Of a stretch of DNA of 64,000 bases, positions 1 through 64,000 are shown piece after piece (position 1 is the stretch's first letter; the number at the start of each line of letters is the position of its first letter). A program made the position numbers and the translations under genes. Source of the stretch: Sandaracinaceae bacterium (GTDB lineage Bacteria; Myxococcota_A; Polyangia; Polyangiales; Sandaracinaceae); NCBI GenBank assembly GCA_040218145.1, contig JAVJQK010000127.1, forward strand, positions 62,001-126,000, written 5' to 3'. The notes beneath the pieces were generated by a model. That model was not told the DNA's origin. It did no database searches and saw nothing but the letters and a program-made list of their open reading frames with translations.

Positions 1-65
1 CCGCCCCCGAGCCTGGCGACCAGCGTGTATCGGCCATCGATGACCGTGCCCGAGGCGTCCTTCAC
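1..65 (-). CDS. Ser/Thr protein kinase, N-terminal fragment (cut by window edge)
   Basis: Reading the minus strand from a GTG at 65 gives 21 codons ending in GRYTLVARLGG, which is how the glycine-rich ATP loop of Hanks-type Ser/Thr kinases begins (family knowledge). The rest lies outside the window. It is divergent from the DsbA-like gene, with about 59 bp between the two starts. The call rests on one short motif, so it is likely but not certain. Confidence 0.6.
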   Translation of the reverse strand, partial: MKDASGTVIDGRYTLVARLGG

Positions 66-124
66 GCGCGGAAGATAGCAGCGTCCGCGCGCCTGCGACG
101 AGCCGGACTGCTAGCCTGCACGCC

Positions 125-751
125 ATGGCGGAGCTCGGCCGACGTCACCTCTTCTACGGGGACCTCAACTGCCCCTTCTGCTTCGCGCAGAACGAGCGGC
201 TCGAGCGACTCGGCGCGCACCACCTGGTCGAGTGGCGTGGGATCGAGCACCTCCCGCGGCAGCCCGTCCCACCGGTCGACGACCCGGCCGAGCGCCGGTC
301 GATCGCCGGCGAGCTGACGCGCCTCCGCCTCAAGGCTCCCGACGTGGAAGTGCGGGACCCCCGGATCCGCCCCAACACGCACCTGGCCACCGCGGCCGTG
401 GCTGTGGCCGCGGAGCGCGACGGACTCGCCGCGGCGCGGCTGCGCACGGAGCTCTACCGGGCCCTCTGGCAGGAGGGTCAGGACATCTCCTCGCGCGCCG
501 TCGTCCTGCAGCGGATCCGAGCCGCCGGGCTGGGCGCGCTGGACCTCGACGCGGGCTCCGCCGCCGTCCGCCGCTGCACCGAGGAGTGGGAGCGAGGCGC
601 CTTCGAGCGTCGCCTGCCGGCCATCGTCTCTCGCTCGGGTGACGTCCTGCTCGGCCTCGCCACCGAGGACTCGCTCCGGAGCTTCATCTGGATGCAGCCA
701 GCGCAGGCCGACCCCCTCGCCACCTGCGCGACCGACGACCCGAAGCGCTGA
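125..751 (+). CDS. DsbA-family / 2-hydroxychromene-2-carboxylate isomerase-like oxidoreductase
   Basis: The 208-residue protein begins HLFYGDLNCPFCFAQ, a thioredoxin-fold first strand followed by a CPFC redox motif (Cys16, Cys19). This arrangement and the length fit the DsbA/HCCA-isomerase family, which either exchanges disulfides or isomerises with glutathione. No signal peptide is visible, so a cytoplasmic enzyme is more likely than a periplasmic DsbA. The substrate cannot be told. The ATG follows a short divergent intergenic region shared with the kinase fragment. The family call is good; the exact reaction is open. Confidence 0.75.
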   Translation: MAELGRRHLFYGDLNCPFCFAQNERLERLGAHHLVEWRGIEHLPRQPVPPVDDPAERRSIAGELTRLRLKAPDVEVRDPRIRPNTHLATAAVAVAAERDGLAAARLRTELYRALWQEGQDISSRAVVLQRIRAAGLGALDLDAGSAAVRRCTEEWERGAFERRLPAIVSRSGDVLLGLATEDSLRSFIWMQPAQADPLATCATDDPKR

Positions 752-819
752 GCGATCCTCGCTCGGGATCCTCGGTCGGGCGCGCTGGCCCGAGGGCCGC
801 GACGCGTCATCTTCAATCC

Positions 820-1731
820 ATGAGCACCAGCGTCGCCCCGCCCCCTCTCGTGCACCTCGGCCGGAGCGCGGGCGCGACGCCGTCCCGCCCGAGGCACGCC
901 GCCTCCACCCGGCACGAGCAGCGCGACGTCACCGTGCACGGCATGCGGCTCCGCTACATCGACGTCGCGCCGAGCGGCCACGAGGACGACGAGCCCATCC
1001 TGCTCATCCACGGCCACAGCTCGCGGCTCGAGGAGTACGAGGCGCTCATCCCGCACCTCGGCGCGCGCCGCCGCGTGCTCATCCCGGATCTCCCGGGCAG
1101 CGGCTACAGCGACAAGCCCGACCGCGCCTACGACCTCGCGCTCTTCGAGGACGCGCTCCTCGGCTTCCTCGACGCGCTCGGCGTCCAGCGCGCCCACCTC
1201 GGCGGCGGCAGCCTCGGCGGCAACCTCGTGCTCCGACTCGGCCACCGCGAGCCCGAGCGCTTCGACCGCCTCGCCGCGTGGGCGCCGGCGGGCTCGTGGG
1301 ACCCGATGCGTCGCTGGGCCATCTTCGGCCGCGTCATGAAGCGGCTGCCCTTCATGTTCTGGCCCTGCCTCTGGGTGCAGTCGCGCTTCTGGTACCGCCG
1401 CGACTGGGAGGGCCGCGACGCCGCCCTGCGCGAGGTCTGGGCCTACTACCGCGAGGTCTACGGCGCGGGCTTCCACCGCATGTACTGGGAGATCGGCGTC
1501 GACCAGGCCGAGCAGAGCCTCTTCGACCGCGCGCCCGACATCCACCACCCGACCTGGCTCGCGTACGGCGACCAGGACAAGGCGCTCGACATGGACCGCG
1601 GCGTCCAGCGCCTCGCCACCCTCCTGCCCCGCGTGAAGCTCCGCGTCTTCGAAGGCGCCCGCCACTCCCTCGCCAACGAGGTCCCCGAGGAGCTCGGCCG
1701 CGAGGTCGACGCCTTCCTCGCCGAGCCGTAG
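820..1731 (+). CDS. Alpha/beta-fold hydrolase
   Basis: 303 residues with the usual alpha/beta-hydrolase landmarks: an oxyanion-hole HGHS at about 64-67, a nucleophile elbow GGSLGG with Ser131, an acid in YGDQDKALD (Asp251 or Asp253) and a catalytic His282 in GARHSLANE. A cap region rich in Trp and Tyr (about 165-235) sits between strand 6 and the acid. The first 35 residues are Pro/Arg-rich and not part of the fold. Likely a cytoplasmic esterase, lipase or C-C hydrolase; the substrate is unknown. It stands alone on the plus strand, 68 bp after the DsbA-like gene. Confidence 0.85.
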   Translation: MSTSVAPPPLVHLGRSAGATPSRPRHAASTRHEQRDVTVHGMRLRYIDVAPSGHEDDEPILLIHGHSSRLEEYEALIPHLGARRRVLIPDLPGSGYSDKPDRAYDLALFEDALLGFLDALGVQRAHLGGGSLGGNLVLRLGHREPERFDRLAAWAPAGSWDPMRRWAIFGRVMKRLPFMFWPCLWVQSRFWYRRDWEGRDAALREVWAYYREVYGAGFHRMYWEIGVDQAEQSLFDRAPDIHHPTWLAYGDQDKALDMDRGVQRLATLLPRVKLRVFEGARHSLANEVPEELGREVDAFLAEP

Positions 1732-1822
1732 CGGCCGCCAGTCGAGTTGCTAGACTGCGCGTCGATGACCGGCGCCGGCAACCGGAGGCGAACCGGCACG
1801 CTCGACATCCGCGGAGCCCTCG

Positions 1823-2365
1823 GTGGTCCTCGGCGCGGCGTGGATCGTCCGCGCCTCTCAGGTCTTCGCGCTCTCGGTCGGAGTCCTGGCCGCGTGCTTC
1901 GGAGCGGCGGAAGTGTTCGAGACGGGCGGCGCCTCCTGGCCGCTCGACGTCGCGGGCGTGGTGGCCTTCTGCTGCGGCGTCGCCGTCATGCTGCAGCTCT
2001 TCGCGTCGTCGACCCGCGTCACCGTGCAAGCCGACCGCGTCGTCATCCGGCAGGGCGTCCAGGAGCAGGTCATCCGGCTGGGATCGGAGGGGCGCATCGC
2101 GCGGGTGACGCTCCCCGGTTCCGGAGGCGAAGGCGGCGGGCCCCAGTACGGGCTGGCCTTCGTCTTCGATGGCCGCTGCGAGATCGCGCTGCTCTACACC
2201 CACACCGAGGCGACCGTGGATGCGCTCGGCCGTTGGCTGATGGAGGCCGCCTCGCTCGGCGAGCTCCGGGAAGACGACCACGCTCTGTGCGAGAGTACGC
2301 CGCCGCTGCGTGCGCGCATCCGGTGGCGCCCGAGCACCGCGGCCTCGGCGCCGCGTGCGTTTTGA
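1823..2365 (+). CDS. Two-TM membrane protein with PH-like C-terminal domain
   Basis: Not a named family. The GTG-started 180-residue protein has two hydrophobic helices (about 10-30 and 40-62), then a beta-rich segment (STRVTVQADRVVIRQG onward) and a helix with EATVDALGRWLMEA. The same plan and the shared 'VDALG.WL' motif occur in the protein at 7704-8210 and more weakly at 3745-4311, so these look like members of one family. An ATG at 1765 opens a different frame just upstream, so the true start could lie there if the sequence holds a frameshift. Probably an inner-membrane protein with a cytoplasmic PH-like domain; function unknown. Confidence 0.6.
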   Translation: MVLGAAWIVRASQVFALSVGVLAACFGAAEVFETGGASWPLDVAGVVAFCCGVAVMLQLFASSTRVTVQADRVVIRQGVQEQVIRLGSEGRIARVTLPGSGGEGGGPQYGLAFVFDGRCEIALLYTHTEATVDALGRWLMEAASLGELREDDHALCESTPPLRARIRWRPSTAASAPRAF

Positions 2366-2386
2366 CCGGAGGACGGAGACGGCGTC

Positions 2387-3016
2387 ATGAGCACCATCGC
2401 GTTCCGGCTCTTCACCGAGCAGCGCACTCCCGTCGGCGAGATGCTGGGGGAGCTCCAGCTCGCCGACTTCCGTGAGCGCTTCGGAGCGAACACCTCGTTC
2501 TGGACACCGGACGACTACGAACGGCAGTGGACCCGAGCCGCGGAGGCGCTCCTGGCGGGCGCGGCGAAGGGCGCGTTCGTCACCTCGCTCACGGACCCGA
2601 GCCACCCAGGCTTCGCGTTCATCTGGGAGTTCCTCCGCGACGGTGACGAGCTCGTGTTCCACAACCGGCTGATCGCGCTCCACGAGCACCAGCCGCCCTT
2701 CGATCCCTGGGATGTGGGGCGGCATGTCGAGCCCCACGAGCCCGAGCACGAAGATGGCGACGGTATCTCGGAGTGGCGGGTCTCCGCCGCGGAGCTGGAG
2801 GTCGCGCTCGAGGTCACGGAGTGCATCTTCCCGCTGGATCGCTGGGGCGACGTGAGCCACGCCAGCGTGCACCTCGTCCGCGTCGAGCGGTCGAGCGGCG
2901 GAGGCTTCCTCATCGTGACCCGCGAAACCCACGGCGAGTTCGACGTGTGGGTCGAGACAGCGGACGAGGTCGACGCCTATCTCTCCGGCCTCGAGGTCGA
3001 GTGGCGGCTCGCGTGA
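2387..3016 (+). CDS. CdiI-like immunity-type protein (putative)
   Basis: 209 residues, soluble, no signal. The segment DDYERQWTRAAEALL followed by GAFVTSL and then NRLIALHE resembles contact-dependent-inhibition immunity proteins, in which a 'YE.QW' helix is followed by a conserved strand and a hydrogen-bonded sheet (from memory, a CdiI_4-type pattern). The middle (about 105-125) is a Pro/His/Glu-rich loop ending ISEWRVSAAELE. A GGAGG lies about 16 nt before the ATG. No Rhs or CdiA toxin gene is next to it, so it would be an orphan immunity gene. The family call is tentative; the coding call is firm. Confidence 0.6.
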   Translation: MSTIAFRLFTEQRTPVGEMLGELQLADFRERFGANTSFWTPDDYERQWTRAAEALLAGAAKGAFVTSLTDPSHPGFAFIWEFLRDGDELVFHNRLIALHEHQPPFDPWDVGRHVEPHEPEHEDGDGISEWRVSAAELEVALEVTECIFPLDRWGDVSHASVHLVRVERSSGGGFLIVTRETHGEFDVWVETADEVDAYLSGLEVEWRLA

Positions 3017-3027
3017 GCCCGACCCAC
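3001..3027. terminator. Possible hairpin between convergent genes
   Basis: GGCTC-GCGT-GAGCC (3006-3019) overlaps the stop codon of the plus-strand gene, and an outer GTGG/CCAC pair (3001-3004, 3024-3027) could extend it across a bulge. It lies between convergent genes ending at 3016 and 3035. There is no T-run, so termination is only inferred. Confidence 0.25.
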
Positions 3028-3034
3028 CGTCGCG

Positions 3035-3589
3035 TCACAGCGGGATGACGGCGCGCATCCGAGGGACGGGGTAGGGCAACCGGAGGTCCTCGGGGGCACC
3101 CGCGAGCACACGCCCCGACCGGGCGCACGCGTAGCCGGCGAGCTGGTCGGGGCTGAGCTCGATGTGCAGGAGGGACGCGTCCCCGAACCACTGGCCGGGC
3201 CAGAAGATCAGATCGCTGACCTCGGCCCCGGGAAAGTTGTTCTCCAGCCCTCTCAGAGCCGTCGCGGTCTGCGCCTCGGAGAGCTTCGCGCCCGCCACCG
3301 CGCCCATCGCCGCGCTCGTCTCCGCGAATCGGAGGTCGGCCAGGTAGCCCGCAGGCCGCGAGAGCGCCTCCGACGCGAACGCCTCGGCGTCCATGGCGCC
3401 GTGTAGCGCCGTGAAGTCCACCTCGGCGTAGCGGCGGTGCGCGCTCGCGTTCCACTCCTCGAGCAGCGGCGCGAGCCCGTGATCCCCCCGGCCGATCGCG
3501 TCCGCGATCCTGCGCGTCAGCTCCACCAGCCGCGCGAGCCGCACGTCGTCGACCGGAGCGGGGAGCAGTCTCGACTCGATTCGATGCAT
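3035..3589 (-). CDS. Hypothetical protein
   Basis: I do not recognise this 184-residue soluble protein. It is mixed alpha/beta, with a helical N-terminal half (LVELTRRIADAIGR and ALHGAMDAEAFASEAL) and a beta-rich C-terminal half containing DLIFWPGQWFGDASLLHIEL. It has no signal peptide or transmembrane segment and no obvious catalytic motif. It is convergent with the CdiI-like gene and lies among other small orphan proteins, so an immunity role is possible by context only. Confidence 0.55.
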   Translation of the reverse strand: MHRIESRLLPAPVDDVRLARLVELTRRIADAIGRGDHGLAPLLEEWNASAHRRYAEVDFTALHGAMDAEAFASEALSRPAGYLADLRFAETSAAMGAVAGAKLSEAQTATALRGLENNFPGAEVSDLIFWPGQWFGDASLLHIELSPDQLAGYACARSGRVLAGAPEDLRLPYPVPRMRAVIPL

Positions 3590-3744
3590 GTCCGTTCAGC
3601 GCGCTCGAGGCTCTCCTCGAGTCGTCAGCCGTTGGAGACTGCATCTCATGGTCGATAGTGTCGAAGCGACGGTCATAGCAGAACCGGGGCGCCGAGCGGG
3701 CCAGGGCCGCCGGAGATTCGCGCGCGTCCCAACCTGACCCTCGC

Positions 3745-4311
3745 TCAGCGCGCCCGCGCCTGCCGAGCACGTGCGAGGGCCTCGTCGAGGTCGGTGACCA
3801 GCGCGTCGACGTCATGCGACGTGCCGGTCGCGAGCAGGTGGTGGGCTCGGCCGTCCGTCAGGAGGACCGCCGACTCGGACTCCATTCGAGTCTTGACCAG
3901 CCTCGCGACGCCGAGTCGGCACGAGAGACGGGGCCCGAGCAAGCGGTCCTTGAAGACCACCTTCTTCGGCCCGACACGCAGGCGCTCCTCCGCGAGGGGC
4001 CACTGCATCACGACGATGGGGATCAGGACGAGGATGGGCACCACGAGGCGCAGGCCCGCCATCGAACCCAGGCACGTGACCACCATGACGGCCGGGAACA
4101 GGAGCAACAGGCCTTTGCCGCTCGTGACCCGAGGACGGCGATAGTGCGTGGTCGCGCCGTCCGTCCGGGTCCTCCGCCAGCCGGTGCGCTCGCTCTCCCC
4201 GGGCGGCTCGCGGAGCGGTCCAGGTCTCGACGTCACCTTCGACACCAAGGGCCCAGGAGGCGACGGAAGACGTGGTGCACGCCGCTCACTCGCTGTGTCC
4301 CGTTCACCCAC
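3745..4311 (-). CDS. Membrane protein with PH-like C-terminal domain (N-terminus uncertain)
   Basis: From about residue 68 the protein has a double transmembrane segment (KGLLLLFPAVMVVTCL and LRLVVPILVLIPIVVM), then a beta-rich domain (EERLRVGPKKVVFKD...) and a C-terminal helix with SHDVDALVTDLDEAL. This is the same plan as the proteins at 1823 and 7704. The first 65 residues are Arg/Pro-rich and look like out-of-frame translation. A more natural-looking frame (4424 down to 4233) overlaps it, so the real gene may start at 4424 and carry a frameshift near 4240-4310. Function unknown. Confidence 0.5.
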   Translation of the reverse strand: MGERDTASERRAPRLPSPPGPLVSKVTSRPGPLREPPGESERTGWRRTRTDGATTHYRRPRVTSGKGLLLLFPAVMVVTCLGSMAGLRLVVPILVLIPIVVMQWPLAEERLRVGPKKVVFKDRLLGPRLSCRLGVARLVKTRMESESAVLLTDGRAHHLLATGTSHDVDALVTDLDEALARARQARAR

Positions 4312-4424
4312 GCCGAGATCCGCAGCAATCCGACGCCGAGGTCCACCTCGCCGTCCGACGTCACCTCTCCCCCGCTCGCGTCGGCGATCGAGCGTACGAG
4401 GAGCGGCTGGAGATCTGCGGACAT
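4233..4424 (-). pseudogene. Possible 5' part of the preceding membrane-protein gene, frameshifted
   Basis: A 63-codon frame from an ATG at 4424 reads like normal protein (MSADLQPLLVRSIADASGG, then GEVDLGVGLLRISAWVNG) and stops inside the beginning of the 3745-4311 gene. The two frames overlap by about 79 bp. The simplest reading is one gene with an indel, either real or a sequencing error. Alternatively it is an independent small gene overlapping its neighbour. Confidence 0.35.
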
Positions 4425-4492
4425 CGGCGGAGCTTAAATTGAGCGACCCAACGCGTCGAGCGCTCTGGCGAAGAAGGCAGGCAGACGTGCGC

Positions 4493-4879
4493 TCACTCCG
4501 CCAGACTGAAGAGGGGGAGGTAGAACGCCAAGAGGGCCGCCATCACGTTGGCGACGAACAGTACGAATCCCGTCGCCACGAACGCGAGCGGCCATCCAGG
4601 CCCACGCCGCTTCCTCGTGATCAGCGCGAACCCGACCATGCACGCGGCGATGGCAGGGAAGAGCAAGTACGGCCAAGCCCCGTACACCCACGCGCGGGTC
4701 CACATCGGGAGCGTGTCGCGGCCCCCGAAGTCGTCGAACATCGCTCCGAACGCGGGAGCCACCTGGAGCCGGAGCACCAACGACTCGATGCCAATCGCGA
4801 CGAAGAACACGAGCGAGACCACCGCCGCGGCGCTTCGACCGGGCCTCGGAGCGTCGGCATGGGCGGGGCTTCGGGTCAC
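4493..4879 (-). CDS. Small three-TM membrane protein
   Basis: 128 residues with hydrophobic segments at about 17-37, 67-87 and 96-122, the last ending in FYLPLFSLAE. A basic RKRRGPG loop between segments 2 and 3 suggests that side is cytoplasmic. No family is recognised. It is a stand-alone minus-strand gene facing a long intergenic region with repeats. Confidence 0.5.
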   Translation of the reverse strand: MTRSPAHADAPRPGRSAAAVVSLVFFVAIGIESLVLRLQVAPAFGAMFDDFGGRDTLPMWTRAWVYGAWPYLLFPAIAACMVGFALITRKRRGPGWPLAFVATGFVLFVANVMAALLAFYLPLFSLAE

Positions 4880-5319
4880 GACCGCAGTCTACGCGCTTTG
4901 ACCGGGCCCCGTTCGGTTCTTGGGCTGCCTGGCAACGTCCCGGACGAAAAAACTGACGACGAAGTCTATCGAGAGAGATTTTCCAGAGGAGACACGCCGC
5001 GTTTGATAGCGCTTATCGACTTCGACAGAAGAACTGACAGAATGGCAAATCATCGACGATTTACGAGAGAGAGCTCACGGCGATTGATAACGCCTATCGA
5101 CTGCGACGGAAAAACTGACAGAATGGCAAAAGGGTAAGCTTCGCCGGGTGCGGGCTCACGGGAATCGCAGACGACAGACATTCTCTGGAGGTCGGCACCC
5201 ACGTGGGGGCCATTCGCGTCGCGACGGCGCGGGAAGGCCTTCGGAGGGTATCGCGGGCAGGGCTCGCTGCTCGTCCTCGTGACCTTTCAAGCGCCGGCGA
5301 TGCTCGGCATGATGGGGCG
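4880..5319. other. Intergenic region (440 bp) with tandem repeat
   Basis: No convincing gene. The left half is AT-richer than anything nearby and holds the 81-bp-period repeat described separately. From about 5132 to the lipoprotein start at 5320 I see nothing beyond the likely promoter region. Confidence 0.5.
4943..5130. repeat. 81-bp-period imperfect tandem repeat (about 2.3 copies)
   Basis: The heptamer AACTGAC occurs at 4951, 5032 and 5113, exactly 81 bp apart each time. The last two units (about 4969-5049 and 5050-5130) are the best match: both contain TTGATA-GCGCTTATCGACT-like and CTGACAGAATGGCAAA segments, the latter ending at 5049 and 5130. The first unit survives only as its 3' end. 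Each full unit holds a GATA...TATC inverted repeat (5005-5017 and 5086-5098). The AT-rich composition is unlike the surrounding genes. No protein can be assigned. Confidence 0.75.
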
Positions 5320-6978
5320 ATGAGCCGACTCCTTCACGCAACTGTCCTGCTGTTCCTCGCGCTCTCCTTGGGCTGCGACGAGCCCGCGCCGATGCGCGAC
5401 GCGGGAGCGGGCGCCGACGCGAGCCTGCGGGCCGACTCGGGAGCTGAGGGCGACGCCGACACCCCGTCGGCTGACGCCGAGGTCGTGGACGCCAGCGCGA
5501 CCGACGGTGGCGCGCCGGCCGAGCCCCGCGTGGAGGTGGTCCTCGACGCGCCCATCGTGGAGACCTCGGCGGAGGCCATCACCGAGGTCACCGTCCGCTG
5601 CGTGGCGCGCTTCGCCACCGGGATCCCGATGGCCGATCCGGGGGACTTCGTCATCGCGGTCGAGGGGAGCGGCGTCACGCGCGCGGGAGACACCTTCACG
5701 TTCGCCGAGCGGGGAAGTCACCGGGTCACCTGCGCGTCCGCGAGCCTCGGGAGACAGGGTGAGGACACGATCGTCGTCGCCTACGAGGCCGTCGACCGAG
5801 ACGTGATCCGACTCGCCGGGTTCGCCGCGGCGGAGGGCGACGCGGTCGACCGCGCGGTGAGCGCGGGCCGGGCTGGTGACGAGGCCGCCGTGCGCGCAAT
5901 CGCGGCCGAGCTGTCGACCCTTCGCGGTGAGATCGACCTCGACCGCTACGCCGCCGTCTCGTGGCTCGTCCCGCACCCGAACGGGTGGCCCACCGTGGAG
6001 GAGGCGCGCGCCGCGGGCGAGACCGCCGGGCCGGACGACGTGGCGTTCGCCGCCGCGCTGAGCGAGGCCTCCATGGCGCTCGGCGCCCTCGAGACCGCCA
6101 TCGCGGACCTCCCCACTGACGCGATCACCGACTCGGACGAGCTGGCCTACCGCAGCGCGTCCGAGCGGCTCGCGCGCGCCTCGGCCGATCTCGCCGCGCT
6201 GAGCCCCAGCCCGATCGCCGTGCTCGAGGGCCTGCCGCTGATCGATCGGCTCGTGTCCACGGACCTGCCGCGCACCCAGCGCGCGGGCGTGAGCTGGTTC
6301 GCGGACCAGCTCGCGACGGCGTCCGTCCCTGGGAGCGGCGGCGAGGTGATCAGCCTCATCGGTCCCGCCATCAGCATGGCCGCGCAGCACGCGCTCGGCA
6401 GCGTCCCGAGCTACAGCGGCCTCCTGAAAGACCTCATGCGCGCCACCATCACAATGGGCATCCAGCTCGCCCTCCGCGGGCTGATCGAGGAGACGTACCC
6501 GCCCACGCTCGGCGGGCCTGCGATCAGCGGCGTGTTCGGCCGCGCGCTCGGCGCGCTGTCTCCCGGCCTCGACTTCGAGATCGACGCCGCCAACTACGAC
6601 CCGGTCGACCCGAACAACAACGTCGTGATCATCATCCCGCCCAACGCGCCCGACTTCGCGCTCGAGGTCGAGGGCGTGCTCGGTTCCGTCAACGCGCTGC
6701 GCGCGGCGGGCAACTGGCTGCAGGTCGCCAAAGCGATCTGGGACGGCCTCAAGTCCATCGGCGCGCTCGCAGACGGCATCGCCGGGATCGGGAGCGCCAC
6801 GCCCGTCATCCACTCGATCGGCTACTCGACCGACGGCCTCATGCGGGCCGTCTTCCCGCCCGCGCCCACGATGATCAACTGCAACATCGTCCCGCGCATC
6901 GGGTACGTGATCCCGCTGCGCGTGGGCGTGGGCTACGGCGAGTCGGTCTCGGTGCTCGTGCCCGCCGAGCGGTGCTGA
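5320..6978 (+). CDS. Large lipoprotein, function unknown
   Basis: I chose the ATG at 5320 because it opens a lipoprotein signal (MSRLLHATVLLFLALSLGC, Cys19). An in-frame upstream start at 5203 would add an Arg-rich stretch with no function. Residues 22-60 form an Asp/Ala/Ser-rich linker typical of myxobacterial surface lipoproteins. Residues about 67-145 are beta-rich and Ig-like. The rest is mostly helical, with a hydrophobic Ala/Gly/Leu-rich middle and a beta-rich end (GYVIPLRVGVGYGES). 552 residues in total; no enzyme motif is recognised. The frame stays open after the stop into a broken gene remnant. Confidence 0.75.
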   Translation: MSRLLHATVLLFLALSLGCDEPAPMRDAGAGADASLRADSGAEGDADTPSADAEVVDASATDGGAPAEPRVEVVLDAPIVETSAEAITEVTVRCVARFATGIPMADPGDFVIAVEGSGVTRAGDTFTFAERGSHRVTCASASLGRQGEDTIVVAYEAVDRDVIRLAGFAAAEGDAVDRAVSAGRAGDEAAVRAIAAELSTLRGEIDLDRYAAVSWLVPHPNGWPTVEEARAAGETAGPDDVAFAAALSEASMALGALETAIADLPTDAITDSDELAYRSASERLARASADLAALSPSPIAVLEGLPLIDRLVSTDLPRTQRAGVSWFADQLATASVPGSGGEVISLIGPAISMAAQHALGSVPSYSGLLKDLMRATITMGIQLALRGLIEETYPPTLGGPAISGVFGRALGALSPGLDFEIDAANYDPVDPNNNVVIIIPPNAPDFALEVEGVLGSVNALRAAGNWLQVAKAIWDGLKSIGALADGIAGIGSATPVIHSIGYSTDGLMRAVFPPAPTMINCNIVPRIGYVIPLRVGVGYGESVSVLVPAERC

Positions 6979-7236
6979 CTCCTCGCCGAGCGGCGATGGG
7001 GCGGCCCGTTCGCCGGCCTTTTCTGCTCATCGGAGTCGACGCGCACGCTCCCGGACTGCGTGGTCCACGCCTTCACCTGCGACAGCGTCGGCCGCCGCCT
7101 CTCCACCGAGGACCCGAACACCCACCTGGGCCGCGCGGCAGCTCGTTCCAGGGTCAGCTAGGATGCCGAGCTCTACCAAGTGCGATACTCGGGGCCCGAG
7201 ACGGTCGGTCAGGTGATCTTCAACTACTGGGACTGA
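6979..7236 (+). pseudogene. Gene-end remnant with internal stop
   Basis: In the same frame as the upstream lipoprotein, translation after its stop gives protein-like sequence: LPDCVVHAFTCDSVGRRLS, an in-frame TAG at 7159-7161, then DAELYQVRYSGPETVGQ and VIFNYWD to a TGA at 7234-7236. No start codon or binding site is convincing. It looks like a decayed 3' end of an unidentified gene. Confidence 0.35.
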
Positions 7237-7409
7237 GGTGTGGCGGTGTGGTTCCTTCCGCCTTCGGCGATGAGTCTCCCGCCTGCGGCGATCAGTGCCG
7301 GGTGGTCTGCATCAAGGCCGGCGGCGTGCTCTACCTCCGCTCGCTGCTGCAGTCGGGCCGCTTCGAGGACGGCTTCGGCTTCAGGCAGACCACGCGCTAC
7401 GCGGTATGA
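7237..7409 (+). pseudogene. Second gene-end remnant containing boundary repeat copy 1
   Basis: A frame ending at 7409 contains CGDQCRVVCIKAGGVLYLR and then SLLQSGRFEDGFGF, which reads like the C-terminus of a real protein but has no plausible start. Its first third coincides with boundary repeat copy 1. Copy 2 at 8217-8267 preserves the start of this sequence but lacks the following 80 or so bp, jumping to the same GGTATGAT end. Confidence 0.35.
7258..7316 (+). repeat. Boundary repeat, copy 1
   Basis: Starts 22 nt after the TGA at 7236. It holds two 21-bp-spaced CCGCCT(T/G)CGGCGAT units followed by CAGTGCCGGGTGGTCTGC. The last 18 bp match copy 2 exactly, and the first half matches copies 2 and 3. 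Confidence 0.65.
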
Positions 7410-7703
7410 TCAGGCACTGAGCTGCGCCCGTTGAGCACCATCGAGTCTCTCAAACAATGCACCTGTAGCTTCTGGTACATCTTGCTCATGGCCCTCCCCT
7501 TCCTCACCGAATGCAGTTGTGGGCAACCCCGACCAACACCACCCGGCCTTTCGAGGCCTGAGGTCTTGGCGACGTCTACTTGTCATGTTCATCGACGGCG
7601 CAGGAAAGTATGTGTGCTTCGGAGTCGGAGCGATGCTGCTCTCAAAGTGGGCCCTTCATCCCACCCATCCAAAGGATACGCAGTTCTCCCAACCTCCAGA
7701 TTC
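7410..7703. other. Region without an assignable gene
   Basis: Lower GC than the flanks. Plus-strand translation upstream of the PH-like protein is Cys/Arg-rich and not convincing. On the minus strand a 60-codon frame (7592 down to 7410) has a fairly natural end (GALFERLDGAQRAQLSA) but no visible binding site. It may be another remnant; I do not call a gene. Confidence 0.3.
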
Positions 7704-8210
7704 GTGAGGGCGTTGCAAGTGACGTTTGCTCTGCCTGGACTCGTGTGTCTCTCTGCTGCGATCGTCGGCGTTTCTCATTGGCTCATCTTCTTGGTGGCGG
7801 CCGGAGCCTTCTTGGGCGTCGTCCTGCTTCTGGAAGTCTCCGCCTCAGCTGTTCGTGTGGAGTTCAGGTCCGACGGCATAGTCGATATTCGTCAGGCATG
7901 GCAGAGATGGACCCTCAAGCTTGGGACCGACACGGCGTTGGCTCGGATCAGCGATGAGAGCCTACAGGGCGAGGGCGGTGGAGAGCTTAACGGCCTGGCA
8001 ACTATCGGGGGCTCAGGCTGTAGTCTCGTGACGCTCTCAGGTCATTCATCGAAGTCGGTTGACGCATTAGGAATCTGGCTTGCGTCCGCGCTCCAACTCC
8101 GCGAGCCCACCCAGGAGGAGGCTGTGCTGGCTTTAGTATGTTCCCGGGTTTCGGCGCAGTTTTGCTGGCCCTGGCATCGCGCCGCGTCGAGTGCGCCGGT
8201 TGAGTCTTGA
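7704..8210 (+). CDS. Two-TM membrane protein with PH-like domain (paralogue of 1823-2365)
   Basis: From a GTG at 7704 the 168-residue protein starts MRALQVTFALPGLVCLSAA, has two transmembrane helices (about 6-26 and 28-47), a beta-rich domain (SAVRVEFRSDGIVDIRQ...) and a C-terminal helix SVDALGIWLASAL. The gene at 1823 has the same order and shares the 'VRA.QV', 'GEGGG' and 'VDALG.WL' signatures. The frame is open further upstream but that part is not protein-like. Codon use is noticeably less GC-biased than in the 1823 gene, suggesting separate acquisition. Function unknown. Confidence 0.6.
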   Translation: MRALQVTFALPGLVCLSAAIVGVSHWLIFLVAAGAFLGVVLLLEVSASAVRVEFRSDGIVDIRQAWQRWTLKLGTDTALARISDESLQGEGGGELNGLATIGGSGCSLVTLSGHSSKSVDALGIWLASALQLREPTQEEAVLALVCSRVSAQFCWPWHRAASSAPVES

Positions 8211-8370
8211 GGGTCCCGCCTTGGGCGAGCAGTCCTCGCCGAACAGTGCCGGGTGGTCTGCGTCAAGCGAGAGGTATGATGGGCTTATTGGAACGCTGGT
8301 TGGCCTCGACCAGCAGGGCGGGCTGAGCGAAGACGTAATGGATTGCTTCGATCTCGTGAATCCGTTCTAG
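8191..8370 (+). pseudogene. Small frame spanning boundary repeat copy 2
   Basis: A GTG at 8191, inside the end of the PH-like gene, opens 59 codons through the repeat and ends YDGLIGTLVGLDQQGGLSED... to a TAG at 8368-8370. The C-terminal half looks natural, so it may be the surviving end of a displaced gene rather than a working one. Confidence 0.25.
8217..8267 (+). repeat. Boundary repeat, copy 2
   Basis: Begins 7 nt after the stop of the PH-like gene. CCGCCTTGGGCGAGCAGTC is followed, after a gap relative to copy 1, by CAGTGCCGGGTGGTCTGC (8244-8261, identical to 7293-7310) and (A/G)TCAAG. The sequence GGTATGAT that follows also follows copy 1, about 80 bp further on. Confidence 0.65.
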
Positions 8371-8392
8371 GTCAGACTGCAGCTCGGGTACT

Positions 8393-8398
8393 AGGAGG
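8393..8398 (+). promoter_or_regulatory. Strong ribosome-binding site
   Basis: AGGAGG six nt before the GTG at 8405. Strong Shine-Dalgarno sequences are rare in this window, so this one supports both the start and the reality of the small gene that follows. Confidence 0.6.
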
Positions 8399-8404
8399 TT
8401 TAGC

Positions 8405-8743
8405 GTGGAGATTCCGGTTTCGCGCTACGTTCGAGAGATGATAGGTATCTTCACTCGGGTTTCCTGTGAGCAGTCTTTGGGTAGGGGGCTTGCACTGATG
8501 TCATTCATTGTGCATCACAGGTTTGTGACACCGGACTACGACTCGGAGAGTGATCCCGATGTAGGAGCGTTTCCGGAGGTGGCACAGATCGTTGCCGTCG
8601 TCTGTTCTTCCGTTTCGTCCTCGCCTGTCTTCTGGCTCGACCATTGGAGGCGGTGTGCGCCCGAAGATATCTGTCGTGGGGATATCGATCGCTGGCGAAG
8701 GCGTGTTCGCGAGTTGGATGGAGTGGTCGCGACACCACTGTAA
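8405..8743 (+). CDS. Small hypothetical protein
   Basis: 112 residues from a GTG placed by an AGGAGG at 8393-8398. The protein is soluble with a hydrophobic core (QIVAVVCSSVSSSPVFWL) and a basic tail (DIDRWRRRVRELDG). No family is recognised. Less GC-biased codon use and its place between boundary repeat copies 2 and 3, next to an SMI1/KNR4-like gene, suggest an accessory cassette. It could be a toxin, an immunity partner or part of an immunity pair; nothing in the sequence decides. Confidence 0.45.
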   Translation: MEIPVSRYVREMIGIFTRVSCEQSLGRGLALMSFIVHHRFVTPDYDSESDPDVGAFPEVAQIVAVVCSSVSSSPVFWLDHWRRCAPEDICRGDIDRWRRRVRELDGVVATPL

Positions 8744-9045
8744 CGGGCGAGACCCGAACCGGGGTCGTCGACCGGGAAGGCGAGACCCGAACCGCGACCG
8801 GGAAGCGAGAATCTCCGAGCTCGTCCAGAACGGTGCTGATCTGTCCGTAGAAGTTCCGGGCCTCGGGCTCGTCAGTGACCTGCCTGTCTATCCAGTGGTG
8901 AGGGCCTATTTCAGTCGGCAGCTTGTAGGCTGATCTCTTTGTGCGCTCGCGAACCGGCGACCAGCGGGGGCAAGCAGTTGGGGAGTCCCAGGACTTCTGC
9001 GTGCAGGGTTGGGTGGTCTGGGTCTGGCAGTTTCTGGGGTAGCAA
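8744..9045. other. Gap between small cassette genes, with 16-bp direct repeat
   Basis: No gene is supported on either strand. GGCGAGACCCGAACCG occurs at 8746-8761 and 8779-8794 (33 bp apart), directly after the stop of the preceding gene. The rest is featureless and lower in GC. Confidence 0.4.
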
Positions 9046-9510
9046 ATGTTCGTGAAGGAGGAGTTGATAGGCTGGGTGCTCGGATACAGTGCGCAGGAGA
9101 TTGATCTCTGGCTCATGAACCACCCCGGTGTCGTACTCCCCGACGAAGTTCGCCGGATGTGGGAGAATGCGAGTTATGGCAGGGTTGGGAACGCCGAGGA
9201 AGCTGGGGCGGTCGACCTGATCGACGGTAGCACGACGGCAGGCATAGAGATCATTCGGCTCTTTCCTCCTCCGGGAAAGATGGCGGTGTTTGTCGTGGAT
9301 GTTGACGAGGTGTTCCGAACGACGCGGCCGGCGCTGGGCGACAACTACCGGCCGTTCTTGCTGGATGCTTTCGGGAATGTGTTCTTGTGGGATGGAAGCT
9401 GCGCAGATGGAGAGGTGGTCTTCTTGGATAGGACTCACTGGCGGGCGGTGCTCGTTTGCGAGCATGTTAGTGACTTCCGGGAGCTCGTACGGCTATCCCC
9501 AAAATACTGA
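9046..9510 (+). CDS. SMI1/KNR4 (SUKH)-like putative immunity protein
   Basis: 154 residues. The order 'LPDEVRRMWENAS' (N-terminal helix with Pro), a loop, FVVDVDEVF and then FGNVFLWDGSCADGEVVFLD resembles SUKH-superfamily proteins, whose members are mostly immunity proteins against polymorphic toxins. The C-terminal helix CEHVSDFRELVRLS fits too. I cannot confirm the family without a profile search. No toxin gene is adjacent; boundary repeat copy 3 begins 2 nt after its stop codon. Cytoplasmic, no signal. Confidence 0.55.
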   Translation: MFVKEELIGWVLGYSAQEIDLWLMNHPGVVLPDEVRRMWENASYGRVGNAEEAGAVDLIDGSTTAGIEIIRLFPPPGKMAVFVVDVDEVFRTTRPALGDNYRPFLLDAFGNVFLWDGSCADGEVVFLDRTHWRAVLVCEHVSDFRELVRLSPKY

Positions 9511-9512
9511 CC

Positions 9513-9552
9513 CCGCCTTCGGCGATCAGTGCGGGGGGGGGCCTGCGTCAAT
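9513..9552 (+). repeat. Boundary repeat, copy 3, with nine-G tract
   Basis: Begins 2 nt after the TGA at 9510. CCGCCTTCGGCGATCAGTGC matches copy 1; then a run of nine G (9533-9541) replaces the CCGGGTGGT of copies 1 and 2, before CCTGCGTCAA. Confidence 0.6.
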
Positions 9553-9555
9553 CAG

Positions 9556-9715
9556 CGCTCGCCTCGAGCGAGCTGACCGGCCCCGCGCTGGGCGACGTCT
9601 CGGTGCTCGACACCTCGGCCGGGGGTGGTTCGCGTGGGGCGACGCCCGCGGCGCCTCTCCGGCCGCGCGCGGCGCCTACCGCTCCACGCTCGCCTTCCTT
9701 GTCCCCGCGGACTGA
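9556..9715 (+). pseudogene. Gene-end remnant with probable frameshift
   Basis: One frame gives SSELTGPALGDVSVLDTSAG, then a neighbouring frame gives GWFAWGDARGASPAARG and STLAFLVPAD to a TGA at 9713-9715. Joined, they would make a normal-looking C-terminus. This points to a decayed or miscalled gene end attached to boundary repeat copy 3. It is convergent with the catalase gene. Confidence 0.35.
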
Positions 9716-9722
9716 CGCCGCG

Positions 9723-11171
9723 CTACTTCATGGCCTTCTCGACGCGGGCGCCGAGGTCCTCGTCGACCTTGCGCCAGTACTCGAAGGCGCGCTTCAGGAC
9801 GGGCTCGCTGACGCCGTCCGAGAGGTGGCCGGCGATGTTGGAGACGAGGCGCTCGCGCTCGGCGTCGTTCATGACCTCGCGCACGAGGGTGCCGGGCTGG
9901 CCGAAGTCGTCGTCGTCCTCGCGAAGGGTGTAGGCGGCGCGGATGAACTCGCCGCTCGCGTTCCACTTCTCGACGTAGGGGTAGCGCTCCGGGTCGGCCT
10001 TCGGGCCGCCCTTGGAGTTCGGCGCGTAGACCGGGTCCGAGACGTTCTCGACGCGCATCGCCCCGTCCTTGGTGTAGCTGTGCACGGGGCACTGCGGCTT
10101 GTTGACGGGGATCTGCTTGTAGTTCACGCCGAGGCGCGCGCGGTGCGCGTCCGCGTAGGCGAAGACGCGGGCGAGGAGCATCTTGTCCGGGCTGACGCCG
10201 ACGCCGGGCACGAGGTTGTTGGGCTCGAAGGCGGCCTGCTCGATCTCGGTGTGGAAGTCGGTCGGGTTGCGGTCGAGCGTGAGCTTGCCGACCTCGTGCA
10301 GCGGGTAGTCGCCGTGCGGCCAGACCTTGGTCAGATCGAAGGGGTTGTAGCGGTAGGTCGCCGCGTCCTCGAAGGGCATGATCTGCACCTTCAGGGTCCA
10401 GCTCGGGTGGTCGCCCTTCGCGATCGAGTCGAAGAGGTCACGGCGGTGGTAGTCGGAGTCCTCGCCCGCGATGCGGTCCGCCTCCTCCTGGGTCAGGGAC
10501 TCGACGCCCTGGTCGGTCTTGAAGTGGTACTTCACCCAGAAGCGCTCGCCCTTCGCGTTGGCCCACATGTACGTGTGGCTCGAGTAGCCGTTCATGTGGC
10601 GGTAGGTCTTCGGGATGCCGCGGTCACCCATCAGCCAGGTGACCTGGTGCGCCGACTCGGGAGAGAGGGTCCAGAAGTCCCACTGCATGTCGTGGTCGCG
10701 CAGGCCGTTGTCCGCCCGGCGCTTCTGCGAGCGGATGAAGTGCTGGAACTTCATCGGGTCGCGCACGAAGAAGACCGGGGTGTTGTTGCCGACGAGGTCG
10801 TAGTTGCCCTCGGTCGTGTAGAACTTGATGGAGAAGCCGCGCGGGTCGCGCCACGTGTCGGGGCTGCCTCGCTCGCCCGCCACGGTGGAGAAGCGCATGA
10901 GGGTGTCGGTCTTCGTCCCCGGCTGGAAGACGGCCGCCTTCGTGTACTTGCTGACGTCCTGGGTGACCTGGAAGTGCCCGAACGCGCCGCTCCCCTTCGC
11001 GTGCGGCTGCCGCTCCGGGATCCGCTCCCGGTTGAAGCTCGCCATCTGCTCGATGAGGTAGTGGTCGTGGAGCAGGATCGGCCCGTCGGGCCCGACGGTC
11101 AGCGAATGCTCGTCGCTCGGCACCGGGATCCCGGCGTCGGTCGTGGTGGGCTTGCGGTTGTCGTCTGCCAT
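9723..11171 (-). CDS. katA: Haem catalase, small-subunit (clade 3) type
   Basis: 482 residues from the ATG at 11171; an upstream in-frame start at 11297 would add 42 unrelated residues. Catalytic His57 lies in [17 protein letters not shown], the distal Asn129/130 in [16 protein letters not shown], and the haem-ligating Tyr339 in [14 protein letters not shown]. All match monofunctional catalases (2 H2O2 to 2 H2O + O2), and the length fits the small-subunit clade. No signal peptide, so cytoplasmic. It is the last gene of a minus-strand run, 91 bp after the DUF2254 gene. Family call firm; the gene letter is by best fit. Confidence 0.95.
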
Positions 11172-11262
11172 GCGCTCCTCCGAGCACCCGCATCTACGCT
11201 CGGCCGCCCCGCTCACAAGTCCCTGTCCGCCGCTGCGCAGTCGAGGCGCCTCGTCCGCGAGC

Positions 11263-12567
11263 TCAGCCCGCGGGTGGCTCGGCGAAGGCGTCCACACCGA
11301 CCGAGCGCGGTTCCTGCACCCGGGACGCCCACCCGCTGATCTCGGCGAGGTCGGCCGGATGACTCATCGCGCGCTCGGCCCGGGCGAGGTGCGCCTTGGA
11401 ATGAGCTCGCGCCGAGCGCGTCAGCGCGGTGTGTCCCAGGCAAGACAGCGACAGGAAGCTCTTCTGTAGCCGGATCCCGACCTCGACGGTCCCCGCTCCA
11501 TCGCGGCTGATCGCGGTGAAGGCGTCGTCCAGCATGGAGGAGAGCGAGAGCGGCGCGACGAACACCCGGTCGTGTGAGACCTCCGGTTCGGTCGCCTCGG
11601 GATCGACGCGCACCCAGCACGACAGCAGTCGTAATTGTGCTCCGATCACGGCGATGGCGGTGCCGGGATCGTTCACCGCAGGCGAGAGCGCGCGCGAGGC
11701 GATCTCCGACAGGGCGATGAGCCCGAAGCGCGGGTCGGCTTCGAAGGTTCTCGCCGCGCCGATGGTGAAGGCCTTGGTGATCTCCAGCGGACCTTCGTCA
11801 TCCGCCGCGCCCTCTTCGGTCTCGCTGACGTAGGCGAGCGCGCGGCCCGGCGCGTTGAAGCGTCCCGGCTGAGCCGCCACGGCGATCCGGCACCCGCGAC
11901 GCTCCGCCTCTCGCTGCAGCAGCCCCATGTCGATGTGCTGCACGTACCCGATCTCGTCCGAGTAGACGGGGGTCTCGAAGGTCATGCCTTCGGTGAGAGG
12001 GCGACCCCCGAGGCATGGGTCGTCCCGCCGCGCGACCAACGCGCGCTCCGTGGCCGCCTCCGCCTTGGCGATGGTCGCGCCGAGCCGACCGAGCCTCGCG
12101 ATGCTGTCGACCCAGCGCACGAACGTGAGCACCACCCACGCGAACGCGCTGAGCGTGAGCATGAAGACGATGAAGCGGCCCGCGTGACCGAAGAACCCCG
12201 TCATGACCGCGATGAGGGCCACGATGCTGAAGATGAAGGCGCCGATGAAGCTGGACAGCGCCGTCTGCGAGACGTCGTCGGACACGACGAGGGGGAACAC
12301 CCGCGGCGTGGCCGTGCTGCTCGCCGAGCCGTAGGCCGAGATCATCGAGGCCACGGCGAAGGTCGCGACGGCCAGCATGCTCGCGGCGATGATGGAGAGG
12401 AGCTTCTCGATGGTCTCTGCCGAGATGTCCGGCAGCGCGTCGAGCACGGCCACGGAGTCCGCGGCGCGCGCGGCCAGCACGCCGAGCACGGCGAGGAGAC
12501 AGAACGCGAGCGGCTTGACCCAGAGCCGCTCCCTCAGCCGCCTGACCAGGAACAGGATGCGCCCCAT
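11263..12567 (-). CDS. DUF2254 family membrane protein
   Basis: 434 residues from ATG 12567. The N-terminal half has four transmembrane helices (about 19-37, 55-76, 100-125, 130-152) with the DUF2254-like stretch [17 protein letters not shown] and a following TPRVFPLVV. The soluble C-terminal half contains [28 protein letters not shown] in two blocks, the family's most conserved part. The function of DUF2254 proteins is unknown. An in-frame start at 12690 would run back through a hairpin into the neighbouring gene and is unlikely. Confidence 0.85.
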
Positions 12568-12580
12568 CGACTCTCCCCTC

Positions 12581-12615
12581 ACGTCCGGAGACACGAGGAG
12601 GGTAGGCCCGGACGT
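12581..12615 (-). promoter_or_regulatory. Inverted repeat between two minus-strand genes
   Basis: ACGTCCGG (12581-12588) and CCGGACGT (12608-12615) are perfect complements around a 19-nt loop. The hairpin lies after the stop of the 12638-13519 gene and 13 nt before the DUF2254 start. It may end the upstream transcript or be an operator for DUF2254 and katA. No T-run follows. Confidence 0.45.
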
Positions 12616-12637
12616 CGGGATGAGTAGGGGCCACGCT

Positions 12638-13519
12638 TCAGGGGCGCAGCTCGACGTGCACGCCGCTCGGCACGCGCGGCGGGTCCTCACCGCGCAGGCG
12701 CACGGCCTCGGGCTCGACCTCCACGTCGGGCTCGAGGCGGATGTCGATCTCCCGGACCGGGGGCGCGTCGTGGCGCCAGGTGACCAGCCAGCTCCGGCTC
12801 TGGGCCTGGAGCAGCACGGCGTAGCAGTCGCGATCGCGCGAGCCGCCGCGGCGCTCCCAGAGGGGCACGGCGTCGCCGTCCGCGAGGGTCCACTCCTGCG
12901 CCTCGCCGAACGCGCCGTCCTCGAGCTCGGGGTCGTCGAGGAGGGCCGCGCAGTCGACCTGGTGGTCTTCGTTCAGCCCGCGGAGGCTGATCTGGATGTC
13001 GTCCCCGCCGCGGTGGCGCAGGTAGACGTCGGTCTCGAGCACGCCCGCGGGAGGAAACGGGTAGCGGGGCGGCGGGCTGTTCTGCGAGGTCGCGGTGCAG
13101 AAGACCAGCGCGACGACGCCGACGGCGCGGTGCGGCCGACCTTCCCAGCGCCGGAACGCGAGCCACGAGACGAAGAGCGCGGGCAGCGCGAGCAGGTCGG
13201 TCGGATCGGCCCAGACCTGGACGGGCACGGGGAGCGTGTTGACGAGCTCCGCGACGGCCGAGACCTGGAGGAGCGAGAAGCCCGCGCCGACGGCCAGGTG
13301 CGCCCACGCGAAGCCGCGCTCGGTCTTCACCCGCGTGAGCCACGCGAGCACGAGCGGCGCGACGAGGAGCCCCGCGAGGTCGCTGAGCTTGCCCGTGACG
13401 GCGCCCGGCAGCAGCCCCGCGCCCTTGAGCACGTGGTCGTTGAGCGCGAGCGCGAGCACCGCGACGCCGAAGAGCGGGTGACCGAAGCGAGATGCAGCCG
13501 TGAAGGGCACGCGGGACAC
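12638..13519 (-). CDS. Membrane protein with soluble C-terminal domain, unknown function
   Basis: 293 residues. Five hydrophobic segments lie in the first 165 residues (for example HPLFGVAVLALALNDHVLKG and KLSDLAGLLVAPLVLAWL), followed by a beta-rich, presumably extracytoplasmic domain with CAALLDDPELEDG and a Glu/Val-rich end. The transmembrane motif 'LND..LKG...PG..TGKLSD..GL' looks conserved, but I cannot name the family. It lies 33 bp downstream of the kinase gene on the same strand, so co-transcription with the GTPase-kinase pair is likely. Confidence 0.7.
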   Translation of the reverse strand: MSRVPFTAASRFGHPLFGVAVLALALNDHVLKGAGLLPGAVTGKLSDLAGLLVAPLVLAWLTRVKTERGFAWAHLAVGAGFSLLQVSAVAELVNTLPVPVQVWADPTDLLALPALFVSWLAFRRWEGRPHRAVGVVALVFCTATSQNSPPPRYPFPPAGVLETDVYLRHRGGDDIQISLRGLNEDHQVDCAALLDDPELEDGAFGEAQEWTLADGDAVPLWERRGGSRDRDCYAVLLQAQSRSWLVTWRHDAPPVREIDIRLEPDVEVEPEAVRLRGEDPPRVPSGVHVELRP

Positions 13520-13552
13520 TAACAGTTTGCCGCAGATCCAGCGCGTCGAGCC

Positions 13553-16279
13553 TCACGGATCGAGCCAGCAGACGACGCTCCGATGGCTGCGGAAGGGCGC
13601 GCCCTCGGGTGCGCTCATGTGGCGCTCGAAGGCGACGCGGGTGCCGCCGACGGCGACCTGCGGGTTGGCCTCGCGGAAGGTGCCGCGCGTCAGCGGGCGG
13701 ACCTCGCCCGTGGCCGGGTCGGCGATGACCACCTCGTCGTCGCCCGGCGTGTCGCCCTCGGCCGTGATGTCCGCGATGCCGATGACCCGGCCGTCGGCGA
13801 GGAGGCGCGGCTGCGAGATGCACTCGTCGATGTGCTGGTTGGTCACCATCTCGCCGCGCACCGGATCGAAGCGCGAGACGAAGCAGCCGCTCGCGTCCGA
13901 CAGCACCATGACCAGCAGGCCGTCGCTCGCGCCCGCGTACCCGCCGAAGCGGCCGACAAGGTCGACCGGCTCGATGGCCGGGTGGCCGTCGTCCTGCAGG
14001 AGCAAGATCTGGTCGTGGAAGCGGTGATAGGTGGCGAGCACGTGCGGCACGCCGAGCGCGGGCAGCTCCAGCCAGGTGGCGCCCGTCAGACCCCAGCCGC
14101 TGACCTGCCGCGTCGTCCCGTCCGCGCGCGCGATGACGCCGTGCCCGCGGCTGGCCGCGTAGACCGCCTGCCCGTTCGCGCTCGGCAACACCAGGCTGGG
14201 CCCGCGGATCGGGCCGAGCACGGAGACCACTCGCCGCTCGCCGCTCGCGGCGTCCACGCCGACGACGCCGAGGTTGTTCTCGCGCCCCTGCTCGACGACC
14301 GCGATGAACCGCGAGCTCGGGCTCGCCGCCATGCCGCCCACGCCGTAGAAGTTGCTGGCCGTGGCGAGCACGGTGGGCGTGCCCGCGCCGTCCTCGCCCA
14401 GCGGCACGCGCTCGAGGCGCTCCTCGACCTCCGCCCAGCGCGTCTCGGCGAGGAAGTTCACGTAGGGCTGTGAGGTCTCCACCTGCACGATGGCCTGGCC
14501 GCCGTCGGCGGTGATGCCGACGAGGTAGGTCTCGCCGCACGGATCGCCGTAGCAGCGGACGCGCGGGTCGCTCTGCGCGTTCGCGGCGTCGAGGTTCGCG
14601 CCCATCTGACGGCAGAGCGAGGTCAGGTCCTCGCGCGTCTGCCGGATGGTGTCGACGTCGCTCTGGTTGTTGGTCAGGTCGAGCGCGCGGCCGGCGATCT
14701 CGACGTCGGTCGCGCTCTCCATCGCCTCTCGCACGTCGTCGCGCGCGTAGAGGGTCTCGAGCAGCTGCGGCCCGAGGCCGTGCACCCACGCGCTCACGAG
14801 CCCCTGCGAGATCTCGACCTCCGCGAGCGACTCGTGTCCGAAGGTCAGCCCGTGCGTGGCCACCTCCTCCTCGGAGCCGGTCTCGACCAGGTGGATGGTC
14901 AGCCCCTGTCGGTAGAACCCGGTGTCCGTCGTCAGTCCGTCGCGGACGCGCTCGTTCGTCAGCTCGAGGTGCACGACGTAGGCGGCGCTCTCGTCGCTCG
15001 CCCGGGCCAGCAGCGCCGCGCGCGGGTCGTCGCCGAGCGCCTCGACCTTCACGGTCCGGAACCCGAAGCGCTGGAGCTCCGCGTCGAGACCCTCGAGCAG
15101 CCGCGGCTCGAGCTCCGCGCCGACGCCCTCGAGGCCGAGCACGAGCGTGGTCGGATCGTACGTGGTGGCGCCGACGAAGAAGAGCGCGCTGCCGATGCTG
15201 GCGATCACCGCCACGACCAGACCACCGAAGACGAGCTTGAGCCCGAAGCCGCCGCTCCCGGGGATCACCATCTCGTCGGAGGCGGGCTCGCCGGGGGTCG
15301 AGGGCATCGCCATCGTCGGGGCGACGGGCGCCGCGGGGGGGGAGTCGAGCGCCGCGGTGGGGCCGACGCCGTCGACGGGCAGGGCCACGGTCAGCCCCTT
15401 CGCGAAGTGCGCGTGGTTCACGGGCTGGCTCGCCGCGTCGCCGAGCGAGTCGCGCGCCTCCTGCAAGCGCGCCGCGAGCGCCGCCGCGTCGGGCGGGCGG
15501 TCCGACGGATCCTTGGCGAGGCAGTCGTGGACGAGCGCGCGCAGGGCAGCGGGCGCCTCGAAGGAGGGCAGCGCCTCCTGCGAGGACTTCATCAGGACGT
15601 CGAGCGCGCTGTCTCCGTCGAAGGGACGCGCGCCCGCGCAGAGCTCGTAGAGCATGACGCCGACCGACCACACGTCACTCGCGGGCGTGGCGTTCTGCGA
15701 GCCGCGCGCCTGCTCGGGGCTCATGTAGTGGACGGTGCCGATGGTCGTGCCCGTCATCGAGGCGGTCGAGGCGTCGCCATGCCGCACGAGGCCGAAGTCC
15801 AGCAGCTTCACGCTCGCGGAGGTGACGAAGATGTTCTCGGGCTTGAGGTCGCGGTGGACGAAGCCCTTCGCGTGCGCGGCGGCGAGCGGCGCGAGGGCCT
15901 CCTGCACGAAGCCGAGCGCCACGCCGAGCGGGATCGCCTCGTGCGCCAGCTGCTCGCGCAGGGTGCGCCCCTCGAGCAGCTCCATGCAGAGGTAGACGCT
16001 GCCGTCTTCGTCCGTGCCCGCGTCGTACACGTCGACGAGCCCGGGGTGGTCGATCTGGTTCGGCGCGGTCGCCTCGCGCGCGATGCGCTCTCGGCCCGCC
16101 GGGTCGCGCGTCACCTCGGGGTGGATGAGCTTGAGCGCCAGCCGCCGCTGGGTCGCCTCGTTGACCGCGAGGTAGACGGCGCCCATGCCCCCGACGCCGA
16201 GCACGCGCTCGAGCCGGAACTTGTTCGCCACGCGCGTGCCGACGCGCTGCTCGGCGTGCGCCCAGGTCCCCTCGGTCAT
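13553..16279 (-). CDS. Transmembrane Ser/Thr protein kinase with beta-propeller-like sensor
   Basis: 908 residues. Kinase domain about 21-275: ATP loop GVGGMGAVY (28-36), Lys50, Glu69, HRDLKPEN (142-149), DFG (161-163) and SPEQAR (187-192), so all catalytic residues are present. One transmembrane helix (LKLVFGGLVVAVIASIGSALF, about 343-365) leads to a large outside part. Its last 350 residues read as WD/TolB-like repeats ('GVPHVLATYHRF', 'PQVAVGGTRVAFERH'). It begins 1 nt after the stop of the MglA-like gene, so the two are translationally coupled, suggesting kinase and GTPase act in one pathway. The ligand is unknown. Confidence 0.9.
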   Translation of the reverse strand: MTEGTWAHAEQRVGTRVANKFRLERVLGVGGMGAVYLAVNEATQRRLALKLIHPEVTRDPAGRERIAREATAPNQIDHPGLVDVYDAGTDEDGSVYLCMELLEGRTLREQLAHEAIPLGVALGFVQEALAPLAAAHAKGFVHRDLKPENIFVTSASVKLLDFGLVRHGDASTASMTGTTIGTVHYMSPEQARGSQNATPASDVWSVGVMLYELCAGARPFDGDSALDVLMKSSQEALPSFEAPAALRALVHDCLAKDPSDRPPDAAALAARLQEARDSLGDAASQPVNHAHFAKGLTVALPVDGVGPTAALDSPPAAPVAPTMAMPSTPGEPASDEMVIPGSGGFGLKLVFGGLVVAVIASIGSALFFVGATTYDPTTLVLGLEGVGAELEPRLLEGLDAELQRFGFRTVKVEALGDDPRAALLARASDESAAYVVHLELTNERVRDGLTTDTGFYRQGLTIHLVETGSEEEVATHGLTFGHESLAEVEISQGLVSAWVHGLGPQLLETLYARDDVREAMESATDVEIAGRALDLTNNQSDVDTIRQTREDLTSLCRQMGANLDAANAQSDPRVRCYGDPCGETYLVGITADGGQAIVQVETSQPYVNFLAETRWAEVEERLERVPLGEDGAGTPTVLATASNFYGVGGMAASPSSRFIAVVEQGRENNLGVVGVDAASGERRVVSVLGPIRGPSLVLPSANGQAVYAASRGHGVIARADGTTRQVSGWGLTGATWLELPALGVPHVLATYHRFHDQILLLQDDGHPAIEPVDLVGRFGGYAGASDGLLVMVLSDASGCFVSRFDPVRGEMVTNQHIDECISQPRLLADGRVIGIADITAEGDTPGDDEVVIADPATGEVRPLTRGTFREANPQVAVGGTRVAFERHMSAPEGAPFRSHRSVVCWLDP

Positions 16280-16280
16280 C

Positions 16281-17396
16281 TCAGATCTGCGCTGCCTTCA
16301 GCCTCGCCGCGACGAGCATGTAGAGCGCAAACAACGCGTCCCGCTCGGTCGCCGAGCCCTCGTGGAGGTTGGCGAGGCGGCAGAAGTGCAGGAACTCGCG
16401 TCCGTCGAGGCCGAGGAGGCCGGCCTTGGCCATCGGGCTCGCCTCACCCGTGCCGGGCAGCGCGGTCAAGAGCTCGACCATCTCCGCGACCGAGCGCTCG
16501 AGCGCCTCGAAGTGCGCGCCGCGGCGGATGGCGTTCTCCACCTCGGCCACCGCGGCCGCGTCGCTGCCCTCCCAGAGCGAGGCGAAGCTCAGCGCCCCGC
16601 GCGGGATCTCCGGCGCGGGCGGGGGCTCGCTCTCCACGTCGGAGATCTGGAACTCGTTGCTCGAGCTCAGCTCCGCGACCTTGGCCAGCTCGGCCTGGAT
16701 GCCCTCCTCGAGCGGCTTGCTCGGGCGACGGCTCGGCGTCCCGCCGGGCGGGCGGCTGCTCGGGGGCCGGCTGCTCAGGGACCCCGGGGACGTCTCGGGC
16801 GTCGCGCGAGGGAAGCGCGCCCAGAGCGAGCGGATGACGAGCTTGCTGATCTCCTTCAGCGCGGGGAGCACGCCGTCGCCGCGGGTGGCCGCGGTCTCGA
16901 AGTCGGGCGCGTCGCGCCAGTTGAGCTCGCGGCGCATCTCCTCGACGCTCATCAAGTTCTGGAGATCGCGCTTGTTGTACTGGAAGACGATCGGGATGCG
17001 GTCGACGTCGATGTCGTTCTCGACGAGGTTCTTCTTCAGGTCGGCGAGCGACTCGAGGTTCGACTGGCGCGCCGCGCGCTGGCTGTCGGCCACGAAGATC
17101 ACGCCGTCGACGCCCTGCAGGACCAGCCGCCGCGTCGCCGAGTAGAAGACCTGGCCGGGCACGGTGTAGAGCTGGAACCGCACGCCCATGCCGCGGACCT
17201 CCTTCACCTGGAGCGGGAGGAAGTCGAAGAAGATGGTGCGGTCGCCTTCGGTGGCCAGGGTGACGAGCTCACCCCGGCGCTGCGGCTTCACGACCGAGTA
17301 GATGTGCTTCAGGGTCGTCGTCTTGCCCGAGAGCCCGGGGCCGTAATAGACGACCTTCGCCGAGATCTCCCGGGCGAGCGGGTTGATGACCGTCAC
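16281..17396 (-). CDS. MglA-type small GTPase with long C-terminal extension
   Basis: 371 residues. The GTG at 17396 places the P-loop GPGLSGKT at 19-26; the open frame continues upstream but loses protein character. The switch-II motif is TVPGQVFYSATRRLVL, with Thr in place of the usual Asp, the hallmark of Myxococcus MglA-type polarity GTPases; NKRD supplies base recognition. MglA itself is about 195 residues, so the Ser/Pro-rich linker (about 210-240) and helical C-terminal half (about 245-371) are additions. It is coupled to the kinase gene downstream and divergent from a PATAN-domain gene, suggesting a polarity or motility-regulation module. The function is inferred. Confidence 0.85.
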   Translation of the reverse strand: MTVINPLAREISAKVVYYGPGLSGKTTTLKHIYSVVKPQRRGELVTLATEGDRTIFFDFLPLQVKEVRGMGVRFQLYTVPGQVFYSATRRLVLQGVDGVIFVADSQRAARQSNLESLADLKKNLVENDIDVDRIPIVFQYNKRDLQNLMSVEEMRRELNWRDAPDFETAATRGDGVLPALKEISKLVIRSLWARFPRATPETSPGSLSSRPPSSRPPGGTPSRRPSKPLEEGIQAELAKVAELSSSNEFQISDVESEPPPAPEIPRGALSFASLWEGSDAAAVAEVENAIRRGAHFEALERSVAEMVELLTALPGTGEASPMAKAGLLGLDGREFLHFCRLANLHEGSATERDALFALYMLVAARLKAAQI

Positions 17397-17444
17397 CGGA
17401 GCTACGGTAGCAGATCCACCCCCGGGCTGTGATAGCTTCCAGGC
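17397..17444. promoter_or_regulatory. Divergent control region, GTPase and PATAN genes
   Basis: Only 48 bp separate two opposed starts (GTG 17396 minus, GTG 17445 plus), so both promoters must overlap or sit inside the genes. GCTAC-G-GTAGC (17401-17411) is a perfect inverted repeat and a possible shared operator. Confidence 0.4.
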
Positions 17445-18422
17445 GTGCTCTCGGGCGACCTCTCCACGATGGCCCTGGCCGACGTGCTCCAGTGGGTGGA
17501 TGCGGGGCGCGGCCGCGCGCTGGTGACGGTGGAGCGACCCGACGGGCAGACCCGCTGGCTCCTGGCCGACGAGCGCGTCGTGATCGCCGCGTCGGCGCCT
17601 CCCGTGGCGGGCCGGCTCAGCAGCGACGGCACCCCCGAGCAGCCCGGACCTGCGCTCGAGGCGGTCGCCCTCGAGTACCTGCTCGACCTCTTCCTGCAGG
17701 GGGACGGCAAATTCGAGCTGCGGAACGACGCGCCCACGCCGCCCGACGCGGTGCGGGTGTCGATGCCGGTGCAGTTCCTGGTGATGGAGGGGCTGCGCCT
17801 CCTCGACGAGCGCAAGCGTCTGGAAGAGACGTACCCGAGCGACGAGGCGCGGCTCGCCGCGACCGACGCGGAGGCGGAGGGGCTCGGCGTGATCGACTCC
17901 GCCCTCGTCCAGGTGGCGCAAGGCGCGCCCGCGCTGGGCGAGGTGAGGCTCGTGCTCGGCCTCAGCCGGCCGTCGCTGCTCCGGCACGTGGACTCGCTGC
18001 GGCAGCGCGGGCTGGTCGACGTGGAGGGGACGGCGCACGGCCCCGACATCGAGGGCTCGGTGATCCAGCAGGCGCAGGTGCTCCTCCGCGAGCGCCAGTA
18101 CGCGGAGGCCGCGCACGTGTTCCGCTCGCTGCTCGCCACCAACCCGGACGACGGGCGGGTGCGGCGCCTCCTCCAGGAGACGGAGAAGCTCCAGATCGAC
18201 GCGGCCTACGAGCTGTTCAGCCCGACCGACGTGGTCACGCGCGACGAGGACTACCGCGAGCTGGATCTGAAGGGCACCGACCGCGCGGTGCTCGACTGCC
18301 TGGAGCGGCCTCGCAGCGTGGCGGTGCTCGTGCTCGTCTCGCCGCTGCGAGAGCTCGAGACGCTGGCCTCCCTGCGGCGTCTCGCGTCCAAGAGCCTGGT
18401 CACCGTCGAAGCCGCCGACTGA
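17445..18422 (+). CDS. PATAN (DUF4388) domain protein with winged-helix and TPR-like parts
   Basis: 325 residues. The N-terminal LSGDLSTMALADVLQWVDAG and VTVERPDGQTRWLLADERVV is the PATAN/DUF4388 pattern ('L.G.L....L.DVLQ....G.SG.L.V'), found in signalling proteins of delta-proteobacteria. Residues about 145-195 (LGLSRPSLLRHVDSLRQRGLV) look like a winged helix. Residues about 205-245 (ERQYAEAAHVFRSLLATNPDD) look like a TPR, and a further helical domain closes the protein. Cytoplasmic. It shares a 48-bp divergent control region with the MglA-like GTPase gene, so a common pathway is likely. Confidence 0.8.
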   Translation: MLSGDLSTMALADVLQWVDAGRGRALVTVERPDGQTRWLLADERVVIAASAPPVAGRLSSDGTPEQPGPALEAVALEYLLDLFLQGDGKFELRNDAPTPPDAVRVSMPVQFLVMEGLRLLDERKRLEETYPSDEARLAATDAEAEGLGVIDSALVQVAQGAPALGEVRLVLGLSRPSLLRHVDSLRQRGLVDVEGTAHGPDIEGSVIQQAQVLLRERQYAEAAHVFRSLLATNPDDGRVRRLLQETEKLQIDAAYELFSPTDVVTRDEDYRELDLKGTDRAVLDCLERPRSVAVLVLVSPLRELETLASLRRLASKSLVTVEAAD

Positions 18423-18546
18423 CGCGTTGTCGCGCGCGGCCGTGTGGCCTCGTCAACCTGTCAGCCCGGGCGAGGCGAGACGTGAAGCGAGACTGGTGTC
18501 TTGCCCTGCCTCGCCCGCTGGCACGGTGGCTGCTGTTCTCCCGCAT

Positions 18547-18553
18547 GGGAGGA
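18547..18553 (+). promoter_or_regulatory. Ribosome-binding site of the pseudopilin gene
   Basis: GGGAGGA four nt before the ATG at 18558. It selects that start over an in-frame upstream start at 18501. Confidence 0.6.
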
Positions 18554-18557
18554 ACCG

Positions 18558-18941
18558 ATGCAGAGACGAATCCGAAGGCGGTCTCGACGAGCCGGCATGA
18601 CGCTCGTGGAGATCATGATCGTGGTCATCATCATGTCCCTCATCGCGACCGCGGTGGGCATGGCGGTGATCCCCATGATGGTCCGTGCGCGAATCGAGCA
18701 GGCCAGCACCGACGCGGCGACCATCCGCGGCGCAGCGGAGATGTGGCTGATCGAGAACGGAACGTGCCCGAGCGTGTCGGAAATGATCGACGAGGGCATC
18801 CTTCGGGACGGGACGCGGACCCTCGATCCGTGGGACTCGCCGTGGTCACTCGAGTGCGAGCGCACCAGCGTTCGCGTCACCTCGGCTGGCCCCGATCGGG
18901 AGCTCGGCACCGAGGACGACATACCCGTCGAGGAGACTTGA
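18558..18941 (+). CDS. Solitary type II secretion-like pseudopilin (GspG-like)
   Basis: 127 residues. A very basic leader (MQRRIRRRSRRAG) precedes the prepilin-peptidase site before MTLVEIMIVV (Gly-1, Glu+5), followed by about 20 hydrophobic residues. The C-terminus ends GPDRELGTEDDI, like the calcium-binding end of GspG major pseudopilins. The middle has two Cys around a helix (CPSVSEMIDEGIL and LECERTS). No gsp or pil genes flank it, so it probably works with a machinery encoded elsewhere, or is an orphan. Start chosen by the GGGAGGA at 18547. Confidence 0.8.
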   Translation: MQRRIRRRSRRAGMTLVEIMIVVIIMSLIATAVGMAVIPMMVRARIEQASTDAATIRGAAEMWLIENGTCPSVSEMIDEGILRDGTRTLDPWDSPWSLECERTSVRVTSAGPDRELGTEDDIPVEET

Positions 18942-18946
18942 GGCGC

Positions 18947-19132
18947 TCAGACGACCGCCATCAATCCGAAGGCCAGCGCTCCAGCGGCGAGGCCGATGAG
19001 CGCACCGATCCCGGCGCCACGCAGCCTGTTCCGGCGCGCAGCGATAGCCCCCATGACCGCACCTATTCCTGTCGGCAACACGAAGTAGCCGACCTGGAAC
19101 CACAGCACGAGCCCCTCGAGATCCACATCCAC
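18947..19132 (-). CDS. Small two-TM protein
   Basis: From a GTG at 19132, 61 residues: VDVDLEGLVLWFQVGYFVLP, a glycine-rich helix (TGIGAVMGAIAA), a basic RRNRLRG loop and a second helix (GIGALIGLAAGALAFGLMA). The positive loop between two hydrophobic helices is a credible small membrane protein. It is convergent with the pseudopilin gene, only 5 bp apart. Function unknown. Confidence 0.45.
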   Translation of the reverse strand: MDVDLEGLVLWFQVGYFVLPTGIGAVMGAIAARRNRLRGAGIGALIGLAAGALAFGLMAVV

Positions 19133-19229
19133 GCCCCTAGGCGCGCCGCGTACGGCGCAAGCCAGGGGGCGTGGTCCCAACCTCTCTCTCGAAGGGCTCC
19201 ACTGCGACGTTCGTCAGGAGCCAGACGGA

Positions 19230-19805
19230 CTACATGTCCATGTCGGCGAGACGGCCGCGCCAGCGCTTCCGCAGCGCCTGGATGGCCTGACGCGTCACCC
19301 CGTACTTGCGGGCGAGCGCGCTCATGTTCTCGTCGGAACGAGCCACGTCCAGGATCTGCTTCGGCGTGAGCTTGCGCCCATGCGGCATGCCACCCTTGTC
19401 GACACGCGGCCCGCCCACGTCTTCGTAGGTGCGGCCACGCACGAGCCGGCTGACCGCCGCCGCGCTGATGTTGTACTCACGCGCCAGCTGCGCCTGGCTC
19501 GCGACGCCCTTGGAGTAACGACGCCGGAGCGCGGCCACCTGGCGCTTGGTCAGCTTGGCCCGTCCCCGGAGCACCGTCGGACCGCCCGCATCCTGCCGCG
19601 CTTCTCCGCGCGTGATGCGACCGACCTGATGCACTCCGAGACCGTACTCCTCGCCGATCTCGCGCTGGCTCTGCTTGCCCTTGTCGTACTTCTTCCGGAT
19701 GGCCCGGATCTGTGCGTCGCTGAGCTCGTCGATGCTCTTCTTCTCGTTCTTTTTCTTGCGTGCCACTTGCTTCCACCCATCGTCCGCTCCGTGCGGACTA
19801 TCCAT
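19230..19805 (-). CDS. DNA-binding protein with three HTH repeats
   Basis: 191 residues, Lys-rich N-terminus, then three helix-turn-helix units: about 28-75 (LSDAQIRAIRKKY...GVHQVGRITRG), 85-133 (LTKRQVAALRRRY...SAAAVSRLVRG) and 146-182 (LTPKQILDVARSD...TRQAIQALRK). The first two end in 'DAGGP/DVGGP', as in HTH modules next to homing endonucleases and phage proteins (family memory). No nuclease domain is present. ATG at 19805 is used; a GTG at 19763 (VARKKKNEKK) is possible. A near-perfect palindrome lies 28 bp upstream, so autoregulation is plausible. A horizontally acquired regulator is my reading. Confidence 0.7.
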   Translation of the reverse strand: MDSPHGADDGWKQVARKKKNEKKSIDELSDAQIRAIRKKYDKGKQSQREIGEEYGLGVHQVGRITRGEARQDAGGPTVLRGRAKLTKRQVAALRRRYSKGVASQAQLAREYNISAAAVSRLVRGRTYEDVGGPRVDKGGMPHGRKLTPKQILDVARSDENMSALARKYGVTRQAIQALRKRWRGRLADMDM

Positions 19806-19817
19806 GTTCGTTTGAAC
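19806..19817 (-). promoter_or_regulatory. Short inverted repeat at the HTH gene start
   Basis: GTTC-GTTT-GAAC directly upstream of the ATG at 19805. It could form a small hairpin over the translation start or be a half-site of the operator further up. Confidence 0.3.
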
Positions 19818-19832
19818 ACCATGTTGCCCCTT

Positions 19833-19852
19833 TTGTCAATTGCAATTCACAA
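19833..19852 (-). promoter_or_regulatory. 20-bp palindrome, candidate operator
   Basis: TTGTCAATTGCAATTCACAA reads the same on both strands except for one symmetric pair (positions 5 and 16). It is AT-rich in a GC-rich genome and lies 28 bp before the start of the triple-HTH gene. Both points suit a repressor site, most simply for that protein itself. Confidence 0.55.
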
Positions 19853-20181
19853 CCGTCCGCCGCACGTCACTTGGCGCTGCGGAGGGGTTCCAAGGTGTTG
19901 ATATCACGATGTTTTGTGCCTGTATGTCGCATCGGCGAGGGTCACTCGGAGGGCTCGCGGCGGCCAAAAATTGTGCTCGCTCATCCCCACATACTCACGA
20001 TCGCCGCGGCCGGACGAGCCCTCCGACGGATCCAGAGCGTGGCCGTGACGCGTCGCGCGCCGTCCCACATCGTGGGCACGCAAGCGTCATGGTCGATCCC
20101 CTTCGGTCATGCGGTGGCCGTCGAGGTGCCCGTCAGGAGTGATCTCTCTCACGCTGCAGGAAACGGCGCACGAGTCGCGGC
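19853..20181. other. Intergenic region, no gene
   Basis: About 330 bp between the candidate operator and the MBL-fold gene. It contains a TGATATCA palindrome (19899-19906) and slightly lower GC near the HTH gene. No protein-like frame on either strand. Confidence 0.45.
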
Positions 20182-21135
20182 ATGCTCGGTGCGATGAGGC
20201 TCTCCATCGCGGGTGTTTGTGGTGTCTTGCTGTCCTGCAGCGGCGCTCCGGTCCCCGCCGCCAGCGCCGACAAGGAGGGCCCGGCGGACGTCCCGGGGGC
20301 GCACGTCGTCGTGCTCGGCAGCGGCACCCCGGTCGCGGATCCCGATCGCGCCGGGCCGTCGACGGCGATCGTCGTCGGCGACGTGGGGCTGGTCTTCGAC
20401 GCGGGAGCGAACGTCCTGCGACGCCTCGAGGCGGCGAGCGGCAGGCACCCCGCGCTGGCGCCAGAGCGGGTCACGCGCGTGTTCTTGACGCACCTCCACT
20501 CCGACCACGTCCTGGGCCTGGACGAGCTGCTCGCCGGCGCCTGGGTGCTCGGCCGGGACACCCCGCTCCAGATCTGGGGCCCACCGGGGACACGCGAGCT
20601 CGTCGACGGCCTGCGCGCGGCCTACGCCGACGACCGGCGGGTGCGCACCGAAGGGCTCGAGGGGCTCGAAGACCGGGGGAGCGAGGTCGCAGTACGCGAG
20701 GTGTCGCCGGGGCTCGTGCTGCGTTCTCCGGGCCGCGACGGCGTGGAGGTGCGGGCGTTCGCGGTGCCGCACGGCTCATGGTCGGCCGCGTACGGCTATG
20801 TCGTCGAGGCGGGCGGGCGCAGGATCGTCATCAGCGGGGACACCGCGGCGAGCGAGGCGGTCGTGGAGGCCTGTGACGGCTGCGAGGTGCTGGTCCACGA
20901 GGTGTGCTCGGGGGCTGGCCTGCGGCGGCTGGGGGAGGGGGCGCGCGCCTACCACGGGAGCTTCCACACCACCGCGCGCGAGCTGGGGGCCCTGGCGCTG
21001 CGGGCGCGGCCCGGCCGCCTGGTCCTGACGCACATCCTGTTCTTCGGGGAGAGCGAGGCGTCGATCGCGGCCGAGGTGCGCGAGGGCGGCTACGGGGGGG
21101 AGCTCTTCGTGGCGTGGGACCTCGCGGGCTACTGA
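20182..21135 (+). CDS. MBL-fold metallohydrolase lipoprotein (RNase Z/arylsulfatase-like)
   Basis: 317 residues. A short signal ends LLSC (Cys19), so the enzyme is probably lipid-anchored outside the cytoplasm. The fold begins VVVLGSGTPVADPDRAGPST, as in RNase Z-like members, and carries the metal motif HLHSDH (104-109), a later His in FAVPHGSWSAAYGY, Asp in VISGDTAAS, and a His in LVLTHILFFG. The metal site looks complete. The substrate is unknown: the lipoprotein signal argues against tRNA processing, so a phosphodiester, lactone or sulfate ester is likelier. ATG at 20182 or 20194. Its end overlaps the convergent gene by 7 bp. Confidence 0.85.
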   Translation: MLGAMRLSIAGVCGVLLSCSGAPVPAASADKEGPADVPGAHVVVLGSGTPVADPDRAGPSTAIVVGDVGLVFDAGANVLRRLEAASGRHPALAPERVTRVFLTHLHSDHVLGLDELLAGAWVLGRDTPLQIWGPPGTRELVDGLRAAYADDRRVRTEGLEGLEDRGSEVAVREVSPGLVLRSPGRDGVEVRAFAVPHGSWSAAYGYVVEAGGRRIVISGDTAASEAVVEACDGCEVLVHEVCSGAGLRRLGEGARAYHGSFHTTARELGALALRARPGRLVLTHILFFGESEASIAAEVREGGYGGELFVAWDLAGY

Positions 21136-21557
21136 ACCGGGGAGATCGACATCACCCAGTCGAGCGCGACAGCGTCTCGCCGCCAGCCGCCACGCGCCGC
21201 GAGGGGCAGGTCGAGCGCGCGCGCGACGATCGAGAGCGCCTCGTCGCGGTCGTGCGCGCTGGTCCGCAGCTGCACGGGGCGGCCGGCCTCGAAGCGCACG
21301 CGCACCGTGGCGCCAGAGGGCGCTCGCACGAAGAGCCAGCGCTGGGTCTGCTCCGCCGCGAGTGGTCTCGGAGGGGCCACGCGCGCGAGGCGCGTCGTCT
21401 GCGCGCGGCGCCACAGCTCCAGCTCACCGATGAGCCGGGCCAGCTCCTGCAGATGGACGACGCGCTCGGAGGTGGCGCGCGGAGGGGGCGGGAGGAGGGC
21501 CGTCCGCTCGAAGGGGAGGGTGGGGCGGAGGGCGGGATCGGTGACGGGGTCGAGCAC
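21129..21557 (-). CDS. Hypothetical protein
   Basis: 142 residues, not recognised. A Pro-rich N-terminus, a helix (RVVHLQELARLIGELELWRRA), then a beta-rich part (RWLFVRAPSGATVRVRFEAG) and a helix (RDEALSIVARALDLPL). No signal or transmembrane segment. It overlaps the end of the MBL gene by 7 bp on the opposite strand and is divergent from ftsZ. Hypothetical, but codon use and amino-acid make-up are normal. Confidence 0.5.
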   Translation of the reverse strand: MLDPVTDPALRPTLPFERTALLPPPPRATSERVVHLQELARLIGELELWRRAQTTRLARVAPPRPLAAEQTQRWLFVRAPSGATVRVRFEAGRPVQLRTSAHDRDEALSIVARALDLPLAARGGWRRDAVALDWVMSISPVQ

Positions 21558-21688
21558 GTTCTGAGCCTCGTTTTCCAGTGTTTTCTCTCTGTTCAGACGG
21601 ACGGAATCGAGGCCCTCCGACTGACGCCCGAGGCGCCTTTCCGTCGCTTATTTCACGCACCGACCGCGGGCCTGATATCCGCTGATTC

Positions 21689-22729
21689 ATGGACGCGATC
21701 GGAGCGGATGTTCGGGTGGTCGGGGTTGGCGGAGCCGGCGGCAACGCCGTGCGCCACATGGCGAGCCTCGGCCTCGAAGGAGCGCGGCTGATCGCCGCCA
21801 ACACGGACGCGCAGGCGCTCGAGGGGCACCCCGCCGAGCAGCACCTGATGCTCGGTCGGCGCTCGACGCGCGGGCTGGGCGCCGGGGGGCGTCCTTCGGT
21901 CGGCTTCACCGCCGCGCAGGAGTCGACGGCCGAGATCGTCGGCGCGGTCGCGGGCGCGGATCTCGTGTTCGTCGCGGCTGGCCTCGGCGGCGGCACGGGC
22001 ACGGGCGCGGCGCCGCTCGTCGCGCACATCGCGCGGGAGGAGGGCGCGCTCGTGGTCGGCGTGGTCACGACGCCGTTCACCTTCGAGGGCGGCCGCCGCA
22101 ACCGATTCGCCGACGAGGGGCTCGAGGCGCTGCGCGAGCAGGTCGACTCTCTCATCGTCATCCCGAACGACCGCCTGCTCGAGCTGAACGCGAGCGAGCC
22201 GACCGTCGCCGAGGCCTTCGCCCGCGCCGACGGCGTGCTCGCGGACGGCGTGCGCGGCATCGGCGACCTCGTCATGGAGCACGGCCTCATCAACCTCGAC
22301 TTCGCCGACGTCAGCGCCGTGCTCAGCGACGGCGGCCGCGCGGTGATGGGCATCGGCTATGGCCGCGGCCCGCAGCGCGCGCTCCGCGCCATCGAGATGG
22401 CGTCGCGCTCCCCGCTCCTCGCCGACGACTCGATCGAGGGCGCCCGCGGCGTGCTCATGAGCTTCCGCGTCGACCCGTGCCTCGGCATCGGCAAGATCCA
22501 CGAGGCCGCCGCGCGCGTGCAGGCGCTCGTCGACGACGACGCCGAGATCCTCTTCGGCGTGACGGTCGACACGATGCTCGAGGACGAGGTGCAGGTGACG
22601 CTCGTCGCCGCCGGCCTCGACGGCCGCGCGGCCGAGGCGCCGGCCCCGGTCGAGACGCCGCGCTCGTCGGAGATCTACGCCCCCGCGATGGTGGCCAAGC
22701 GCCGCAACGCGCTCGTGATGTTGCGGTAG
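21689..22729 (+). CDS. ftsZ: FtsZ-family GTPase, short and unusual C-terminus
   Basis: 346 residues. The nucleotide-binding features are intact: GVGGAGGNAV (12-21), the tubulin signature GGGTGTG (100-106) and the T7 loop NLDFADV with Asp204 and Asp207. It should polymerise with GTP at midcell. Two oddities: the globular domain starts almost at the first residue, and after about 300 residues there is only a 40-residue tail ending KRRNALVMLR, without the usual DIPAFLRR-type peptide that binds FtsA and other partners. No ftsA, ftsQ or mur genes are nearby. It may be the main FtsZ with a divergent tail or a second paralogue. Confidence 0.9.
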   Translation: MDAIGADVRVVGVGGAGGNAVRHMASLGLEGARLIAANTDAQALEGHPAEQHLMLGRRSTRGLGAGGRPSVGFTAAQESTAEIVGAVAGADLVFVAAGLGGGTGTGAAPLVAHIAREEGALVVGVVTTPFTFEGGRRNRFADEGLEALREQVDSLIVIPNDRLLELNASEPTVAEAFARADGVLADGVRGIGDLVMEHGLINLDFADVSAVLSDGGRAVMGIGYGRGPQRALRAIEMASRSPLLADDSIEGARGVLMSFRVDPCLGIGKIHEAAARVQALVDDDAEILFGVTVDTMLEDEVQVTLVAAGLDGRAAEAPAPVETPRSSEIYAPAMVAKRRNALVMLR

Positions 22730-22754
22730 CAGGCAGCTCCCGCAGCCTGCTACC
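22725..22754. terminator. Bidirectional terminator hairpin over two stop codons
   Basis: GGTAGCAGGC (22725-22734) and GCCTGCTACC (22745-22754) are perfect 10-bp complements with a 10-nt loop. The left arm contains the ftsZ stop (TAG 22727-22729) and the right arm the stop of the convergent lipoprotein gene (22750-22752). No T-run, but the symmetry suits ending transcripts from both sides. Confidence 0.65.
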
Positions 22755-25269
22755 TGGCCCAGCGGAGGCGGAGGTGGGCTTCGCCGTCCGCGCTAGGCGG
22801 GGCGCGCAGGATCTCGTCGAGCTTCTCCACGAGCGTCGCGTAGCCGCGCAGGCCGTAGACCGCCAGCGGCTCGAGGTGATCGCTCTCGCGACCGGTCACC
22901 GCGCCGCCGCGTCTCGTGGCCCAGCTGAGCTCGGCCCAGTCGCCGAGCATGAGCCGCTCTGCTGGCGCCGTCTGGACGTGCAGACGGACGCCGCGTCCCG
23001 CGCCGTCGCGGTGGAGCTGCAGGGTCAACGCGCCGCGCGGGCTGGTCGCGATCAGCGCCGAGAGCGTGCGCGCCAGGGTCACGCCATCGAGCGGCTCACC
23101 GGTCAGCGCCCGCAGCCTCTCGGCGCTCGCGGCGTCGAGCTCCCCGCCGTCGATCTCGACCGCGGTGACCATCGAGGCGAGCTGGGCCGCGGCGGGCTCC
23201 ACGAGGGCGCGGGTCTCGTGCCCCTCCGGCAGCGGCTCGACCAGGGCCATGAGGCGCGGCGCGGCGCCCGGGCCGAGCGCGCTGAAGCGAGCCACGGCGG
23301 AGCGGATGGCGTCCTCGGTCTCCGCGGTGCGGAAGGCCAGCTCCGCCGCGTCGAGCTCCCCCGGATCGATGGCGGGGATGGCGGCGGGCGGTGGCGCGGG
23401 CAGCTCCTCTTCGCCGCGGGCGAGCCGCAGACGGTTGGCCAGCGCGGCCCGCGCGCGAGCCCGATGCGCGGGTGGGCTCGTGCAGTCGAAGGGCGCTCCG
23501 ACGCGCTCGGCGAGCATCACCGCCGCGGTGTCGCCCACCGTGCCCACGCAGTCCGCGAGCGGCCCGAAGGCCCACTGGCTGACCGCCGCCGCGGGGTCGG
23601 CCAGCGCCAGCTCCAGGATGGCGTCCACGCGGGCGCGCGCCTCGGCGTGGGTGGTGTCGATGCGGCTGGCCGAGAGGACCAGCGCGAGCCGATCTCCGGC
23701 GCCGAGCCGAGGATAGAGCTGGGCGAGCGCCTCGAGTCCGCGGTCGCCGCCGTGCTGCAGGAGCAGGTCGAGGAGCTGACGCATCACCATGTCGTCGAAC
23801 GGGTTGCGGCGGCGCGCCGCGCGCTCCTGCCCTTGCTCCGGCTCGTCCTCCAGCCGCGCGCGGAGCTGCTCGACCATGGGCGCGATCCAGCGCTCGTCCC
23901 CCTGCGCGCGCAGCGCCTGCGCCGCCTGCACGCGTGAGGACAGCGAGCCCTGGCCGAGCTCACGCAGGAAGAAGCGCGCCGGCACGTCGTCCGCGGCCTC
24001 CGCGAGCGCGCCGATCAGCGAAGCGCGCACCCCCTCGCTCGCCGCGCTGGCCGCGCGGGTCCCCTCCCGGACGCCGCGCCTCCGGTCCACCTGGAGGAGG
24101 CGTCGGAGCGCGGCCACGGCGCGGTAGCTGCCGGCCCGGACATCCCGCGCGAGCAGCTCCGCCTCACCCAGCCGCTGCACGTCCGCGTACCAGGCGCGCG
24201 CGCCCGCGACGCTGCGGAAGGACTCGCCGCTGACGTGCATCAGGAGCCCCCGCGCGACGTCCGAGACGCGCTGGACGCTCGGGAGACCGGAGCCGGCGTC
24301 GATCAATCGCGTCAACGAGTCGTCCTCGAGCGCATCGATGAGGGCGGGCACCGCGGCGAGGCCCATGTCCGACAGCTCGCGGCGGGCGTCGCCGTAGGCG
24401 TGGTCACGCAGCGCGAACACGAGCTGCTCGGCGCGTGTACCCGTGGGCCCCGTGGCGTCGTCCTCGATCATGCGGTCGAGGATGACCAGCAGCTCCCGGG
24501 TCGCGACCGCCGCCTCGGTTCCGTCGAAGCGCTCGACCACCTCCGTCAGTCGGTCGCGGAGGGCGGGACGGTCCAGCTCGTCGTCCCCATACGCCCGGAG
24601 CGCGAGCCACGAGAGGTGCAGGGCCACGTCACCCCGGCCCGCGGCCGCGGGATCGTGAGGCGCGTCGAGGGGCATCGAAGGCCCCTCCATCCGGAGCGCG
24701 AGGGCGAGCAATTCGCGCCCCTCGCGCTCGCGCCCGTTGGCGATGGCGCCGCGCGCGAAGAAGATCGCCTCGAGGCGCGGACCGGGCCCGCGGTGGAGAC
24801 GGAACATGCGGTCGCGCCCATCGCTCTCGACCTCCGCCCGAGCCTGGATCAGCGCCTGCTCGAGCGCCTCCGCGAGGCTCGCTCGCTCGAAGCCGACCTC
24901 GCGCCGGCCGAAGCCGGTGCCGATCCGATACTCGGTCGGCGACAGCGCGTGCACCACGCTGAAGCGGTCCTCGTCTTCTTCGATCAGCCACCCGAGGAGC
25001 GTGTCGTCGTCGCGCCGACGGAAGCTCGGCCGCCCCGTGTGGACGCGGACGAGCGAGCGGCCCTCGAGGCTCGGGAAGGGCAGCGCGTCCAGCTCCGCGA
25101 GCAGCGCCTCGGCGCCCTCGGGCAGCTCCACCGGGGCGGGCGGCGCCGGCGGCGCGGTGATCACGACGGGCTCGGGCGCTCGCGCGGGCGTCGCCGGGGT
25201 GGGCGCGGCCGCGCCGCAGGCGGTCAGGAGGAAGACGGTCGGGGAGGGCCAGCGCATCTCGCGGGCCAT
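22750..25269 (-). CDS. HEAT-repeat-like lipoprotein
   Basis: 839 residues from ATG 25269 (or 25257). The signal ends VFLLTAC (Cys18), followed by a Pro/Ala-rich linker to about residue 55. The body is almost entirely helical, with HEAT-like pairs such as GLAAVPALIDALEDD and SSRVQAAQALRAQGDERWI, and a last beta-rich domain (RGALTLQLHRDGAGRG). It should be lipid-anchored and act as a scaffold in the periplasm or on the surface. Followed by a terminator hairpin shared with ftsZ. An in-frame start at 25437 lies inside the neighbouring gene and is rejected. No enzyme motif. Confidence 0.75.
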   Translation of the reverse strand: MAREMRWPSPTVFLLTACGAAAPTPATPARAPEPVVITAPPAPPAPVELPEGAEALLAELDALPFPSLEGRSLVRVHTGRPSFRRRDDDTLLGWLIEEDEDRFSVVHALSPTEYRIGTGFGRREVGFERASLAEALEQALIQARAEVESDGRDRMFRLHRGPGPRLEAIFFARGAIANGREREGRELLALALRMEGPSMPLDAPHDPAAAGRGDVALHLSWLALRAYGDDELDRPALRDRLTEVVERFDGTEAAVATRELLVILDRMIEDDATGPTGTRAEQLVFALRDHAYGDARRELSDMGLAAVPALIDALEDDSLTRLIDAGSGLPSVQRVSDVARGLLMHVSGESFRSVAGARAWYADVQRLGEAELLARDVRAGSYRAVAALRRLLQVDRRRGVREGTRAASAASEGVRASLIGALAEAADDVPARFFLRELGQGSLSSRVQAAQALRAQGDERWIAPMVEQLRARLEDEPEQGQERAARRRNPFDDMVMRQLLDLLLQHGGDRGLEALAQLYPRLGAGDRLALVLSASRIDTTHAEARARVDAILELALADPAAAVSQWAFGPLADCVGTVGDTAAVMLAERVGAPFDCTSPPAHRARARAALANRLRLARGEEELPAPPPAAIPAIDPGELDAAELAFRTAETEDAIRSAVARFSALGPGAAPRLMALVEPLPEGHETRALVEPAAAQLASMVTAVEIDGGELDAASAERLRALTGEPLDGVTLARTLSALIATSPRGALTLQLHRDGAGRGVRLHVQTAPAERLMLGDWAELSWATRRGGAVTGRESDHLEPLAVYGLRGYATLVEKLDEILRAPPSADGEAHLRLRWAR

Positions 25270-25288
25270 CCTACGCTCGATCGGGGCC

Positions 25289-26164
25289 CTACTCTCCCCG
25301 CGGCTGGAACCCGATGACGCTCGGCAGCTCCCAGTAGCGCCGGTTGTCGTCGCTCTCGAAGAAGCCGTCCTCCCAGCTGCCCATCTCGTCGACGCGGTGC
25401 CCCGGGGCTCGCACGACCAGCGAGGCCTCCGGGCCACCCTCCATGTAGACGAGCCCGCGGATGCCCAGATCGAGCTGCTCGATCATGCGGTTGAGGATCG
25501 CGACGCGGTAGGGCGTGCGCACGTGGAGGAAGACGGCGCGGCCCTCCGAGTCGGCGCCGAACGCGGCGGCGCTGTAGCGTCGACGGCTCGGCCACGGGCG
25601 GGCGTGTCCGGCGCAGTCGATCATGGTGCGGAAGCCCTGCACCGCGGACCGGTAGCGCCCGAGGATGGCGCGGCGGCTCTGCGGGCAGCCGGCGCCACCC
25701 ACCGCGATGGGGCTGCGTGTGCCGCGCGGGTCCCAGCCCACGATGGCGTCGTAGCGCGCGGGGTCGCGGTCGCTGATCACCTCGCCGCGATCGATGAGCG
25801 TGCCGACCGGGCGGCGGTTGGGGAGGAACATGCCGGCGTTGATCCCGCCGTGGAGGCGAAAGTCGCGCACCCAGCGGTCGAGGGTGCGGGCGGGGCCGTC
25901 GCGCACGGAGCTGAGCACCGCGATGCGGTAGCGGGAGAGATCGACGCGCACGAGCGTGAGGGTGCGGTCGCCAGCCGGCGCGGTGGGGGCCCTCGGGAGC
26001 CGGACGCGCTCGACGACGACCGCCTCGCCGCCGGGGGTGTCGCGCTGCGCGCGCGCTGGCCTCTCCGTCTGCAACCAGATGGTCGCCGACGCGAGCGTGA
26101 GGATCGAGAGCGCCGCGGAGCTCCACCGCATGGCGGAGCGAACGTGGCGCGGCGCCGGGTTCAT
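25289..26164 (-). CDS. Phosphodiester glycosidase (NAGPA/DUF2233) family protein
   Basis: 291 residues. An N-terminal hydrophobic signal or anchor (SSAALSILTLASATIW, about 15-31) suggests export. The motif LHGGINAGMFLPNRRPVG is the characteristic 'GG.NAGMF' of phosphodiester glycosidases, and VYMEGGPEASLVV is the second conserved block. Members cleave N-acetylglucosamine phosphodiesters or related cell-wall links; the substrate here is unknown. It lies 19 bp before the HEAT-like lipoprotein gene, so they are probably co-transcribed. Confidence 0.8.
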   Translation of the reverse strand: MNPAPRHVRSAMRWSSAALSILTLASATIWLQTERPARAQRDTPGGEAVVVERVRLPRAPTAPAGDRTLTLVRVDLSRYRIAVLSSVRDGPARTLDRWVRDFRLHGGINAGMFLPNRRPVGTLIDRGEVISDRDPARYDAIVGWDPRGTRSPIAVGGAGCPQSRRAILGRYRSAVQGFRTMIDCAGHARPWPSRRRYSAAAFGADSEGRAVFLHVRTPYRVAILNRMIEQLDLGIRGLVYMEGGPEASLVVRAPGHRVDEMGSWEDGFFESDDNRRYWELPSVIGFQPRGE

Positions 26165-26177
26165 TCCCGGCTGCGCC

Positions 26178-26837
26178 TCAGACCATCCAGAACGTGAGCG
26201 CGCCGGCCCAGACCAGGAGCACGACGCCGCGCAGCGCGAGCCGACGGGCGATCTCCTGCCCGGAGGCGCGCCACACCTCGGGCGCGCGGCCGATGGCCCG
26301 CCCCGTCCGGTAGGGCCCGGCCTGGGTGGGGATGATCTCCACCTGCGGGAGGGTGAGCGAGTCGCCGTCCTCGAGCCCGTACGGGGCGCGGTCGAGGATG
26401 AAGGTGGCCGTCTCGGTCTCGAGGCGCGCGCCGTCGCCGGTCACGCGGAGCTGGCCCGTGACCCAGGTGGCGGCTCTCCGCGCGAGGACGAGCTGCCACG
26501 CGGCGGCCGCCGCGGAGGCGAGGATGCCGGCCGCGACCACGGGCAGGAGCCAGGCGGAGACCGGGGACTCCAGCGCCATCCAGAAGACGACCGGGAGCGC
26601 GGGCAACCAGACTTGCCAGCGGTCGGCGCGCACGAACGCGAGCAGCCCGCGCGGCCGCTCGTGCTCCCAGCACATCACCGCCGCCATCGCGCCGATGAAC
26701 AGGACGCTCGCCGTGAAGTGGGCGCTCCCTCGCGCCTCGACCACCCGCTCGCTGAGCACCGCCAGGACCACCGCCCAGACGCCGAGGGCCTCGAGGAGCC
26801 CCAGCGCGCGACCGGGTCGGGCGATCCACGCGGGCAT
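26178..26837 (-). CDS. Multi-TM membrane protein
   Basis: 219 residues. Four transmembrane helices in the first 120 residues, a soluble beta-rich segment (TGQLRVTGDGARLETETATF, about 127-195) and a final helix (GVVLLVWAGALTFWMV). The soluble segment could be PH-like, but similarity to the 1823/7704 proteins is not clear. It lies 13 bp before the phosphodiester glycosidase gene on the same strand. Family unknown. Confidence 0.6.
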   Translation of the reverse strand: MPAWIARPGRALGLLEALGVWAVVLAVLSERVVEARGSAHFTASVLFIGAMAAVMCWEHERPRGLLAFVRADRWQVWLPALPVVFWMALESPVSAWLLPVVAAGILASAAAAAWQLVLARRAATWVTGQLRVTGDGARLETETATFILDRAPYGLEDGDSLTLPQVEIIPTQAGPYRTGRAIGRAPEVWRASGQEIARRLALRGVVLLVWAGALTFWMV

Positions 26838-26874
26838 GACATCAGGATAGGACCAGCCCCCGGTGGCGCCAGGG

Positions 26875-28380
26875 TCACCGCGCGGCCAACCGCCCGCGGT
26901 CGAGGCGCCAGGTCTCGCTCGTGAGCCGCGAGCCGAGCGCGGCGTCGTGGGTGACCAGCAGGAGCGCGCCCGGGTACGCCGCGAGCGCCGCCTCGAGCCG
27001 CTCGATGGAGGGGACGTCCAGGTGGTTCTCCGGCTCGTCGAGCACCACGCACCACACCCGTCGCGCGAGGCCCTCCGCGAGCAGGAGCTTGCGCGCCTCG
27101 CCCGGGGAGGGCGCCGTGGTCTGGAGCAGGCGCTTCGGGTCCACGCCGAGCGACGCGACGAGCTTCAGGGTCTCGCCGCGCTCGCTCGGGGCCATGGCGT
27201 GGAGGCGTCTCAGCGCGGCCTCTCCCGCGCCGTCCGGGAGCTCCTGCGGGAGCGCGAGGAGCCGCTCGGGGGGCAGCGACCATCGTGAAGAGATGGCGCG
27301 GAGCAGCGAGGTCTTCCCGGCGCCGTTCGGGCCGGCGACGCGGACGCGCGCGTCCCGCCGCAGCACGAGCGTGGTGGGATCGAGCAGCGCGCGTCCCCCG
27401 ACCTCTAGGTCTAGGCGCACCTCGGCCGAGAACAGGACCGACTTCGGCGCCGGCTCCCAGTCGAGGAAGAGCGCGCCGCCGAGCACACCGCGCTCCGTGC
27501 GCGCCGCCTCGAGCGCGCGGTCCGCCCGCGCCGCGCGCGTGGCCTGGCGCGAGGCCGCCTTGGCGTGGTTCGACGCCGCCTTCTCCGCGCGGCCTTTTCG
27601 ACCCGCTTCCCGCGCGTCCGAGTCCTTCGGCCCCTTGATGCGGGTGCTCGCCGCGATCGCGCGATCCGACGACGCCAGCCGCGCGCGCCGGGCCTCGAGC
27701 TCTCGCCTCGCGCGGACGCTCTCCTTCTTCCGCGCGCGGCGCTCGCGCTCGGCTGCCTCGCGCTCGGCGCTCATCTGCGCGCGGGCGTCGGAGTACGCGC
27801 CGGCGCGGGCCGTCGCCCGGCCCCCCTCGACCCAGACCGTGCGCGCGCTGAGCGCGTCGAGGAAGGCCCGGTCGTGCGCGACCACGACGCCGATTCCGTC
27901 GAACCCCGCGGCCAGCTCGCGAAGCGCCGCACGGGCCTCGGCGTCCAGGTGGTTGGTGGGCTCGTCGAGCAGCAGGACGTCCGGCGCGGCGTCCATCGCC
28001 GCGGCGAGCTGCCAGCGCTGCCGCTCGCCCGGAGAGAGCGTGGACCAGCGCGCGATCTCCTCCGGGTCGAGGCGGAGTCGTGCGCGGGCGCGTCGCGCGA
28101 GGCCGTCCCAGCGCCACGCGAAGGCCTCGACCTCGGCGGTGGGCGCGGTCGGCGCCTGGACACAGCGCGCCACGCGGAGCGACGCGGGCTCGCGCTCGAT
28201 CGCGCCGCGGCTCGGCGCCAGCTCGCCGGCGATCAGACGGAGCAGCGTGGTCTTGCCCGCCCCGTTGGGGCCGGCGATGGCGGTCCAGCCGCGCTCGAGC
28301 GTGAGCGACACGTGCTCGAAGACGGGCGGACCGTCGGGGTGGGCGAAGGCCACCTCCGACAGACGGATACGGGACGACAT
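26875..28380 (-). CDS. ABC-F family ATPase
   Basis: 501 residues with two ABC domains and no transmembrane segments. Domain 1 has Walker A GPNGAGKTT, signature LSPGERQRW and Walker B VLLLDEPTNH. Domain 2 has GPNGAGKTS, a weak signature (SPGEARKLLL) and VVLDEPENH. Between them is a long, highly charged Arg/Lys/Glu/Ala-rich linker (about 200-300), where ABC-F proteins carry the arm that enters the ribosome. Members protect ribosomes from antibiotics or rescue stalled translation; which applies cannot be told. A five-codon frame and a hairpin lie upstream of the start. Confidence 0.9.
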   Translation of the reverse strand: MSSRIRLSEVAFAHPDGPPVFEHVSLTLERGWTAIAGPNGAGKTTLLRLIAGELAPSRGAIEREPASLRVARCVQAPTAPTAEVEAFAWRWDGLARRARARLRLDPEEIARWSTLSPGERQRWQLAAAMDAAPDVLLLDEPTNHLDAEARAALRELAAGFDGIGVVVAHDRAFLDALSARTVWVEGGRATARAGAYSDARAQMSAEREAAERERRARKKESVRARRELEARRARLASSDRAIAASTRIKGPKDSDAREAGRKGRAEKAASNHAKAASRQATRAARADRALEAARTERGVLGGALFLDWEPAPKSVLFSAEVRLDLEVGGRALLDPTTLVLRRDARVRVAGPNGAGKTSLLRAISSRWSLPPERLLALPQELPDGAGEAALRRLHAMAPSERGETLKLVASLGVDPKRLLQTTAPSPGEARKLLLAEGLARRVWCVVLDEPENHLDVPSIERLEAALAAYPGALLLVTHDAALGSRLTSETWRLDRGRLAAR

Positions 28381-28382
28381 GA

Positions 28383-28397
28383 GGCACCTCGGGCGCC
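28383..28397 (-). promoter_or_regulatory. Hairpin directly before the ABC-F start codon
   Basis: On the minus strand, GGCGCC-CGA-GGTGCC (one G.U pair) ends 2 nt before the ATG at 28380. Such a stem could limit ribosome access. It lies downstream of the five-codon frame at 28468-28485, so an attenuation arrangement is possible. Confidence 0.3.
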
Positions 28398-28467
28398 GAC
28401 GACGGACGAAGAGAGCACGCGCGCAGACAGTGCGGAGACTGGGTGCGCCGGGGCGTGCGGTTCGAGG

Positions 28468-28485
28468 TCAGCGTGAGGTCGTCAT
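28468..28485 (-). CDS. Possible leader peptide MTTSR upstream of ABC-F gene
   Basis: ATG ACG ACC TCA CGC TGA, 87 nt before the ABC-F start. Some antibiotic-resistance ABC-F genes are controlled by drug-stalled translation of short leaders (established for a few cases). Here the frame could be chance; no binding site is visible. Confidence 0.25.
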   Translation of the reverse strand: MTTSR

Positions 28486-28538
28486 GAGAGACGCCTGGGT
28501 AGGCGTCGGGACGACGATGGCGCGCGCGTCTACACGCG

Positions 28539-29156
28539 TCAAGGGTCCCTCTTCTGGCGGTCCGCCTCTTCGAGCGCCTGTCGCAGCGTCTGCGGGCCCT
28601 GATCGCGTCGGTCCTTTTTCGAGCGAGGTTCTTTCGGCGCGACCTTCTGCTTCCACTTCTGACGGCGCTTGCGCTCCGCCCACCAGAGCCCGAACAGCGG
28701 CCACGCCTCGCGTCCGTCGAGCGGGCCGAGGGGGATCAGGTTGAGGCCGATGAGGAGCGCGTTGGTGAACGTGAACGCGTAGACGAGGTCGGCGAGGAAC
28801 CCGCCCGAGGGGCTCCCGAGGACCGCGACCAGGACGAGCGTCACGACCAGGATGGGGAGCTGCGCGAGCACCCCGCCCCACGCGACCAGCGCTCGCTGGA
28901 TGGGGGTGGGCGAGCCGGCCCATCGGCACTCGCCGCCCATCCCGTGCAGGCGCACGCCGAGGTTCGCGAGCCCGACCCGGTGCACCACGAACGCGTGTCC
29001 CAGCTCGTGGATCACGATCAGCGCGAGGAAGCCGAGCCAGAGCCCCGGCGCCATCCGTCCGCCGGTGAAGAGGATCATGCCGAGCGGCAGCGTCCAGTGC
29101 GCGCGCACCGGGACGCCGCGGATCCGAAAGAGCGTGAGGTAGCCGGTCTCCAGCAC
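28539..29156 (-). CDS. M50-family membrane metalloprotease (site-2 protease-like)
   Basis: 205 residues with zinc-binding HELGH (50-54) in a transmembrane helix and a second conserved site NLIPLGPLDGREAW (about 138-151), the LDG motif that supplies the third zinc ligand. Hydrophobic segments surround both. The last 50 residues are a charged cytoplasmic tail rich in Lys and Arg. No PDZ domain, so this is the short M50B type. It probably cleaves a transmembrane substrate, often an anti-sigma factor, but none is encoded nearby. Divergent from the lipoprotein gene at 29234. Confidence 0.85.
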   Translation of the reverse strand: MLETGYLTLFRIRGVPVRAHWTLPLGMILFTGGRMAPGLWLGFLALIVIHELGHAFVVHRVGLANLGVRLHGMGGECRWAGSPTPIQRALVAWGGVLAQLPILVVTLVLVAVLGSPSGGFLADLVYAFTFTNALLIGLNLIPLGPLDGREAWPLFGLWWAERKRRQKWKQKVAPKEPRSKKDRRDQGPQTLRQALEEADRQKRDP

Positions 29157-29233
29157 TGCCTCCGACCCTAATCACGAACCATCGAATGCGCATGGCGCCT
29201 CCTGCGTCCACACGGCGTATGCTGGTCGCACCC

Positions 29234-30091
29234 ATGCGCACGCTCAGCCTCAGCCTGTTCGCGCTCCTCGCCGCATGCGGCGCGGAGGAGACCGGAGACG
29301 TCCCCGAGCTGGCGACGGGATCCGGCACCGCGGCGGTCGCGCTCGAAGCGGAAGTCGAGGGGGAGGTCGAGGCGGAGGCCGCGACCCACGGCGGCACCGT
29401 CGTCGCGGTCGGCGGGCATCACGTCGAGGTCGTCGCGCACGACGAGGGTGTCATCGACGCGTTCCTTCTCGGCGAGGCGCCGCCGGTCGCGGAGACGCAG
29501 ATCACCGTGAGCGTCTCCGGCGACGACGGCGAGGTCCACCCGGTGCTGCTGACCTGGCACCCGAGCGAGGGCCGCTACCAGGGGCGCATGCACCACGCGC
29601 AGCCGATCCCCGGGCCGGTCGAGGTGGCGGTGACGATCGCGGGTGAGCGGGCGGAGGGGCGGGCGCCGCGCCTCCTCGTGCTGGCCCCCGAGGCGGTCGA
29701 GGCCGCGCCGACGCGCGCCCGGGTGGCGACGCGCGCCACCGGGTCGGACACGGAGCAGGACGCCGAAGAGGTCGAGGCGGCGCGCGAAGACGAGGCGCCG
29801 AGCGAGGCGGCTGCGGTGGCCCAGCCCGCGTCCCCCGCGGTCGTGATCCAGCCGGCGCCCGGCGTCGTCGCGGTGCAGAGGCCCGCGGAGCCTGGCGCGG
29901 TCGTGGTCCAGCGCCCGGCGCCGCCCGGCGCGACGGTGGTCGAACGTCGCGGCCCGGCGCGAGGCGGCATCCGCGTGCGCACGCGAGGTGGGGCGAGCGT
30001 CGCCCCGCCCGCCGCGCCGCCGGCCGCGTCGACGACACGGGGCACACGCCCGCGCGGCGGCATCCGCGTGCGCTCGCGAGACGACGACTGA
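29234..30091 (+). CDS. Lipoprotein with 'HGG' domain and Arg-Gly-rich tail
   Basis: 285 residues. Signal MRTLSLSLFALLAAC (Cys15); the ATG at 29234 is chosen for it over an earlier start at 29186. Residues about 45-150 (THGGTVVAVGGHHVEVV...HPSEGRYQGRMHHAQPI) resemble the small beta domain found in periplasmic metal-efflux proteins. The second half is low-complexity Pro/Ala/Val-rich and contains RGGIRVRTR and RGGIRVRSR, two copies of one short basic motif, the last at the very end. It precedes the two MG2-like giants on the same strand by 94 bp and may belong to the same operon. Confidence 0.7.
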   Translation: MRTLSLSLFALLAACGAEETGDVPELATGSGTAAVALEAEVEGEVEAEAATHGGTVVAVGGHHVEVVAHDEGVIDAFLLGEAPPVAETQITVSVSGDDGEVHPVLLTWHPSEGRYQGRMHHAQPIPGPVEVAVTIAGERAEGRAPRLLVLAPEAVEAAPTRARVATRATGSDTEQDAEEVEAAREDEAPSEAAAVAQPASPAVVIQPAPGVVAVQRPAEPGAVVVQRPAPPGATVVERRGPARGGIRVRTRGGASVAPPAAPPAASTTRGTRPRGGIRVRSRDDD

Positions 30092-30185
30092 CGCGGGGAG
30101 GTCTCGGACCGCCCCACGTTCACGCATCCATGCCGTGTGCTCACGCTTCGGGAACCTGCTCCGCCACCCGGTGTCAGCGGCTCTC

Positions 30186-33100
30186 GTGAAAGCGCGCATC
30201 GCCGGTCTCCTCCTCCTCTTGCTCCCCTCGAGCGCGCTCGCGCAGCGCGCGCAGCCCTTCACCGGCTACGAGCTGGCGCTGCAAGGCGCGAGCGTGGCCC
30301 AGGCGGGGCGGACGGCGGTGTTCCGCGGCGTCGCGTATCGGGTGCGCGGGCTCGCGGAGCTGGTGCCGCACGAGGGCGCGGTGCGCGCGCGGCTGCGCTG
30401 GCCCGACCACGAGCGGCCCACCACCGCGTGGACCACCGCGCGCAGCGACGCGGACGGGCGGTTCCGGCTCGAGCTGCCCGTCCCGGAGGCGGCCCTCGAC
30501 GACCCGCCCCTGTTCGAGGTGCGTCTGGGCACCGACGCCGAGGGACGCACGTTCGAGCTGCCGCTGTCGATCCAGCCCGCGCTCGACGTGATGCTGCGGA
30601 CCGACCGCCAGCTCTACGAGCCGGGAGAGCCGGTGCACGTGTGGGCGCTCGTGCGCGACGCCTCGAGCGGGGCGCCCGTGGTCGGGCGCGCGGTGCAGGT
30701 CAGGGTCCGCGGCCAGGCGCTGCCGCCGACGGACCACGCGCTGACCACCTCCGAGGCCGGCGTCGTGCACCTGGAGCTCGCGGTGCCCGATGGCGCGCCC
30801 GAGGCCACGCAGGAGATCTCGCTCGGCATCGAGGGGCAGCTCGAGGCGGGCGCCTCGTTCCGGGTGGGCACGCGCACCTTCGAGCGGCTCTTCGCGCGGG
30901 TGGAGGTCACGCCCGAGGAGGTCCAGCCGGGCGCGCCCGCGACGGTCCACGTCCACGTCACCACGCCCAGCGGCGCGCCCGTCTCCGGGGCCGCGGTGCG
31001 GCTCGAGATCGAGGGCCAGTCCTACGCGGGGACGAGCGGTGAGGACGGCGTGGCGCGTGTGCCCGTGACCGCGCCGGCGCACTTCGAGCACCGGAGCGGA
31101 CACGTCTCGGTGCGCGCGGAGGTGGAGCACGCCGCGCACGGCGCCGTGAGCGCGTACGGGCGACTCGGCCTGGCGGTGCCGCTCGCGCTCCGGGTCGAGG
31201 TGGTGCCGCGGCACGGCGGCCTGGTGCCGGAGATCGACGACGTGATCTACGTGCGCCTCGTGGAGGGCACGCGCGATCCGCCCGCGGTGGGGACCGAGGT
31301 GACGGTGTCGGGCCCCGCGATCCCGGGCGGGCGCGTCACGGCGCAGACCGATGAGGCGGGGCTCGCGGAGATCCCCGTCCGGCTCCCGCTCGGCGCCGCG
31401 TCGTCGATGGACGGCGCGCCCGAGACGCGGGTCACCGTGGACGTGGCTGGCCTGCTCGAGCGCACCACGAGCGCGTCGATCCCGGTCCGGCGCGCGGTCG
31501 AGGTGGCGCCCGTCCTCTCCGACGTGGTGGTCAGCCCGGGCAGCGCGGTCGAGGTGACCTTGCTGCGTCGACCCGGCGCGCGCCGCGCGGACGTGCGGGT
31601 GGAGCTGCTCGACGGCGCCGAGCCGCTCGTCTGGACGCGCACGCGCGGAGACCGGGTGCGGCTCCAGCTCCCGCCCGGGCGTCTCGGCGTCTTGCACGTG
31701 CGTGCACGGGCGCTGCACGAGGACGAGACCCTCGACGGCGTCGGCGCGACGGCCGCGCTGCTCGTCCGGCCGTCCGACCCGGACTTCGTTCAGCTCACGA
31801 GCGCGCGGCCGCGCTGGACGGTGGGGGACACCGCGCAGCTCACGCTCCAGACGGGCGCGGCGGGCCCACGTCGGTGGGCCGCGGTCCTCGTGCGCGACCT
31901 CGCGGCGCACGGCGGAGAGCGGCCGTTCCGCGCGCACTTCCTCGGTCAGCGCTTCGACGAGGCGGTGCTCGCGCCGAGCGGTCCGGGCGCCGATCGTCTG
32001 CTGCGGGCCGCGCTCGCCGCCCACGCGGCCGAGGACCCGGCGACGCACCCCGCGCCGCCGCTCACCGACGCGCTCGGCTTGCCGGTCGAGCCCGCGCACC
32101 ACGGCGTCTCGATGGACCGCGGCACGCTCCGCGATCCGTTCCCCCTCGCGCGCGAGCTGGAGCGACGCGGCGCCTTCGACGCGATGCGCACCCTGGAGTC
32201 GAAGCTCGAGGCGGCGCTCGCGCAGGGAGGCCTCGACGCGATCACCACCGGGGCGGGCGCGCGCCGCCGCTTCCGGGACGATCTCCTCCGAGACCACCCG
32301 GAGCTCCGCACCCTCGGCGACGGCCCGATGACCCCCGCCATCCTCGCCGACGCGATCCCCGGCTTCGACTACGAGGCGGTGGCGCGGCGGGTGGCGCGCG
32401 CGCGCCTGGTGCGGGTGATGGCGGCGCTCGTCCGCTACCTCGACCCGGGCGACGAGGCCTCGGTCGCCGACCGCATGGCGTCCCGGGAGCCGAGCGAGCG
32501 CTGGCTGGGCCGCATGGTCGAGCGCGGGGTGCTCGCCGCGAGCGATCTCGACGATCCCTGGGGAGGGCGCTTCGCGCTGCGCGCGACCCGGGCGCCCGTG
32601 CTCCTGCTCGGCGCGCCCGCGCGACAGCTCGAGCTGGTCTCGCCCGGCCCCGACGGGCGCCCCGGCACACGCGACGATGTCCGCGATCCGTTCGCGCGGG
32701 CCGTGCCGGCCGCGACGCCCTACGCGATCGCGAGCGGGGAGGACGCCTTGATGCGTCGGCTCGCGCTGCTGTCACCCCTCGCGCGCACCCTGGCCGCGCT
32801 GCGCGAAGCCTACCGACGCACGAACGCCGAGATGGCGGAGGAGGAGATCGGCGACGCCGTCGCGGGCAGCGCGAGCGAGGGCTCCATCGGGCTCGGGGGG
32901 CTCGGCCTGATCGGTCACGGCGCGGGCGGCGGAGGCGGCAGCGGCTACGGGAGCGGCCACGGGAGCGCCGGCCGGATGGGGCGAGGCTCGCGCATCCGCC
33001 TCGGCTCGACGGGGCTGGCGGGCGTGGTGCGAGAGCGCTTCCCGCCCACGCTGCTCTTCCGGCCCGCGCTCGTGGTGGATCCGGACGGCACGACCGAGAT

Positions 33101-34868
33101 CGCGATCCCCCTCGCCGACGCGGTGACGACCTACCTCGTCGAGGCGGTCGTCTGGCGCGAGGACGGCTGGGTCGATTCGACCGAGCTGCGCATCGAGGTG
33201 GATCGCGACGTCGTCATCGAGGCGCCGGTCCCGCCGATCGCCCATCGCGGAGACACGATGCAGCTTCCGTTGCGAGTGTCGAATCGCGGTGACGTGCCGC
33301 GCCGGCTCGCGATCGGGCTGCTCGGTGACGCGGCCCTCGGGGTCGAGGACGGCGCGCGCCACGAGGTCGAGCTGCAGCCGGGGGAAGCGCAGCTCGTGCC
33401 CGTCGAGGTGCGGCCGGACCGGATCGGAGAGGGGCGGCTGACGGCGGTCGCGCTCGACGCGGACACGGAGGAGACGCTCGACGCGGTCCGTCGACCGATG
33501 CGCGTCATCGCGCCCGCCCGCCGGGTGGACCAGCGCCGCACCGGGCTCGCCGCTCGAGAGGTCGTCGTCGCGCTCGAGGTGCCCGAGGGCGCCGACGCGC
33601 GCGAGGGTCGGGTGCGCCTCGTGATCGGTCCCGCGCTCTTCCCCGCCGACGGGCGCGACGACCCGTGGGCCGCGTGGGCGCCGCCCCTGGGCTGGACGAC
33701 GACCCCGCGTCGCCCGGTGCGCGGAGACGCGGTCCGGCAGGCCTTCCACCTCGGGAGCGCGGGGCGTCGTGCGGTGGACGCCCGGCGGGGCGCCTTGCTG
33801 CTGACGCGCGCGCTCGCGAGCGAAGAGCGGAGCCTCGAGGAGGGCTCGGCCGCGCGGCTGCGGCTCCACGCGTGGGCGCTGCTCGGGCTCTCGCCCTCGG
33901 TCGGAGGTGACGGCGCGGGGGCGGCGCTGCGCGAGATCGTCGACCGGCTCCGGCGCGACGTCGCCTCGGGATCGATGCTGCGCACCGACGACCCGGAGTC
34001 CTGGGTGGTCGCGGCGGCCGCCCTCGGCTGGAGCGGCGGAGACCGCGAGCGGGTGACGGAGCTCGTGCGGCGCCTCGAGCGGCACGCGGTCGAGGTGGGC
34101 GAAGATCGCTGGCTCGTCGCGGACGGCCGCGTGGTGCGCTCCACCCTGCTCTGGTCGATGGCGGAGCTCTCGCTGGGGCGTCGCGACCGCGCCTTTTCGC
34201 TCCTCGCCACCGTCGCGCGCTTCGCGGCCTCCGGGCACACGCTGGACGCGGAGGAGCGCGCGCTGGGCCGCGCGGCGATGAGGCGCCTGCTCGCGGGGGA
34301 GGCTCCGACGGAGGCCGAGGTGTGGATCGACGGAGCGCGCAGCGTGGTCACCATCACCCACGGCGCGGCGGAGCTGGACGCGCTGGCGCTCTCCACCCCG
34401 GGGGCTCACTCGGTCCGCGTGCGGGTCGACGCGGCGGCGCCGGTCTTCGTCTCGGCGGACGCGCGCTACGGCGTCGCGTGGACCGACCGTCCCCGCACAC
34501 CCGGGCCCTTCGAGATCGCGATCGAGGGTGAGACGGGCGGCCTCGACGACACGGCGGAGCTCACGTTGACGATCCGCAACCGACTCCCGCGGACCCTGCC
34601 CGCCGTGACGGTGGAGATCGGCCTCCCGACGGGGGCGGAGCTGACCGAGCGCGAGCGCAGACGCATCGGCGTGCCGGTCGAGCGCGGCGGAGGGGTGTTG
34701 ACGCTTCATCTGCCCGCGATGAGGCCGGGGCAGCGGCGCGAGCTGCTGCTGCCGCTCCGCTGGTCGGTGGCGGGACGGCTCGAGGGGCTGGGCGTGGCGG
34801 CCTACGCGGTCGACCGCCCCGACGGAGTCTCCGTGCTCGCCCCGCGGACGGTGGAGGTGTCCCGATGA
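30186..34868 (+). CDS. Giant MG2/alpha-2-macroglobulin-like exported protein
   Basis: 1,560 residues from a GTG that opens a clear signal peptide (MKARIAGLLLLLLPSSALA, then QRAQ). The first third is a string of beta domains with 'TDRQLYEPGEPVHVWALVRD', the MG2 hallmark of macroglobulin-like proteins. A helical region follows, then a Gly/Ser-rich insert (about 897-935, GHGAGGGGGSGYGSGHG) and the A2M-type domain with YLVEAVVWREDGW. The reactive thioester CxEQ is absent, so covalent trapping of proteases is not possible. The last 550 residues are helical toroid-like and then beta. Its stop overlaps the start of the next gene (ATGA). Periplasmic or surface; role unknown. Confidence 0.8.
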   Translation: MKARIAGLLLLLLPSSALAQRAQPFTGYELALQGASVAQAGRTAVFRGVAYRVRGLAELVPHEGAVRARLRWPDHERPTTAWTTARSDADGRFRLELPVPEAALDDPPLFEVRLGTDAEGRTFELPLSIQPALDVMLRTDRQLYEPGEPVHVWALVRDASSGAPVVGRAVQVRVRGQALPPTDHALTTSEAGVVHLELAVPDGAPEATQEISLGIEGQLEAGASFRVGTRTFERLFARVEVTPEEVQPGAPATVHVHVTTPSGAPVSGAAVRLEIEGQSYAGTSGEDGVARVPVTAPAHFEHRSGHVSVRAEVEHAAHGAVSAYGRLGLAVPLALRVEVVPRHGGLVPEIDDVIYVRLVEGTRDPPAVGTEVTVSGPAIPGGRVTAQTDEAGLAEIPVRLPLGAASSMDGAPETRVTVDVAGLLERTTSASIPVRRAVEVAPVLSDVVVSPGSAVEVTLLRRPGARRADVRVELLDGAEPLVWTRTRGDRVRLQLPPGRLGVLHVRARALHEDETLDGVGATAALLVRPSDPDFVQLTSARPRWTVGDTAQLTLQTGAAGPRRWAAVLVRDLAAHGGERPFRAHFLGQRFDEAVLAPSGPGADRLLRAALAAHAAEDPATHPAPPLTDALGLPVEPAHHGVSMDRGTLRDPFPLARELERRGAFDAMRTLESKLEAALAQGGLDAITTGAGARRRFRDDLLRDHPELRTLGDGPMTPAILADAIPGFDYEAVARRVARARLVRVMAALVRYLDPGDEASVADRMASREPSERWLGRMVERGVLAASDLDDPWGGRFALRATRAPVLLLGAPARQLELVSPGPDGRPGTRDDVRDPFARAVPAATPYAIASGEDALMRRLALLSPLARTLAALREAYRRTNAEMAEEEIGDAVAGSASEGSIGLGGLGLIGHGAGGGGGSGYGSGHGSAGRMGRGSRIRLGSTGLAGVVRERFPPTLLFRPALVVDPDGTTEIAIPLADAVTTYLVEAVVWREDGWVDSTELRIEVDRDVVIEAPVPPIAHRGDTMQLPLRVSNRGDVPRRLAIGLLGDAALGVEDGARHEVELQPGEAQLVPVEVRPDRIGEGRLTAVALDADTEETLDAVRRPMRVIAPARRVDQRRTGLAAREVVVALEVPEGADAREGRVRLVIGPALFPADGRDDPWAAWAPPLGWTTTPRRPVRGDAVRQAFHLGSAGRRAVDARRGALLLTRALASEERSLEEGSAARLRLHAWALLGLSPSVGGDGAGAALREIVDRLRRDVASGSMLRTDDPESWVVAAAALGWSGGDRERVTELVRRLERHAVEVGEDRWLVADGRVVRSTLLWSMAELSLGRRDRAFSLLATVARFAASGHTLDAEERALGRAAMRRLLAGEAPTEAEVWIDGARSVVTITHGAAELDALALSTPGAHSVRVRVDAAAPVFVSADARYGVAWTDRPRTPGPFEIAIEGETGGLDDTAELTLTIRNRLPRTLPAVTVEIGLPTGAELTERERRRIGVPVERGGGVLTLHLPAMRPGQRRELLLPLRWSVAGRLEGLGVAAYAVDRPDGVSVLAPRTVEVSR

Positions 34869-37800
34869 AGGCCGTGAAGCGCGCGCTGACCGCGCTCTTG
34901 CTCCTGCTCTCGGCGAGCGCCTCTTCGAGTGACGCGCACGCGCAGGAGACGCGCCGCCGCGTCCCGCGCGGTGAGGTCACCGGGCTCGAGATGGGCATCG
35001 ACGGATCGCTCGAGGCGATCCCCGGCGGGACCCTCCGCTGGTTCGTCGATCTCTACGAGGTCGTCGGGCGTCGCGATCTGCGCCCCGCGCCGAACGTGGC
35101 CCTCACCGTCACCGGCTCGTTCGCGCCGGGAGAGCCGCTCCTCGAGATCCGCACCGACGCGCAGGGGCGCGCGCGCCTCGAGGTGCCCATCCCCGTCGAT
35201 CGCGACGAGGGCTTCCGCCTGCTGGTCCGCGCGGAGAGCCCGCGCCGCGTGGAGCGCACCTTCTCGGTGGACATCACGCTGGGCGCGCGCTGGGAGATGC
35301 GGCTCTCGACCGATCGGCAGCGCGCCGTCCCGGGCGGCGAGGTGTTCGCGCTGGGTCGCCTGGTGGACCGCGCGACCGCGCGCCCGATCGCGGGTGAAGA
35401 AGTCACGTTGACCTTCACGCAGAGCGGGGCGCCGACGCGGAGCCCGGCCGAGGTGACGACCGACGCGGCCGGGATGTTCTGGGCCCGCGTGCCGGCCCTC
35501 GACGAGCCGGGCGCGCTCTCTCTCCACGCCCGCTCCCGCTTCGCCGGGGCGAGCGCGCAGGTGACGGTGGCCCCCGAGACGCCGCCCACCCTCTGGGTCG
35601 AGGCGAGGCCCGATCGCCGGGTCTACGCCCCCGGAGACGCGGGCCGCGTGCGCGTCACGGTGCGCGCGCTCGATGGTCGCCCGATCGAAGGCGCCGAGCT
35701 GGAGTGGCCCCGACGCGACCCCGAGGTGACGCCGCCGCGCACCGGCCCCGATGGCGTCGCGACCGTGCCGCTCGCCATCCCGACCGTGCTCGAGCGGGCC
35801 TGGGTCGATCGCAGCCTGCGGATCGACGTCGCGGTCGTCGGTGTGGGGACGGAGTCGATCGCGGTCCCGCATCGCGTGGCGCGCGTGCCCTGGATCGCGG
35901 AGGCGACGGCGGAGGGCGGCGCGCTGATCCCGGAGCTCGACGGCGGCGTGTTCGTGCGTGTGGTGGGCCCCGATGGGCGCCCGCGCGCGAACGAGGCGAT
36001 CACGCTGCAGGCCCCGCGGCTCGGCGGCGCGCTGCAGGCGACCACGGACGACGACGGCGTGGCGCGGCTCATGGCGCCCGTCGCCCCGAGCACGCGCCCC
36101 GACGGCTGCGGCGGCCCGACCTTCACCGAGGCGGTCTTGCAGCTCGACGGGCACTCGCAGTCCTTCTGTCTCCCCGTCGACCCCGACGCGACCCTCGCCG
36201 TGCGCGGCGATGGAGACGGCGCCTTCGTCGTCACGCGGCGCTCCGGGGTGGCGCGGGCGCCGGTCGAGGTGACGGCGCTCGTGCGGAGCGCGGGGGGCTG
36301 GGTCCCGCTGTCGCGCACCCTGCTCGCGCCCGACGTGTCGCGCGGAGAGCTGGCCGCGGACGCGCACGGAGAGATCTGGTTGCGCGCGCGGCCCGTGCTC
36401 GCCGAAGGGCGCGCGGTGCGAGGCGGAGGCGTGCTGGTGTACCGGGCGCGCGAGGGTGGCGCGCTCACCGTCGAGGCCGGCGAGTCCGGCGCGCGCGTGG
36501 ACGGAGGCGGCAGCGCCTTCGTGATCGCGCTGCCGCCGCCGCTGGCCGACGCCACGCAGGCCACGCTCCGCGCGGATCTCGGCCCGGTGGGCGCCGCGAT
36601 CGACGACGCCCGGAGCCCGTGGTTCGTGCAGGCGCTGCTCGCGGCCCGGACCCCGCGCGACGTCGCCGCGACCGCGTCTCTCCGGGAGGGCACGGTCTTG
36701 CCGCAGCCGATGCCGGAGGAGCCCGTGGCGCACGGGCTGTTGCGCGATCCGTGGCGCACCCGCGCGCGCTTCGTGCGCGGCCGCATCGGGCGCATGCTCC
36801 GCGCGGTCGAGACGTACGTCGACGCCGCCGTCCCGGGCCACCTCGAGGAGGTCGCGGTGCGCGAGGGACGCGGCTACCGGTTCAACCAGGCGATCCTCTC
36901 CGCCGCGCTCGGGCGTGAGGGCCTGTACCAGGAGGGCAGCGTCTCGCTCGACGGTGAGCCTCTCGACGCGGCGGCGCTCGCGTCGATGGACCGGGCCTTC
37001 ACCTACGACCACGTCGCCCGACGCGTGACCCGGGAGCGCCTCTTCCGCGCTCACCTCCTCCTCCGCCAGCTCGTGCACGAGCGCGGGCTCGATCGGCCGT
37101 GGGCGCTGCGCGGGGATCCGTCCACCCTGCTCGTCGGGCTGATCGAGTCGGCGGACGAGATCGCGTGGCAGACCGACTGGCCTCAGCGCGAGCACCTCTT
37201 CGACGCGTGGGGGCAGCCCTTCGTGCTCCGCCCGGTGCGAGGGCGCGCGCGCTTCACCTTCCTCGAGCCGGTGCGGGGCTGGGAGCTGGTCAGCGTGGGG
37301 CCGGACGGTCGATCGGGGACGGGGGACGACATGGTCGACCCCTTCGCGCGGGTGCTGCCCGACGGCGTGTACGCGGAGGCGGTCGGGGAGGAGACCCTGC
37401 TCGCTCGACTGGGCGGCGTGGCTTTGGGGCGGGCCACCGCGGAGGAGCTGGCGGAGATCTTCGGCGCGTCCGCCGACGACTACGCGCCCGACGACGCCGC
37501 CAGCCACGACGCGCAGGCGCTCCCGACCCCGCTGCCGCGGCTCGACGACCGCGCGCCGCTGGCGCCGTTCGCGCGCGCCGTCGGGGGCCACACGTCGGAC
37601 GTCGCGTGGTCGCTCCCCGCCGGGCGTCGCCCGTACGTCGCGATCGCGGCGCGCTTCGATCCGAGCGGCGCCGTGCGCACGGAGCGGGTCGAGTTCGAGG
37701 CGGGCGCGGCCTGGACCTCGCATCTCGAGTTGCCCGCCACGCTGCGGCCCGGCGATCGGCTCCGCGTGCCGCTCGTGCTGACGCGCCTCGCCGACGCGCC

Positions 37801-39373
37801 GCCGCCCGAGGTGGCGGTGCGGGTCAGGGGTGGAGCGCTGCGCGCGGAGCGAGACGGCGCGTTCGTGGTGATCGAGGCCGCGCGGCCGGGCTTCGCGCGG
37901 CTGGAGGTCGTGGTCGGCGACCCGCGCGATCCCATCGGGCGCTTCACGCGGCGGCTCCGGGTGGTGCCCGACGGTGGGCTCCGCGCGCGCCACCTCGGAG
38001 GCATGCTGACCGAGGCGGGGGACCTGCGCCTCGAGGCGCCCGTGCCGGACGCGGCGACGCCGTGGCGCGGGCAGCTCGTGGTGGGCGCGCCCTCGGCGCT
38101 CGCCGCCGATCCACGCCTGGCAGACTCGAGCGTCGCCGTCGTGTCCTGGGGACGCGCGATGGCGAGCCTCTCCGCCGACGAGGCGCTCGACCGGCGGCTC
38201 CGGCGTGAGGCGGGCGGCGCGGGGGATCAGCTCGCGCATCCGGTGGAGACGGCGTGCGCGCTCTCCACGTGGGCGCTCTCGGGGGACGAGCACGCTCCGA
38301 CGGCGGGCGCGATCCGCGCGCTCTCCACCATGTCGGGAGACGACCTCGCGGTGCGCGCCTCGGTGCTCGCCGCGCTCGCGCCCGCCGCGCCCGCGGGGCC
38401 GACGGGCGGCGCCGACGCGATCGGGCAGCTGACCGCGCGCCTCCGGCGGGACGGCTGGCGCACGCTGGTCGACGCGAGCGATCGCCCCGACGTCATGGCC
38501 CGCATGGCCGCGGCGCTCCTGCTCGTCGACCGCGACGACGCGCCGGGGCGCGCGCTCCTCGATCGCGTGGAGGCCTCGTTGACGGTGGACGCGGCGCAGC
38601 GCGCCTGGGTGCCCGGCGTGGACGGACGCCCCTCCTGGGCCGGGACCCTCGCCGCCGCCCTCGCGGCGCGGCAGACGGGGGACGACGCCCTCGCGGATCG
38701 GCTGGCCGGCGCGGCGGCGACGCGGTGGTACGTGGCGGCGCGGTCGGTGGACGCCACCTTCTGGGCCGTGGCGGCGAGCGTCTACGGCGCCCTCGGCGTG
38801 GGCGAGACCGCCTCCGTCACCGTGCGCGTCGACGGCGCGCCGCGCCCGCTCGCGCTCGAGGGCGGGGTCGCGACCCTGGACGTCCGCCCCGGCGCGCAGG
38901 TCGCGCTCGCGAGCGACGCCCCGGTCTGGGCCCACGTCGAGTCGCGCTACCTCGTCCCGTACCGCGCGACCGAAGGCGGCCCGCTCCGCGTCGCGGTCGA
39001 GGGCGTGGTCGGCGTGGTGGGAGAGCGCGCGGGGCTCGAGCTCCGCGTCGAGAGCGCCAGCGGTGAAGTCGCCGATCCCGTGGTCGAGCTGATCGTGCCC
39101 TCCGCGGCCCGGTTCGACGAGGTGACCCGGCAGAGCCTGGCTCGCGCGGCGGGCGTGCGCGCGGTCGGCACGATGGACGAGGCGCGCGTGGTCCGTGTTC
39201 ACCTCGAGAGCCTGCCCGCGGGCGCCACGCGCCGGATCCCGCTGCCCTTCCGATGGACCGCGGCGGGCGTCAGCCGTGGCCTCGACGTCGCCGCCTACGC
39301 GGCGTCCACGCCCACCGAGATCTGGATCACCGAGGGCCGCGCCCTCGAGATCCGAGAGGAGCCCGCCCGATGA
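34865..39373 (+). CDS. Second giant MG2/alpha-2-macroglobulin-like exported protein
   Basis: 1,502 residues, ATG overlapping the stop of the previous gene by four bases, so the two are translated together. Signal peptide about 1-27 ending DAHA before QETRRR. Domain plan parallels the first protein: beta domains with 'LSTDRQRAVPGGEVFALGRLVD', a helical middle including FTYDHVARRVTRERLFR and WELVSVGPDGRSGTGDDM (the first protein has LELVSPGPDGRPGTRDDV), a helical toroid-like part and a beta end. No thioester, and no Gly-rich insert. Clearly a diverged partner of the first protein, possibly forming a pair or filament-like complex. Confidence 0.8.
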   Translation: MKAVKRALTALLLLLSASASSSDAHAQETRRRVPRGEVTGLEMGIDGSLEAIPGGTLRWFVDLYEVVGRRDLRPAPNVALTVTGSFAPGEPLLEIRTDAQGRARLEVPIPVDRDEGFRLLVRAESPRRVERTFSVDITLGARWEMRLSTDRQRAVPGGEVFALGRLVDRATARPIAGEEVTLTFTQSGAPTRSPAEVTTDAAGMFWARVPALDEPGALSLHARSRFAGASAQVTVAPETPPTLWVEARPDRRVYAPGDAGRVRVTVRALDGRPIEGAELEWPRRDPEVTPPRTGPDGVATVPLAIPTVLERAWVDRSLRIDVAVVGVGTESIAVPHRVARVPWIAEATAEGGALIPELDGGVFVRVVGPDGRPRANEAITLQAPRLGGALQATTDDDGVARLMAPVAPSTRPDGCGGPTFTEAVLQLDGHSQSFCLPVDPDATLAVRGDGDGAFVVTRRSGVARAPVEVTALVRSAGGWVPLSRTLLAPDVSRGELAADAHGEIWLRARPVLAEGRAVRGGGVLVYRAREGGALTVEAGESGARVDGGGSAFVIALPPPLADATQATLRADLGPVGAAIDDARSPWFVQALLAARTPRDVAATASLREGTVLPQPMPEEPVAHGLLRDPWRTRARFVRGRIGRMLRAVETYVDAAVPGHLEEVAVREGRGYRFNQAILSAALGREGLYQEGSVSLDGEPLDAAALASMDRAFTYDHVARRVTRERLFRAHLLLRQLVHERGLDRPWALRGDPSTLLVGLIESADEIAWQTDWPQREHLFDAWGQPFVLRPVRGRARFTFLEPVRGWELVSVGPDGRSGTGDDMVDPFARVLPDGVYAEAVGEETLLARLGGVALGRATAEELAEIFGASADDYAPDDAASHDAQALPTPLPRLDDRAPLAPFARAVGGHTSDVAWSLPAGRRPYVAIAARFDPSGAVRTERVEFEAGAAWTSHLELPATLRPGDRLRVPLVLTRLADAPPPEVAVRVRGGALRAERDGAFVVIEAARPGFARLEVVVGDPRDPIGRFTRRLRVVPDGGLRARHLGGMLTEAGDLRLEAPVPDAATPWRGQLVVGAPSALAADPRLADSSVAVVSWGRAMASLSADEALDRRLRREAGGAGDQLAHPVETACALSTWALSGDEHAPTAGAIRALSTMSGDDLAVRASVLAALAPAAPAGPTGGADAIGQLTARLRRDGWRTLVDASDRPDVMARMAAALLLVDRDDAPGRALLDRVEASLTVDAAQRAWVPGVDGRPSWAGTLAAALAARQTGDDALADRLAGAAATRWYVAARSVDATFWAVAASVYGALGVGETASVTVRVDGAPRPLALEGGVATLDVRPGAQVALASDAPVWAHVESRYLVPYRATEGGPLRVAVEGVVGVVGERAGLELRVESASGEVADPVVELIVPSAARFDEVTRQSLARAAGVRAVGTMDEARVVRVHLESLPAGATRRIPLPFRWTAAGVSRGLDVAAYAASTPTEIWITEGRALEIREEPAR

Positions 39374-39552
39374 GATGGACCCTGCTCTTCGCCCTCGCCC
39401 TCGCCGCGTGCGGCGGCCCCACCCCGGCGCCGCAGGCCGAGGAGGTGACGGCGACCTGGACCGCGGGTGACGACGCGGCCCTGCCCGACGACGCGGCCCT
39501 GCCCGACGACGCGCCCTCGGAGCGCATGGAAGACGACGACGCGCAGGACTGA
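39370..39552 (+). CDS. Small acidic lipoprotein, end of MG2 operon
   Basis: 60 residues, ATG overlapping the stop of the second giant gene (ATGA). Signal MRWTLLFALALAAC (Cys14), then an almost purely acidic tail with two DDAALP units. The overlap and the lipid anchor suggest it tethers or accompanies the two MG2-like proteins. Confidence 0.65.
   Translation: MRWTLLFALALAACGGPTPAPQAEEVTATWTAGDDAALPDDAALPDDAPSERMEDDDAQD
39469..39504 (+). repeat. Two 18-bp tandem repeats in the small lipoprotein gene
   Basis: GACGACGCGGCCCTGCCC occurs twice, head to tail, and a third partial copy follows. Each encodes DDAALP. In-frame length, so copy-number change would not break the gene. Confidence 0.7.
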
Positions 39553-39572
39553 ACGGCGCTACGGTAGGCGCG

Positions 39573-41204
39573 ATGTCGCTCCGACCGATCGAAGACGTCT
39601 CCGACGAGCTCGGCCTCTCGAGGGCGCACCTCCGGCCGCACGGCCTTCACAAGGCGAAGGTCGAGCTCGCCGCGATCGGCGCGCCTCTCGGCAAGCTCGT
39701 CGCGGTCAGCGCCATCACGCCCACCCCGGCCGGCGAGGGGAAGACGACCGTCAGCGTCGCGCTGGCGATGGGGCTGCGGCGCCTCGGGGTCTCCGCGGTG
39801 CCCTGCCTCCGCGAGCCGTCGCTGGGGCCCGTGTTCGGCATCAAGGGCGGCGGGACCGGCGGCGGGCGCGCGACGGTGGAGCCGCAGACCGCGATCAACC
39901 TGCACTTCACGGGAGACATCCACGCCGTCGGCGCGGCGCACAACCTGCTCGCGGCGCTGGTCGACAACGCGCTGCACTTCGGCGGGCCGTGTCGCATCGA
40001 CCCGCGCTTCGTGACCTGGCCGCGCGTGCTCGACGTGAACGATCGGGCCCTCCGCGACGTGGTCGTCGGCCTCGGTGGCGAAGGCGTGACCCGGCAGGCC
40101 CGCTTCGAGATCACGGCCGCGAGCGAGGTCATGGCCGCGCTCTGCCTGGCGGAGTCTCTCGCGGATCTGAAGGTGAGGCTCGGCCGGCTGGTCGTGGGGC
40201 GAGACGCGGCGGGCGAGGACGTGACGGCGGCCGACATCGGCGCGACGGAGGCCATGGCCGCGCTGCTCGCCGACGCGCTGCGTCCCAACCTCGTGCAGAC
40301 CGTCGAAGGCGGCCCCGCCCTGGTGCACGGCGGGCCCTTCGCCAACATCGCGCACGGGTGCTCGAGCAGCCTCGCGACGCGTCTGGCGATGACGCACGCG
40401 GACGTCGCGATCACCGAGGGCGGCTTCGGGTTCGACCTCGGCGGAGAGAAGCTGCTCGACATCAAGTGCCGCGCGGCCGGGATCTGGCCGTCGCTGGTGC
40501 TGGTGGTGGCCACCCTGCGCGCGCTGAAGTGGCACGGCGGAGTGAAGAAGGGCGCCGCGGGCGATCCCGACCAGGCCGCGCTGCGCGCCGGGCTCGCCAA
40601 CCTCGACGCGCACCTCGACGCGATCGGCGAGTTCGGTCTGCCCGCCATGGTCGCGCTCAACCGCTTCGAGGGCGATCCCGAGAGTGAGCTCGACGTGGTC
40701 CGCGCTCACTGCGAGGCCCGCGGCGTGGAGGTCGCGCTCTGTGACGGCTTCGCGCGTGGCGGCGAAGGCGCCGAGGCGCTGGCCGGGCGCGTGTGGGACG
40801 CGATCGGCGACGTCGAGCCGCCCGCGCCGCGTTTCCTCTACGCGCTCGACGCCTCCTACCCGGAGAAGATCGAGGCCATCGCGACCCGCGTCTACGGGGC
40901 CGACGGCGTGGACCTCGACCGTGACGCCCGACGCGCCCTCGAGCGCTTCGACGCGCGCAGCCCTGGCCTGCCCGTCTGCGTGGCGAAGACCTATCGCTCA
41001 CTGAGCGACGACCGATCGAAGCGCGGCCGCCCCACGGGGTTCCGCGTCCAGGTGCGCGACGCGCGCCTCAGCGCGGGAGCCGGCTTCGTCGTCGCGCTGC
41101 TCGGAGACGTGATGACCATGCCCGGCCTCCCTCACGAGCCCGCCGCGCTGAGCGTGCGCGTTCTGGACGACGGCACCATTCGAGGGCTCATGAGCGGCGA
41201 GTGA
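39573..41204 (+). CDS. fhs: Formate-tetrahydrofolate ligase
   Basis: 543 residues, the usual length of about 550. ATP loop TPTPAGEGKTT (50-59), then PSLGPVFGIKGGGTGGG (about 82-98) and NLHFTGDIHAVGAAHN, the highly conserved substrate block, then GGPFANIAHGCSSS and TEGGFGFDLGGEK. Makes 10-formyl-tetrahydrofolate from formate and THF with ATP, feeding purine and formyl-Met synthesis. Cytoplasmic. It stands 20 bp after the small lipoprotein gene, but a functional link is unlikely; read-through is possible. No folD or purine genes are adjacent. Confidence 0.95.
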   Translation: MSLRPIEDVSDELGLSRAHLRPHGLHKAKVELAAIGAPLGKLVAVSAITPTPAGEGKTTVSVALAMGLRRLGVSAVPCLREPSLGPVFGIKGGGTGGGRATVEPQTAINLHFTGDIHAVGAAHNLLAALVDNALHFGGPCRIDPRFVTWPRVLDVNDRALRDVVVGLGGEGVTRQARFEITAASEVMAALCLAESLADLKVRLGRLVVGRDAAGEDVTAADIGATEAMAALLADALRPNLVQTVEGGPALVHGGPFANIAHGCSSSLATRLAMTHADVAITEGGFGFDLGGEKLLDIKCRAAGIWPSLVLVVATLRALKWHGGVKKGAAGDPDQAALRAGLANLDAHLDAIGEFGLPAMVALNRFEGDPESELDVVRAHCEARGVEVALCDGFARGGEGAEALAGRVWDAIGDVEPPAPRFLYALDASYPEKIEAIATRVYGADGVDLDRDARRALERFDARSPGLPVCVAKTYRSLSDDRSKRGRPTGFRVQVRDARLSAGAGFVVALLGDVMTMPGLPHEPAALSVRVLDDGTIRGLMSGE

Positions 41205-41245
41205 GGGGCTTGTCGAGGCCGCCCGACGCACCCACCCTCAATTTC

Positions 41246-41560
41246 ATGGCTGCAGGTGGGGATCTGTACTGCCCTCGGTGCGATGACTCGGTCGGGGTGC
41301 TTCGTGAGTGGAGCGGGTGGAAGTGGTGCTGGCGCGCCTGGGTCGCGGGCGCGTGCGTGATGCTCGCGGCCACGCCCCTGCTCGCCTACGACTTCTGCGT
41401 GATCATCCCCAGCATGATGCTCTACCTCGTGGCGGGCAGCTCCCTGCGCATGCTGGCCAGGCAGCGGCCGGTCTGTCGGCGCTGCTCCTTCGAGCTGACC
41501 GAGGGGTGCCTCAGCGGGGAGCCGCTCCAGCGCAAGCCGCCGACAAAAGCCGTGACGTGA
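41246..41560 (+). CDS. Small membrane protein with split zinc-ribbon
   Basis: 104 residues from ATG 41246. LYCPRCDD near the start and PVCRRCSFEL near the end supply four Cys that could join as a zinc ribbon, with two transmembrane helices between them (WRAWVAGACVMLAATPLL and FCVIIPSMMLYLVAGSSL). Both Cys pairs would face the cytoplasm if the helices form a hairpin. No family recognised. Between fhs and gor on the same strand. Confidence 0.5.
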   Translation: MAAGGDLYCPRCDDSVGVLREWSGWKWCWRAWVAGACVMLAATPLLAYDFCVIIPSMMLYLVAGSSLRMLARQRPVCRRCSFELTEGCLSGEPLQRKPPTKAVT

Positions 41561-41579
41561 GCGCCGTTCGGCCGTAGGT

Positions 41580-42959
41580 GTGCCCATCATGGGCTACGAC
41601 TACGACCTCTTCACGATCGGCGCGGGCTCGGGCGGCGTGCGCGCCAGCCGCATGGCGGCGCGGACCGGCGCCAAGGTCGCCGTGGCCGAGGAGCGCTTCC
41701 TCGGCGGCACCTGCGTCAACGTCGGTTGTGTCCCCAAGAAGCTCTTCGTCTACGCGGCGCACTTCCGTGAGGACTTCGCGGACGCGGCCGGCTTCGGCTG
41801 GAGCGTCGGGGACATCGCCTTCGACTGGCCGACCCTGCGCGCGAACAAGGACAAGGAGATCGCGCGGCTCAACAAGATCTACGAGCGGCTCCTCCACGGC
41901 GCGGGCGTGGACATCCTCGAGGGGCGGGCGCGCGTGATCGACCCTCACACCGTGGAGGTCGCGCTCCCCGACGGTCCCAGGCGCGTGACCGCGGAGCGCA
42001 TCCTCGTCGCCACGGGGGGCCGCGCGGTGCGCCCCACCGAGCGCGGCACCGAGCGCGCGTGGATCAGCGACGACGTCTTCTACGCGGAGAGCCTGCCCAG
42101 GCGCCTGCTCGTGGTGGGCGGCGGCTACATCGCGCTCGAGATGGCGTCGATCTTCCACGGGCTCGGCACCGAAGTGACGATCGCCTATCGCGGCCCGCAC
42201 CCGCTGCGCGGCTTCGACGACGACGTGCGCACTTTCCTCTGCGAGGAGCTGCGCAAGAAGGGCGTGAAGCTCCACCTCAACACCAAGGTGCTCTGCCTGG
42301 AGGAGGGGGAAGACGGCGCGATCGACGCGGTCTTCGAGCACGAGGAGGTGCTGACCGTGGACGCCGCGCTCTACGCGATCGGCCGCCGCCCCAACACGGA
42401 GGGGCTGGGGCTCGAGGAGGCGGGCGTGACGCTCAACGATCGTGGCGCGGTGGTGGTGGACGACTTCTACCGCTCGAGCGTCGAGAGCATCTTCGCCCTC
42501 GGCGACGTCACCGACCGCGTGCAGCTCACGCCGGTCGCGATCGAGGAGGCGATGGCCTTCGTCTCGACGCAGTTCTCGGACACGCCGCGCACCCTCGACT
42601 ACGCGCACGTCCCGACCGCCGTCTTCTCCACCCCGCCGCTCGCCTCCGTGGGGCTGACCGAACCCGACGCGAGGTCGGCGCATGGCGACGTGCATGTCTA
42701 CACGAGCGAGTTCCGCCCCCTCAAGCACACCTTGAGCGGGAGCCAGGAGCGCTCCTTCATGAAGCTCGTGGTCGAGCCCAGGAGCGACCGCGTGCTCGGC
42801 GTGCACCTCGTCGGCGCGGACAGCGCGGAGATCATCCAGGGCTTCGCCGTGGCGCTGAAGTGCGGCGCGACCAAAGCGCAGCTCGACGCGACCGTGGGCC
42901 TCCACCCGACCGCGGCCGAGGAGCTCGTCACCATGCGCGAGCGCCGGCCCGACGAGTGA
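41580..42959 (+). CDS. gor: Glutathione-disulfide reductase
   Basis: 459 residues. FAD-binding GAGSGG (14-19), redox disulfide CVNVGCVPKK (Cys45, Cys50), a second nucleotide site VVGGGYIALE (about 179) with Arg residues after it (TIAYRGPHPLRGFD) that suit NADPH, ALGDVTD for FAD, and the partner-subunit pair GLHPTAAEE (His, Glu). These features fit glutathione reductase more than lipoamide or mercuric reductase. GTG at 41580 or ATG at 41589. Reduces oxidised glutathione in the cytoplasm with NADPH. Confidence 0.9.
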   Translation: MPIMGYDYDLFTIGAGSGGVRASRMAARTGAKVAVAEERFLGGTCVNVGCVPKKLFVYAAHFREDFADAAGFGWSVGDIAFDWPTLRANKDKEIARLNKIYERLLHGAGVDILEGRARVIDPHTVEVALPDGPRRVTAERILVATGGRAVRPTERGTERAWISDDVFYAESLPRRLLVVGGGYIALEMASIFHGLGTEVTIAYRGPHPLRGFDDDVRTFLCEELRKKGVKLHLNTKVLCLEEGEDGAIDAVFEHEEVLTVDAALYAIGRRPNTEGLGLEEAGVTLNDRGAVVVDDFYRSSVESIFALGDVTDRVQLTPVAIEEAMAFVSTQFSDTPRTLDYAHVPTAVFSTPPLASVGLTEPDARSAHGDVHVYTSEFRPLKHTLSGSQERSFMKLVVEPRSDRVLGVHLVGADSAEIIQGFAVALKCGATKAQLDATVGLHPTAAEELVTMRERRPDE

Positions 42960-43164
42960 TCACTCCCCGATCGCGAGGTAGCTCGGCCTCGCGTTCGGGA
43001 GCGTCGCCCCCCACCATGGCGTAGGCGTCAAGATCGGGCAGGCGGCCTCCGGGCAGGAGCGCGCACAGGAGCAGCCGTGAACGCGGATTCACGAGCCCGG
43101 GGCTCCACCCCGTCGATCTGCCGTCCATGCTGCTCTGGCCCGTTCTTCGCACAGCTCGGAGCTC

Positions 43165-43506
43165 GTGCGCTCCGTCCGGAACCCCTACGCCGATCTCACG
43201 GCCTTGCTCGACAGCACCCGCCAGCTGAGCTCGGAGGAACAGGCGGAGCTCCTGCTCGAGCAGGGCTACGTCGAGCGGGCCCTCCGAATTTACCAGGAGC
43301 TGCTCGAATCTTCTCCCGGCGACGTGCACCTCACCCGCAGACGCGACTGGGCCATGCGCCTCGTCGCCCGCGAGCAGAAGCCCGAGACGGGCACGATGCG
43401 CAAGCCCGGCGCCGAAGCGACCCTGCGCGGCATGCCCTCCCCGGCGCGCGCCGCGCCCCCGGAGGACCCCACCGTGCGCCGCCTGGTCATTCGCGAGGTC
43501 GGTTGA
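43165..43506 (+). CDS. Small TPR-like protein
   Basis: 113 residues from a GTG. Residues about 20-62 (SSEEQAELLLEQGYVERALRIYQELLESSPGD in two pieces) form one tetratricopeptide-like unit; the second half is Pro/Ala-rich and likely disordered, ending VRRLVIREVG. A myxobacterial-style helper of unknown role. It lies 47 bp before the DUF4132 operon on the same strand; a small CGCC/GGCG hairpin (43526-43538) is in between, so co-transcription is uncertain. Confidence 0.55.
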   Translation: MRSVRNPYADLTALLDSTRQLSSEEQAELLLEQGYVERALRIYQELLESSPGDVHLTRRRDWAMRLVAREQKPETGTMRKPGAEATLRGMPSPARAAPPEDPTVRRLVIREVG

Positions 43507-43553
43507 CCCTCGTCGTCGACCTTTGCGCCATCTTGGCGTAGTCTCCGTGCGCG

Positions 43554-46500
43554 ATGAGCGCAGAGAAGTGGCGGGCCTTCGGGATCGAGGTCGACGACCC
43601 CGAGGGCATCTCGGAGCAGTCGCTGTTCTACGTGGGGAGCTACCTGCTCCTCCTCGAACGCGTCGAGCGGGGGCTCGCGCAGCGGGCCGTGCGGTACGTC
43701 GTCGACGGCGTCGACGAGGACGTCCTGGGCGAGATGACAGCCCGGAGGTCCGAGTGCGTCTCCGCCCTGCGGCTCGGCCAGCACTTTGTCCCCGTCGAGC
43801 TCACGGCGGTCATCCGTCGCCTCGGCGACGCCCCCCGCGCGCTCCATCGACTCGGACGGCTCATCCACGCGATCGGTGGCGTGGGCCGGGTACGCGCAGG
43901 ATCGCAGGTCCCCGGCTGGTTCTGGGCGATCTACGACACAACGCGCGATGCGGGGCGGTCGCGGTTCGATGCGCCCGCGCTCGGCCGGCTGCTCGAGGCA
44001 GGTGGGGAAGAGCCGGGGCTGCTGATCGAGGTGCAGATCCCCGCCGCGGACCACTACCCCTCCCCCCTCGATGGAATGGCGAGCTTCCTGCGGGAGCACG
44101 AGGACGCGGTCAGAGACCGACTGTCGCGCTGGGAGCCAGCGAGGGCGCGCGCGGGCCTGCTCGAGCTGCTCGGTCTCCACCAGGTGGTGTTGCCGTCCCT
44201 CGTCGACCTGCTGGCGCGGGAAGCGACCTCGGGGACGAAGGTGAACCGGACGCTCGCGATGGCGCAGCTCGCCCGGCTCGGCGACGCGTCGCGGGCGCCG
44301 CTCGAGAGGCTGGCGAAGGAGGGCTCCGCTCCGACTCGGCGCGCGGCCTATCAGGCGCTCGACCAGCTCTACGGGGCCGCTGCGGCCCCCTTCCTCGCGT
44401 CCCTGGTCGAGGGTGAGCGGAGCGCGAAGAACCGGGACGTGCTTCGGGAGATCTGCGCGCGCCCCGCGGTGGAAGCGCCCGCGCCGTCGCTGCCGCCGCT
44501 CGCGCCCGTGCCGGAGCACGTCCCGCTGCCCGAGGGATACCTGGCCCATCTGCGCGCCGTCTTCGGCGGCGCCGGTGCCCGGCGGGCGCAGCACTGGGAG
44601 CGGATGCGGAAGCAAGGGATCGCTTACTACGAGTCGAACGAGCCGCCGCCGCCGCCGACCGAGGAGGCGCTGGAGGCGCTCGCGCAGAGGCTCGAGCGTG
44701 GTGGCAGCGGCGCGCCAGGTCCCGAGACGTGGCACGACGACAAGGCCCTCGGCGAGCTCGGCCGCTACGCGGGACTCCACCCCGTCCACGTGTGGCGTCT
44801 CCTCACCGAGGTCGGCAGAGGTCGCGGCGCTGTGCCCGTGTGGGCGGCTCGCCCGATCCTGAAGGCTTGCCGACGCGCCAACGAGGGGCGCCCCGACCTG
44901 CGCGAGCTGGCCCACGTCGCGACGTTCGACGGCGCGTCGCCGGACGCGATCGCCGTGGCTCAGCTCTCGGGGAGTCGGTGGGGCGGCGGGCTCGGCTATC
45001 GGCCCGAGGAGGCGTGGACCTTCTTCTCGGAGCATGCCGGCTTGCTCGAGGAGGCGCTCGAAGGGCGCGACCGGAGCCTTCACCACAACGCCGAGCTCTG
45101 GCAGGAGAACGCCTACTCGGTCCTGGCCGCTTTTCCGGAGCTCCCCTCGAAGGCGGCGGAGATCGCGTGGCGACACGCGCTGGGCACCGCGAAGCGTCCG
45201 AGACCCTGGGCGCGCGCCGCGCTCGCACGCGCCGAAGGAAAGACCCAGCGGATCGTGCGCGCGCTGGCGGACGGCAAGCAGGAGGTGCGCGCGACGGCGG
45301 CGGACTGGTTGGCGGAGCTCGGCGATCCTGCGGCCATCGAGGCGCTGAAGCAGGCGCTGCGGAAGGAGAAGCGTGAGATCCCCAAGGGGGCGATGTTCAA
45401 GGCGCTCGCCGCGCTGGGCGTGGATCTCGCTCCCTACCTCGATCGCGCGGCGCTACAGAAGGAAGCGCTGAAGAAGCTGAAGAACGGGCTCCCGCCGAAG
45501 CTCGCGTGGTTCCCCTTCGACGCGTTGCCCACCCCCACCTGGAAGAGCGACGGCGCGCCGGTCGCGATCGAGTCGCTCCAGTGGATGATCGTCAGCGCGC
45601 ACAAGCTGAAGACCCCCGTGCCATCGCCGCTGCTCCGTCTGTACGCGGAACGGTGGGGAGGGGCTGAGTCGCTGGGCGACTTCATGCTCGAGCAGTGGAT
45701 CGCCCGGGACGCGCGCCTGCCCAGCCGGGAGGAGGTGGAGCCGACCGTTCAGGCGCAGGCCGCGCAGTGGAAGGCCTGGGGACACAACCTGGACGACGCG
45801 GCCATCGAGGCGATGCTGCGCGCGGCGATGTCGCGCCCGGTCGGTTCGGCGCAGGCCGATCGCGGGATCCTGGCCTTCGCGACCGCGATGGGCGGACCGA
45901 GCGTCGCGGCCAAGGTCGAGCGCTACCTGAAAGACTGGTTCGGCAACCGTGCTCCGCAATGCAAGACGCTGCTCGAGCTGCTCGCGCATCGGAGCGACGC
46001 GCACTCGATCCAGGTGCTCCTCGCCACGGCGACGCGCTTCCGGACGAAGGGTATCCGGGAGGAGGCGCGGCAGCGGGTGGCGGAGCTCGCGGAGCGGCGC
46101 GGTTGGACGCCGGCGGAGCTTGCGGATCGCACCGTGCCCACAGCGGGCTTCGAGCTCGACGAGACGGACCGGCGGCCGGTGCTCAGCCTGGACCTGGGCC
46201 CGCGCGTCCTGCGCGTGTTGCTCGACGACGCGCTCGCGGTGGTGCTCGACAAGGGAGGCGGCAAGACGACGAAGACCTTCCCGAAGCCGCGCAAGGACGA
46301 CGACGCCGAGCTCGCAGCGGCCGCGAAGAAGACGTTCGCCGCGACCAAGAAGCAGGTGAAGCAGGTCGTGCGCATGCAGGGGGACCGGCTCTACGAGGCG
46401 ATGTGCACGGCGCAGCGTTGGGACGCCGAGACGTGGCGGGAACATCTGTGGCAGCACCCGATCGTGGGCCGGCTCTGCGAGCGGGTCGTGTGGGTGGTGC

Positions 46501-47108
46501 TCCGCGGGGAAGAAGTCGTCGGCGCCTTCCGGCCGCTCGGGGACGGCACCCTGACCGACGTCGACGACGAGCCGGTGACGCTGCCCGATGACGTCGAGGT
46601 GGCCGTCGCGCACGACAGCTGGCTCGGGGTGGAGCTCGCCGCGCGCTGGCGCGAGCACCTCGACGACTACGAGGTCACGACCCTCTTCCCGCAGCTCGGC
46701 GCCGAGCCGCTCGAGCTCACGGACGCGCAGCGCGACGAGGTCGTGCTCGACGAGCTCGAGGGCTACATCGTCGACGCCTTCACCCTCCGGGGGCAGCTCA
46801 TGAAGGACGGCTACACCCGCGGCGAGGCCTTCGACGGCGGCTGGTTCTACACCTACACGCGCGCGTTCCCCTCGATCGGGCTGACCGCGACAGTCGAGTT
46901 CAGTGGGAGCCCTCTCCCCGAGGAGAACCGCTCGGTCGCGCTCGGCGGCGTGCGGTTCCATCCCGCAGACGACGACGTGGAGCACGGCGCCGCCATCCCG
47001 CTGGGCGACGTGCCCCCCGTCCTGCTCACGGAGGTGCGCGAGCAGGTGCGGCGCGTGGCCGCGCTCGGGAGCGGCCGTGACCCCGACTGGGAGCTGAGGC
47101 TCGCATGA
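43554..47108 (+). CDS. DUF4132 (MolR/YehI-like) protein, copy 1
   Basis: 1,184 residues, close to E. coli YehI (about 1,200). No signal or transmembrane segment, so cytoplasmic. The N-terminal 580 residues are helical with HEAT-like pairs (MAQLARLGDASRAPLERL); around 575-610 comes VRATAADWLAELGDPAAIEA. The conserved second half has RFRTKGIREEARQ (about 828), FPKPRKDDD (about 908), FRPLGDGTLTDVDDEP (about 993) and EFSGSPLPEENRSV near the end, the DUF4132 region. Its ATG starts the six-gene overlapping operon. In E. coli the DUF4132 gene neighbours the same partners. Biochemical activity unknown. Confidence 0.85.
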   Translation: MSAEKWRAFGIEVDDPEGISEQSLFYVGSYLLLLERVERGLAQRAVRYVVDGVDEDVLGEMTARRSECVSALRLGQHFVPVELTAVIRRLGDAPRALHRLGRLIHAIGGVGRVRAGSQVPGWFWAIYDTTRDAGRSRFDAPALGRLLEAGGEEPGLLIEVQIPAADHYPSPLDGMASFLREHEDAVRDRLSRWEPARARAGLLELLGLHQVVLPSLVDLLAREATSGTKVNRTLAMAQLARLGDASRAPLERLAKEGSAPTRRAAYQALDQLYGAAAAPFLASLVEGERSAKNRDVLREICARPAVEAPAPSLPPLAPVPEHVPLPEGYLAHLRAVFGGAGARRAQHWERMRKQGIAYYESNEPPPPPTEEALEALAQRLERGGSGAPGPETWHDDKALGELGRYAGLHPVHVWRLLTEVGRGRGAVPVWAARPILKACRRANEGRPDLRELAHVATFDGASPDAIAVAQLSGSRWGGGLGYRPEEAWTFFSEHAGLLEEALEGRDRSLHHNAELWQENAYSVLAAFPELPSKAAEIAWRHALGTAKRPRPWARAALARAEGKTQRIVRALADGKQEVRATAADWLAELGDPAAIEALKQALRKEKREIPKGAMFKALAALGVDLAPYLDRAALQKEALKKLKNGLPPKLAWFPFDALPTPTWKSDGAPVAIESLQWMIVSAHKLKTPVPSPLLRLYAERWGGAESLGDFMLEQWIARDARLPSREEVEPTVQAQAAQWKAWGHNLDDAAIEAMLRAAMSRPVGSAQADRGILAFATAMGGPSVAAKVERYLKDWFGNRAPQCKTLLELLAHRSDAHSIQVLLATATRFRTKGIREEARQRVAELAERRGWTPAELADRTVPTAGFELDETDRRPVLSLDLGPRVLRVLLDDALAVVLDKGGGKTTKTFPKPRKDDDAELAAAAKKTFAATKKQVKQVVRMQGDRLYEAMCTAQRWDAETWREHLWQHPIVGRLCERVVWVVLRGEEVVGAFRPLGDGTLTDVDDEPVTLPDDVEVAVAHDSWLGVELAARWREHLDDYEVTTLFPQLGAEPLELTDAQRDEVVLDELEGYIVDAFTLRGQLMKDGYTRGEAFDGGWFYTYTRAFPSIGLTATVEFSGSPLPEENRSVALGGVRFHPADDDVEHGAAIPLGDVPPVLLTEVREQVRRVAALGSGRDPDWELRLA

Positions 47109-50100
47109 GCGCGGAGAAGTGGCGGAAGCTCGAGGTCGAGGTCGACAACCCCGAGGGGGTCTCCGACGAGGCCCTGTTCCAGCTCGCCAGCTACCTGCTG
47201 GCGCTCGATGGGCTCGAGCCTCGCCTCGGGCAGTCCGCGCTGCGCTTCGTGATCGACGGGGAGGACGAGGGGGTGCTCGACCGGGTGCGAGCGCGGCCGC
47301 GAGACTGCGCGGAGCGCCTGCGACGAGGCCGGTACACCGAGCTGCCCGACCGGCGCGGGTTCCTGCGAAGGACCAGCGCGCGCGGCGTCCTCCATCGCTT
47401 CGGGCGCTTCGAGCGAGCGACCGTGCAGTCCTCGACCGTGCACTCCTTCTTGGGTGCGAGCACGCCCGCGCTGCCCGACTGGCTCTGGCCCCTCGTCCAT
47501 TCCGGCGCCGTGGACGCTCCTACCCTCCACGCGGTGCTCGTTCATGCGCGCGAGGACGCCGCCCTCCTGATCGACTACTACGCGTCAGCTCCGCCGAACT
47601 ACGCGGCCATGGGACTCCGCTCGCTGCTCCAGTCCGAGCAACAGACGCTCGGCCAGCGCATCCGCGACGCTGCCAGCGCGCATTCGCGCGGCTGCTTCCT
47701 GGAGCTGGCGGTCAGGCACCAGGCGGTGCTCCCCCAGCTCTTCGAGCTCCTCGTCGAGGTGGCGACCGGGACCGCGGAGTCGACACGCCTGCAGGCCGTG
47801 GCGCTCCTCCGACGCCTCGAGCAGGACACGCTGGAGGCGCTGCTCACGCACGCGCGCACGGGCGACGCGGCGCGGCGGCTGGGCGCCTACTCGGCGCTGC
47901 GGGCGCTACATCCCGAAGCGCTGATGGAGGTGCTCGATGCGCTCGCCGAGGCGGAACGGGCGCAGAAGAACCTCGCCTTCCTCGAGCGGCTGCGCACACC
48001 GATCACGGATATGCCGTCGTTGCCGGAGCTGCCGCCGGTGCCCGACCGGGTGCCGCTCCCCGAGGGGTTTGGCGCCCGCGCCCGGGAGGCCTTCGACGCG
48101 AGCCATGTCGCGAAGCGCCGGCTCTACGAGCGGCGGAGAGCTTCCCCCTTCCCGCCGCTGGAGCCAGGGCCTCAGCCGGTCTCCGACGAAGCGCTCAGCG
48201 CGTTCCTGGAGCAGCTCGAGACCGGTGTGCCAGGCCAGAGCGGGAGTGCCCCGAGGGGGGGCGGCCCCCTCGGCGCCGACGTGCCTCGGGAGCTCGTGAA
48301 GCACGATGGGTTGGCACCGATTCACCTCTTTCGGCTCCTCCGCGCGTTCGGGCTGGCGTGCGACGATGGACGCTGGTTCGGTGCCGAGCTGGTGGGCGCC
48401 TTTCGCCGCGCGCACGGAGGGCGCCCCGATCTGCGGGAGCTCGCGCATCTCGCCGAGGCGGACGGTGTCCCCGCAGAGGTCCTCGCGCGGGCCTTCTTGA
48501 TGCAAGGAGAGGTGCAGGGCCCCGGCTACGCTCCCGAGGACGCCTGGACGTTCTTCGTCGGGCGCGAGCCGTTGCTGGCGGACGCGCTCACCCCGACGCC
48601 GGTGAGAGACCGCTACGGCCGCAGCTTTGGCACCGGATATGGCGCCGAGCTGCGCCGGGAGAACGCGTACGCGGTGCTCGGGTGCTTCCCGTCGATCCCG
48701 CCGCGCCTCGCGTCGACGGCGTGGGAGCACGCGCTCGGCAGCGCGAAGGCGGTGCGTGCGCTCGCGCAGGCGGCGCTGGCCACTTCGCCCGATCGGTTCG
48801 CGCGGGTGTGCGCAGCGCTCGAAGACGGCCAGCAGGAGGTGCGCGCGGTGGCCGCGGACTGGCTCGCCGACATCGGAGATCCGGCCGCGATCGGGCCTCT
48901 GTCCAAGGCCGTGCGGCGAGAGAAGCGCGAGCTCCCGAAGGGCGCGATGTTCCGCGCGCTCGAAGCACTCGGCGTCGACCTCGACCCGTACCTGGACCGC
49001 GAAGCGCTGAAGAAGGAGGCGCAGAAGAAGCTGAAGAAGGGCATCCCCGACAAGCTCGCATGGTTCCCCTTCGACGCGCTCCCGACGCCGCGCTGGAAGA
49101 GCGACGACGCGCCGGTCGCGCGCGAATCGCTCGAGTGGCTGCTGGTCACCGCGCACAAGCTGAAGTCGCCCCAGCCCTCGCCGCTCCTGCGCCTGTATGC
49201 GGAGCACTGGAGCGGGGCGGAGGAGCTGGGAGAGTTCGTGCTCGACGCCTGGATCGACCAGGACACGCGAGGCCCGTCTCGGGACGAGGTGGAGTCGGTG
49301 GCGAGGCGTCGGGCGAAGCAGACCGTGCAATGGACGGGGGAGCCCGAGCAGGAGGTGTTCGAGCGGACGATGAGGGAGCTGATCCTCCAGCCGCTCGGCT
49401 CCGCGCAGGCAGACCGCGGCGTCCTCGCGTTCCCGGCGGCGATGGGCGGAGCGCGCGTCGTGGAGACCGTCGAGGCGTACCTGAGGCGCTGGTATGGGTG
49501 GCGCGCGCCCCAGTGCAAGACGCTGATCCAGATGCTCGCCCAGCGAGATGACGGCCGCTCGATTCAGCTCCTGCTCGCCACCGCGACGCGGTTCCGGACG
49601 AAGGGCATCCGCAAGGAGGCCGAGAAGCGGGTAGTCGAGGTGGCCGAGCGCCGCGGATGGACCCCGGCCGAGCTCGCCGACCGGACCGCACCGACGGCTG
49701 GCTTCGAGCTGGACGAGACGGACGGGCGCCCGGTGCTGCGCCTCGACCTGGGGCCGCGGACCTTGCTCGCCCGACTCGACGCCGAGCTCTCCGTGGTCCT
49801 CGACAAGGGGGATGGGAAGGTCAGCAAGGCCTTCCCAAAGCCGCGTAAGGACGACGACCCGACGCTCGCGGCCGCCGCGAAGAGAGCCTTCAGCGCCGCG
49901 AAGAAACAAGCCAAGCAGACGGTGCAGATGCAGTCGACGCGCTTCTATGACGCGATGTGCGTCGGCCAGCGCTGGGACCTGGAGACCTGGCGCACGTATC
50001 TGAGGGGGCATCCCATCGTCGGTCGGCTCTGCGAGCGGCTCGTGTGGATCGCGATGCGCGGCGACACGCTGCTCTCCTCGTTTCGGCCGCTCGGCGACGG

Positions 50101-50665
50101 AACGCTGACCGACGTGGACGACGAGCCGCTCGAGCTGGCCGAAGATGTGGAGATCGCGCTCGCGCACCGGACGCTGGTCGGGGAGACGCTCGCCGTCCGA
50201 TGGCGCGCGCACCTCGCGGACTATGAGATCACGCCGCTGTTCCCGCAGTTCGGCGACGCGCCCTTCGAGCTCCCAGAGGCCGCGCGGGACGCGCTCGTGC
50301 TCGACGAGCTCGAGGGACACATGCTGCACGCGTTCACGCTCCGGGGGGCGCTGACCAAGCGGGGCTACACGCGGGGGTCGGCGGAGGACGGGGGCATCTT
50401 CCACACCTACCACCGGCACTTCCCCACCCTGCGACTCGCTGCGACGGTGGAGTTCAGCGGCAGCTCGCTCCCCGAGGAGAACCGGCCCGTCGCGCTCCTC
50501 GGAATCACCTTCTCGCGCAGCCGCGCCGACGACGGCACCGAAACCCCCGTGCCTCTCGGGGACGTACCGCCCATCCTGCTCGCGGAGGTCTACGAGCACG
50601 TGCGCGGGGCGGCGGAGCAGGGCTCGGGCAAGCATCCAGATTGGCAGGACCGTGTGTCCTGGTGA
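47105..50665 (+). CDS. DUF4132 (MolR/YehI-like) protein, copy 2
   Basis: 1,186 residues; its ATG overlaps the stop of copy 1 (ATGA). Same layout as copy 1: both begin MSAEKWR, share KLAWFPFDALPTP, ATRFRTKGIR, FPKPRKDDD, FRPLGDGTLTDVDDEP and SLPEENR-type blocks, and have nearly equal length. Similarity is high from about residue 560 to the end and clearly lower in the first half. This is a tandem duplication followed by divergence of the helical N-terminal part, which could be the partner- or target-binding side. Cytoplasmic. Its end overlaps the MoxR gene if that starts at GTG 50652. Confidence 0.85.
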   Translation: MSAEKWRKLEVEVDNPEGVSDEALFQLASYLLALDGLEPRLGQSALRFVIDGEDEGVLDRVRARPRDCAERLRRGRYTELPDRRGFLRRTSARGVLHRFGRFERATVQSSTVHSFLGASTPALPDWLWPLVHSGAVDAPTLHAVLVHAREDAALLIDYYASAPPNYAAMGLRSLLQSEQQTLGQRIRDAASAHSRGCFLELAVRHQAVLPQLFELLVEVATGTAESTRLQAVALLRRLEQDTLEALLTHARTGDAARRLGAYSALRALHPEALMEVLDALAEAERAQKNLAFLERLRTPITDMPSLPELPPVPDRVPLPEGFGARAREAFDASHVAKRRLYERRRASPFPPLEPGPQPVSDEALSAFLEQLETGVPGQSGSAPRGGGPLGADVPRELVKHDGLAPIHLFRLLRAFGLACDDGRWFGAELVGAFRRAHGGRPDLRELAHLAEADGVPAEVLARAFLMQGEVQGPGYAPEDAWTFFVGREPLLADALTPTPVRDRYGRSFGTGYGAELRRENAYAVLGCFPSIPPRLASTAWEHALGSAKAVRALAQAALATSPDRFARVCAALEDGQQEVRAVAADWLADIGDPAAIGPLSKAVRREKRELPKGAMFRALEALGVDLDPYLDREALKKEAQKKLKKGIPDKLAWFPFDALPTPRWKSDDAPVARESLEWLLVTAHKLKSPQPSPLLRLYAEHWSGAEELGEFVLDAWIDQDTRGPSRDEVESVARRRAKQTVQWTGEPEQEVFERTMRELILQPLGSAQADRGVLAFPAAMGGARVVETVEAYLRRWYGWRAPQCKTLIQMLAQRDDGRSIQLLLATATRFRTKGIRKEAEKRVVEVAERRGWTPAELADRTAPTAGFELDETDGRPVLRLDLGPRTLLARLDAELSVVLDKGDGKVSKAFPKPRKDDDPTLAAAAKRAFSAAKKQAKQTVQMQSTRFYDAMCVGQRWDLETWRTYLRGHPIVGRLCERLVWIAMRGDTLLSSFRPLGDGTLTDVDDEPLELAEDVEIALAHRTLVGETLAVRWRAHLADYEITPLFPQFGDAPFELPEAARDALVLDELEGHMLHAFTLRGALTKRGYTRGSAEDGGIFHTYHRHFPTLRLAATVEFSGSSLPEENRPVALLGITFSRSRADDGTETPVPLGDVPPILLAEVYEHVRGAAEQGSGKHPDWQDRVSW

Positions 50666-51797
50666 GGGCCTCTTGAAGACGAAGAAGAAGAAGTCCGGCG
50701 GCGACGCCTCCACCTCGCTCTTGCGCCTCCCGATGGAGCGGCGCTTTGCGCACGAGCTCGAAGCGCTGGAGGCCGAGGAGGGGCCCAGGCCGCCTGGCTG
50801 GCGCATGTCCCCGCGCGCGGTCCGCACCTTCATCGTCGGAGGCGAGGCGGGCGGTGTCGAGGTGCGCACGAAGTACTACGGAGCGCCCACGCTCGTGGAC
50901 CGCTGCATCGTCACCCTGATGAGCAACCGAGCGCTCCTGCTCGTGGGCGAGCCGGGGACGGCGAAGACCATGCTCTCCGAGCTCCTCTCGGCGGCGATCA
51001 GCGGGACGAGCCAGAACACCGTGCAAGGCAGCGCGGGCACGACCGAAGACCACATCAAGTACAGCTGGAACTACGCGATGCTGCTCGCGAAGGGGCCGTC
51101 GCGGGAGGCGCTCGTCCCGTCGCCGGTGTACCGCGGGCTCGAGCAAGGCCAGCTGGTGCGCTTCGAGGAGGTGACGCGCTGCCCGCCGGAGATCCAGGAC
51201 GCGCTCATCAGTGTGCTCAGCGACAAGGTCATCCAGGTGCCGGAGCTCGGTGACGACGCGAGCGTGTACGCGACGCGCGGCTTCAACGTCATCGCGACGG
51301 CCAACCTGCGAGACCGCGGCGTGCACGAGATGTCGAGCGCCCTGAAGCGGCGCTTCAACTTCGAGCTGGTCCCGCCGATCGCCAGCCTCGAGCTCGAGGT
51401 CCGGCTCGTGCGCGAGCAGACGGAGGAGCTCCTGCGCGAGTCGGAGGTGGAGGCGACGCTCCCCGAGGACGTGGTGGGCTTGCTCGTGACGAGCTTTCAG
51501 GAGCTGCGGAGCGGCAAGAGCGGGGACGGGAGACCGATCGACAAGCCGTCGACCGTGATGTCGACGGCGGAGGCGGTGGCGGTCGCCTTCGCGTCGGCTC
51601 TCGATGCGGCCTGGTTCGGCGATGGCACGCTCACGCCCGAGCACCTCGTGCGCCACCTCCGCGGCACCGTCACCAAGGACGGCGACCGCGATCAGGAGAA
51701 GGTCCGTCAGTACTTCGACGTGATCGTGAAGGCGCGCGGCAAGAAGGATCCCCTCTGGAAGCGCCTGTACGCTGCGCGCGATCAGCTCGACGAATGA
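50652..51797 (+). CDS. MoxR-family AAA+ ATPase (YehL-like)
   Basis: 381 residues from GTG 50652, or 374 from TTG 50673, which has a GAGGG seven nt upstream; the choice is open. Walker A GEPGTAKT is at 99-106, Walker B LVRFEEV at 168-174, where the usual Asp-Glu is Glu-Glu, sensor 1 in NVIATANLRD and an Arg-finger candidate in SSALKRRFNF. The 'GSAGTTEDHIKY' insert is typical of the group. Paired with a VWA protein two genes on, the usual MoxR-VWA partnership used to remodel or activate protein complexes. Last codons overlap the DUF5682 start (ATGA). Confidence 0.9.
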   Translation: MCPGEGLLKTKKKKSGGDASTSLLRLPMERRFAHELEALEAEEGPRPPGWRMSPRAVRTFIVGGEAGGVEVRTKYYGAPTLVDRCIVTLMSNRALLLVGEPGTAKTMLSELLSAAISGTSQNTVQGSAGTTEDHIKYSWNYAMLLAKGPSREALVPSPVYRGLEQGQLVRFEEVTRCPPEIQDALISVLSDKVIQVPELGDDASVYATRGFNVIATANLRDRGVHEMSSALKRRFNFELVPPIASLELEVRLVREQTEELLRESEVEATLPEDVVGLLVTSFQELRSGKSGDGRPIDKPSTVMSTAEAVAVAFASALDAAWFGDGTLTPEHLVRHLRGTVTKDGDRDQEKVRQYFDVIVKARGKKDPLWKRLYAARDQLDE

Positions 51798-54085
51798 ACG
51801 AGACCGAAGCGAGCGTGGCCGCGCTGAAGGCGGCCCTCGACGGGTCGCCCGTGACCTTCTTCGGCGTGCGTCACCACAGCCCGGTCTGCGCCCGCGGCGT
51901 GCGCGACTGGATCCGCGCGCGTCGACCCGCCGCAGTGCTCGTGGAGGCGCCGGCCGACGCGGAGGCGTCGATCCCGCTCCTCCTCGACGAGGCCACGGTC
52001 GCACCCGTCGCCCTCTACCTGCCGGCCGAGCGCGCGGCCGCCTACTATCCGCTCTGCGACTACTCTCCCGAGCTGGTCGCGCTGCGCGAGGGGCGGGCGG
52101 TCGGCGCGCAGCTCGGCTTCATCGACCTGCCGTACGCGCACCGCGCCCTCGGGCCACAGTCCCGACCCGTGTCGGCGCAGGACGAGGCGCACCTGGCCCG
52201 GAGCCGGTACGTGGCCGAGCTCGCCGCCCGCACCGGGTGTCGTGACCTCGACGAGCTCTGGGACCATCTCTTCGAGGAGGGCGCGCGGGCGCTCGATCCG
52301 GACGGGCTGCGGTGGCGCGTGGCCGTGTGGTGCCATCTCGCGCGCCTCGAGTACACGGACGCGGCGCTGGAAGCGGATGGGACGCTGGCGCGTGAGCGCG
52401 CGATGGCCTGGCACGTACGGCGGGCGATGGCGGCGCACCCGGGGGCGGAGATCCTCGTCGTGACGGGCGGCTTCCACGCCGTGCAGCTGCCCCATCTGAT
52501 GGACGCGCCCCTCGAGCCGCCGCCGGGAGGGGAGGGTGAGCACTACGTCATCCCCTACGGGTTCGCGCAGCTCGACGCGCTCGACGGCTATGCCTCGGGC
52601 GTGCCCGCGCCGGCGTTCTATCAACGGGTGTGGGAAGACCGCGCGGACGTCGCGGACCTCGTGGTCGAGGTCGGCCGCGAAGCCCGAGCGCGCGGCATGG
52701 CGGGCGCGGTCTCGGTCGCGGACGAGCTGGCCGCGGCGACGCAGGCGCGGCAGCTGGCTGCGCTCCGCGGGCACGCACATCCGACCCGCGAGGACGTGCG
52801 CGACGCGCTCCGAAGCTGCTTCGTCAAGGGTGAGGCCGACGGGATCATGGGGCTCGCGCGCGAGCTCTTCGCCGGCGACCGGGTAGGGCAGGTCCCGGCC
52901 TCGGCGGGGGTGCCGCCGCTGGTCGCAGACTTTCGAAGGCGCGCGGAGGCGTGCAAGCTCGAGCGGACGAGCACGCGCAGGCAGGCCGTCGTGCTCGAGA
53001 TCTATCGCAAGGGATCGCACCGCACGACGAGCCGGCTGCTGCACGCGCTCGATCTCCTCACCGTTCCCTACGCGGCGATGATCGACGGCCCCGATTTCAT
53101 CCGCGGCGTCGGTCTCGAGCGCCGCCGCGAGCGCTGGGAGCTCTACTGGACGCCGGCCGTGGAGGCGACGCTGATCGATCTCGCGCACACCGGCGGCACG
53201 CTCGAAGAGGCGTGCTGGGCTCGACTCCAGACGAAGCTCGCGGACGCCGAGGAGGCAGGCATGGGAGGCAGCCTCGCCGCCGCTACGCGACTGCTCGCCG
53301 AGGCGTGCCGCGTGGGTCTCGGGGACCGGCGCGCGTTGCTGCTCGATATCGTCGAGCGAGCGGCGCGGGAGGACGGCGGGGTGCCCTCTCTCGTGGCGGG
53401 GCTGCGTCAGATCGACCGCCTCGTCCGGGCGGGAGGCTCGCTCGACACCCGGGGCCTCGAGACCCTGCCCGAGCTGCGCGCCGTCGCCTACCGGCGCGTC
53501 TGCCTGGAGCTTCGGCAGCTCTCGAACCTGAATCCGACGGCGGCTGAGGAGGCGCTGGGCGCAGCGCTGACGCTACGCGAGCTGGTTCGTGAGTCCCCAG
53601 AGGTCTTCGCGCTCGCCCTCTTCGACGACGCGCTCGCCGCGATCACCGGGCGCGACCTCCCCGCGGTGCTCCGCGGCGGGGCGTGGGGCGTGCGCTTCTC
53701 GCTCGGGTCGGTGGACGAGCCGGAGCTCGCGGAGGCCCTCCGAGGGGCGGTCGACGGTGCGACCGACGCGCAGACGCGGGTGGCGTTCGTACGGGGGCTG
53801 CTCGTCGCGGCGAGGGACACAGCGTGGCGGCTGCCCGCGTTCATCGAGACGCTCGACGCGACCTTCGCGGAGTGGGACGGTGACACCTTCCTGCGCAGCC
53901 TGCCGGAGCTGCGCCTCGCGTTCGCGGAGCTGACCCCGCGCGAGATCGACCGCGTGGCGGAGGCGGTGGCGGCGCTCGGGCACGAGGACCTCGGTGGCCT
54001 CGTGATGATGGACGTGGCCGAAGGCGAGGTCGCCTTCAACACGCGGGTCGAGCAGGTCGCGACCGCCGCGCTGGAGGCGACATGA
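51794..54085 (+). CDS. DUF5682 family protein (YehM-like)
   Basis: 763 residues, much like E. coli YehM in length. It starts with VTFFGVRHHSPVCARGV and then PAAVLVEAPADAEAS, the DUF5682 signature. The His and Glu placement recalls TraB/EreA/ChaN-type enzymes, so a hydrolase activity is possible, but this is an inference. VVTGGFHAVQLP (about 219-230) would carry the next conserved His. The C-terminal half is helical. Cytoplasmic. Overlaps the genes on both sides by four bases, so it is made with the MoxR and VWA proteins. Confidence 0.85.
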   Translation: MNETEASVAALKAALDGSPVTFFGVRHHSPVCARGVRDWIRARRPAAVLVEAPADAEASIPLLLDEATVAPVALYLPAERAAAYYPLCDYSPELVALREGRAVGAQLGFIDLPYAHRALGPQSRPVSAQDEAHLARSRYVAELAARTGCRDLDELWDHLFEEGARALDPDGLRWRVAVWCHLARLEYTDAALEADGTLARERAMAWHVRRAMAAHPGAEILVVTGGFHAVQLPHLMDAPLEPPPGGEGEHYVIPYGFAQLDALDGYASGVPAPAFYQRVWEDRADVADLVVEVGREARARGMAGAVSVADELAAATQARQLAALRGHAHPTREDVRDALRSCFVKGEADGIMGLARELFAGDRVGQVPASAGVPPLVADFRRRAEACKLERTSTRRQAVVLEIYRKGSHRTTSRLLHALDLLTVPYAAMIDGPDFIRGVGLERRRERWELYWTPAVEATLIDLAHTGGTLEEACWARLQTKLADAEEAGMGGSLAAATRLLAEACRVGLGDRRALLLDIVERAAREDGGVPSLVAGLRQIDRLVRAGGSLDTRGLETLPELRAVAYRRVCLELRQLSNLNPTAAEEALGAALTLRELVRESPEVFALALFDDALAAITGRDLPAVLRGGAWGVRFSLGSVDEPELAEALRGAVDGATDAQTRVAFVRGLLVAARDTAWRLPAFIETLDATFAEWDGDTFLRSLPELRLAFAELTPREIDRVAEAVAALGHEDLGGLVMMDVAEGEVAFNTRVEQVATAALEAT

Positions 54086-55215
54086 GCGACGAGCGGCGCG
54101 CGCGCTGGCGGCTCGTGCTGGGGCGCTACGCCAAGCGACACCTGCCTGACGATGTGCTCTCGGCCACCGACGCGCGCGCGGGGCGGGCCCTCGACTACCT
54201 CTACGGTCGCGAGGGAGCCGGGCGTGGAGAGCTGCAGGCGGTCGGCGCGGATGGACGAGGAGGGGGCCTCGAACCGAGCGCGCTGACGATTCCGAGGTGG
54301 ATCGCGGAGGTGCGCGACCTGTTCCCGACCGACACCGTGCAACGCATCCAGCAGCACGCGCTCGAGCGGTACCGCCTCACCGGGTTGCTCGACGACCCCG
54401 AGACGTTGCGCGACGTGCGACCGAGCGTGGAGCTGCTCCAGACCCTCCTGGCCCTCAAGGATGACGCGAAGCCGGCGGTGCTGGCGCAGATCCGTCGCCT
54501 GGTCGATCGCGTCGTGGAGGAGCTCACCGAGCGGCTCTCTCGCGAGGTGCGCCAGGCGTTCTCGGGTCGGATCGACCGCTTCCGCAAGAGCCCTCTGAAG
54601 GTCGCCCAGAACTTCGACGCGCACCGCACCATCCGCGAGAACCTGAGGCGCTGGGATCCGGAGACGCAGCGGCTCCTGGTCGAGGCGCCCCGTTTCTTCG
54701 CCCGCGTGCGACGCGAGCTCCCCTGGCACGTGATCCTCTGCGTCGACCAGAGCGGGAGCATGGCGCCCTCCATCATCTACGCGGCGGTGATGGCGGGCAT
54801 CTTCGCGAAGCTCCCGGCTCTGCGCGTGAAGCTCGTGCTCTTCGACACCTCCGTCGTGGATCTGAGCGAGCAAGTCGACGATCCGACGAGCGTCATCCTC
54901 GGCGTGCAGCTCGGCGGCGGGACCAACATCGGCCAGGCCCTTCGCTACTGCGAGACGCTGGTCGAGGACCCACGCCGCACCGTGCTGGTGCTCGTGAGCG
55001 ACTTCGAGGAGGGCGGCTCGCCGCGGACCCTCCTGACGATCACGGCGCGCCTCGCGTCCGAAGGCGTCCGCCTCCTCGGCCTCGCGGCTCTGGATGAGGA
55101 GGGCACGCCGTTCTTCGATCACGGGATGGCGGAGCGGCTGGCCGCGGTGGGTATGGAGGTAGCGGCCATCACGCCACGACAGCTCGGACGGTGGCTGGCA
55201 GAGGTAGTGCGGTGA
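54082..55215 (+). CDS. VWA domain protein with intact MIDAS (YehP-like)
   Basis: 377 residues. The first 210 are helical. The C-terminal VWA domain has the full metal-ion site: DQSGS (222-226), Thr281 in LGGGTNIGQAL and Asp307 in VLVSDFEEGG, so Mg2+-dependent ligand binding is expected. CoxE-like VWA proteins act as substrate adaptors for MoxR ATPases. Cytoplasmic. ATG overlaps the DUF5682 stop; the stop overlaps the GTG of the SWIM gene (GTGA). Confidence 0.9.
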   Translation: MSDERRARWRLVLGRYAKRHLPDDVLSATDARAGRALDYLYGREGAGRGELQAVGADGRGGGLEPSALTIPRWIAEVRDLFPTDTVQRIQQHALERYRLTGLLDDPETLRDVRPSVELLQTLLALKDDAKPAVLAQIRRLVDRVVEELTERLSREVRQAFSGRIDRFRKSPLKVAQNFDAHRTIRENLRRWDPETQRLLVEAPRFFARVRRELPWHVILCVDQSGSMAPSIIYAAVMAGIFAKLPALRVKLVLFDTSVVDLSEQVDDPTSVILGVQLGGGTNIGQALRYCETLVEDPRRTVLVLVSDFEEGGSPRTLLTITARLASEGVRLLGLAALDEEGTPFFDHGMAERLAAVGMEVAAITPRQLGRWLAEVVR

Positions 55216-57260
55216 GCCTCAAACGCTCGCTCGAGGCGTACGACGAGGCCGCGCTCGCGACGCTCGCGAACAAGGGGCTCGTGCGCCGCGCGAAGAAGGA
55301 CCTCGAGCGGGGAGTCGTCGAGGAGGTCTCGATCGTCGAGGAGGAGGCGCGCGTGGCGCTCGACGGGCAGACCGTCACCCTCGACGCGCGCGGGCCCAGC
55401 CACGCTCGCTGTAGCTGTCCGGCGGCGGGCAGCTGTCGTCACATCTTGGCGGCCGTGCTCTGTCTCCGAGAGCGCTTCGCGTCGGAGACCGGGGGGGAAG
55501 AGACCGCGGGTGAAGGTCAGCTCGCGCTCGAGTTGCTCGCCCACCCGCTCGAGGCCGTGGTGAAGTGGGCGGGCGTGCGTGCGATGAAGAGCGCGGCCAG
55601 GATGGCGCGCCTCGACGTCTCCGAGATCGAGGAAGGCGCGTCGGTTCACGTCACTTTTCGCGATGGTCGCGAGGTGCGGTTCCTGGAGGGCGCGGGCCTC
55701 GACGACGCCCTCTACAAAGGCGCGAGCAGCCGGCGCGTCGCGTCCGTGGCGAGCGCACTGCTGGCGCTCCGGGCGCGCCACGGTCTCGCGGTGCCGGGCG
55801 CGGACGGACCCGAGGCGCTGCCCATGGTTTCCGGCGCCTTGCGCAGCCGCGCGGAGTGCGTCGCGACGGCGCGAGAGCGCTGCGCGCGGCTGATGGAGCT
55901 CGGTCTCGGCCGCCGCTCCGATACGAGCACCGACGGGCTGATCACGCTGTCGCTCTCCTGCGTGGCCGCGAACCTGCCGCGCCTCGCCGGCGCGCTGCGC
56001 GAGTGCGCGCGTGAGCTGCACCGGCTCGGCGCGCGGCAGCCCGACGCAGATTCCGCGCGCGCGTTCGACCGGATCGCCGCAGCCGACGCGTTGGCCCGCG
56101 CCCTCGACGTAGACACGCCGAGGGCGGATCTGATCGGCGTGCATCGGTCCGAGTACCACCCCCTGGGAGACGTCGAGTTGATGGGCCTGGGCGCGTGGCG
56201 CTTCGCATCCAGCCGCGGATACCGCGGCGTCACCGTCGCGTTCTTCTGTCCCGGCGATGGACGCGTTCGCACCTGGAGCGATGCGAGGCCTCAGGGGGTC
56301 GATCCGGCCTTCGACCCCGACGCTCGCTACCGCGGCGCGGCCTTGTGGGCAGGGCTGGGCCCACCGGCTCAGGCGTGTCGTCAGCGCTTCTCTCTCCGTG
56401 ATGCGCACGGCAATGAAGACGGCCGGCTCGGGGTCCGCGGCGGGACGGCGGCAGGCGCGGTGCGGGACAGCTCGCCGTTCGAGGTGGAGCTCGGCGATCG
56501 CGGTCACGGTTCCTGGGCGAGCCTGCGGTCGGCGGTCGCGAGGCACGTCCCGCTCGGCCTGCGTCGCGCGGCGGCCAACGACGCGCTCTACGTGTTGCGC
56601 GCCGTCGCGCTCGAGGCAGTGCGCTTCGACGAGATCCAGCAGGCGATGCTTGCAGACCTCGTCGACGCGGAGGGTGACGCCTTGACTCTGCACCTGAGCC
56701 ACGACCCCACCCACGAGCGTGCCGTCCGCTGGCTGGCCAGCAAGGCGCTGTCGAGCTTCCAGGGCCGGATGAGCTGGCTCGCTCGGGTTCAGCCCTACGG
56801 TGGCGCGCTGCGGGCGACGCCACTGGCGGTCTGGCTCGAGGACGGTCCAGCGCGCCTGATCAACCTCCACCTCGACGAGACCCCGGCCGAGAAGCTTCAG
56901 CTGCCTGCATGGAGACTCTGGCGGCAGGCGAGCAAGGCGGGGACCCGGACGCGACGTCTGCTCGTCGACAGGGCCGAGCGCGATCTGTCGCCTCCCCCGG
57001 CGTGGTCGGACGAGACCGAGCGCGCGGTGGATTGGCTCGAAGACGAGACGCTGGCCGCCGCTGAATCAGGTGTGGCGACGCGGCGCGATCCGGGGCGGCT
57101 CGAGGCCTCGATCGGCGAGCTGCGGCGCCGTGGGCTGACGCGGCTCGCAGAGCAGGGCGAGCGCTGGCGGACGGGCCGGACCGCTCCGGAGCTTCTCGCC
57201 CTCCGCTGGTCCATTGTCGTATATCGCCAGGCTGCTCTGCGCGTGGCGCTCGCCGACTGA
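55212..57260 (+). CDS. SWIM zinc-finger protein (YehQ-like)
   Basis: 682 residues from a GTG overlapping the VWA stop. Cys67, Cys69, Cys75 and His77 (RCSCPAAGSCRHILA) form the CxCx5CxH SWIM zinc finger, usually a nucleic-acid or protein-binding module. It is followed by a long alpha/beta region with no enzyme motif I can name. The equivalent gene in E. coli ends the same cluster. It is the last gene here, closed by a hairpin shared with the convergent barrel gene. Confidence 0.85.
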   Translation: MSLKRSLEAYDEAALATLANKGLVRRAKKDLERGVVEEVSIVEEEARVALDGQTVTLDARGPSHARCSCPAAGSCRHILAAVLCLRERFASETGGEETAGEGQLALELLAHPLEAVVKWAGVRAMKSAARMARLDVSEIEEGASVHVTFRDGREVRFLEGAGLDDALYKGASSRRVASVASALLALRARHGLAVPGADGPEALPMVSGALRSRAECVATARERCARLMELGLGRRSDTSTDGLITLSLSCVAANLPRLAGALRECARELHRLGARQPDADSARAFDRIAAADALARALDVDTPRADLIGVHRSEYHPLGDVELMGLGAWRFASSRGYRGVTVAFFCPGDGRVRTWSDARPQGVDPAFDPDARYRGAALWAGLGPPAQACRQRFSLRDAHGNEDGRLGVRGGTAAGAVRDSSPFEVELGDRGHGSWASLRSAVARHVPLGLRRAAANDALYVLRAVALEAVRFDEIQQAMLADLVDAEGDALTLHLSHDPTHERAVRWLASKALSSFQGRMSWLARVQPYGGALRATPLAVWLEDGPARLINLHLDETPAEKLQLPAWRLWRQASKAGTRTRRLLVDRAERDLSPPPAWSDETERAVDWLEDETLAAAESGVATRRDPGRLEASIGELRRRGLTRLAEQGERWRTGRTAPELLALRWSIVVYRQAALRVALAD

Positions 57261-57280
57261 TCCCGGAGACCGGTCGATCA
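57258..57280. terminator. Hairpin over both stop codons of a convergent pair
   Basis: TGATC-CCGG-AGA-CCGG-TC-GATCA: nine base pairs with a 2-nt bulge. The outer arms contain the TGA of the SWIM gene (57258-57260) and the stop of the convergent barrel gene (57278-57280). Likely the end of the six-gene operon in one direction and of the barrel gene in the other. Confidence 0.5.
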
Positions 57281-58060
57281 CCAGAGAATCGTCGTGCCCA
57301 TGCCGGCCGTCGGGGGCTCGCTCGCGTCTGTCACGCCCGCGTTGAACTGCGCGTCGACCTGGACGTTGGGGGCGACCATCCACATGAGGCCGCCGCCGAC
57401 CTGGATGGCGATGTCCGCTCGCTCGCTCGCGATGGCGTAGCCCTGCACGAACGCGCCGAGCACGTCGAGGAGCTGCCAGGTGAACTTCAGGCTGCCGCCG
57501 CCCTCGAAGTAGCGCACCGTCTCGCCGGTGGTCTCGTCGACGGTCACGCGCACGTGGGCCACGGCGTTCGGGGTGAGGGTGAGCGGGCCCCAGAAGCTCC
57601 AGTCGATGTTGAGGTCCGCGAACCAGCCCGCCTCGGCAGCTCCGAACCCGTCGGTGCCGAGGGGCAGGCTGACCTCCCACACCGAGCTGACGGCGAGTGT
57701 GTCGTGGAGCTGGCCGCCGATCTTGAAGCCGATGGAGGGATCGTCGACGCCGTAGCGGTCTCCGGTGTCCGGGAAGCGGCCGACCGCGTTCGGTCCGCGG
57801 ACGCGCGCTTCGAGCCAGTGGAAGACGCCGAAGCGCATGGAGAGGAGGGGGAGCGACCCTTCCGGGGTGTCCCCGAACGCGGCGGAGACCCCCAGCTCGG
57901 TGCTGAGGCGACCTTGCGCGGCGATCCCGGTGGTGTTCGCGAACCCGGGCCGGTCGGAGGTGAAGGTCGCGGGGAGCTCTCCGCCCGAATCCTGCGCGCT
58001 GGCCCACGCTGGCAGGAGCGTGAGGCAAGTCGCGAAAACGCAGTGAAATCGCATGCGCAT
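57278..58060 (-). CDS. Outer-membrane beta-barrel of the phenol-MetA type
   Basis: 260 residues from ATG 58060. Signal MRMRFHCVFATCLTLL..ASA, then FTSDRPGFANTTG, the starting motif of 'MetA pathway of phenol degradation' barrels, and alternating beta strands to the end (AGMGTTILW, with a terminal aromatic as in barrels). Likely a small transporter or channel in the outer membrane. An in-frame upstream start at 58171 is rejected because the signal peptide begins at 58060. Divergent from the PilZ gene. Confidence 0.75.
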   Translation of the reverse strand: MRMRFHCVFATCLTLLPAWASAQDSGGELPATFTSDRPGFANTTGIAAQGRLSTELGVSAAFGDTPEGSLPLLSMRFGVFHWLEARVRGPNAVGRFPDTGDRYGVDDPSIGFKIGGQLHDTLAVSSVWEVSLPLGTDGFGAAEAGWFADLNIDWSFWGPLTLTPNAVAHVRVTVDETTGETVRYFEGGGSLKFTWQLLDVLGAFVQGYAIASERADIAIQVGGGLMWMVAPNVQVDAQFNAGVTDASEPPTAGMGTTILW

Positions 58061-58148
58061 GGCTGGGGACACGCTACCACGGGCGCCAGGGAAGACTTCG
58101 GAAACGGGCGCGTATGCCTCCGACGTGAACCGCCACGGAGCAGCAGCC

Positions 58149-58871
58149 ATGTCCTTCGACGACACCTTCATCGGCTACGCCACTCACCCCGAGGACGACC
58201 GGACCGCCCGCGCGAAGTTTCCGCGCCCGGAAGACCGCACCTCGGTGGAGACGTTCCGCGAGGACCGCCCGAAGAGCGACGTGCGCGCCGTCATGCGGCG
58301 CGAAGATACCGACCGCACCATGTTCACGCAGGACATGCTCGACGAGCTGCGCACGAAGCTGCGCGAAGCGGAGGCTCGCGAGGCCTCCGGCGTCCGGCCC
58401 ACCCCGACGCCGCCCGCGCCGACGCTCCGCGCCGTGATCGCGCCGCCCGCCTACGACGCGCACGAGGTCGACCCGCTCGACGACCTCGAGCTGGACATCG
58501 AGATCGACGAGCCGAAGACCTTCGCGGAGCTCGAGCAGGTGCTGACCACGCTCCCCGAGCTCGAGGTCGCGCTCGCGCCGCAGTCGGACAGCAACTTCTA
58601 CGCGGGCTTCGACGAGTCCCACCCGACCGGCCTGTTCTTCGCCACCTACGGCACCATGGAGGTCGGCGAGCCCGTCTATCTGGACGTTTACATGCCGGCC
58701 GGGTACCGCTTCCGCACGCCCGCGGTGGTCGAGTGGGTGCGCCCGCCCGAGGCGGCCGAGCCGGGCCTGCCGGCCGGGATCGGCTTCCAGCTCTGCGGCC
58801 TCGACACGCGCATGCGTCGCCTCATCCGCACGTTCGCGCGGCACCGCAAGCCGATGTTCTACGTCGGTTGA
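58149..58871 (+). CDS. PilZ domain protein, myxobacterial type
   Basis: 240 residues from ATG 58149 (MSFDDTFIGYATH). The N-terminal 150 residues are charged and probably disordered, with acidic repeats (DPLDDLELDIEIDEP). The C-terminal PilZ-like domain runs about 155-240: GLFFATYGTMEVGEPVYLDV and then AVVEWVRPPEAAEPGLPAGIGFQL, matching PilZ variants common in Myxococcales. The usual RxxxR and D/NxSxxG c-di-GMP motifs are not clear, so it may not bind the messenger. Cytoplasmic signalling adaptor, by inference. Confidence 0.75.
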   Translation: MSFDDTFIGYATHPEDDRTARAKFPRPEDRTSVETFREDRPKSDVRAVMRREDTDRTMFTQDMLDELRTKLREAEAREASGVRPTPTPPAPTLRAVIAPPAYDAHEVDPLDDLELDIEIDEPKTFAELEQVLTTLPELEVALAPQSDSNFYAGFDESHPTGLFFATYGTMEVGEPVYLDVYMPAGYRFRTPAVVEWVRPPEAAEPGLPAGIGFQLCGLDTRMRRLIRTFARHRKPMFYVG

Positions 58872-58921
58872 AGCGCGCCATCCTCTGAAGCTGGCGCGCC
58901 AAGTGCATCGGGCTGCGCGCC

Positions 58922-59926
58922 ATGACTTCTTTGGCACGAATGGGCACGCTCTCCCTCTTGCTCGTCTCCGGCTGTAGCGGCTCGCACGCTCGCGGCGAAG
59001 GCGACGCGGAGGTCCGCCCGACGCGCGACGCCAGCGTCGCGGAGGACGCGAGTGTACGGACGGGCACCTGTCCGGCCTCCGTCCCCACGCCGGTCACGAG
59101 CGGAGTCGGACCCCGTCGCGGCGTGAGCGGCGAGGGGCCATGGCGCGGCTCGGTGGCGGGCGTCGACGCAGCGGGGCTCGATCTCGTCCTGGCCGGCGAG
59201 GAGGTGCGCTTCGCGTGGCGGGGCTCCACGCTGGATGGCATCACGGCCGGCGAGGACGCCGAGGTGCGGCGCGAAGGCGAGTGGCTCGTGCTCGAGACGG
59301 CGCGCGTGCAGCTCTGGGCGTTCCAGTACCACGCCTTCACTGGCAGTGACCTCGTGGGCTCCCCCCTCGCGTTCGAGGGTGGCCCGGCGATGCGGCTGGT
59401 CTCGGACTGCACTCGCAGCGACGGCAGCTCGGGGGGATGTGGGCAGCCGGCTTCGCTCATCACGCTCTACGCGCTCGAGCTCGAGGGGGACCCGCTGCGC
59501 GCGGACGAGAGCCGACGCAACGACGACCTCACGGTGTGGTTCGGCGGCGCGGCGCAGTATCCCGGCTACTCCAGCGAGTCCGAGCCGGGCATGTTCTGCG
59601 TCGTCGAGGCGGACTTCCAGGCCGCCATCACGGTGCGCGTGGACCGGGGTCGGCCCGACCGATGCGACGAGATCTTCGACGACTACACGGCGATGGTGGA
59701 GGACCACCGCGGCTGCGAGAGCGACTCCGACTGCCAGGCCGTCTTCGGCCACTGCGGCGTGGGCCTGGGCGGGTGCTACTACGCGCTGAACGTGGACCTC
59801 TCGAGCACCCTGGACACGCTCGCTGGAGAGTTCGACGCGCTCGGCTGCACGACCGCGGTCTGCGACTGCGCGCCGCCCCCGGAGAGCCTGTTCTGCGACG
59901 CCGGCCAGTGCGCCTTCGCGCCCTGA
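58922..59926 (+). CDS. Cys-rich lipoprotein, unknown function
   Basis: 334 residues. Signal ends LLLVSGC (Cys18), then an Asp/Ala/Arg-rich linker. A beta-rich domain spans about 70-215 and a Cys-rich end about 225-334 has CESDSDCQAVFGHCGVGLGG and CDCAPPPESLFCDAGQC, a pattern seen in myxobacterial surface lipoproteins with several disulfides. No enzyme motif. 42 bp before the MopE-like gene on the same strand. Confidence 0.65.
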   Translation: MTSLARMGTLSLLLVSGCSGSHARGEGDAEVRPTRDASVAEDASVRTGTCPASVPTPVTSGVGPRRGVSGEGPWRGSVAGVDAAGLDLVLAGEEVRFAWRGSTLDGITAGEDAEVRREGEWLVLETARVQLWAFQYHAFTGSDLVGSPLAFEGGPAMRLVSDCTRSDGSSGGCGQPASLITLYALELEGDPLRADESRRNDDLTVWFGGAAQYPGYSSESEPGMFCVVEADFQAAITVRVDRGRPDRCDEIFDDYTAMVEDHRGCESDSDCQAVFGHCGVGLGGCYYALNVDLSSTLDTLAGEFDALGCTTAVCDCAPPPESLFCDAGQCAFAP

Positions 59927-59968
59927 GCGGGTCGAACACCGATCCGGGCGTCGTGGCATGATCGCGCC

Positions 59969-60466
59969 GTGCGTCTCTTCGCGGTCGTTCTCTGTGTGAT
60001 CGGCTGCGCCGCGCCGGCGCCCGCCTGCGACGGAGCGGCGTGCCGCCCCGATGGCTGCGCGTGCCTCTTCGACGCGGAGTGTGGCCGCGACTTCGAGTGC
60101 GAGGCGTGCGCGTGCGTGCCGCTCTGCGTCGATCGCGACGGGGACGGCTTCGTGGCCGGGGACGGCTGCTCGGTGGTGACCGACCGCGACTGCGACGACG
60201 ACGACGCGGGGAGCTTCCCCGGCGCGACCGAGACGTGCGGCGACGGGATCGATCAGAACTGCAGGGCAGGCGCCGACGAGCGCGTGGTCTGCGGCGAGTG
60301 CGCGATGATGGGCCCGAGGGAGTGCGGGGTGCGCCGCTGCCGCGGCCTGCAGGACTGCGACGCGGCCGGCTTCTGGGGACCTTGCGTCCCGGTGGTCACT
60401 CCCACGCCCGAGATCTGCGGCAACGACGAAGACGACGACTGCAACGGCGTCATCGACGATTGCTGA
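59969..60466 (+). CDS. MopE-like metal-binding-motif lipoprotein
   Basis: 165 residues from a GTG. Signal ends VVLCVIGC (Cys13). Two putative metal-binding repeats of the MopE kind: DRDGDGFVAGDGC with DRDCDDDDAG and CGDGIDQNC, and near the end EICGNDEDDDCNGVIDDC. In MopE such Cys/Asp segments bind copper; binding here is inferred. Surface-exposed lipoprotein. Convergent with the LTD lipoprotein, 3 bp apart. Confidence 0.8.
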   Translation: MRLFAVVLCVIGCAAPAPACDGAACRPDGCACLFDAECGRDFECEACACVPLCVDRDGDGFVAGDGCSVVTDRDCDDDDAGSFPGATETCGDGIDQNCRAGADERVVCGECAMMGPRECGVRRCRGLQDCDAAGFWGPCVPVVTPTPEICGNDEDDDCNGVIDDC

Positions 60467-60473
60467 GCTTCAG
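60463..60473. terminator. Small hairpin over stops of a convergent pair
   Basis: CTGA-GCT-TCAG contains the TGA of the MopE-like gene and the stop of the convergent lipoprotein gene. Only four base pairs, partly forced by two opposed TGA codons, so weak evidence. Confidence 0.2.
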
Positions 60474-61567
60474 GGGCACTCGGCGCGGGTGCCGAGACCG
60501 GCGAGGTCGGCGGAGCTCACCCACGCCCGCCCCGTCCACTCGGTGGCGGGATCGAAGGGATCGCTCGGGTTGGTGTCGCCCATGGTGAGCCCGCACTGCC
60601 TCGTCAGGACGTGATCGAGCGAGGACGGGGACGTGCCCCACTCGGTGCCCGGGTCCTCACCGACGCGCCCGAAGCTGTCGATCGGCGTCGCGTCCCCGTC
60701 GCAGTGGAGCGCGAGCGCGTCGTCGCCGTTGTGGTTCAGCGAGCCCGTCGTCTGGTCGCAGGAGGTGGAGACGTCGATGGACGTGTTGCAGATCACGTGC
60801 AGCGCGCCGGGCGCGACCGTACCCGTGAGCGGGATGCTCAAGAAGGTGGTGGCGCCGTTCGTGTAGCGCTGGATCTGACAGCGTCCGAGGTCGAAGGGCA
60901 TGCTCCCCAGGTTCTGGATCTCGAGCGCCTTGTTGTTGCCGCTCCCCTCGATGTACTCGGTGAAGAGCAGCTCGGGGGGCGCGAGCCCGGAGTCCGGGAG
61001 GCCCGTGTCGGGGAGGCCGGTGTCGGGCACGCCCGTGTCGGGCACGCCCGTGTCGTCGACGCCCGTGTCCCGCACGCCGGTGTCGCGTACGCCGGTGTCG
61101 ACGATCTCCCCGCCGTCCATGCCCGCGTCCATGCCCCCGTCGACGCCGCCGTCGAGCAGGTCCGGCACGCAGCGGCCGTCCGAGCAGGTCTCTCCCGCGC
61201 CGCACATCACGCCCACGCACGAGCCGGTCAGCGCCACGTCGATCCGTCGCTGCAGGCCCGGGGTGAAGCCGGCGTTCACCCGCCGCTCGACGACGAGGGT
61301 GCCCGCCTTCAGCGCGGTCACGGTGATCGTCACGGCCTCCGACGTGGAGTCCTTGGGCAAGACGGTGAGGCTGTGGGGCCACGCGCCCTGGATCGAGAAG
61401 GTCTGGTCCAGCATCGACCCGGACTCGCCCGCGACCTGAAAGCGCAGCGCGTCCACGTCGTCCGGCACGACCAGATCCGGGGAGGTGACCTCCACGAGGA
61501 GGCTGGTCTCGTCGGCGCAGCCAGCGAGCGCGCCGACCGTGAGCAAAGCGAGGAGGGAGGTACGCAT
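60470..61567 (-). CDS. Lamin-tail-domain lipoprotein with DTG repeats
   Basis: 365 residues from ATG 61567. Signal ends LLTVGALAGC (Cys17). Domain order: Ig-like beta part to about 120, a Cys-rich EGF-like bit (CVGVMCGAGETCSDGRC), a linker of eight DTGxx repeats, and a lamin-tail domain (LLFTEYIEGSGNNKALEIQN onward) to the end. Lamin-tail domains occur in exported bacterial proteins and nucleases; no nuclease is present here. Likely surface protein whose DTG linker spaces the domains. Confidence 0.8.
   Translation of the reverse strand: MRTSLLALLTVGALAGCADETSLLVEVTSPDLVVPDDVDALRFQVAGESGSMLDQTFSIQGAWPHSLTVLPKDSTSEAVTITVTALKAGTLVVERRVNAGFTPGLQRRIDVALTGSCVGVMCGAGETCSDGRCVPDLLDGGVDGGMDAGMDGGEIVDTGVRDTGVRDTGVDDTGVPDTGVPDTGLPDTGLPDSGLAPPELLFTEYIEGSGNNKALEIQNLGSMPFDLGRCQIQRYTNGATTFLSIPLTGTVAPGALHVICNTSIDVSTSCDQTTGSLNHNGDDALALHCDGDATPIDSFGRVGEDPGTEWGTSPSSLDHVLTRQCGLTMGDTNPSDPFDPATEWTGRAWVSSADLAGLGTRAECP
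60984..61101 (-). repeat. 15-bp tandem repeats encoding DTGxP
   Basis: About eight imperfect 15-nt units (GCCCGTGTCGGGCAC-like on the plus strand), coding DTGVR, DTGVD, DTGVP and DTGLP on the minus strand. In-frame, so length can change without breaking the protein. A polymorphic linker is likely. Confidence 0.75.
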
Positions 61568-61700
61568 GCGCGCCCATGCTGGCACAGGTGTGCGCGGATC
61601 GCAGCGCCTCGGGATCGGTCCCGGTGGCGCGCGTGGCTCGCCGGTCACGGAGCGCGATGCACCCTTCAGATCTGCCGGCGCGCGTCGTTTCGGCTCCCCC

Positions 61701-62063
61701 GTGACCCCTCTCGCAGAGCTGGCCGAGTTCCTGGAGCTCGCGCCGTCCTTGGCCGTCCCCTCGGCCTACCGGAGCGAATCGCGTCTGCCCGGGGCGATGG
61801 ACGCGTGGCGCTCGGGCCTCGCCGACGAGCTCGCCGTGATCCAGTCCGTGCTGTTCACGCCGCGGCCGGGCGCCTCGGTGCGCGATCCGATCTTCTCGAT
61901 GATGGCGGTGAACGCGGCGCAGCGGCGCATCCACGACGACGTGGCCATGTACACCGAGCGCTTCGACCAGGAGCCGCTCGGTCGTCGCCTGCGCTTTCTC
62001 GCGCGCTCCGAGCTCGCCTCGAGGGCGGCGCGCTATCTCGTGGACGCGACCCTCGTCGCGTGA
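61701..62063 (+). CDS. Small helical hypothetical protein
   Basis: 120 residues from a GTG. Entirely helical, with LAELAEFLELAPSLAVP and MMAVNAAQRRIHDDVAMYTE. No signal or known motif. The frame is open further upstream but without a natural start. Isolated between a lipoprotein gene in the other direction and a lyase-like gene. Coding is probable, function unknown. Confidence 0.45.
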   Translation: MTPLAELAEFLELAPSLAVPSAYRSESRLPGAMDAWRSGLADELAVIQSVLFTPRPGASVRDPIFSMMAVNAAQRRIHDDVAMYTERFDQEPLGRRLRFLARSELASRAARYLVDATLVA

Positions 62064-62137
62064 GCCGGAGCCTGATCTCGGCTTAACTCTGCGGCGCTGG
62101 CGTGGTCTCCATCATCGGGGCTCGGTAGACGATCCCC

Positions 62138-63061
62138 ATGGCGAATCGACACCTGGCGTGGGCGCTCCTCCTGGTCGCGACCGGTCTGGTCGCCTGCGAA
62201 GGCGGGGCGCTGGAGGACGCCGGGCCCGTCGCCGACGACGGCGGCCGAGGGCCCGTCGACCCGCCCGACGCGGGGCCGCGGCCGGACGACGCCAGCGCGC
62301 GAGACGCCGCGTCGCCCGCGCCGGACGCCTCGCGACCCGACGCGGGGCCGGCCGACGCCGGGGTCGACGCGCCGCCGCTCTTCTCCGACGGCTTCGAGTC
62401 CGGCGACCTCGGCCATTCGGAGAACGGCGTCGAGTGGTGCTGCAACAGCGTGGGCGTCAGCGACGAGCGCGCCCGGAGCGGTCGCTACAGCTTGCGTTTC
62501 TCGTTCGGCCCGGACGGTCCCGGCGAGGACAGCTGGGCCGAGCAGCGCGTCGCGCTGGGGCGCCCGATGACGGACATCTGGGTCTCGTACGCCCTCTACG
62601 TGCCCGCGAACTACGCCCACCGAGACGACAGCCCGAGCAACAACAAGTTCTTCGCGCTCTACCACACGCCCTACTCCCGGTCGGGCTTCTCGATGAACTT
62701 CACGCTGTGGTCGCAGGGCGGTGGTCCCTCGGAGCTGGCCACCACGTACGCCTATGAGCGCGTGTGGGGCGGGCACGTCGCGGCGCGTGCGGACTTCATG
62801 AGCGGGACCGACCCGGGCTGGAAGCAGATCACGATGCACATCGCCGCGGAGTCGGGGCCGGAGGGCCGGGACGGCGTGATCCAGCTCTGGCGGGACGGCG
62901 AGTCGATGATCGACATTCGCGACGCGCGTTCGTGGGGCGGCGAGGGCACGAACTTCTTCGACGAGGCCTACATCCTGGGTTGGTCCAACAGCGGCTTCAC
63001 CGAGCACACGGTGCTCTTCGTGGACGACGTACGAATCTCGGAGACGCCGCTCACGCCCTGA
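62138..63061 (+). CDS. Polysaccharide-lyase-like lipoprotein
   Basis: 307 residues. Signal ends LLVATGLVAC (Cys20), then an Asp/Ala/Pro-rich linker (about 25-78). The rest, from FSDGFESGDLGHSENG, reads as a jelly-roll domain with SGRYSLRFSFG, DIWVSYALYVPANY and GWKQITMHIA, as in heparin-lyase/alginate-lyase-like concanavalin folds. The catalytic residues cannot be fixed by eye, so it may only bind sugar. Surface protein. Confidence 0.65.
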   Translation: MANRHLAWALLLVATGLVACEGGALEDAGPVADDGGRGPVDPPDAGPRPDDASARDAASPAPDASRPDAGPADAGVDAPPLFSDGFESGDLGHSENGVEWCCNSVGVSDERARSGRYSLRFSFGPDGPGEDSWAEQRVALGRPMTDIWVSYALYVPANYAHRDDSPSNNKFFALYHTPYSRSGFSMNFTLWSQGGGPSELATTYAYERVWGGHVAARADFMSGTDPGWKQITMHIAAESGPEGRDGVIQLWRDGESMIDIRDARSWGGEGTNFFDEAYILGWSNSGFTEHTVLFVDDVRISETPLTP

Positions 63062-63242
63062 GCGTCACCCCTCGAGACGGACGTCCGAGGTCGCGGCGCA
63101 GCGCGCCACGTATCGTGCTGTCGCGATCTGACGCGCCCGTGACGGCCGTGCCGTTCATCGCGCCGTCGCGCAGGCCGAGGCCCTGCGCGCGGAGGTTGGC
63201 GCGGCTCTTGTTCCGGATCTCCTCGAGAAGGAGACCGACAGG
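63062..63242. other. Intergenic region before the last gene
   Basis: 181 bp with no gene. An AAGGAG at 63228-63233 lies 9 nt before the next ATG and fits a ribosome-binding site; nothing else is seen. Confidence 0.4.
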
Positions 63243-64000
63243 ATGACTGGAACCATGAATCGAAGCGTCGCACGCGCGCTGAGCGCAGTGCTCGTCGCGT
63301 TCGGGATGACGCTGGCCGGGCCCGCGCTGGCGCAGGAGCGCGCACACGAGCCGCTCTACGTGACGGTGGATATGGGCGTGAGCGGCGCGGTCGCCGATCC
63401 GGTGGAGGACCAGTTCGAGATCGGTGGAGCCGGCGCCGTCGGCATGTACTACGCGCTGATCCCGGAGCTCGCGCTGGGCGGAGAGGTGCTCGGCGGCGCG
63501 CTCGCGGAGGGCCACCGCGTCCCGCAGGATCCCGTCGACCGGGGCGTCGCCGACTTCGGGCTGATGAGCGCGTCGCTGCGCATCTACCCGTTCGCGTCGC
63601 TCATGGCCGCGCACACGGACCACCGCTCGGCCGGCTTCTACCTGCAGGCGTCGCCTGGCGTGGCGCTCTTCGATGGCGAGGTGGTGCCGGGCTACGCGGC
63701 CGCCGCGGGGTACGACATCCCGCTCGGCCCGATCACGATCGGTCCGAAGTTCCGCTTCATGCACTTCATCGAGACGCACGGGCGCTTCGGCGACTCCGAC
63801 CCGCTCATGGTCATGGGCGCGGTCGAGGTGGCGTTCCTCGACGCGCGCGAGCCGGTCGCCGAGCCGGAGCCCTTCGACGCGGCCAACGCGCCGCCCGCGG
63901 AGCTGGACCTCGTGCCCGTCGCGGTGAGCGCGGAGCCGCTGCCTTCGATCGAGATGGGCCCCAACCCGGCGCTGCGCGTCGACCAGCGCGCGTACTTCGA
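63243..64000 (+). CDS. Outer-membrane barrel protein, truncated by window end
   Basis: At least 252 residues; no stop before the window ends. Signal peptide about 1-31 ending GPALA before QERAHEP. Alternating strands follow (VTVDMGVSGAVADP, AVGMYYALIPELALGG, GFYLQASPGVALFD) in an OmpA-N/beta-barrel pattern of about eight strands, then a Pro/Ala-rich linker (AEPEPFDAANAPPAEL). This order suggests an OmpA-like C-terminal domain beyond the edge. ATG 63243 is favoured by AAGGAG; ATG 63255 is possible. Confidence 0.7.
   Translation, partial: MTGTMNRSVARALSAVLVAFGMTLAGPALAQERAHEPLYVTVDMGVSGAVADPVEDQFEIGGAGAVGMYYALIPELALGGEVLGGALAEGHRVPQDPVDRGVADFGLMSASLRIYPFASLMAAHTDHRSAGFYLQASPGVALFDGEVVPGYAAAAGYDIPLGPITIGPKFRFMHFIETHGRFGDSDPLMVMGAVEVAFLDAREPVAEPEPFDAANAPPAELDLVPVAVSAEPLPSIEMGPNPALRVDQRAYF

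Follow-up and report, generated by a model that had tools for sequence, protein, structure and literature searches.

What do the genes of the yeh type do, and do they act together? YehL is one of seven named subfamilies of MoxR ATPases (PMC3893208), and some 97% of the E. coli genomes sequenced carry its operon, but our literature search found no established function for the YehL subfamily or the yeh operon, and no paper that handles the gene set as one system. The question is raised again by a locus of a soil bacterium of the Sandaracinaceae. The window, i.e. the whole stretch of 64,000 nucleotides analysed (contig JAVJQK010000127.1, assembly GCA_040218145.1), contains at positions 43554-57260 six tightly overlapping ORFs on the same strand, which encode two DUF4132 proteins, a MoxR ATPase, a DUF5682 protein, a VWA_CoxE protein and a SWIM protein (Table 1).

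Layout of the operon

The original prediction had read this operon and its families from the letters alone. All ORFs lie exactly where it placed them, their codon-position GC is of the coding type, and the families were matched in a Pfam profile search: DUF4132 in both large proteins (E 7e-40 and 1e-36), AAA_5/MoxR-type (2e-35), DUF5682 (4e-102) and VWA_CoxE (4e-51). The SWIM match is barely above the cut-off (E 4e-4), and HEAT repeats exceed it in DUF4132 protein 1 only.

Table 1. Features of the operon (positions in the window; aa, residues of the protein concerned)
Feature	Position	Strand	Remarks
DUF4132 protein 1	43554..47108	+	1184 aa; N-terminal part divergent, C-terminal module conserved from ~aa 740
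HEAT repeats of DUF4132 protein 1			~aa 565-618
Pfam DUF4132 core, protein 1	46260..46814	+	aa 903-1087
DUF4132 protein 2	47105..50665	+	1186 aa; tandem paralogue of protein 1
Pfam DUF4132 core, protein 2	49814..50368	+	aa 904-1088
MoxR AAA+ ATPase, YehL type	50652..51797	+	start GTG 50652 or TTG 50673
AAA_5 domain of MoxR	50934..51356	+	Walker A GEPGTAKT, Walker-B-like VRFEE
DUF5682 protein	51794..54085	+	763 aa; predicted TraB/TIKI-like domain and helical repeat domain
TraB/TIKI-superfamily-like domain of DUF5682 (predicted)	51836..52513	+	~aa 15-240; H27, E51, R200, H228
VWA_CoxE protein	54082..55215	+	377 aa; MIDAS pattern DQSGS...GGGT...VSD
SWIM zinc-finger protein, YehQ type	55212..57260	+	longest ORF from 55191
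SWIM motif CSCPAAGSCRH	within 55371-55466	+

The five overlaps of 4, 14, 4, 4 and 4 nt were reproduced. The first (47105-47108), third (51794-51797) and fourth (54082-54085) are fixed. The 14 nt between DUF4132 protein 2 and MoxR need the GTG at 50652, the in-frame TTG at 50673 leaving a short gap; the last 4 nt need the SWIM GTG at 55212, the position where the start of E. coli YehQ aligns, the overlap otherwise being 25 nt from the GTG at 55191.

The gene order had also been equated with that of E. coli yehI, yehL, yehM, yehP and yehQ. This stands for the five families and their order, and both loci have DUF4132 genes in tandem. It does not stand for the spacing: in E. coli, yehI is set apart from yehL by yehK and a gap, and not every gene overlaps. 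The window MoxR is 47% identical to YehL along its whole length (363 aligned positions). Over BLAST-aligned parts the identities to E. coli are 45% for VWA/YehP, 29% for DUF5682, 27% for DUF4132 (C-terminal part) and 35% for SWIM (N-terminal 103 aa).

Linkage and spread of the gene set

The prediction depended on these families being linked rather than dispersed in most genomes, and the set does stay together. Over the 104 DUF5682 loci with sufficient flank, MoxR sits directly beside DUF5682 in 103 and VWA is present in all 104, while SWIM was found at 89 and DUF4132 at 76. Some loci carry DUF5691 in place of DUF4132 and retain DUF5682, which is often fused to the VWA_CoxE protein in nature. 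The order is kept in Actinobacteria, myxobacteria, Acidimicrobiia, Thermoanaerobaculia and Burkholderiales. The set is no chance assembly, as several phyla share it. The set is also plasmid-borne, with an altered order, and one plasmid copy adjoins a type I restriction system. Within the phylum its distribution is patchy (36 of 189 genomes above the cut-off). Clustering of the flanking ORFs revealed no consistently linked client enzyme gene; a sixth universal partner was likewise sought there and rejected, the clusters being mostly genus-level synteny.

A predicted TraB/TIKI-like domain in DUF5682

The N-terminal domain of DUF5682 is predicted to be a distant relative of the TraB/TIKI hydrolases, a relationship that is new here and on which profile alignment, predicted fold and invariant residues agree. 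By hhalign the domain matched the TraB family with a probability of 97.1 (E 6e-11) and the motifs in register, while the MoxR and VWA control profiles remained below 1%. The structure model (mean pLDDT 88) has as top matches three structures with the name 'TraB family protein', 8bqs_DQ, 8b6h_DQ and 7w5z_E (Z 9.7-9.9 over 187-189 residues), and next, of the matches that fall on this domain, HopBA1 (5t09; Z 7.9, 154 residues), which belongs to the TIKI superfamily (PMC6254334); Z scores of 8-10 are only moderately over background for models of this kind. Foldseek alone returned nothing at E < 0.001, a PDB sequence search found no relative, and a viral structure library gave no significant match, a marseillevirus TraB family protein appearing in the list.

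The conserved residues fit the TraB/TIKI pattern of a first His, then a Glu, a basic residue and a second His (GxxH). H27 is present in 124 of 124 DUF5682 sequences (one further sequence is gapped), and E51, R200 and H228 each in 125 of 125. The spacing from R200 to H228, 28, is identical to that from R261 to H289 in EreC (PMC7979712). The second Glu beside the first His (E47 in EreC, E3900 in RRSP) is missing, position 24 being G or P; the TraB consensus likewise has G there. We file the domain as a distant relative, and not in Pfam TraB (PF01963), because the window's protein does not reach the cut-off of that family and matches DUF5682 alone in Pfam. Erythromycin esterase was considered separately and rejected: its profile, made of five sequences only, did not match (hhalign 0.9%).

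Constant and variable parts of DUF4132

The two DUF4132 proteins of the window are 24-45% identical across aa 1-500 and 48-78% across aa 601-1184. DUF4132 combines a C-terminal module that stays constant with an N-terminal part that diverges, a layout likewise new here. In E. coli (eight strains compared in detail), alleles that are near-identical at the C-terminus can fall to 30-70% identity towards the N-terminus, and the alleles form discrete classes, one allele being that of E. coli Nissle 1917; Lentzea follows the same trend. A WGR domain, often at the very start, is present in 17 of 40 DUF4132 proteins and is carried by other E. coli copies, in contrast to the two of the window, where Pfam found none. 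From its sequence, DUF4132 resembles a sensor or adaptor of the constant-plus-variable kind, although solenoids of variable sequence may drift apart with no selection for recognition, and E. coli yehI, yehM and yehQ are under purifying selection (dN/dS 0.11-0.19).

The AF2 model of aa 690-1184 of protein 1 has a mean pLDDT of 94.2. The matches from Foldseek/VIA were confined to the HEAT part and to a C-terminal domain resembling YugN (2r5x, Z 8.7), and because the middle is barely covered we claim no fold for the core. This core holds invariant polar residues (H968, R993, H1020, D1038 and Q1047 in protein 1), as would suit DUF4132 being itself the effector, with the TraB-like domain of DUF5682 a non-catalytic sensor that binds the trigger, e.g. 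metal or haem. ChaN does bind haem with the same fold (PMC7979712), and the DUF5682-ChaN profile similarity is 84% (hhalign). We find this quite improbable: the His/Glu/Arg/His set, which is of catalytic type, is invariant among the 125 DUF5682 sequences, and it is DUF5682 that is kept where DUF4132 is absent or replaced. The original suggestion, which saw in DUF5682 and DUF4132 possible targets or effectors of the MoxR-VWA pair, has gained in sharpness: DUF5682 has a hydrolase domain predicted to be of the TraB/TIKI superfamily, and DUF4132 is sensor- or adaptor-like.

The E. coli locus and its regulation

In E. coli the yeh locus is core (5285 of 5426 genomes, 97%) and occupies a fixed site between metG and btsR. 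MoxR and VWA are its most conserved parts (dN/dS 0.042 and 0.067). These features would agree with an assembly or maturation chaperone, in which the MoxR-VWA pair inserts or remodels a subunit or cofactor of some housekeeping complex, like CoxD/CoxE and NirQ/NorQ, with DUF4132, DUF5682 and SWIM as dedicated scaffolds. The VWA is of the VWA_CoxE type, other MoxR subfamilies act in enzyme maturation (PMC3893208), and molR is cited in connection with molybdate use (PMC8533742). However, no client enzyme is consistently linked, the set is patchy in the phylum, DUF4132 is unusually variable, and single yeh genes are often broken, in most E. coli strains read. We therefore regard a chaperone as unlikely, though still a serious contender. 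K-12 is among the strains with broken genes: a DUF4132 gene is disrupted and yehQ has a stop near the end. This may explain the lack of a known phenotype in K-12, and it indicates the kind of strain to test.

In E. coli, a LexA-like site precedes the first of the DUF4132 genes in 7 of 7 strains examined. A DUF4132 operon is reported to be induced on DdrO depletion, and molR has been described as LexA-regulated (PMC8533742). Together with the WGR domains and a sub-threshold zf-PARP match on a DUF4132 protein of the same genome as the window, this would fit a link to DNA damage. The operon could then be a damage-response module and not a conflict system, whose WGR/SWIM-type proteins bind broken DNA while the MoxR-VWA-DUF5682 core removes or remodels lesion proteins. 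We consider this rather doubtful, because the window's DUF4132 proteins are without WGR, the patterns tried detected no LexA-like site upstream of the window operon, and generic repair does not predict strain-specific N-terminal alleles of DUF4132.

Conflict, stress and defence

The conflict or stress role of the original prediction has indirect support, with evidence on both sides. A role in conflict or in DNA damage would fit the strain variation of DUF4132, WGR, the LexA/DdrO control that has been reported, and the plasmid copies. The core, fixed position in E. coli, the non-defence neighbours scanned in the window (formate-THF ligase, disulphide oxidoreductase, ABC ATPase and porin-like protein), the lack of a full-length system match in PADLOC 2023 and the lack of viral relatives stand against it. 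On the first three of these grounds an accessory anti-phage island is not supported; for a mobile defence set in general the picture is mixed, given the patchy distribution in the phylum and the plasmid copies. The weak partial PADLOC matches were HEAT and AAA, plus one of aa 15-98 of the SWIM protein to the candidate PDC-S62. Viral carriage was also rejected (26 pattern stretches, 0 relatives). Separately, a 'Bacteriophage sp.' record (MT835988), which is unannotated and may be a bacterial contig, encodes a 49% relative of the MoxR protein.

Proposed mechanism

Our preferred reading, to which we give a probability of about 40%, is that the operon represents a fifth kind of MoxR-VWA system: DUF4132 and SWIM would recognise something or sense DNA damage, and a DUF5682 hydrolase would in consequence be activated at the expense of ATP. 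The six proteins would form one machine whose characteristic third component is the TraB/TIKI-superfamily hydrolase-like DUF5682. DUF4132, through its variable solenoid N-terminus, and the SWIM protein would recognise a trigger, for which nucleic acid that is damaged or foreign, or a protein associated with such nucleic acid, is the likeliest candidate, and the constant DUF4132 module would relay the recognition state to the core. MoxR would then use ATP to remodel or release DUF5682, the VWA protein with its MIDAS serving as adaptor, as we infer from known MoxR-VWA pairs and from the natural DUF5682::VWA fusions. On sequence and model grounds, DUF5682 is predicted to cut a peptide or ester bond of a cellular target via His27/Glu51/His228 and Arg200, and the output would be a stress or conflict response. 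Reading DUF5682 as a TraB/TIKI-like hydrolase names catalytic residues for mutation, and the constant/variable layout of DUF4132 names the parts to swap.

A bolder version takes yeh for a core-genome recognition system: a tandem DUF4132 repertoire of strain-specific, variable sensors, all built on one constant module, would act through a MoxR-VWA switch on a TraB/TIKI-type protease, in innate immunity or kin/invader discrimination, and would be largely disabled in K-12. We put this forward as speculation that is probably wrong in this form, but worth keeping.

Comparison with known systems

The window MoxR has the same neighbours as the YehL subfamily, and we found no difference for the ATPase. 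CoxD-CoxE also combines a MoxR ATPase with a CoxE-type VWA protein; the window operon differs by having no linked CO dehydrogenase or other client enzyme and by its three further families. With the TIKI/TraB/Ere/ChaN superfamily (TraB, TIKI, EreC, RRSP, HopBA1), DUF5682 appears to share the fold, the TraB profile and the His/Glu/Arg/His residues, but it carries a long helical domain in addition, goes together with MoxR-VWA and, unlike Ere and RRSP, is without the second Glu.

The MoxR-vWA ternary conflict systems likewise have a MoxR and vWA core, a distinctive third component and extra, variable parts; their classes are VMAP, iSTAND, FtsH and beta-propeller, and the main text names neither DUF4132 and DUF5682 nor yeh and SWIM (Kaur et al. 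2020, PMC7159879). None of the Pfam domains of these four classes was found in the six proteins, a bpMoxR match lying under the cut-off. We therefore liken the operon to these systems without filing it among them: its third component would be the TraB/TIKI-like DUF5682, outside the four classes.

The six genes of the operon and their conservation

The window belongs to an 11.06-Mb draft genome (G000:C127:62001-126000), probably that of a myxobacterium judging by its size, GC content and relatives. The six operon ORFs lie on one strand exactly where the original prediction placed them, and their codon-position GC is that of real genes. The families claimed for them were matched in Pfam: DUF4132 (both proteins), a MoxR ATPase (AAA_5), DUF5682, VWA_CoxE and SWIM, the SWIM finger match being weak. 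All five junctions had been proposed to overlap. Four do so by 4 nt, with plausible starts; at the MoxR junction the outcome depends on the start chosen, GTG 50652 giving a 14-nt overlap and TTG 50673 a short gap. The SWIM start (GTG 55212) aligns with that of E. coli YehQ.

The set is real and widely conserved. Within the phylum, DUF5682 is above the cut-off in 36 of 189 genomes. Scanning 84,980 species genomes with one motif of this DUF5682 family gave 415 confirmed places, biased to this branch because a single motif was used. In the best 80 of the 415, combined with loci from plasmids and from E. coli, the commonest order by far is DUF4132 - MoxR - DUF5682 - VWA - SWIM, with mostly one to three DUF4132 copies per locus and up to five. 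The predicted linkage was borne out: of the 104 loci that extend 3 kb or more to either side of DUF5682, 103 have MoxR next to it and all 104 contain VWA, while SWIM was found in 89 and DUF4132 in 76. DUF5682 and VWA_CoxE often form one protein (locus survey, Pfam-checked). Another branch has the order SWIM - DUF5691 - MoxR - DUF5682 - VWA, SWIM lacking annotation in one such locus and VWA in another. The core is therefore MoxR, DUF5682, VWA and usually SWIM, plus an exchangeable large protein.

Two additional DUF5682 loci occur in the same genome, on contigs C11 and C96; both carry MoxR, DUF5682 and VWA in differing layouts (a DUF5682::VWA fusion; VWA upstream of MoxR). The C-terminus of an orphan DUF4132 protein (contig C98) resembles zf-PARP, though at E 6e-8 the match falls short of the family cut-off. 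In an Iodobacter plasmid a transposase gene lies between the two DUF4132 genes of the full set, which adjoins a type I restriction-modification system.

Features and coordinates
Feature	Location	Remarks
1626-aa ORF	window 29988-34868	very large; adjoins 1502-aa ORF
1502-aa ORF	window 34865-39373	weak MG4, bMG3 (macroglobulin) and carboxypeptidase-regulatory-like matches
Six-gene operon	window 43554-57260	
Protein with lamin-tail (LTD) domain	window 60470-61648	
Orphan DUF4132 gene	L037 (G000:C98) 5980-9735	HEAT repeats; no MoxR nearby
Full set, Iodobacter plasmid	L038 7234-20882	
yeh locus, E. coli IncF plasmid NZ_CP103756	L039 9176-20394	near IS26 copies and CTX-M-15
Upstream DUF4132 gene, E. 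coli K-12 ER3413	L222 6196-9991	annotated frameshifted, internal stop
yehQ, E. coli K-12 ER3413	L222 18822-20822	stop at codon 615 of 666
Small unknown proteins encoded between the MoxR and DUF5682 genes in Deinococcus and Hymenobacter (DUF5691-type loci)	L230 11798-12034; L231 11362-11973	
YehL-type MoxR relative ('Bacteriophage sp.' record)	MT835988.1 12858-13931	49% identity; possibly a bacterial contig

The yeh locus of E. coli

The yeh locus lies between metG and btsR, with two to four DUF4132 genes in the strains read. The dN/dS values are 0.19 (yehI), 0.14 (yehM), 0.11 (yehQ), 0.07 (yehP) and 0.04 (yehL), against 0.02-0.03 for metG and btsR. Selection is thus purifying throughout, and weaker in DUF4132. 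Besides the two genes interrupted in K-12 ER3413, yehI, yehM or DUF4132 genes are broken in other strains, annotation and direct translation agreeing on those internal stops that were checked; other strains retain intact copies. In ST131 strains a resistance transposon lies within the DUF4132 region (PMC9334617). The locus of the IncF plasmid apparently came from the chromosome.

Constant and variable regions of DUF4132

With most DUF4132 proteins from other families, a profile built on those of the window aligns across only the final ~430 residues. The two paralogues of the window share 24-45% identity over aa 1-500, against 48-78% over aa 601-1184. E. coli was compared in eight strains in detail and by counts from all 5426 genomes. 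Within one paralogue class, identity is 81-100% from residue ~701 or 771 onward (except one pair in one class, 74% at 701-770) and 80-93% over the first 70 residues, which Pfam assigns to a WGR domain; between these it is much lower, the minimum being 31%. In one pair the differences are concentrated at residues 491-700. The constant segment is covered at ≥80% in 5274 of the 5426 genomes, three variable segments in only 618, 709 and 403; the last, where present, is nearly always at ≥99%. Lentzea species display the same gradient. Among 40 DUF4132 proteins of genomes other than this one, 17 carry WGR, a domain of PARP-type proteins; Pfam did not find it in those of the window.

DUF5682 resembles TraB/TIKI proteins

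Nine residues are invariant in 28 diverse DUF5682 sequences (H27, E51, E93, D111, R200, E201, M204, G225 and H228); in 125 sequences H27 is kept in 124 of 124 (one gap) and E51, R200 and H228 in all 125. The Pfam DUF5682 model weakly matches short proteins in other genomes, and the one read is a typical TraB by its motifs (GTAHVS, VELC, RDxxL, VGAAHV). When the N-domain was compared profile to profile with 27 TraB sequences, the probability was 97.1 (E 6e-11) and the motifs fell in register; ChaN reached 84%, and the MoxR and VWA controls <1%. In the AlphaFold model (mean pLDDT 88.3), residues ~1-240 match three chains named 'TraB family protein' with moderate scores (Z 9.7-9.9), followed by HopBA1 (Z 7.9). 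A relationship of this domain to the TraB/TIKI superfamily is thus well supported.

The superfamily active site comprises two His, two Glu and a basic residue (PMC6254334; PMC7979712). Both His, the Arg and one Glu are present in DUF5682, and the Arg-His spacing is 28 residues, as in EreC. The Glu beside the first His is replaced by G or P; the TraB consensus likewise has G. DUF5682 is a predicted catalyst.

Possible mechanism and classification

MoxR proteins and their VWA partners are remodellers (PMC3893208). Given the DUF5682::VWA fusion and the near-invariant MoxR-DUF5682 linkage, DUF5682 is the likeliest candidate for their partner or client. In DUF4132, the variable front may serve recognition and the constant back coupling; DUF5682 would deliver the output by hydrolysis. 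A DUF4132 operon is reported under DdrO control and molR under LexA control (PMC8533742), and E. coli has a conserved LexA-like site, with one core mismatch, upstream of its first DUF4132 gene. Together with WGR and the sub-threshold zf-PARP match, these suggest that the trigger may be DNA damage or foreign DNA.

No phenotype or biochemistry for the set was found in the open-access literature. The system may act in conflict or stress, as first proposed, or in maturation; its being a core locus in E. coli argues against a typical accessory defence island. DUF4132, DUF5682, yeh and SWIM are absent from the main text of Kaur et al. (PMC7159879), who described four MoxR-vWA classes. With its TraB/TIKI-like third component, the system is better described as a new, separate MoxR-VWA class than as one of these four.
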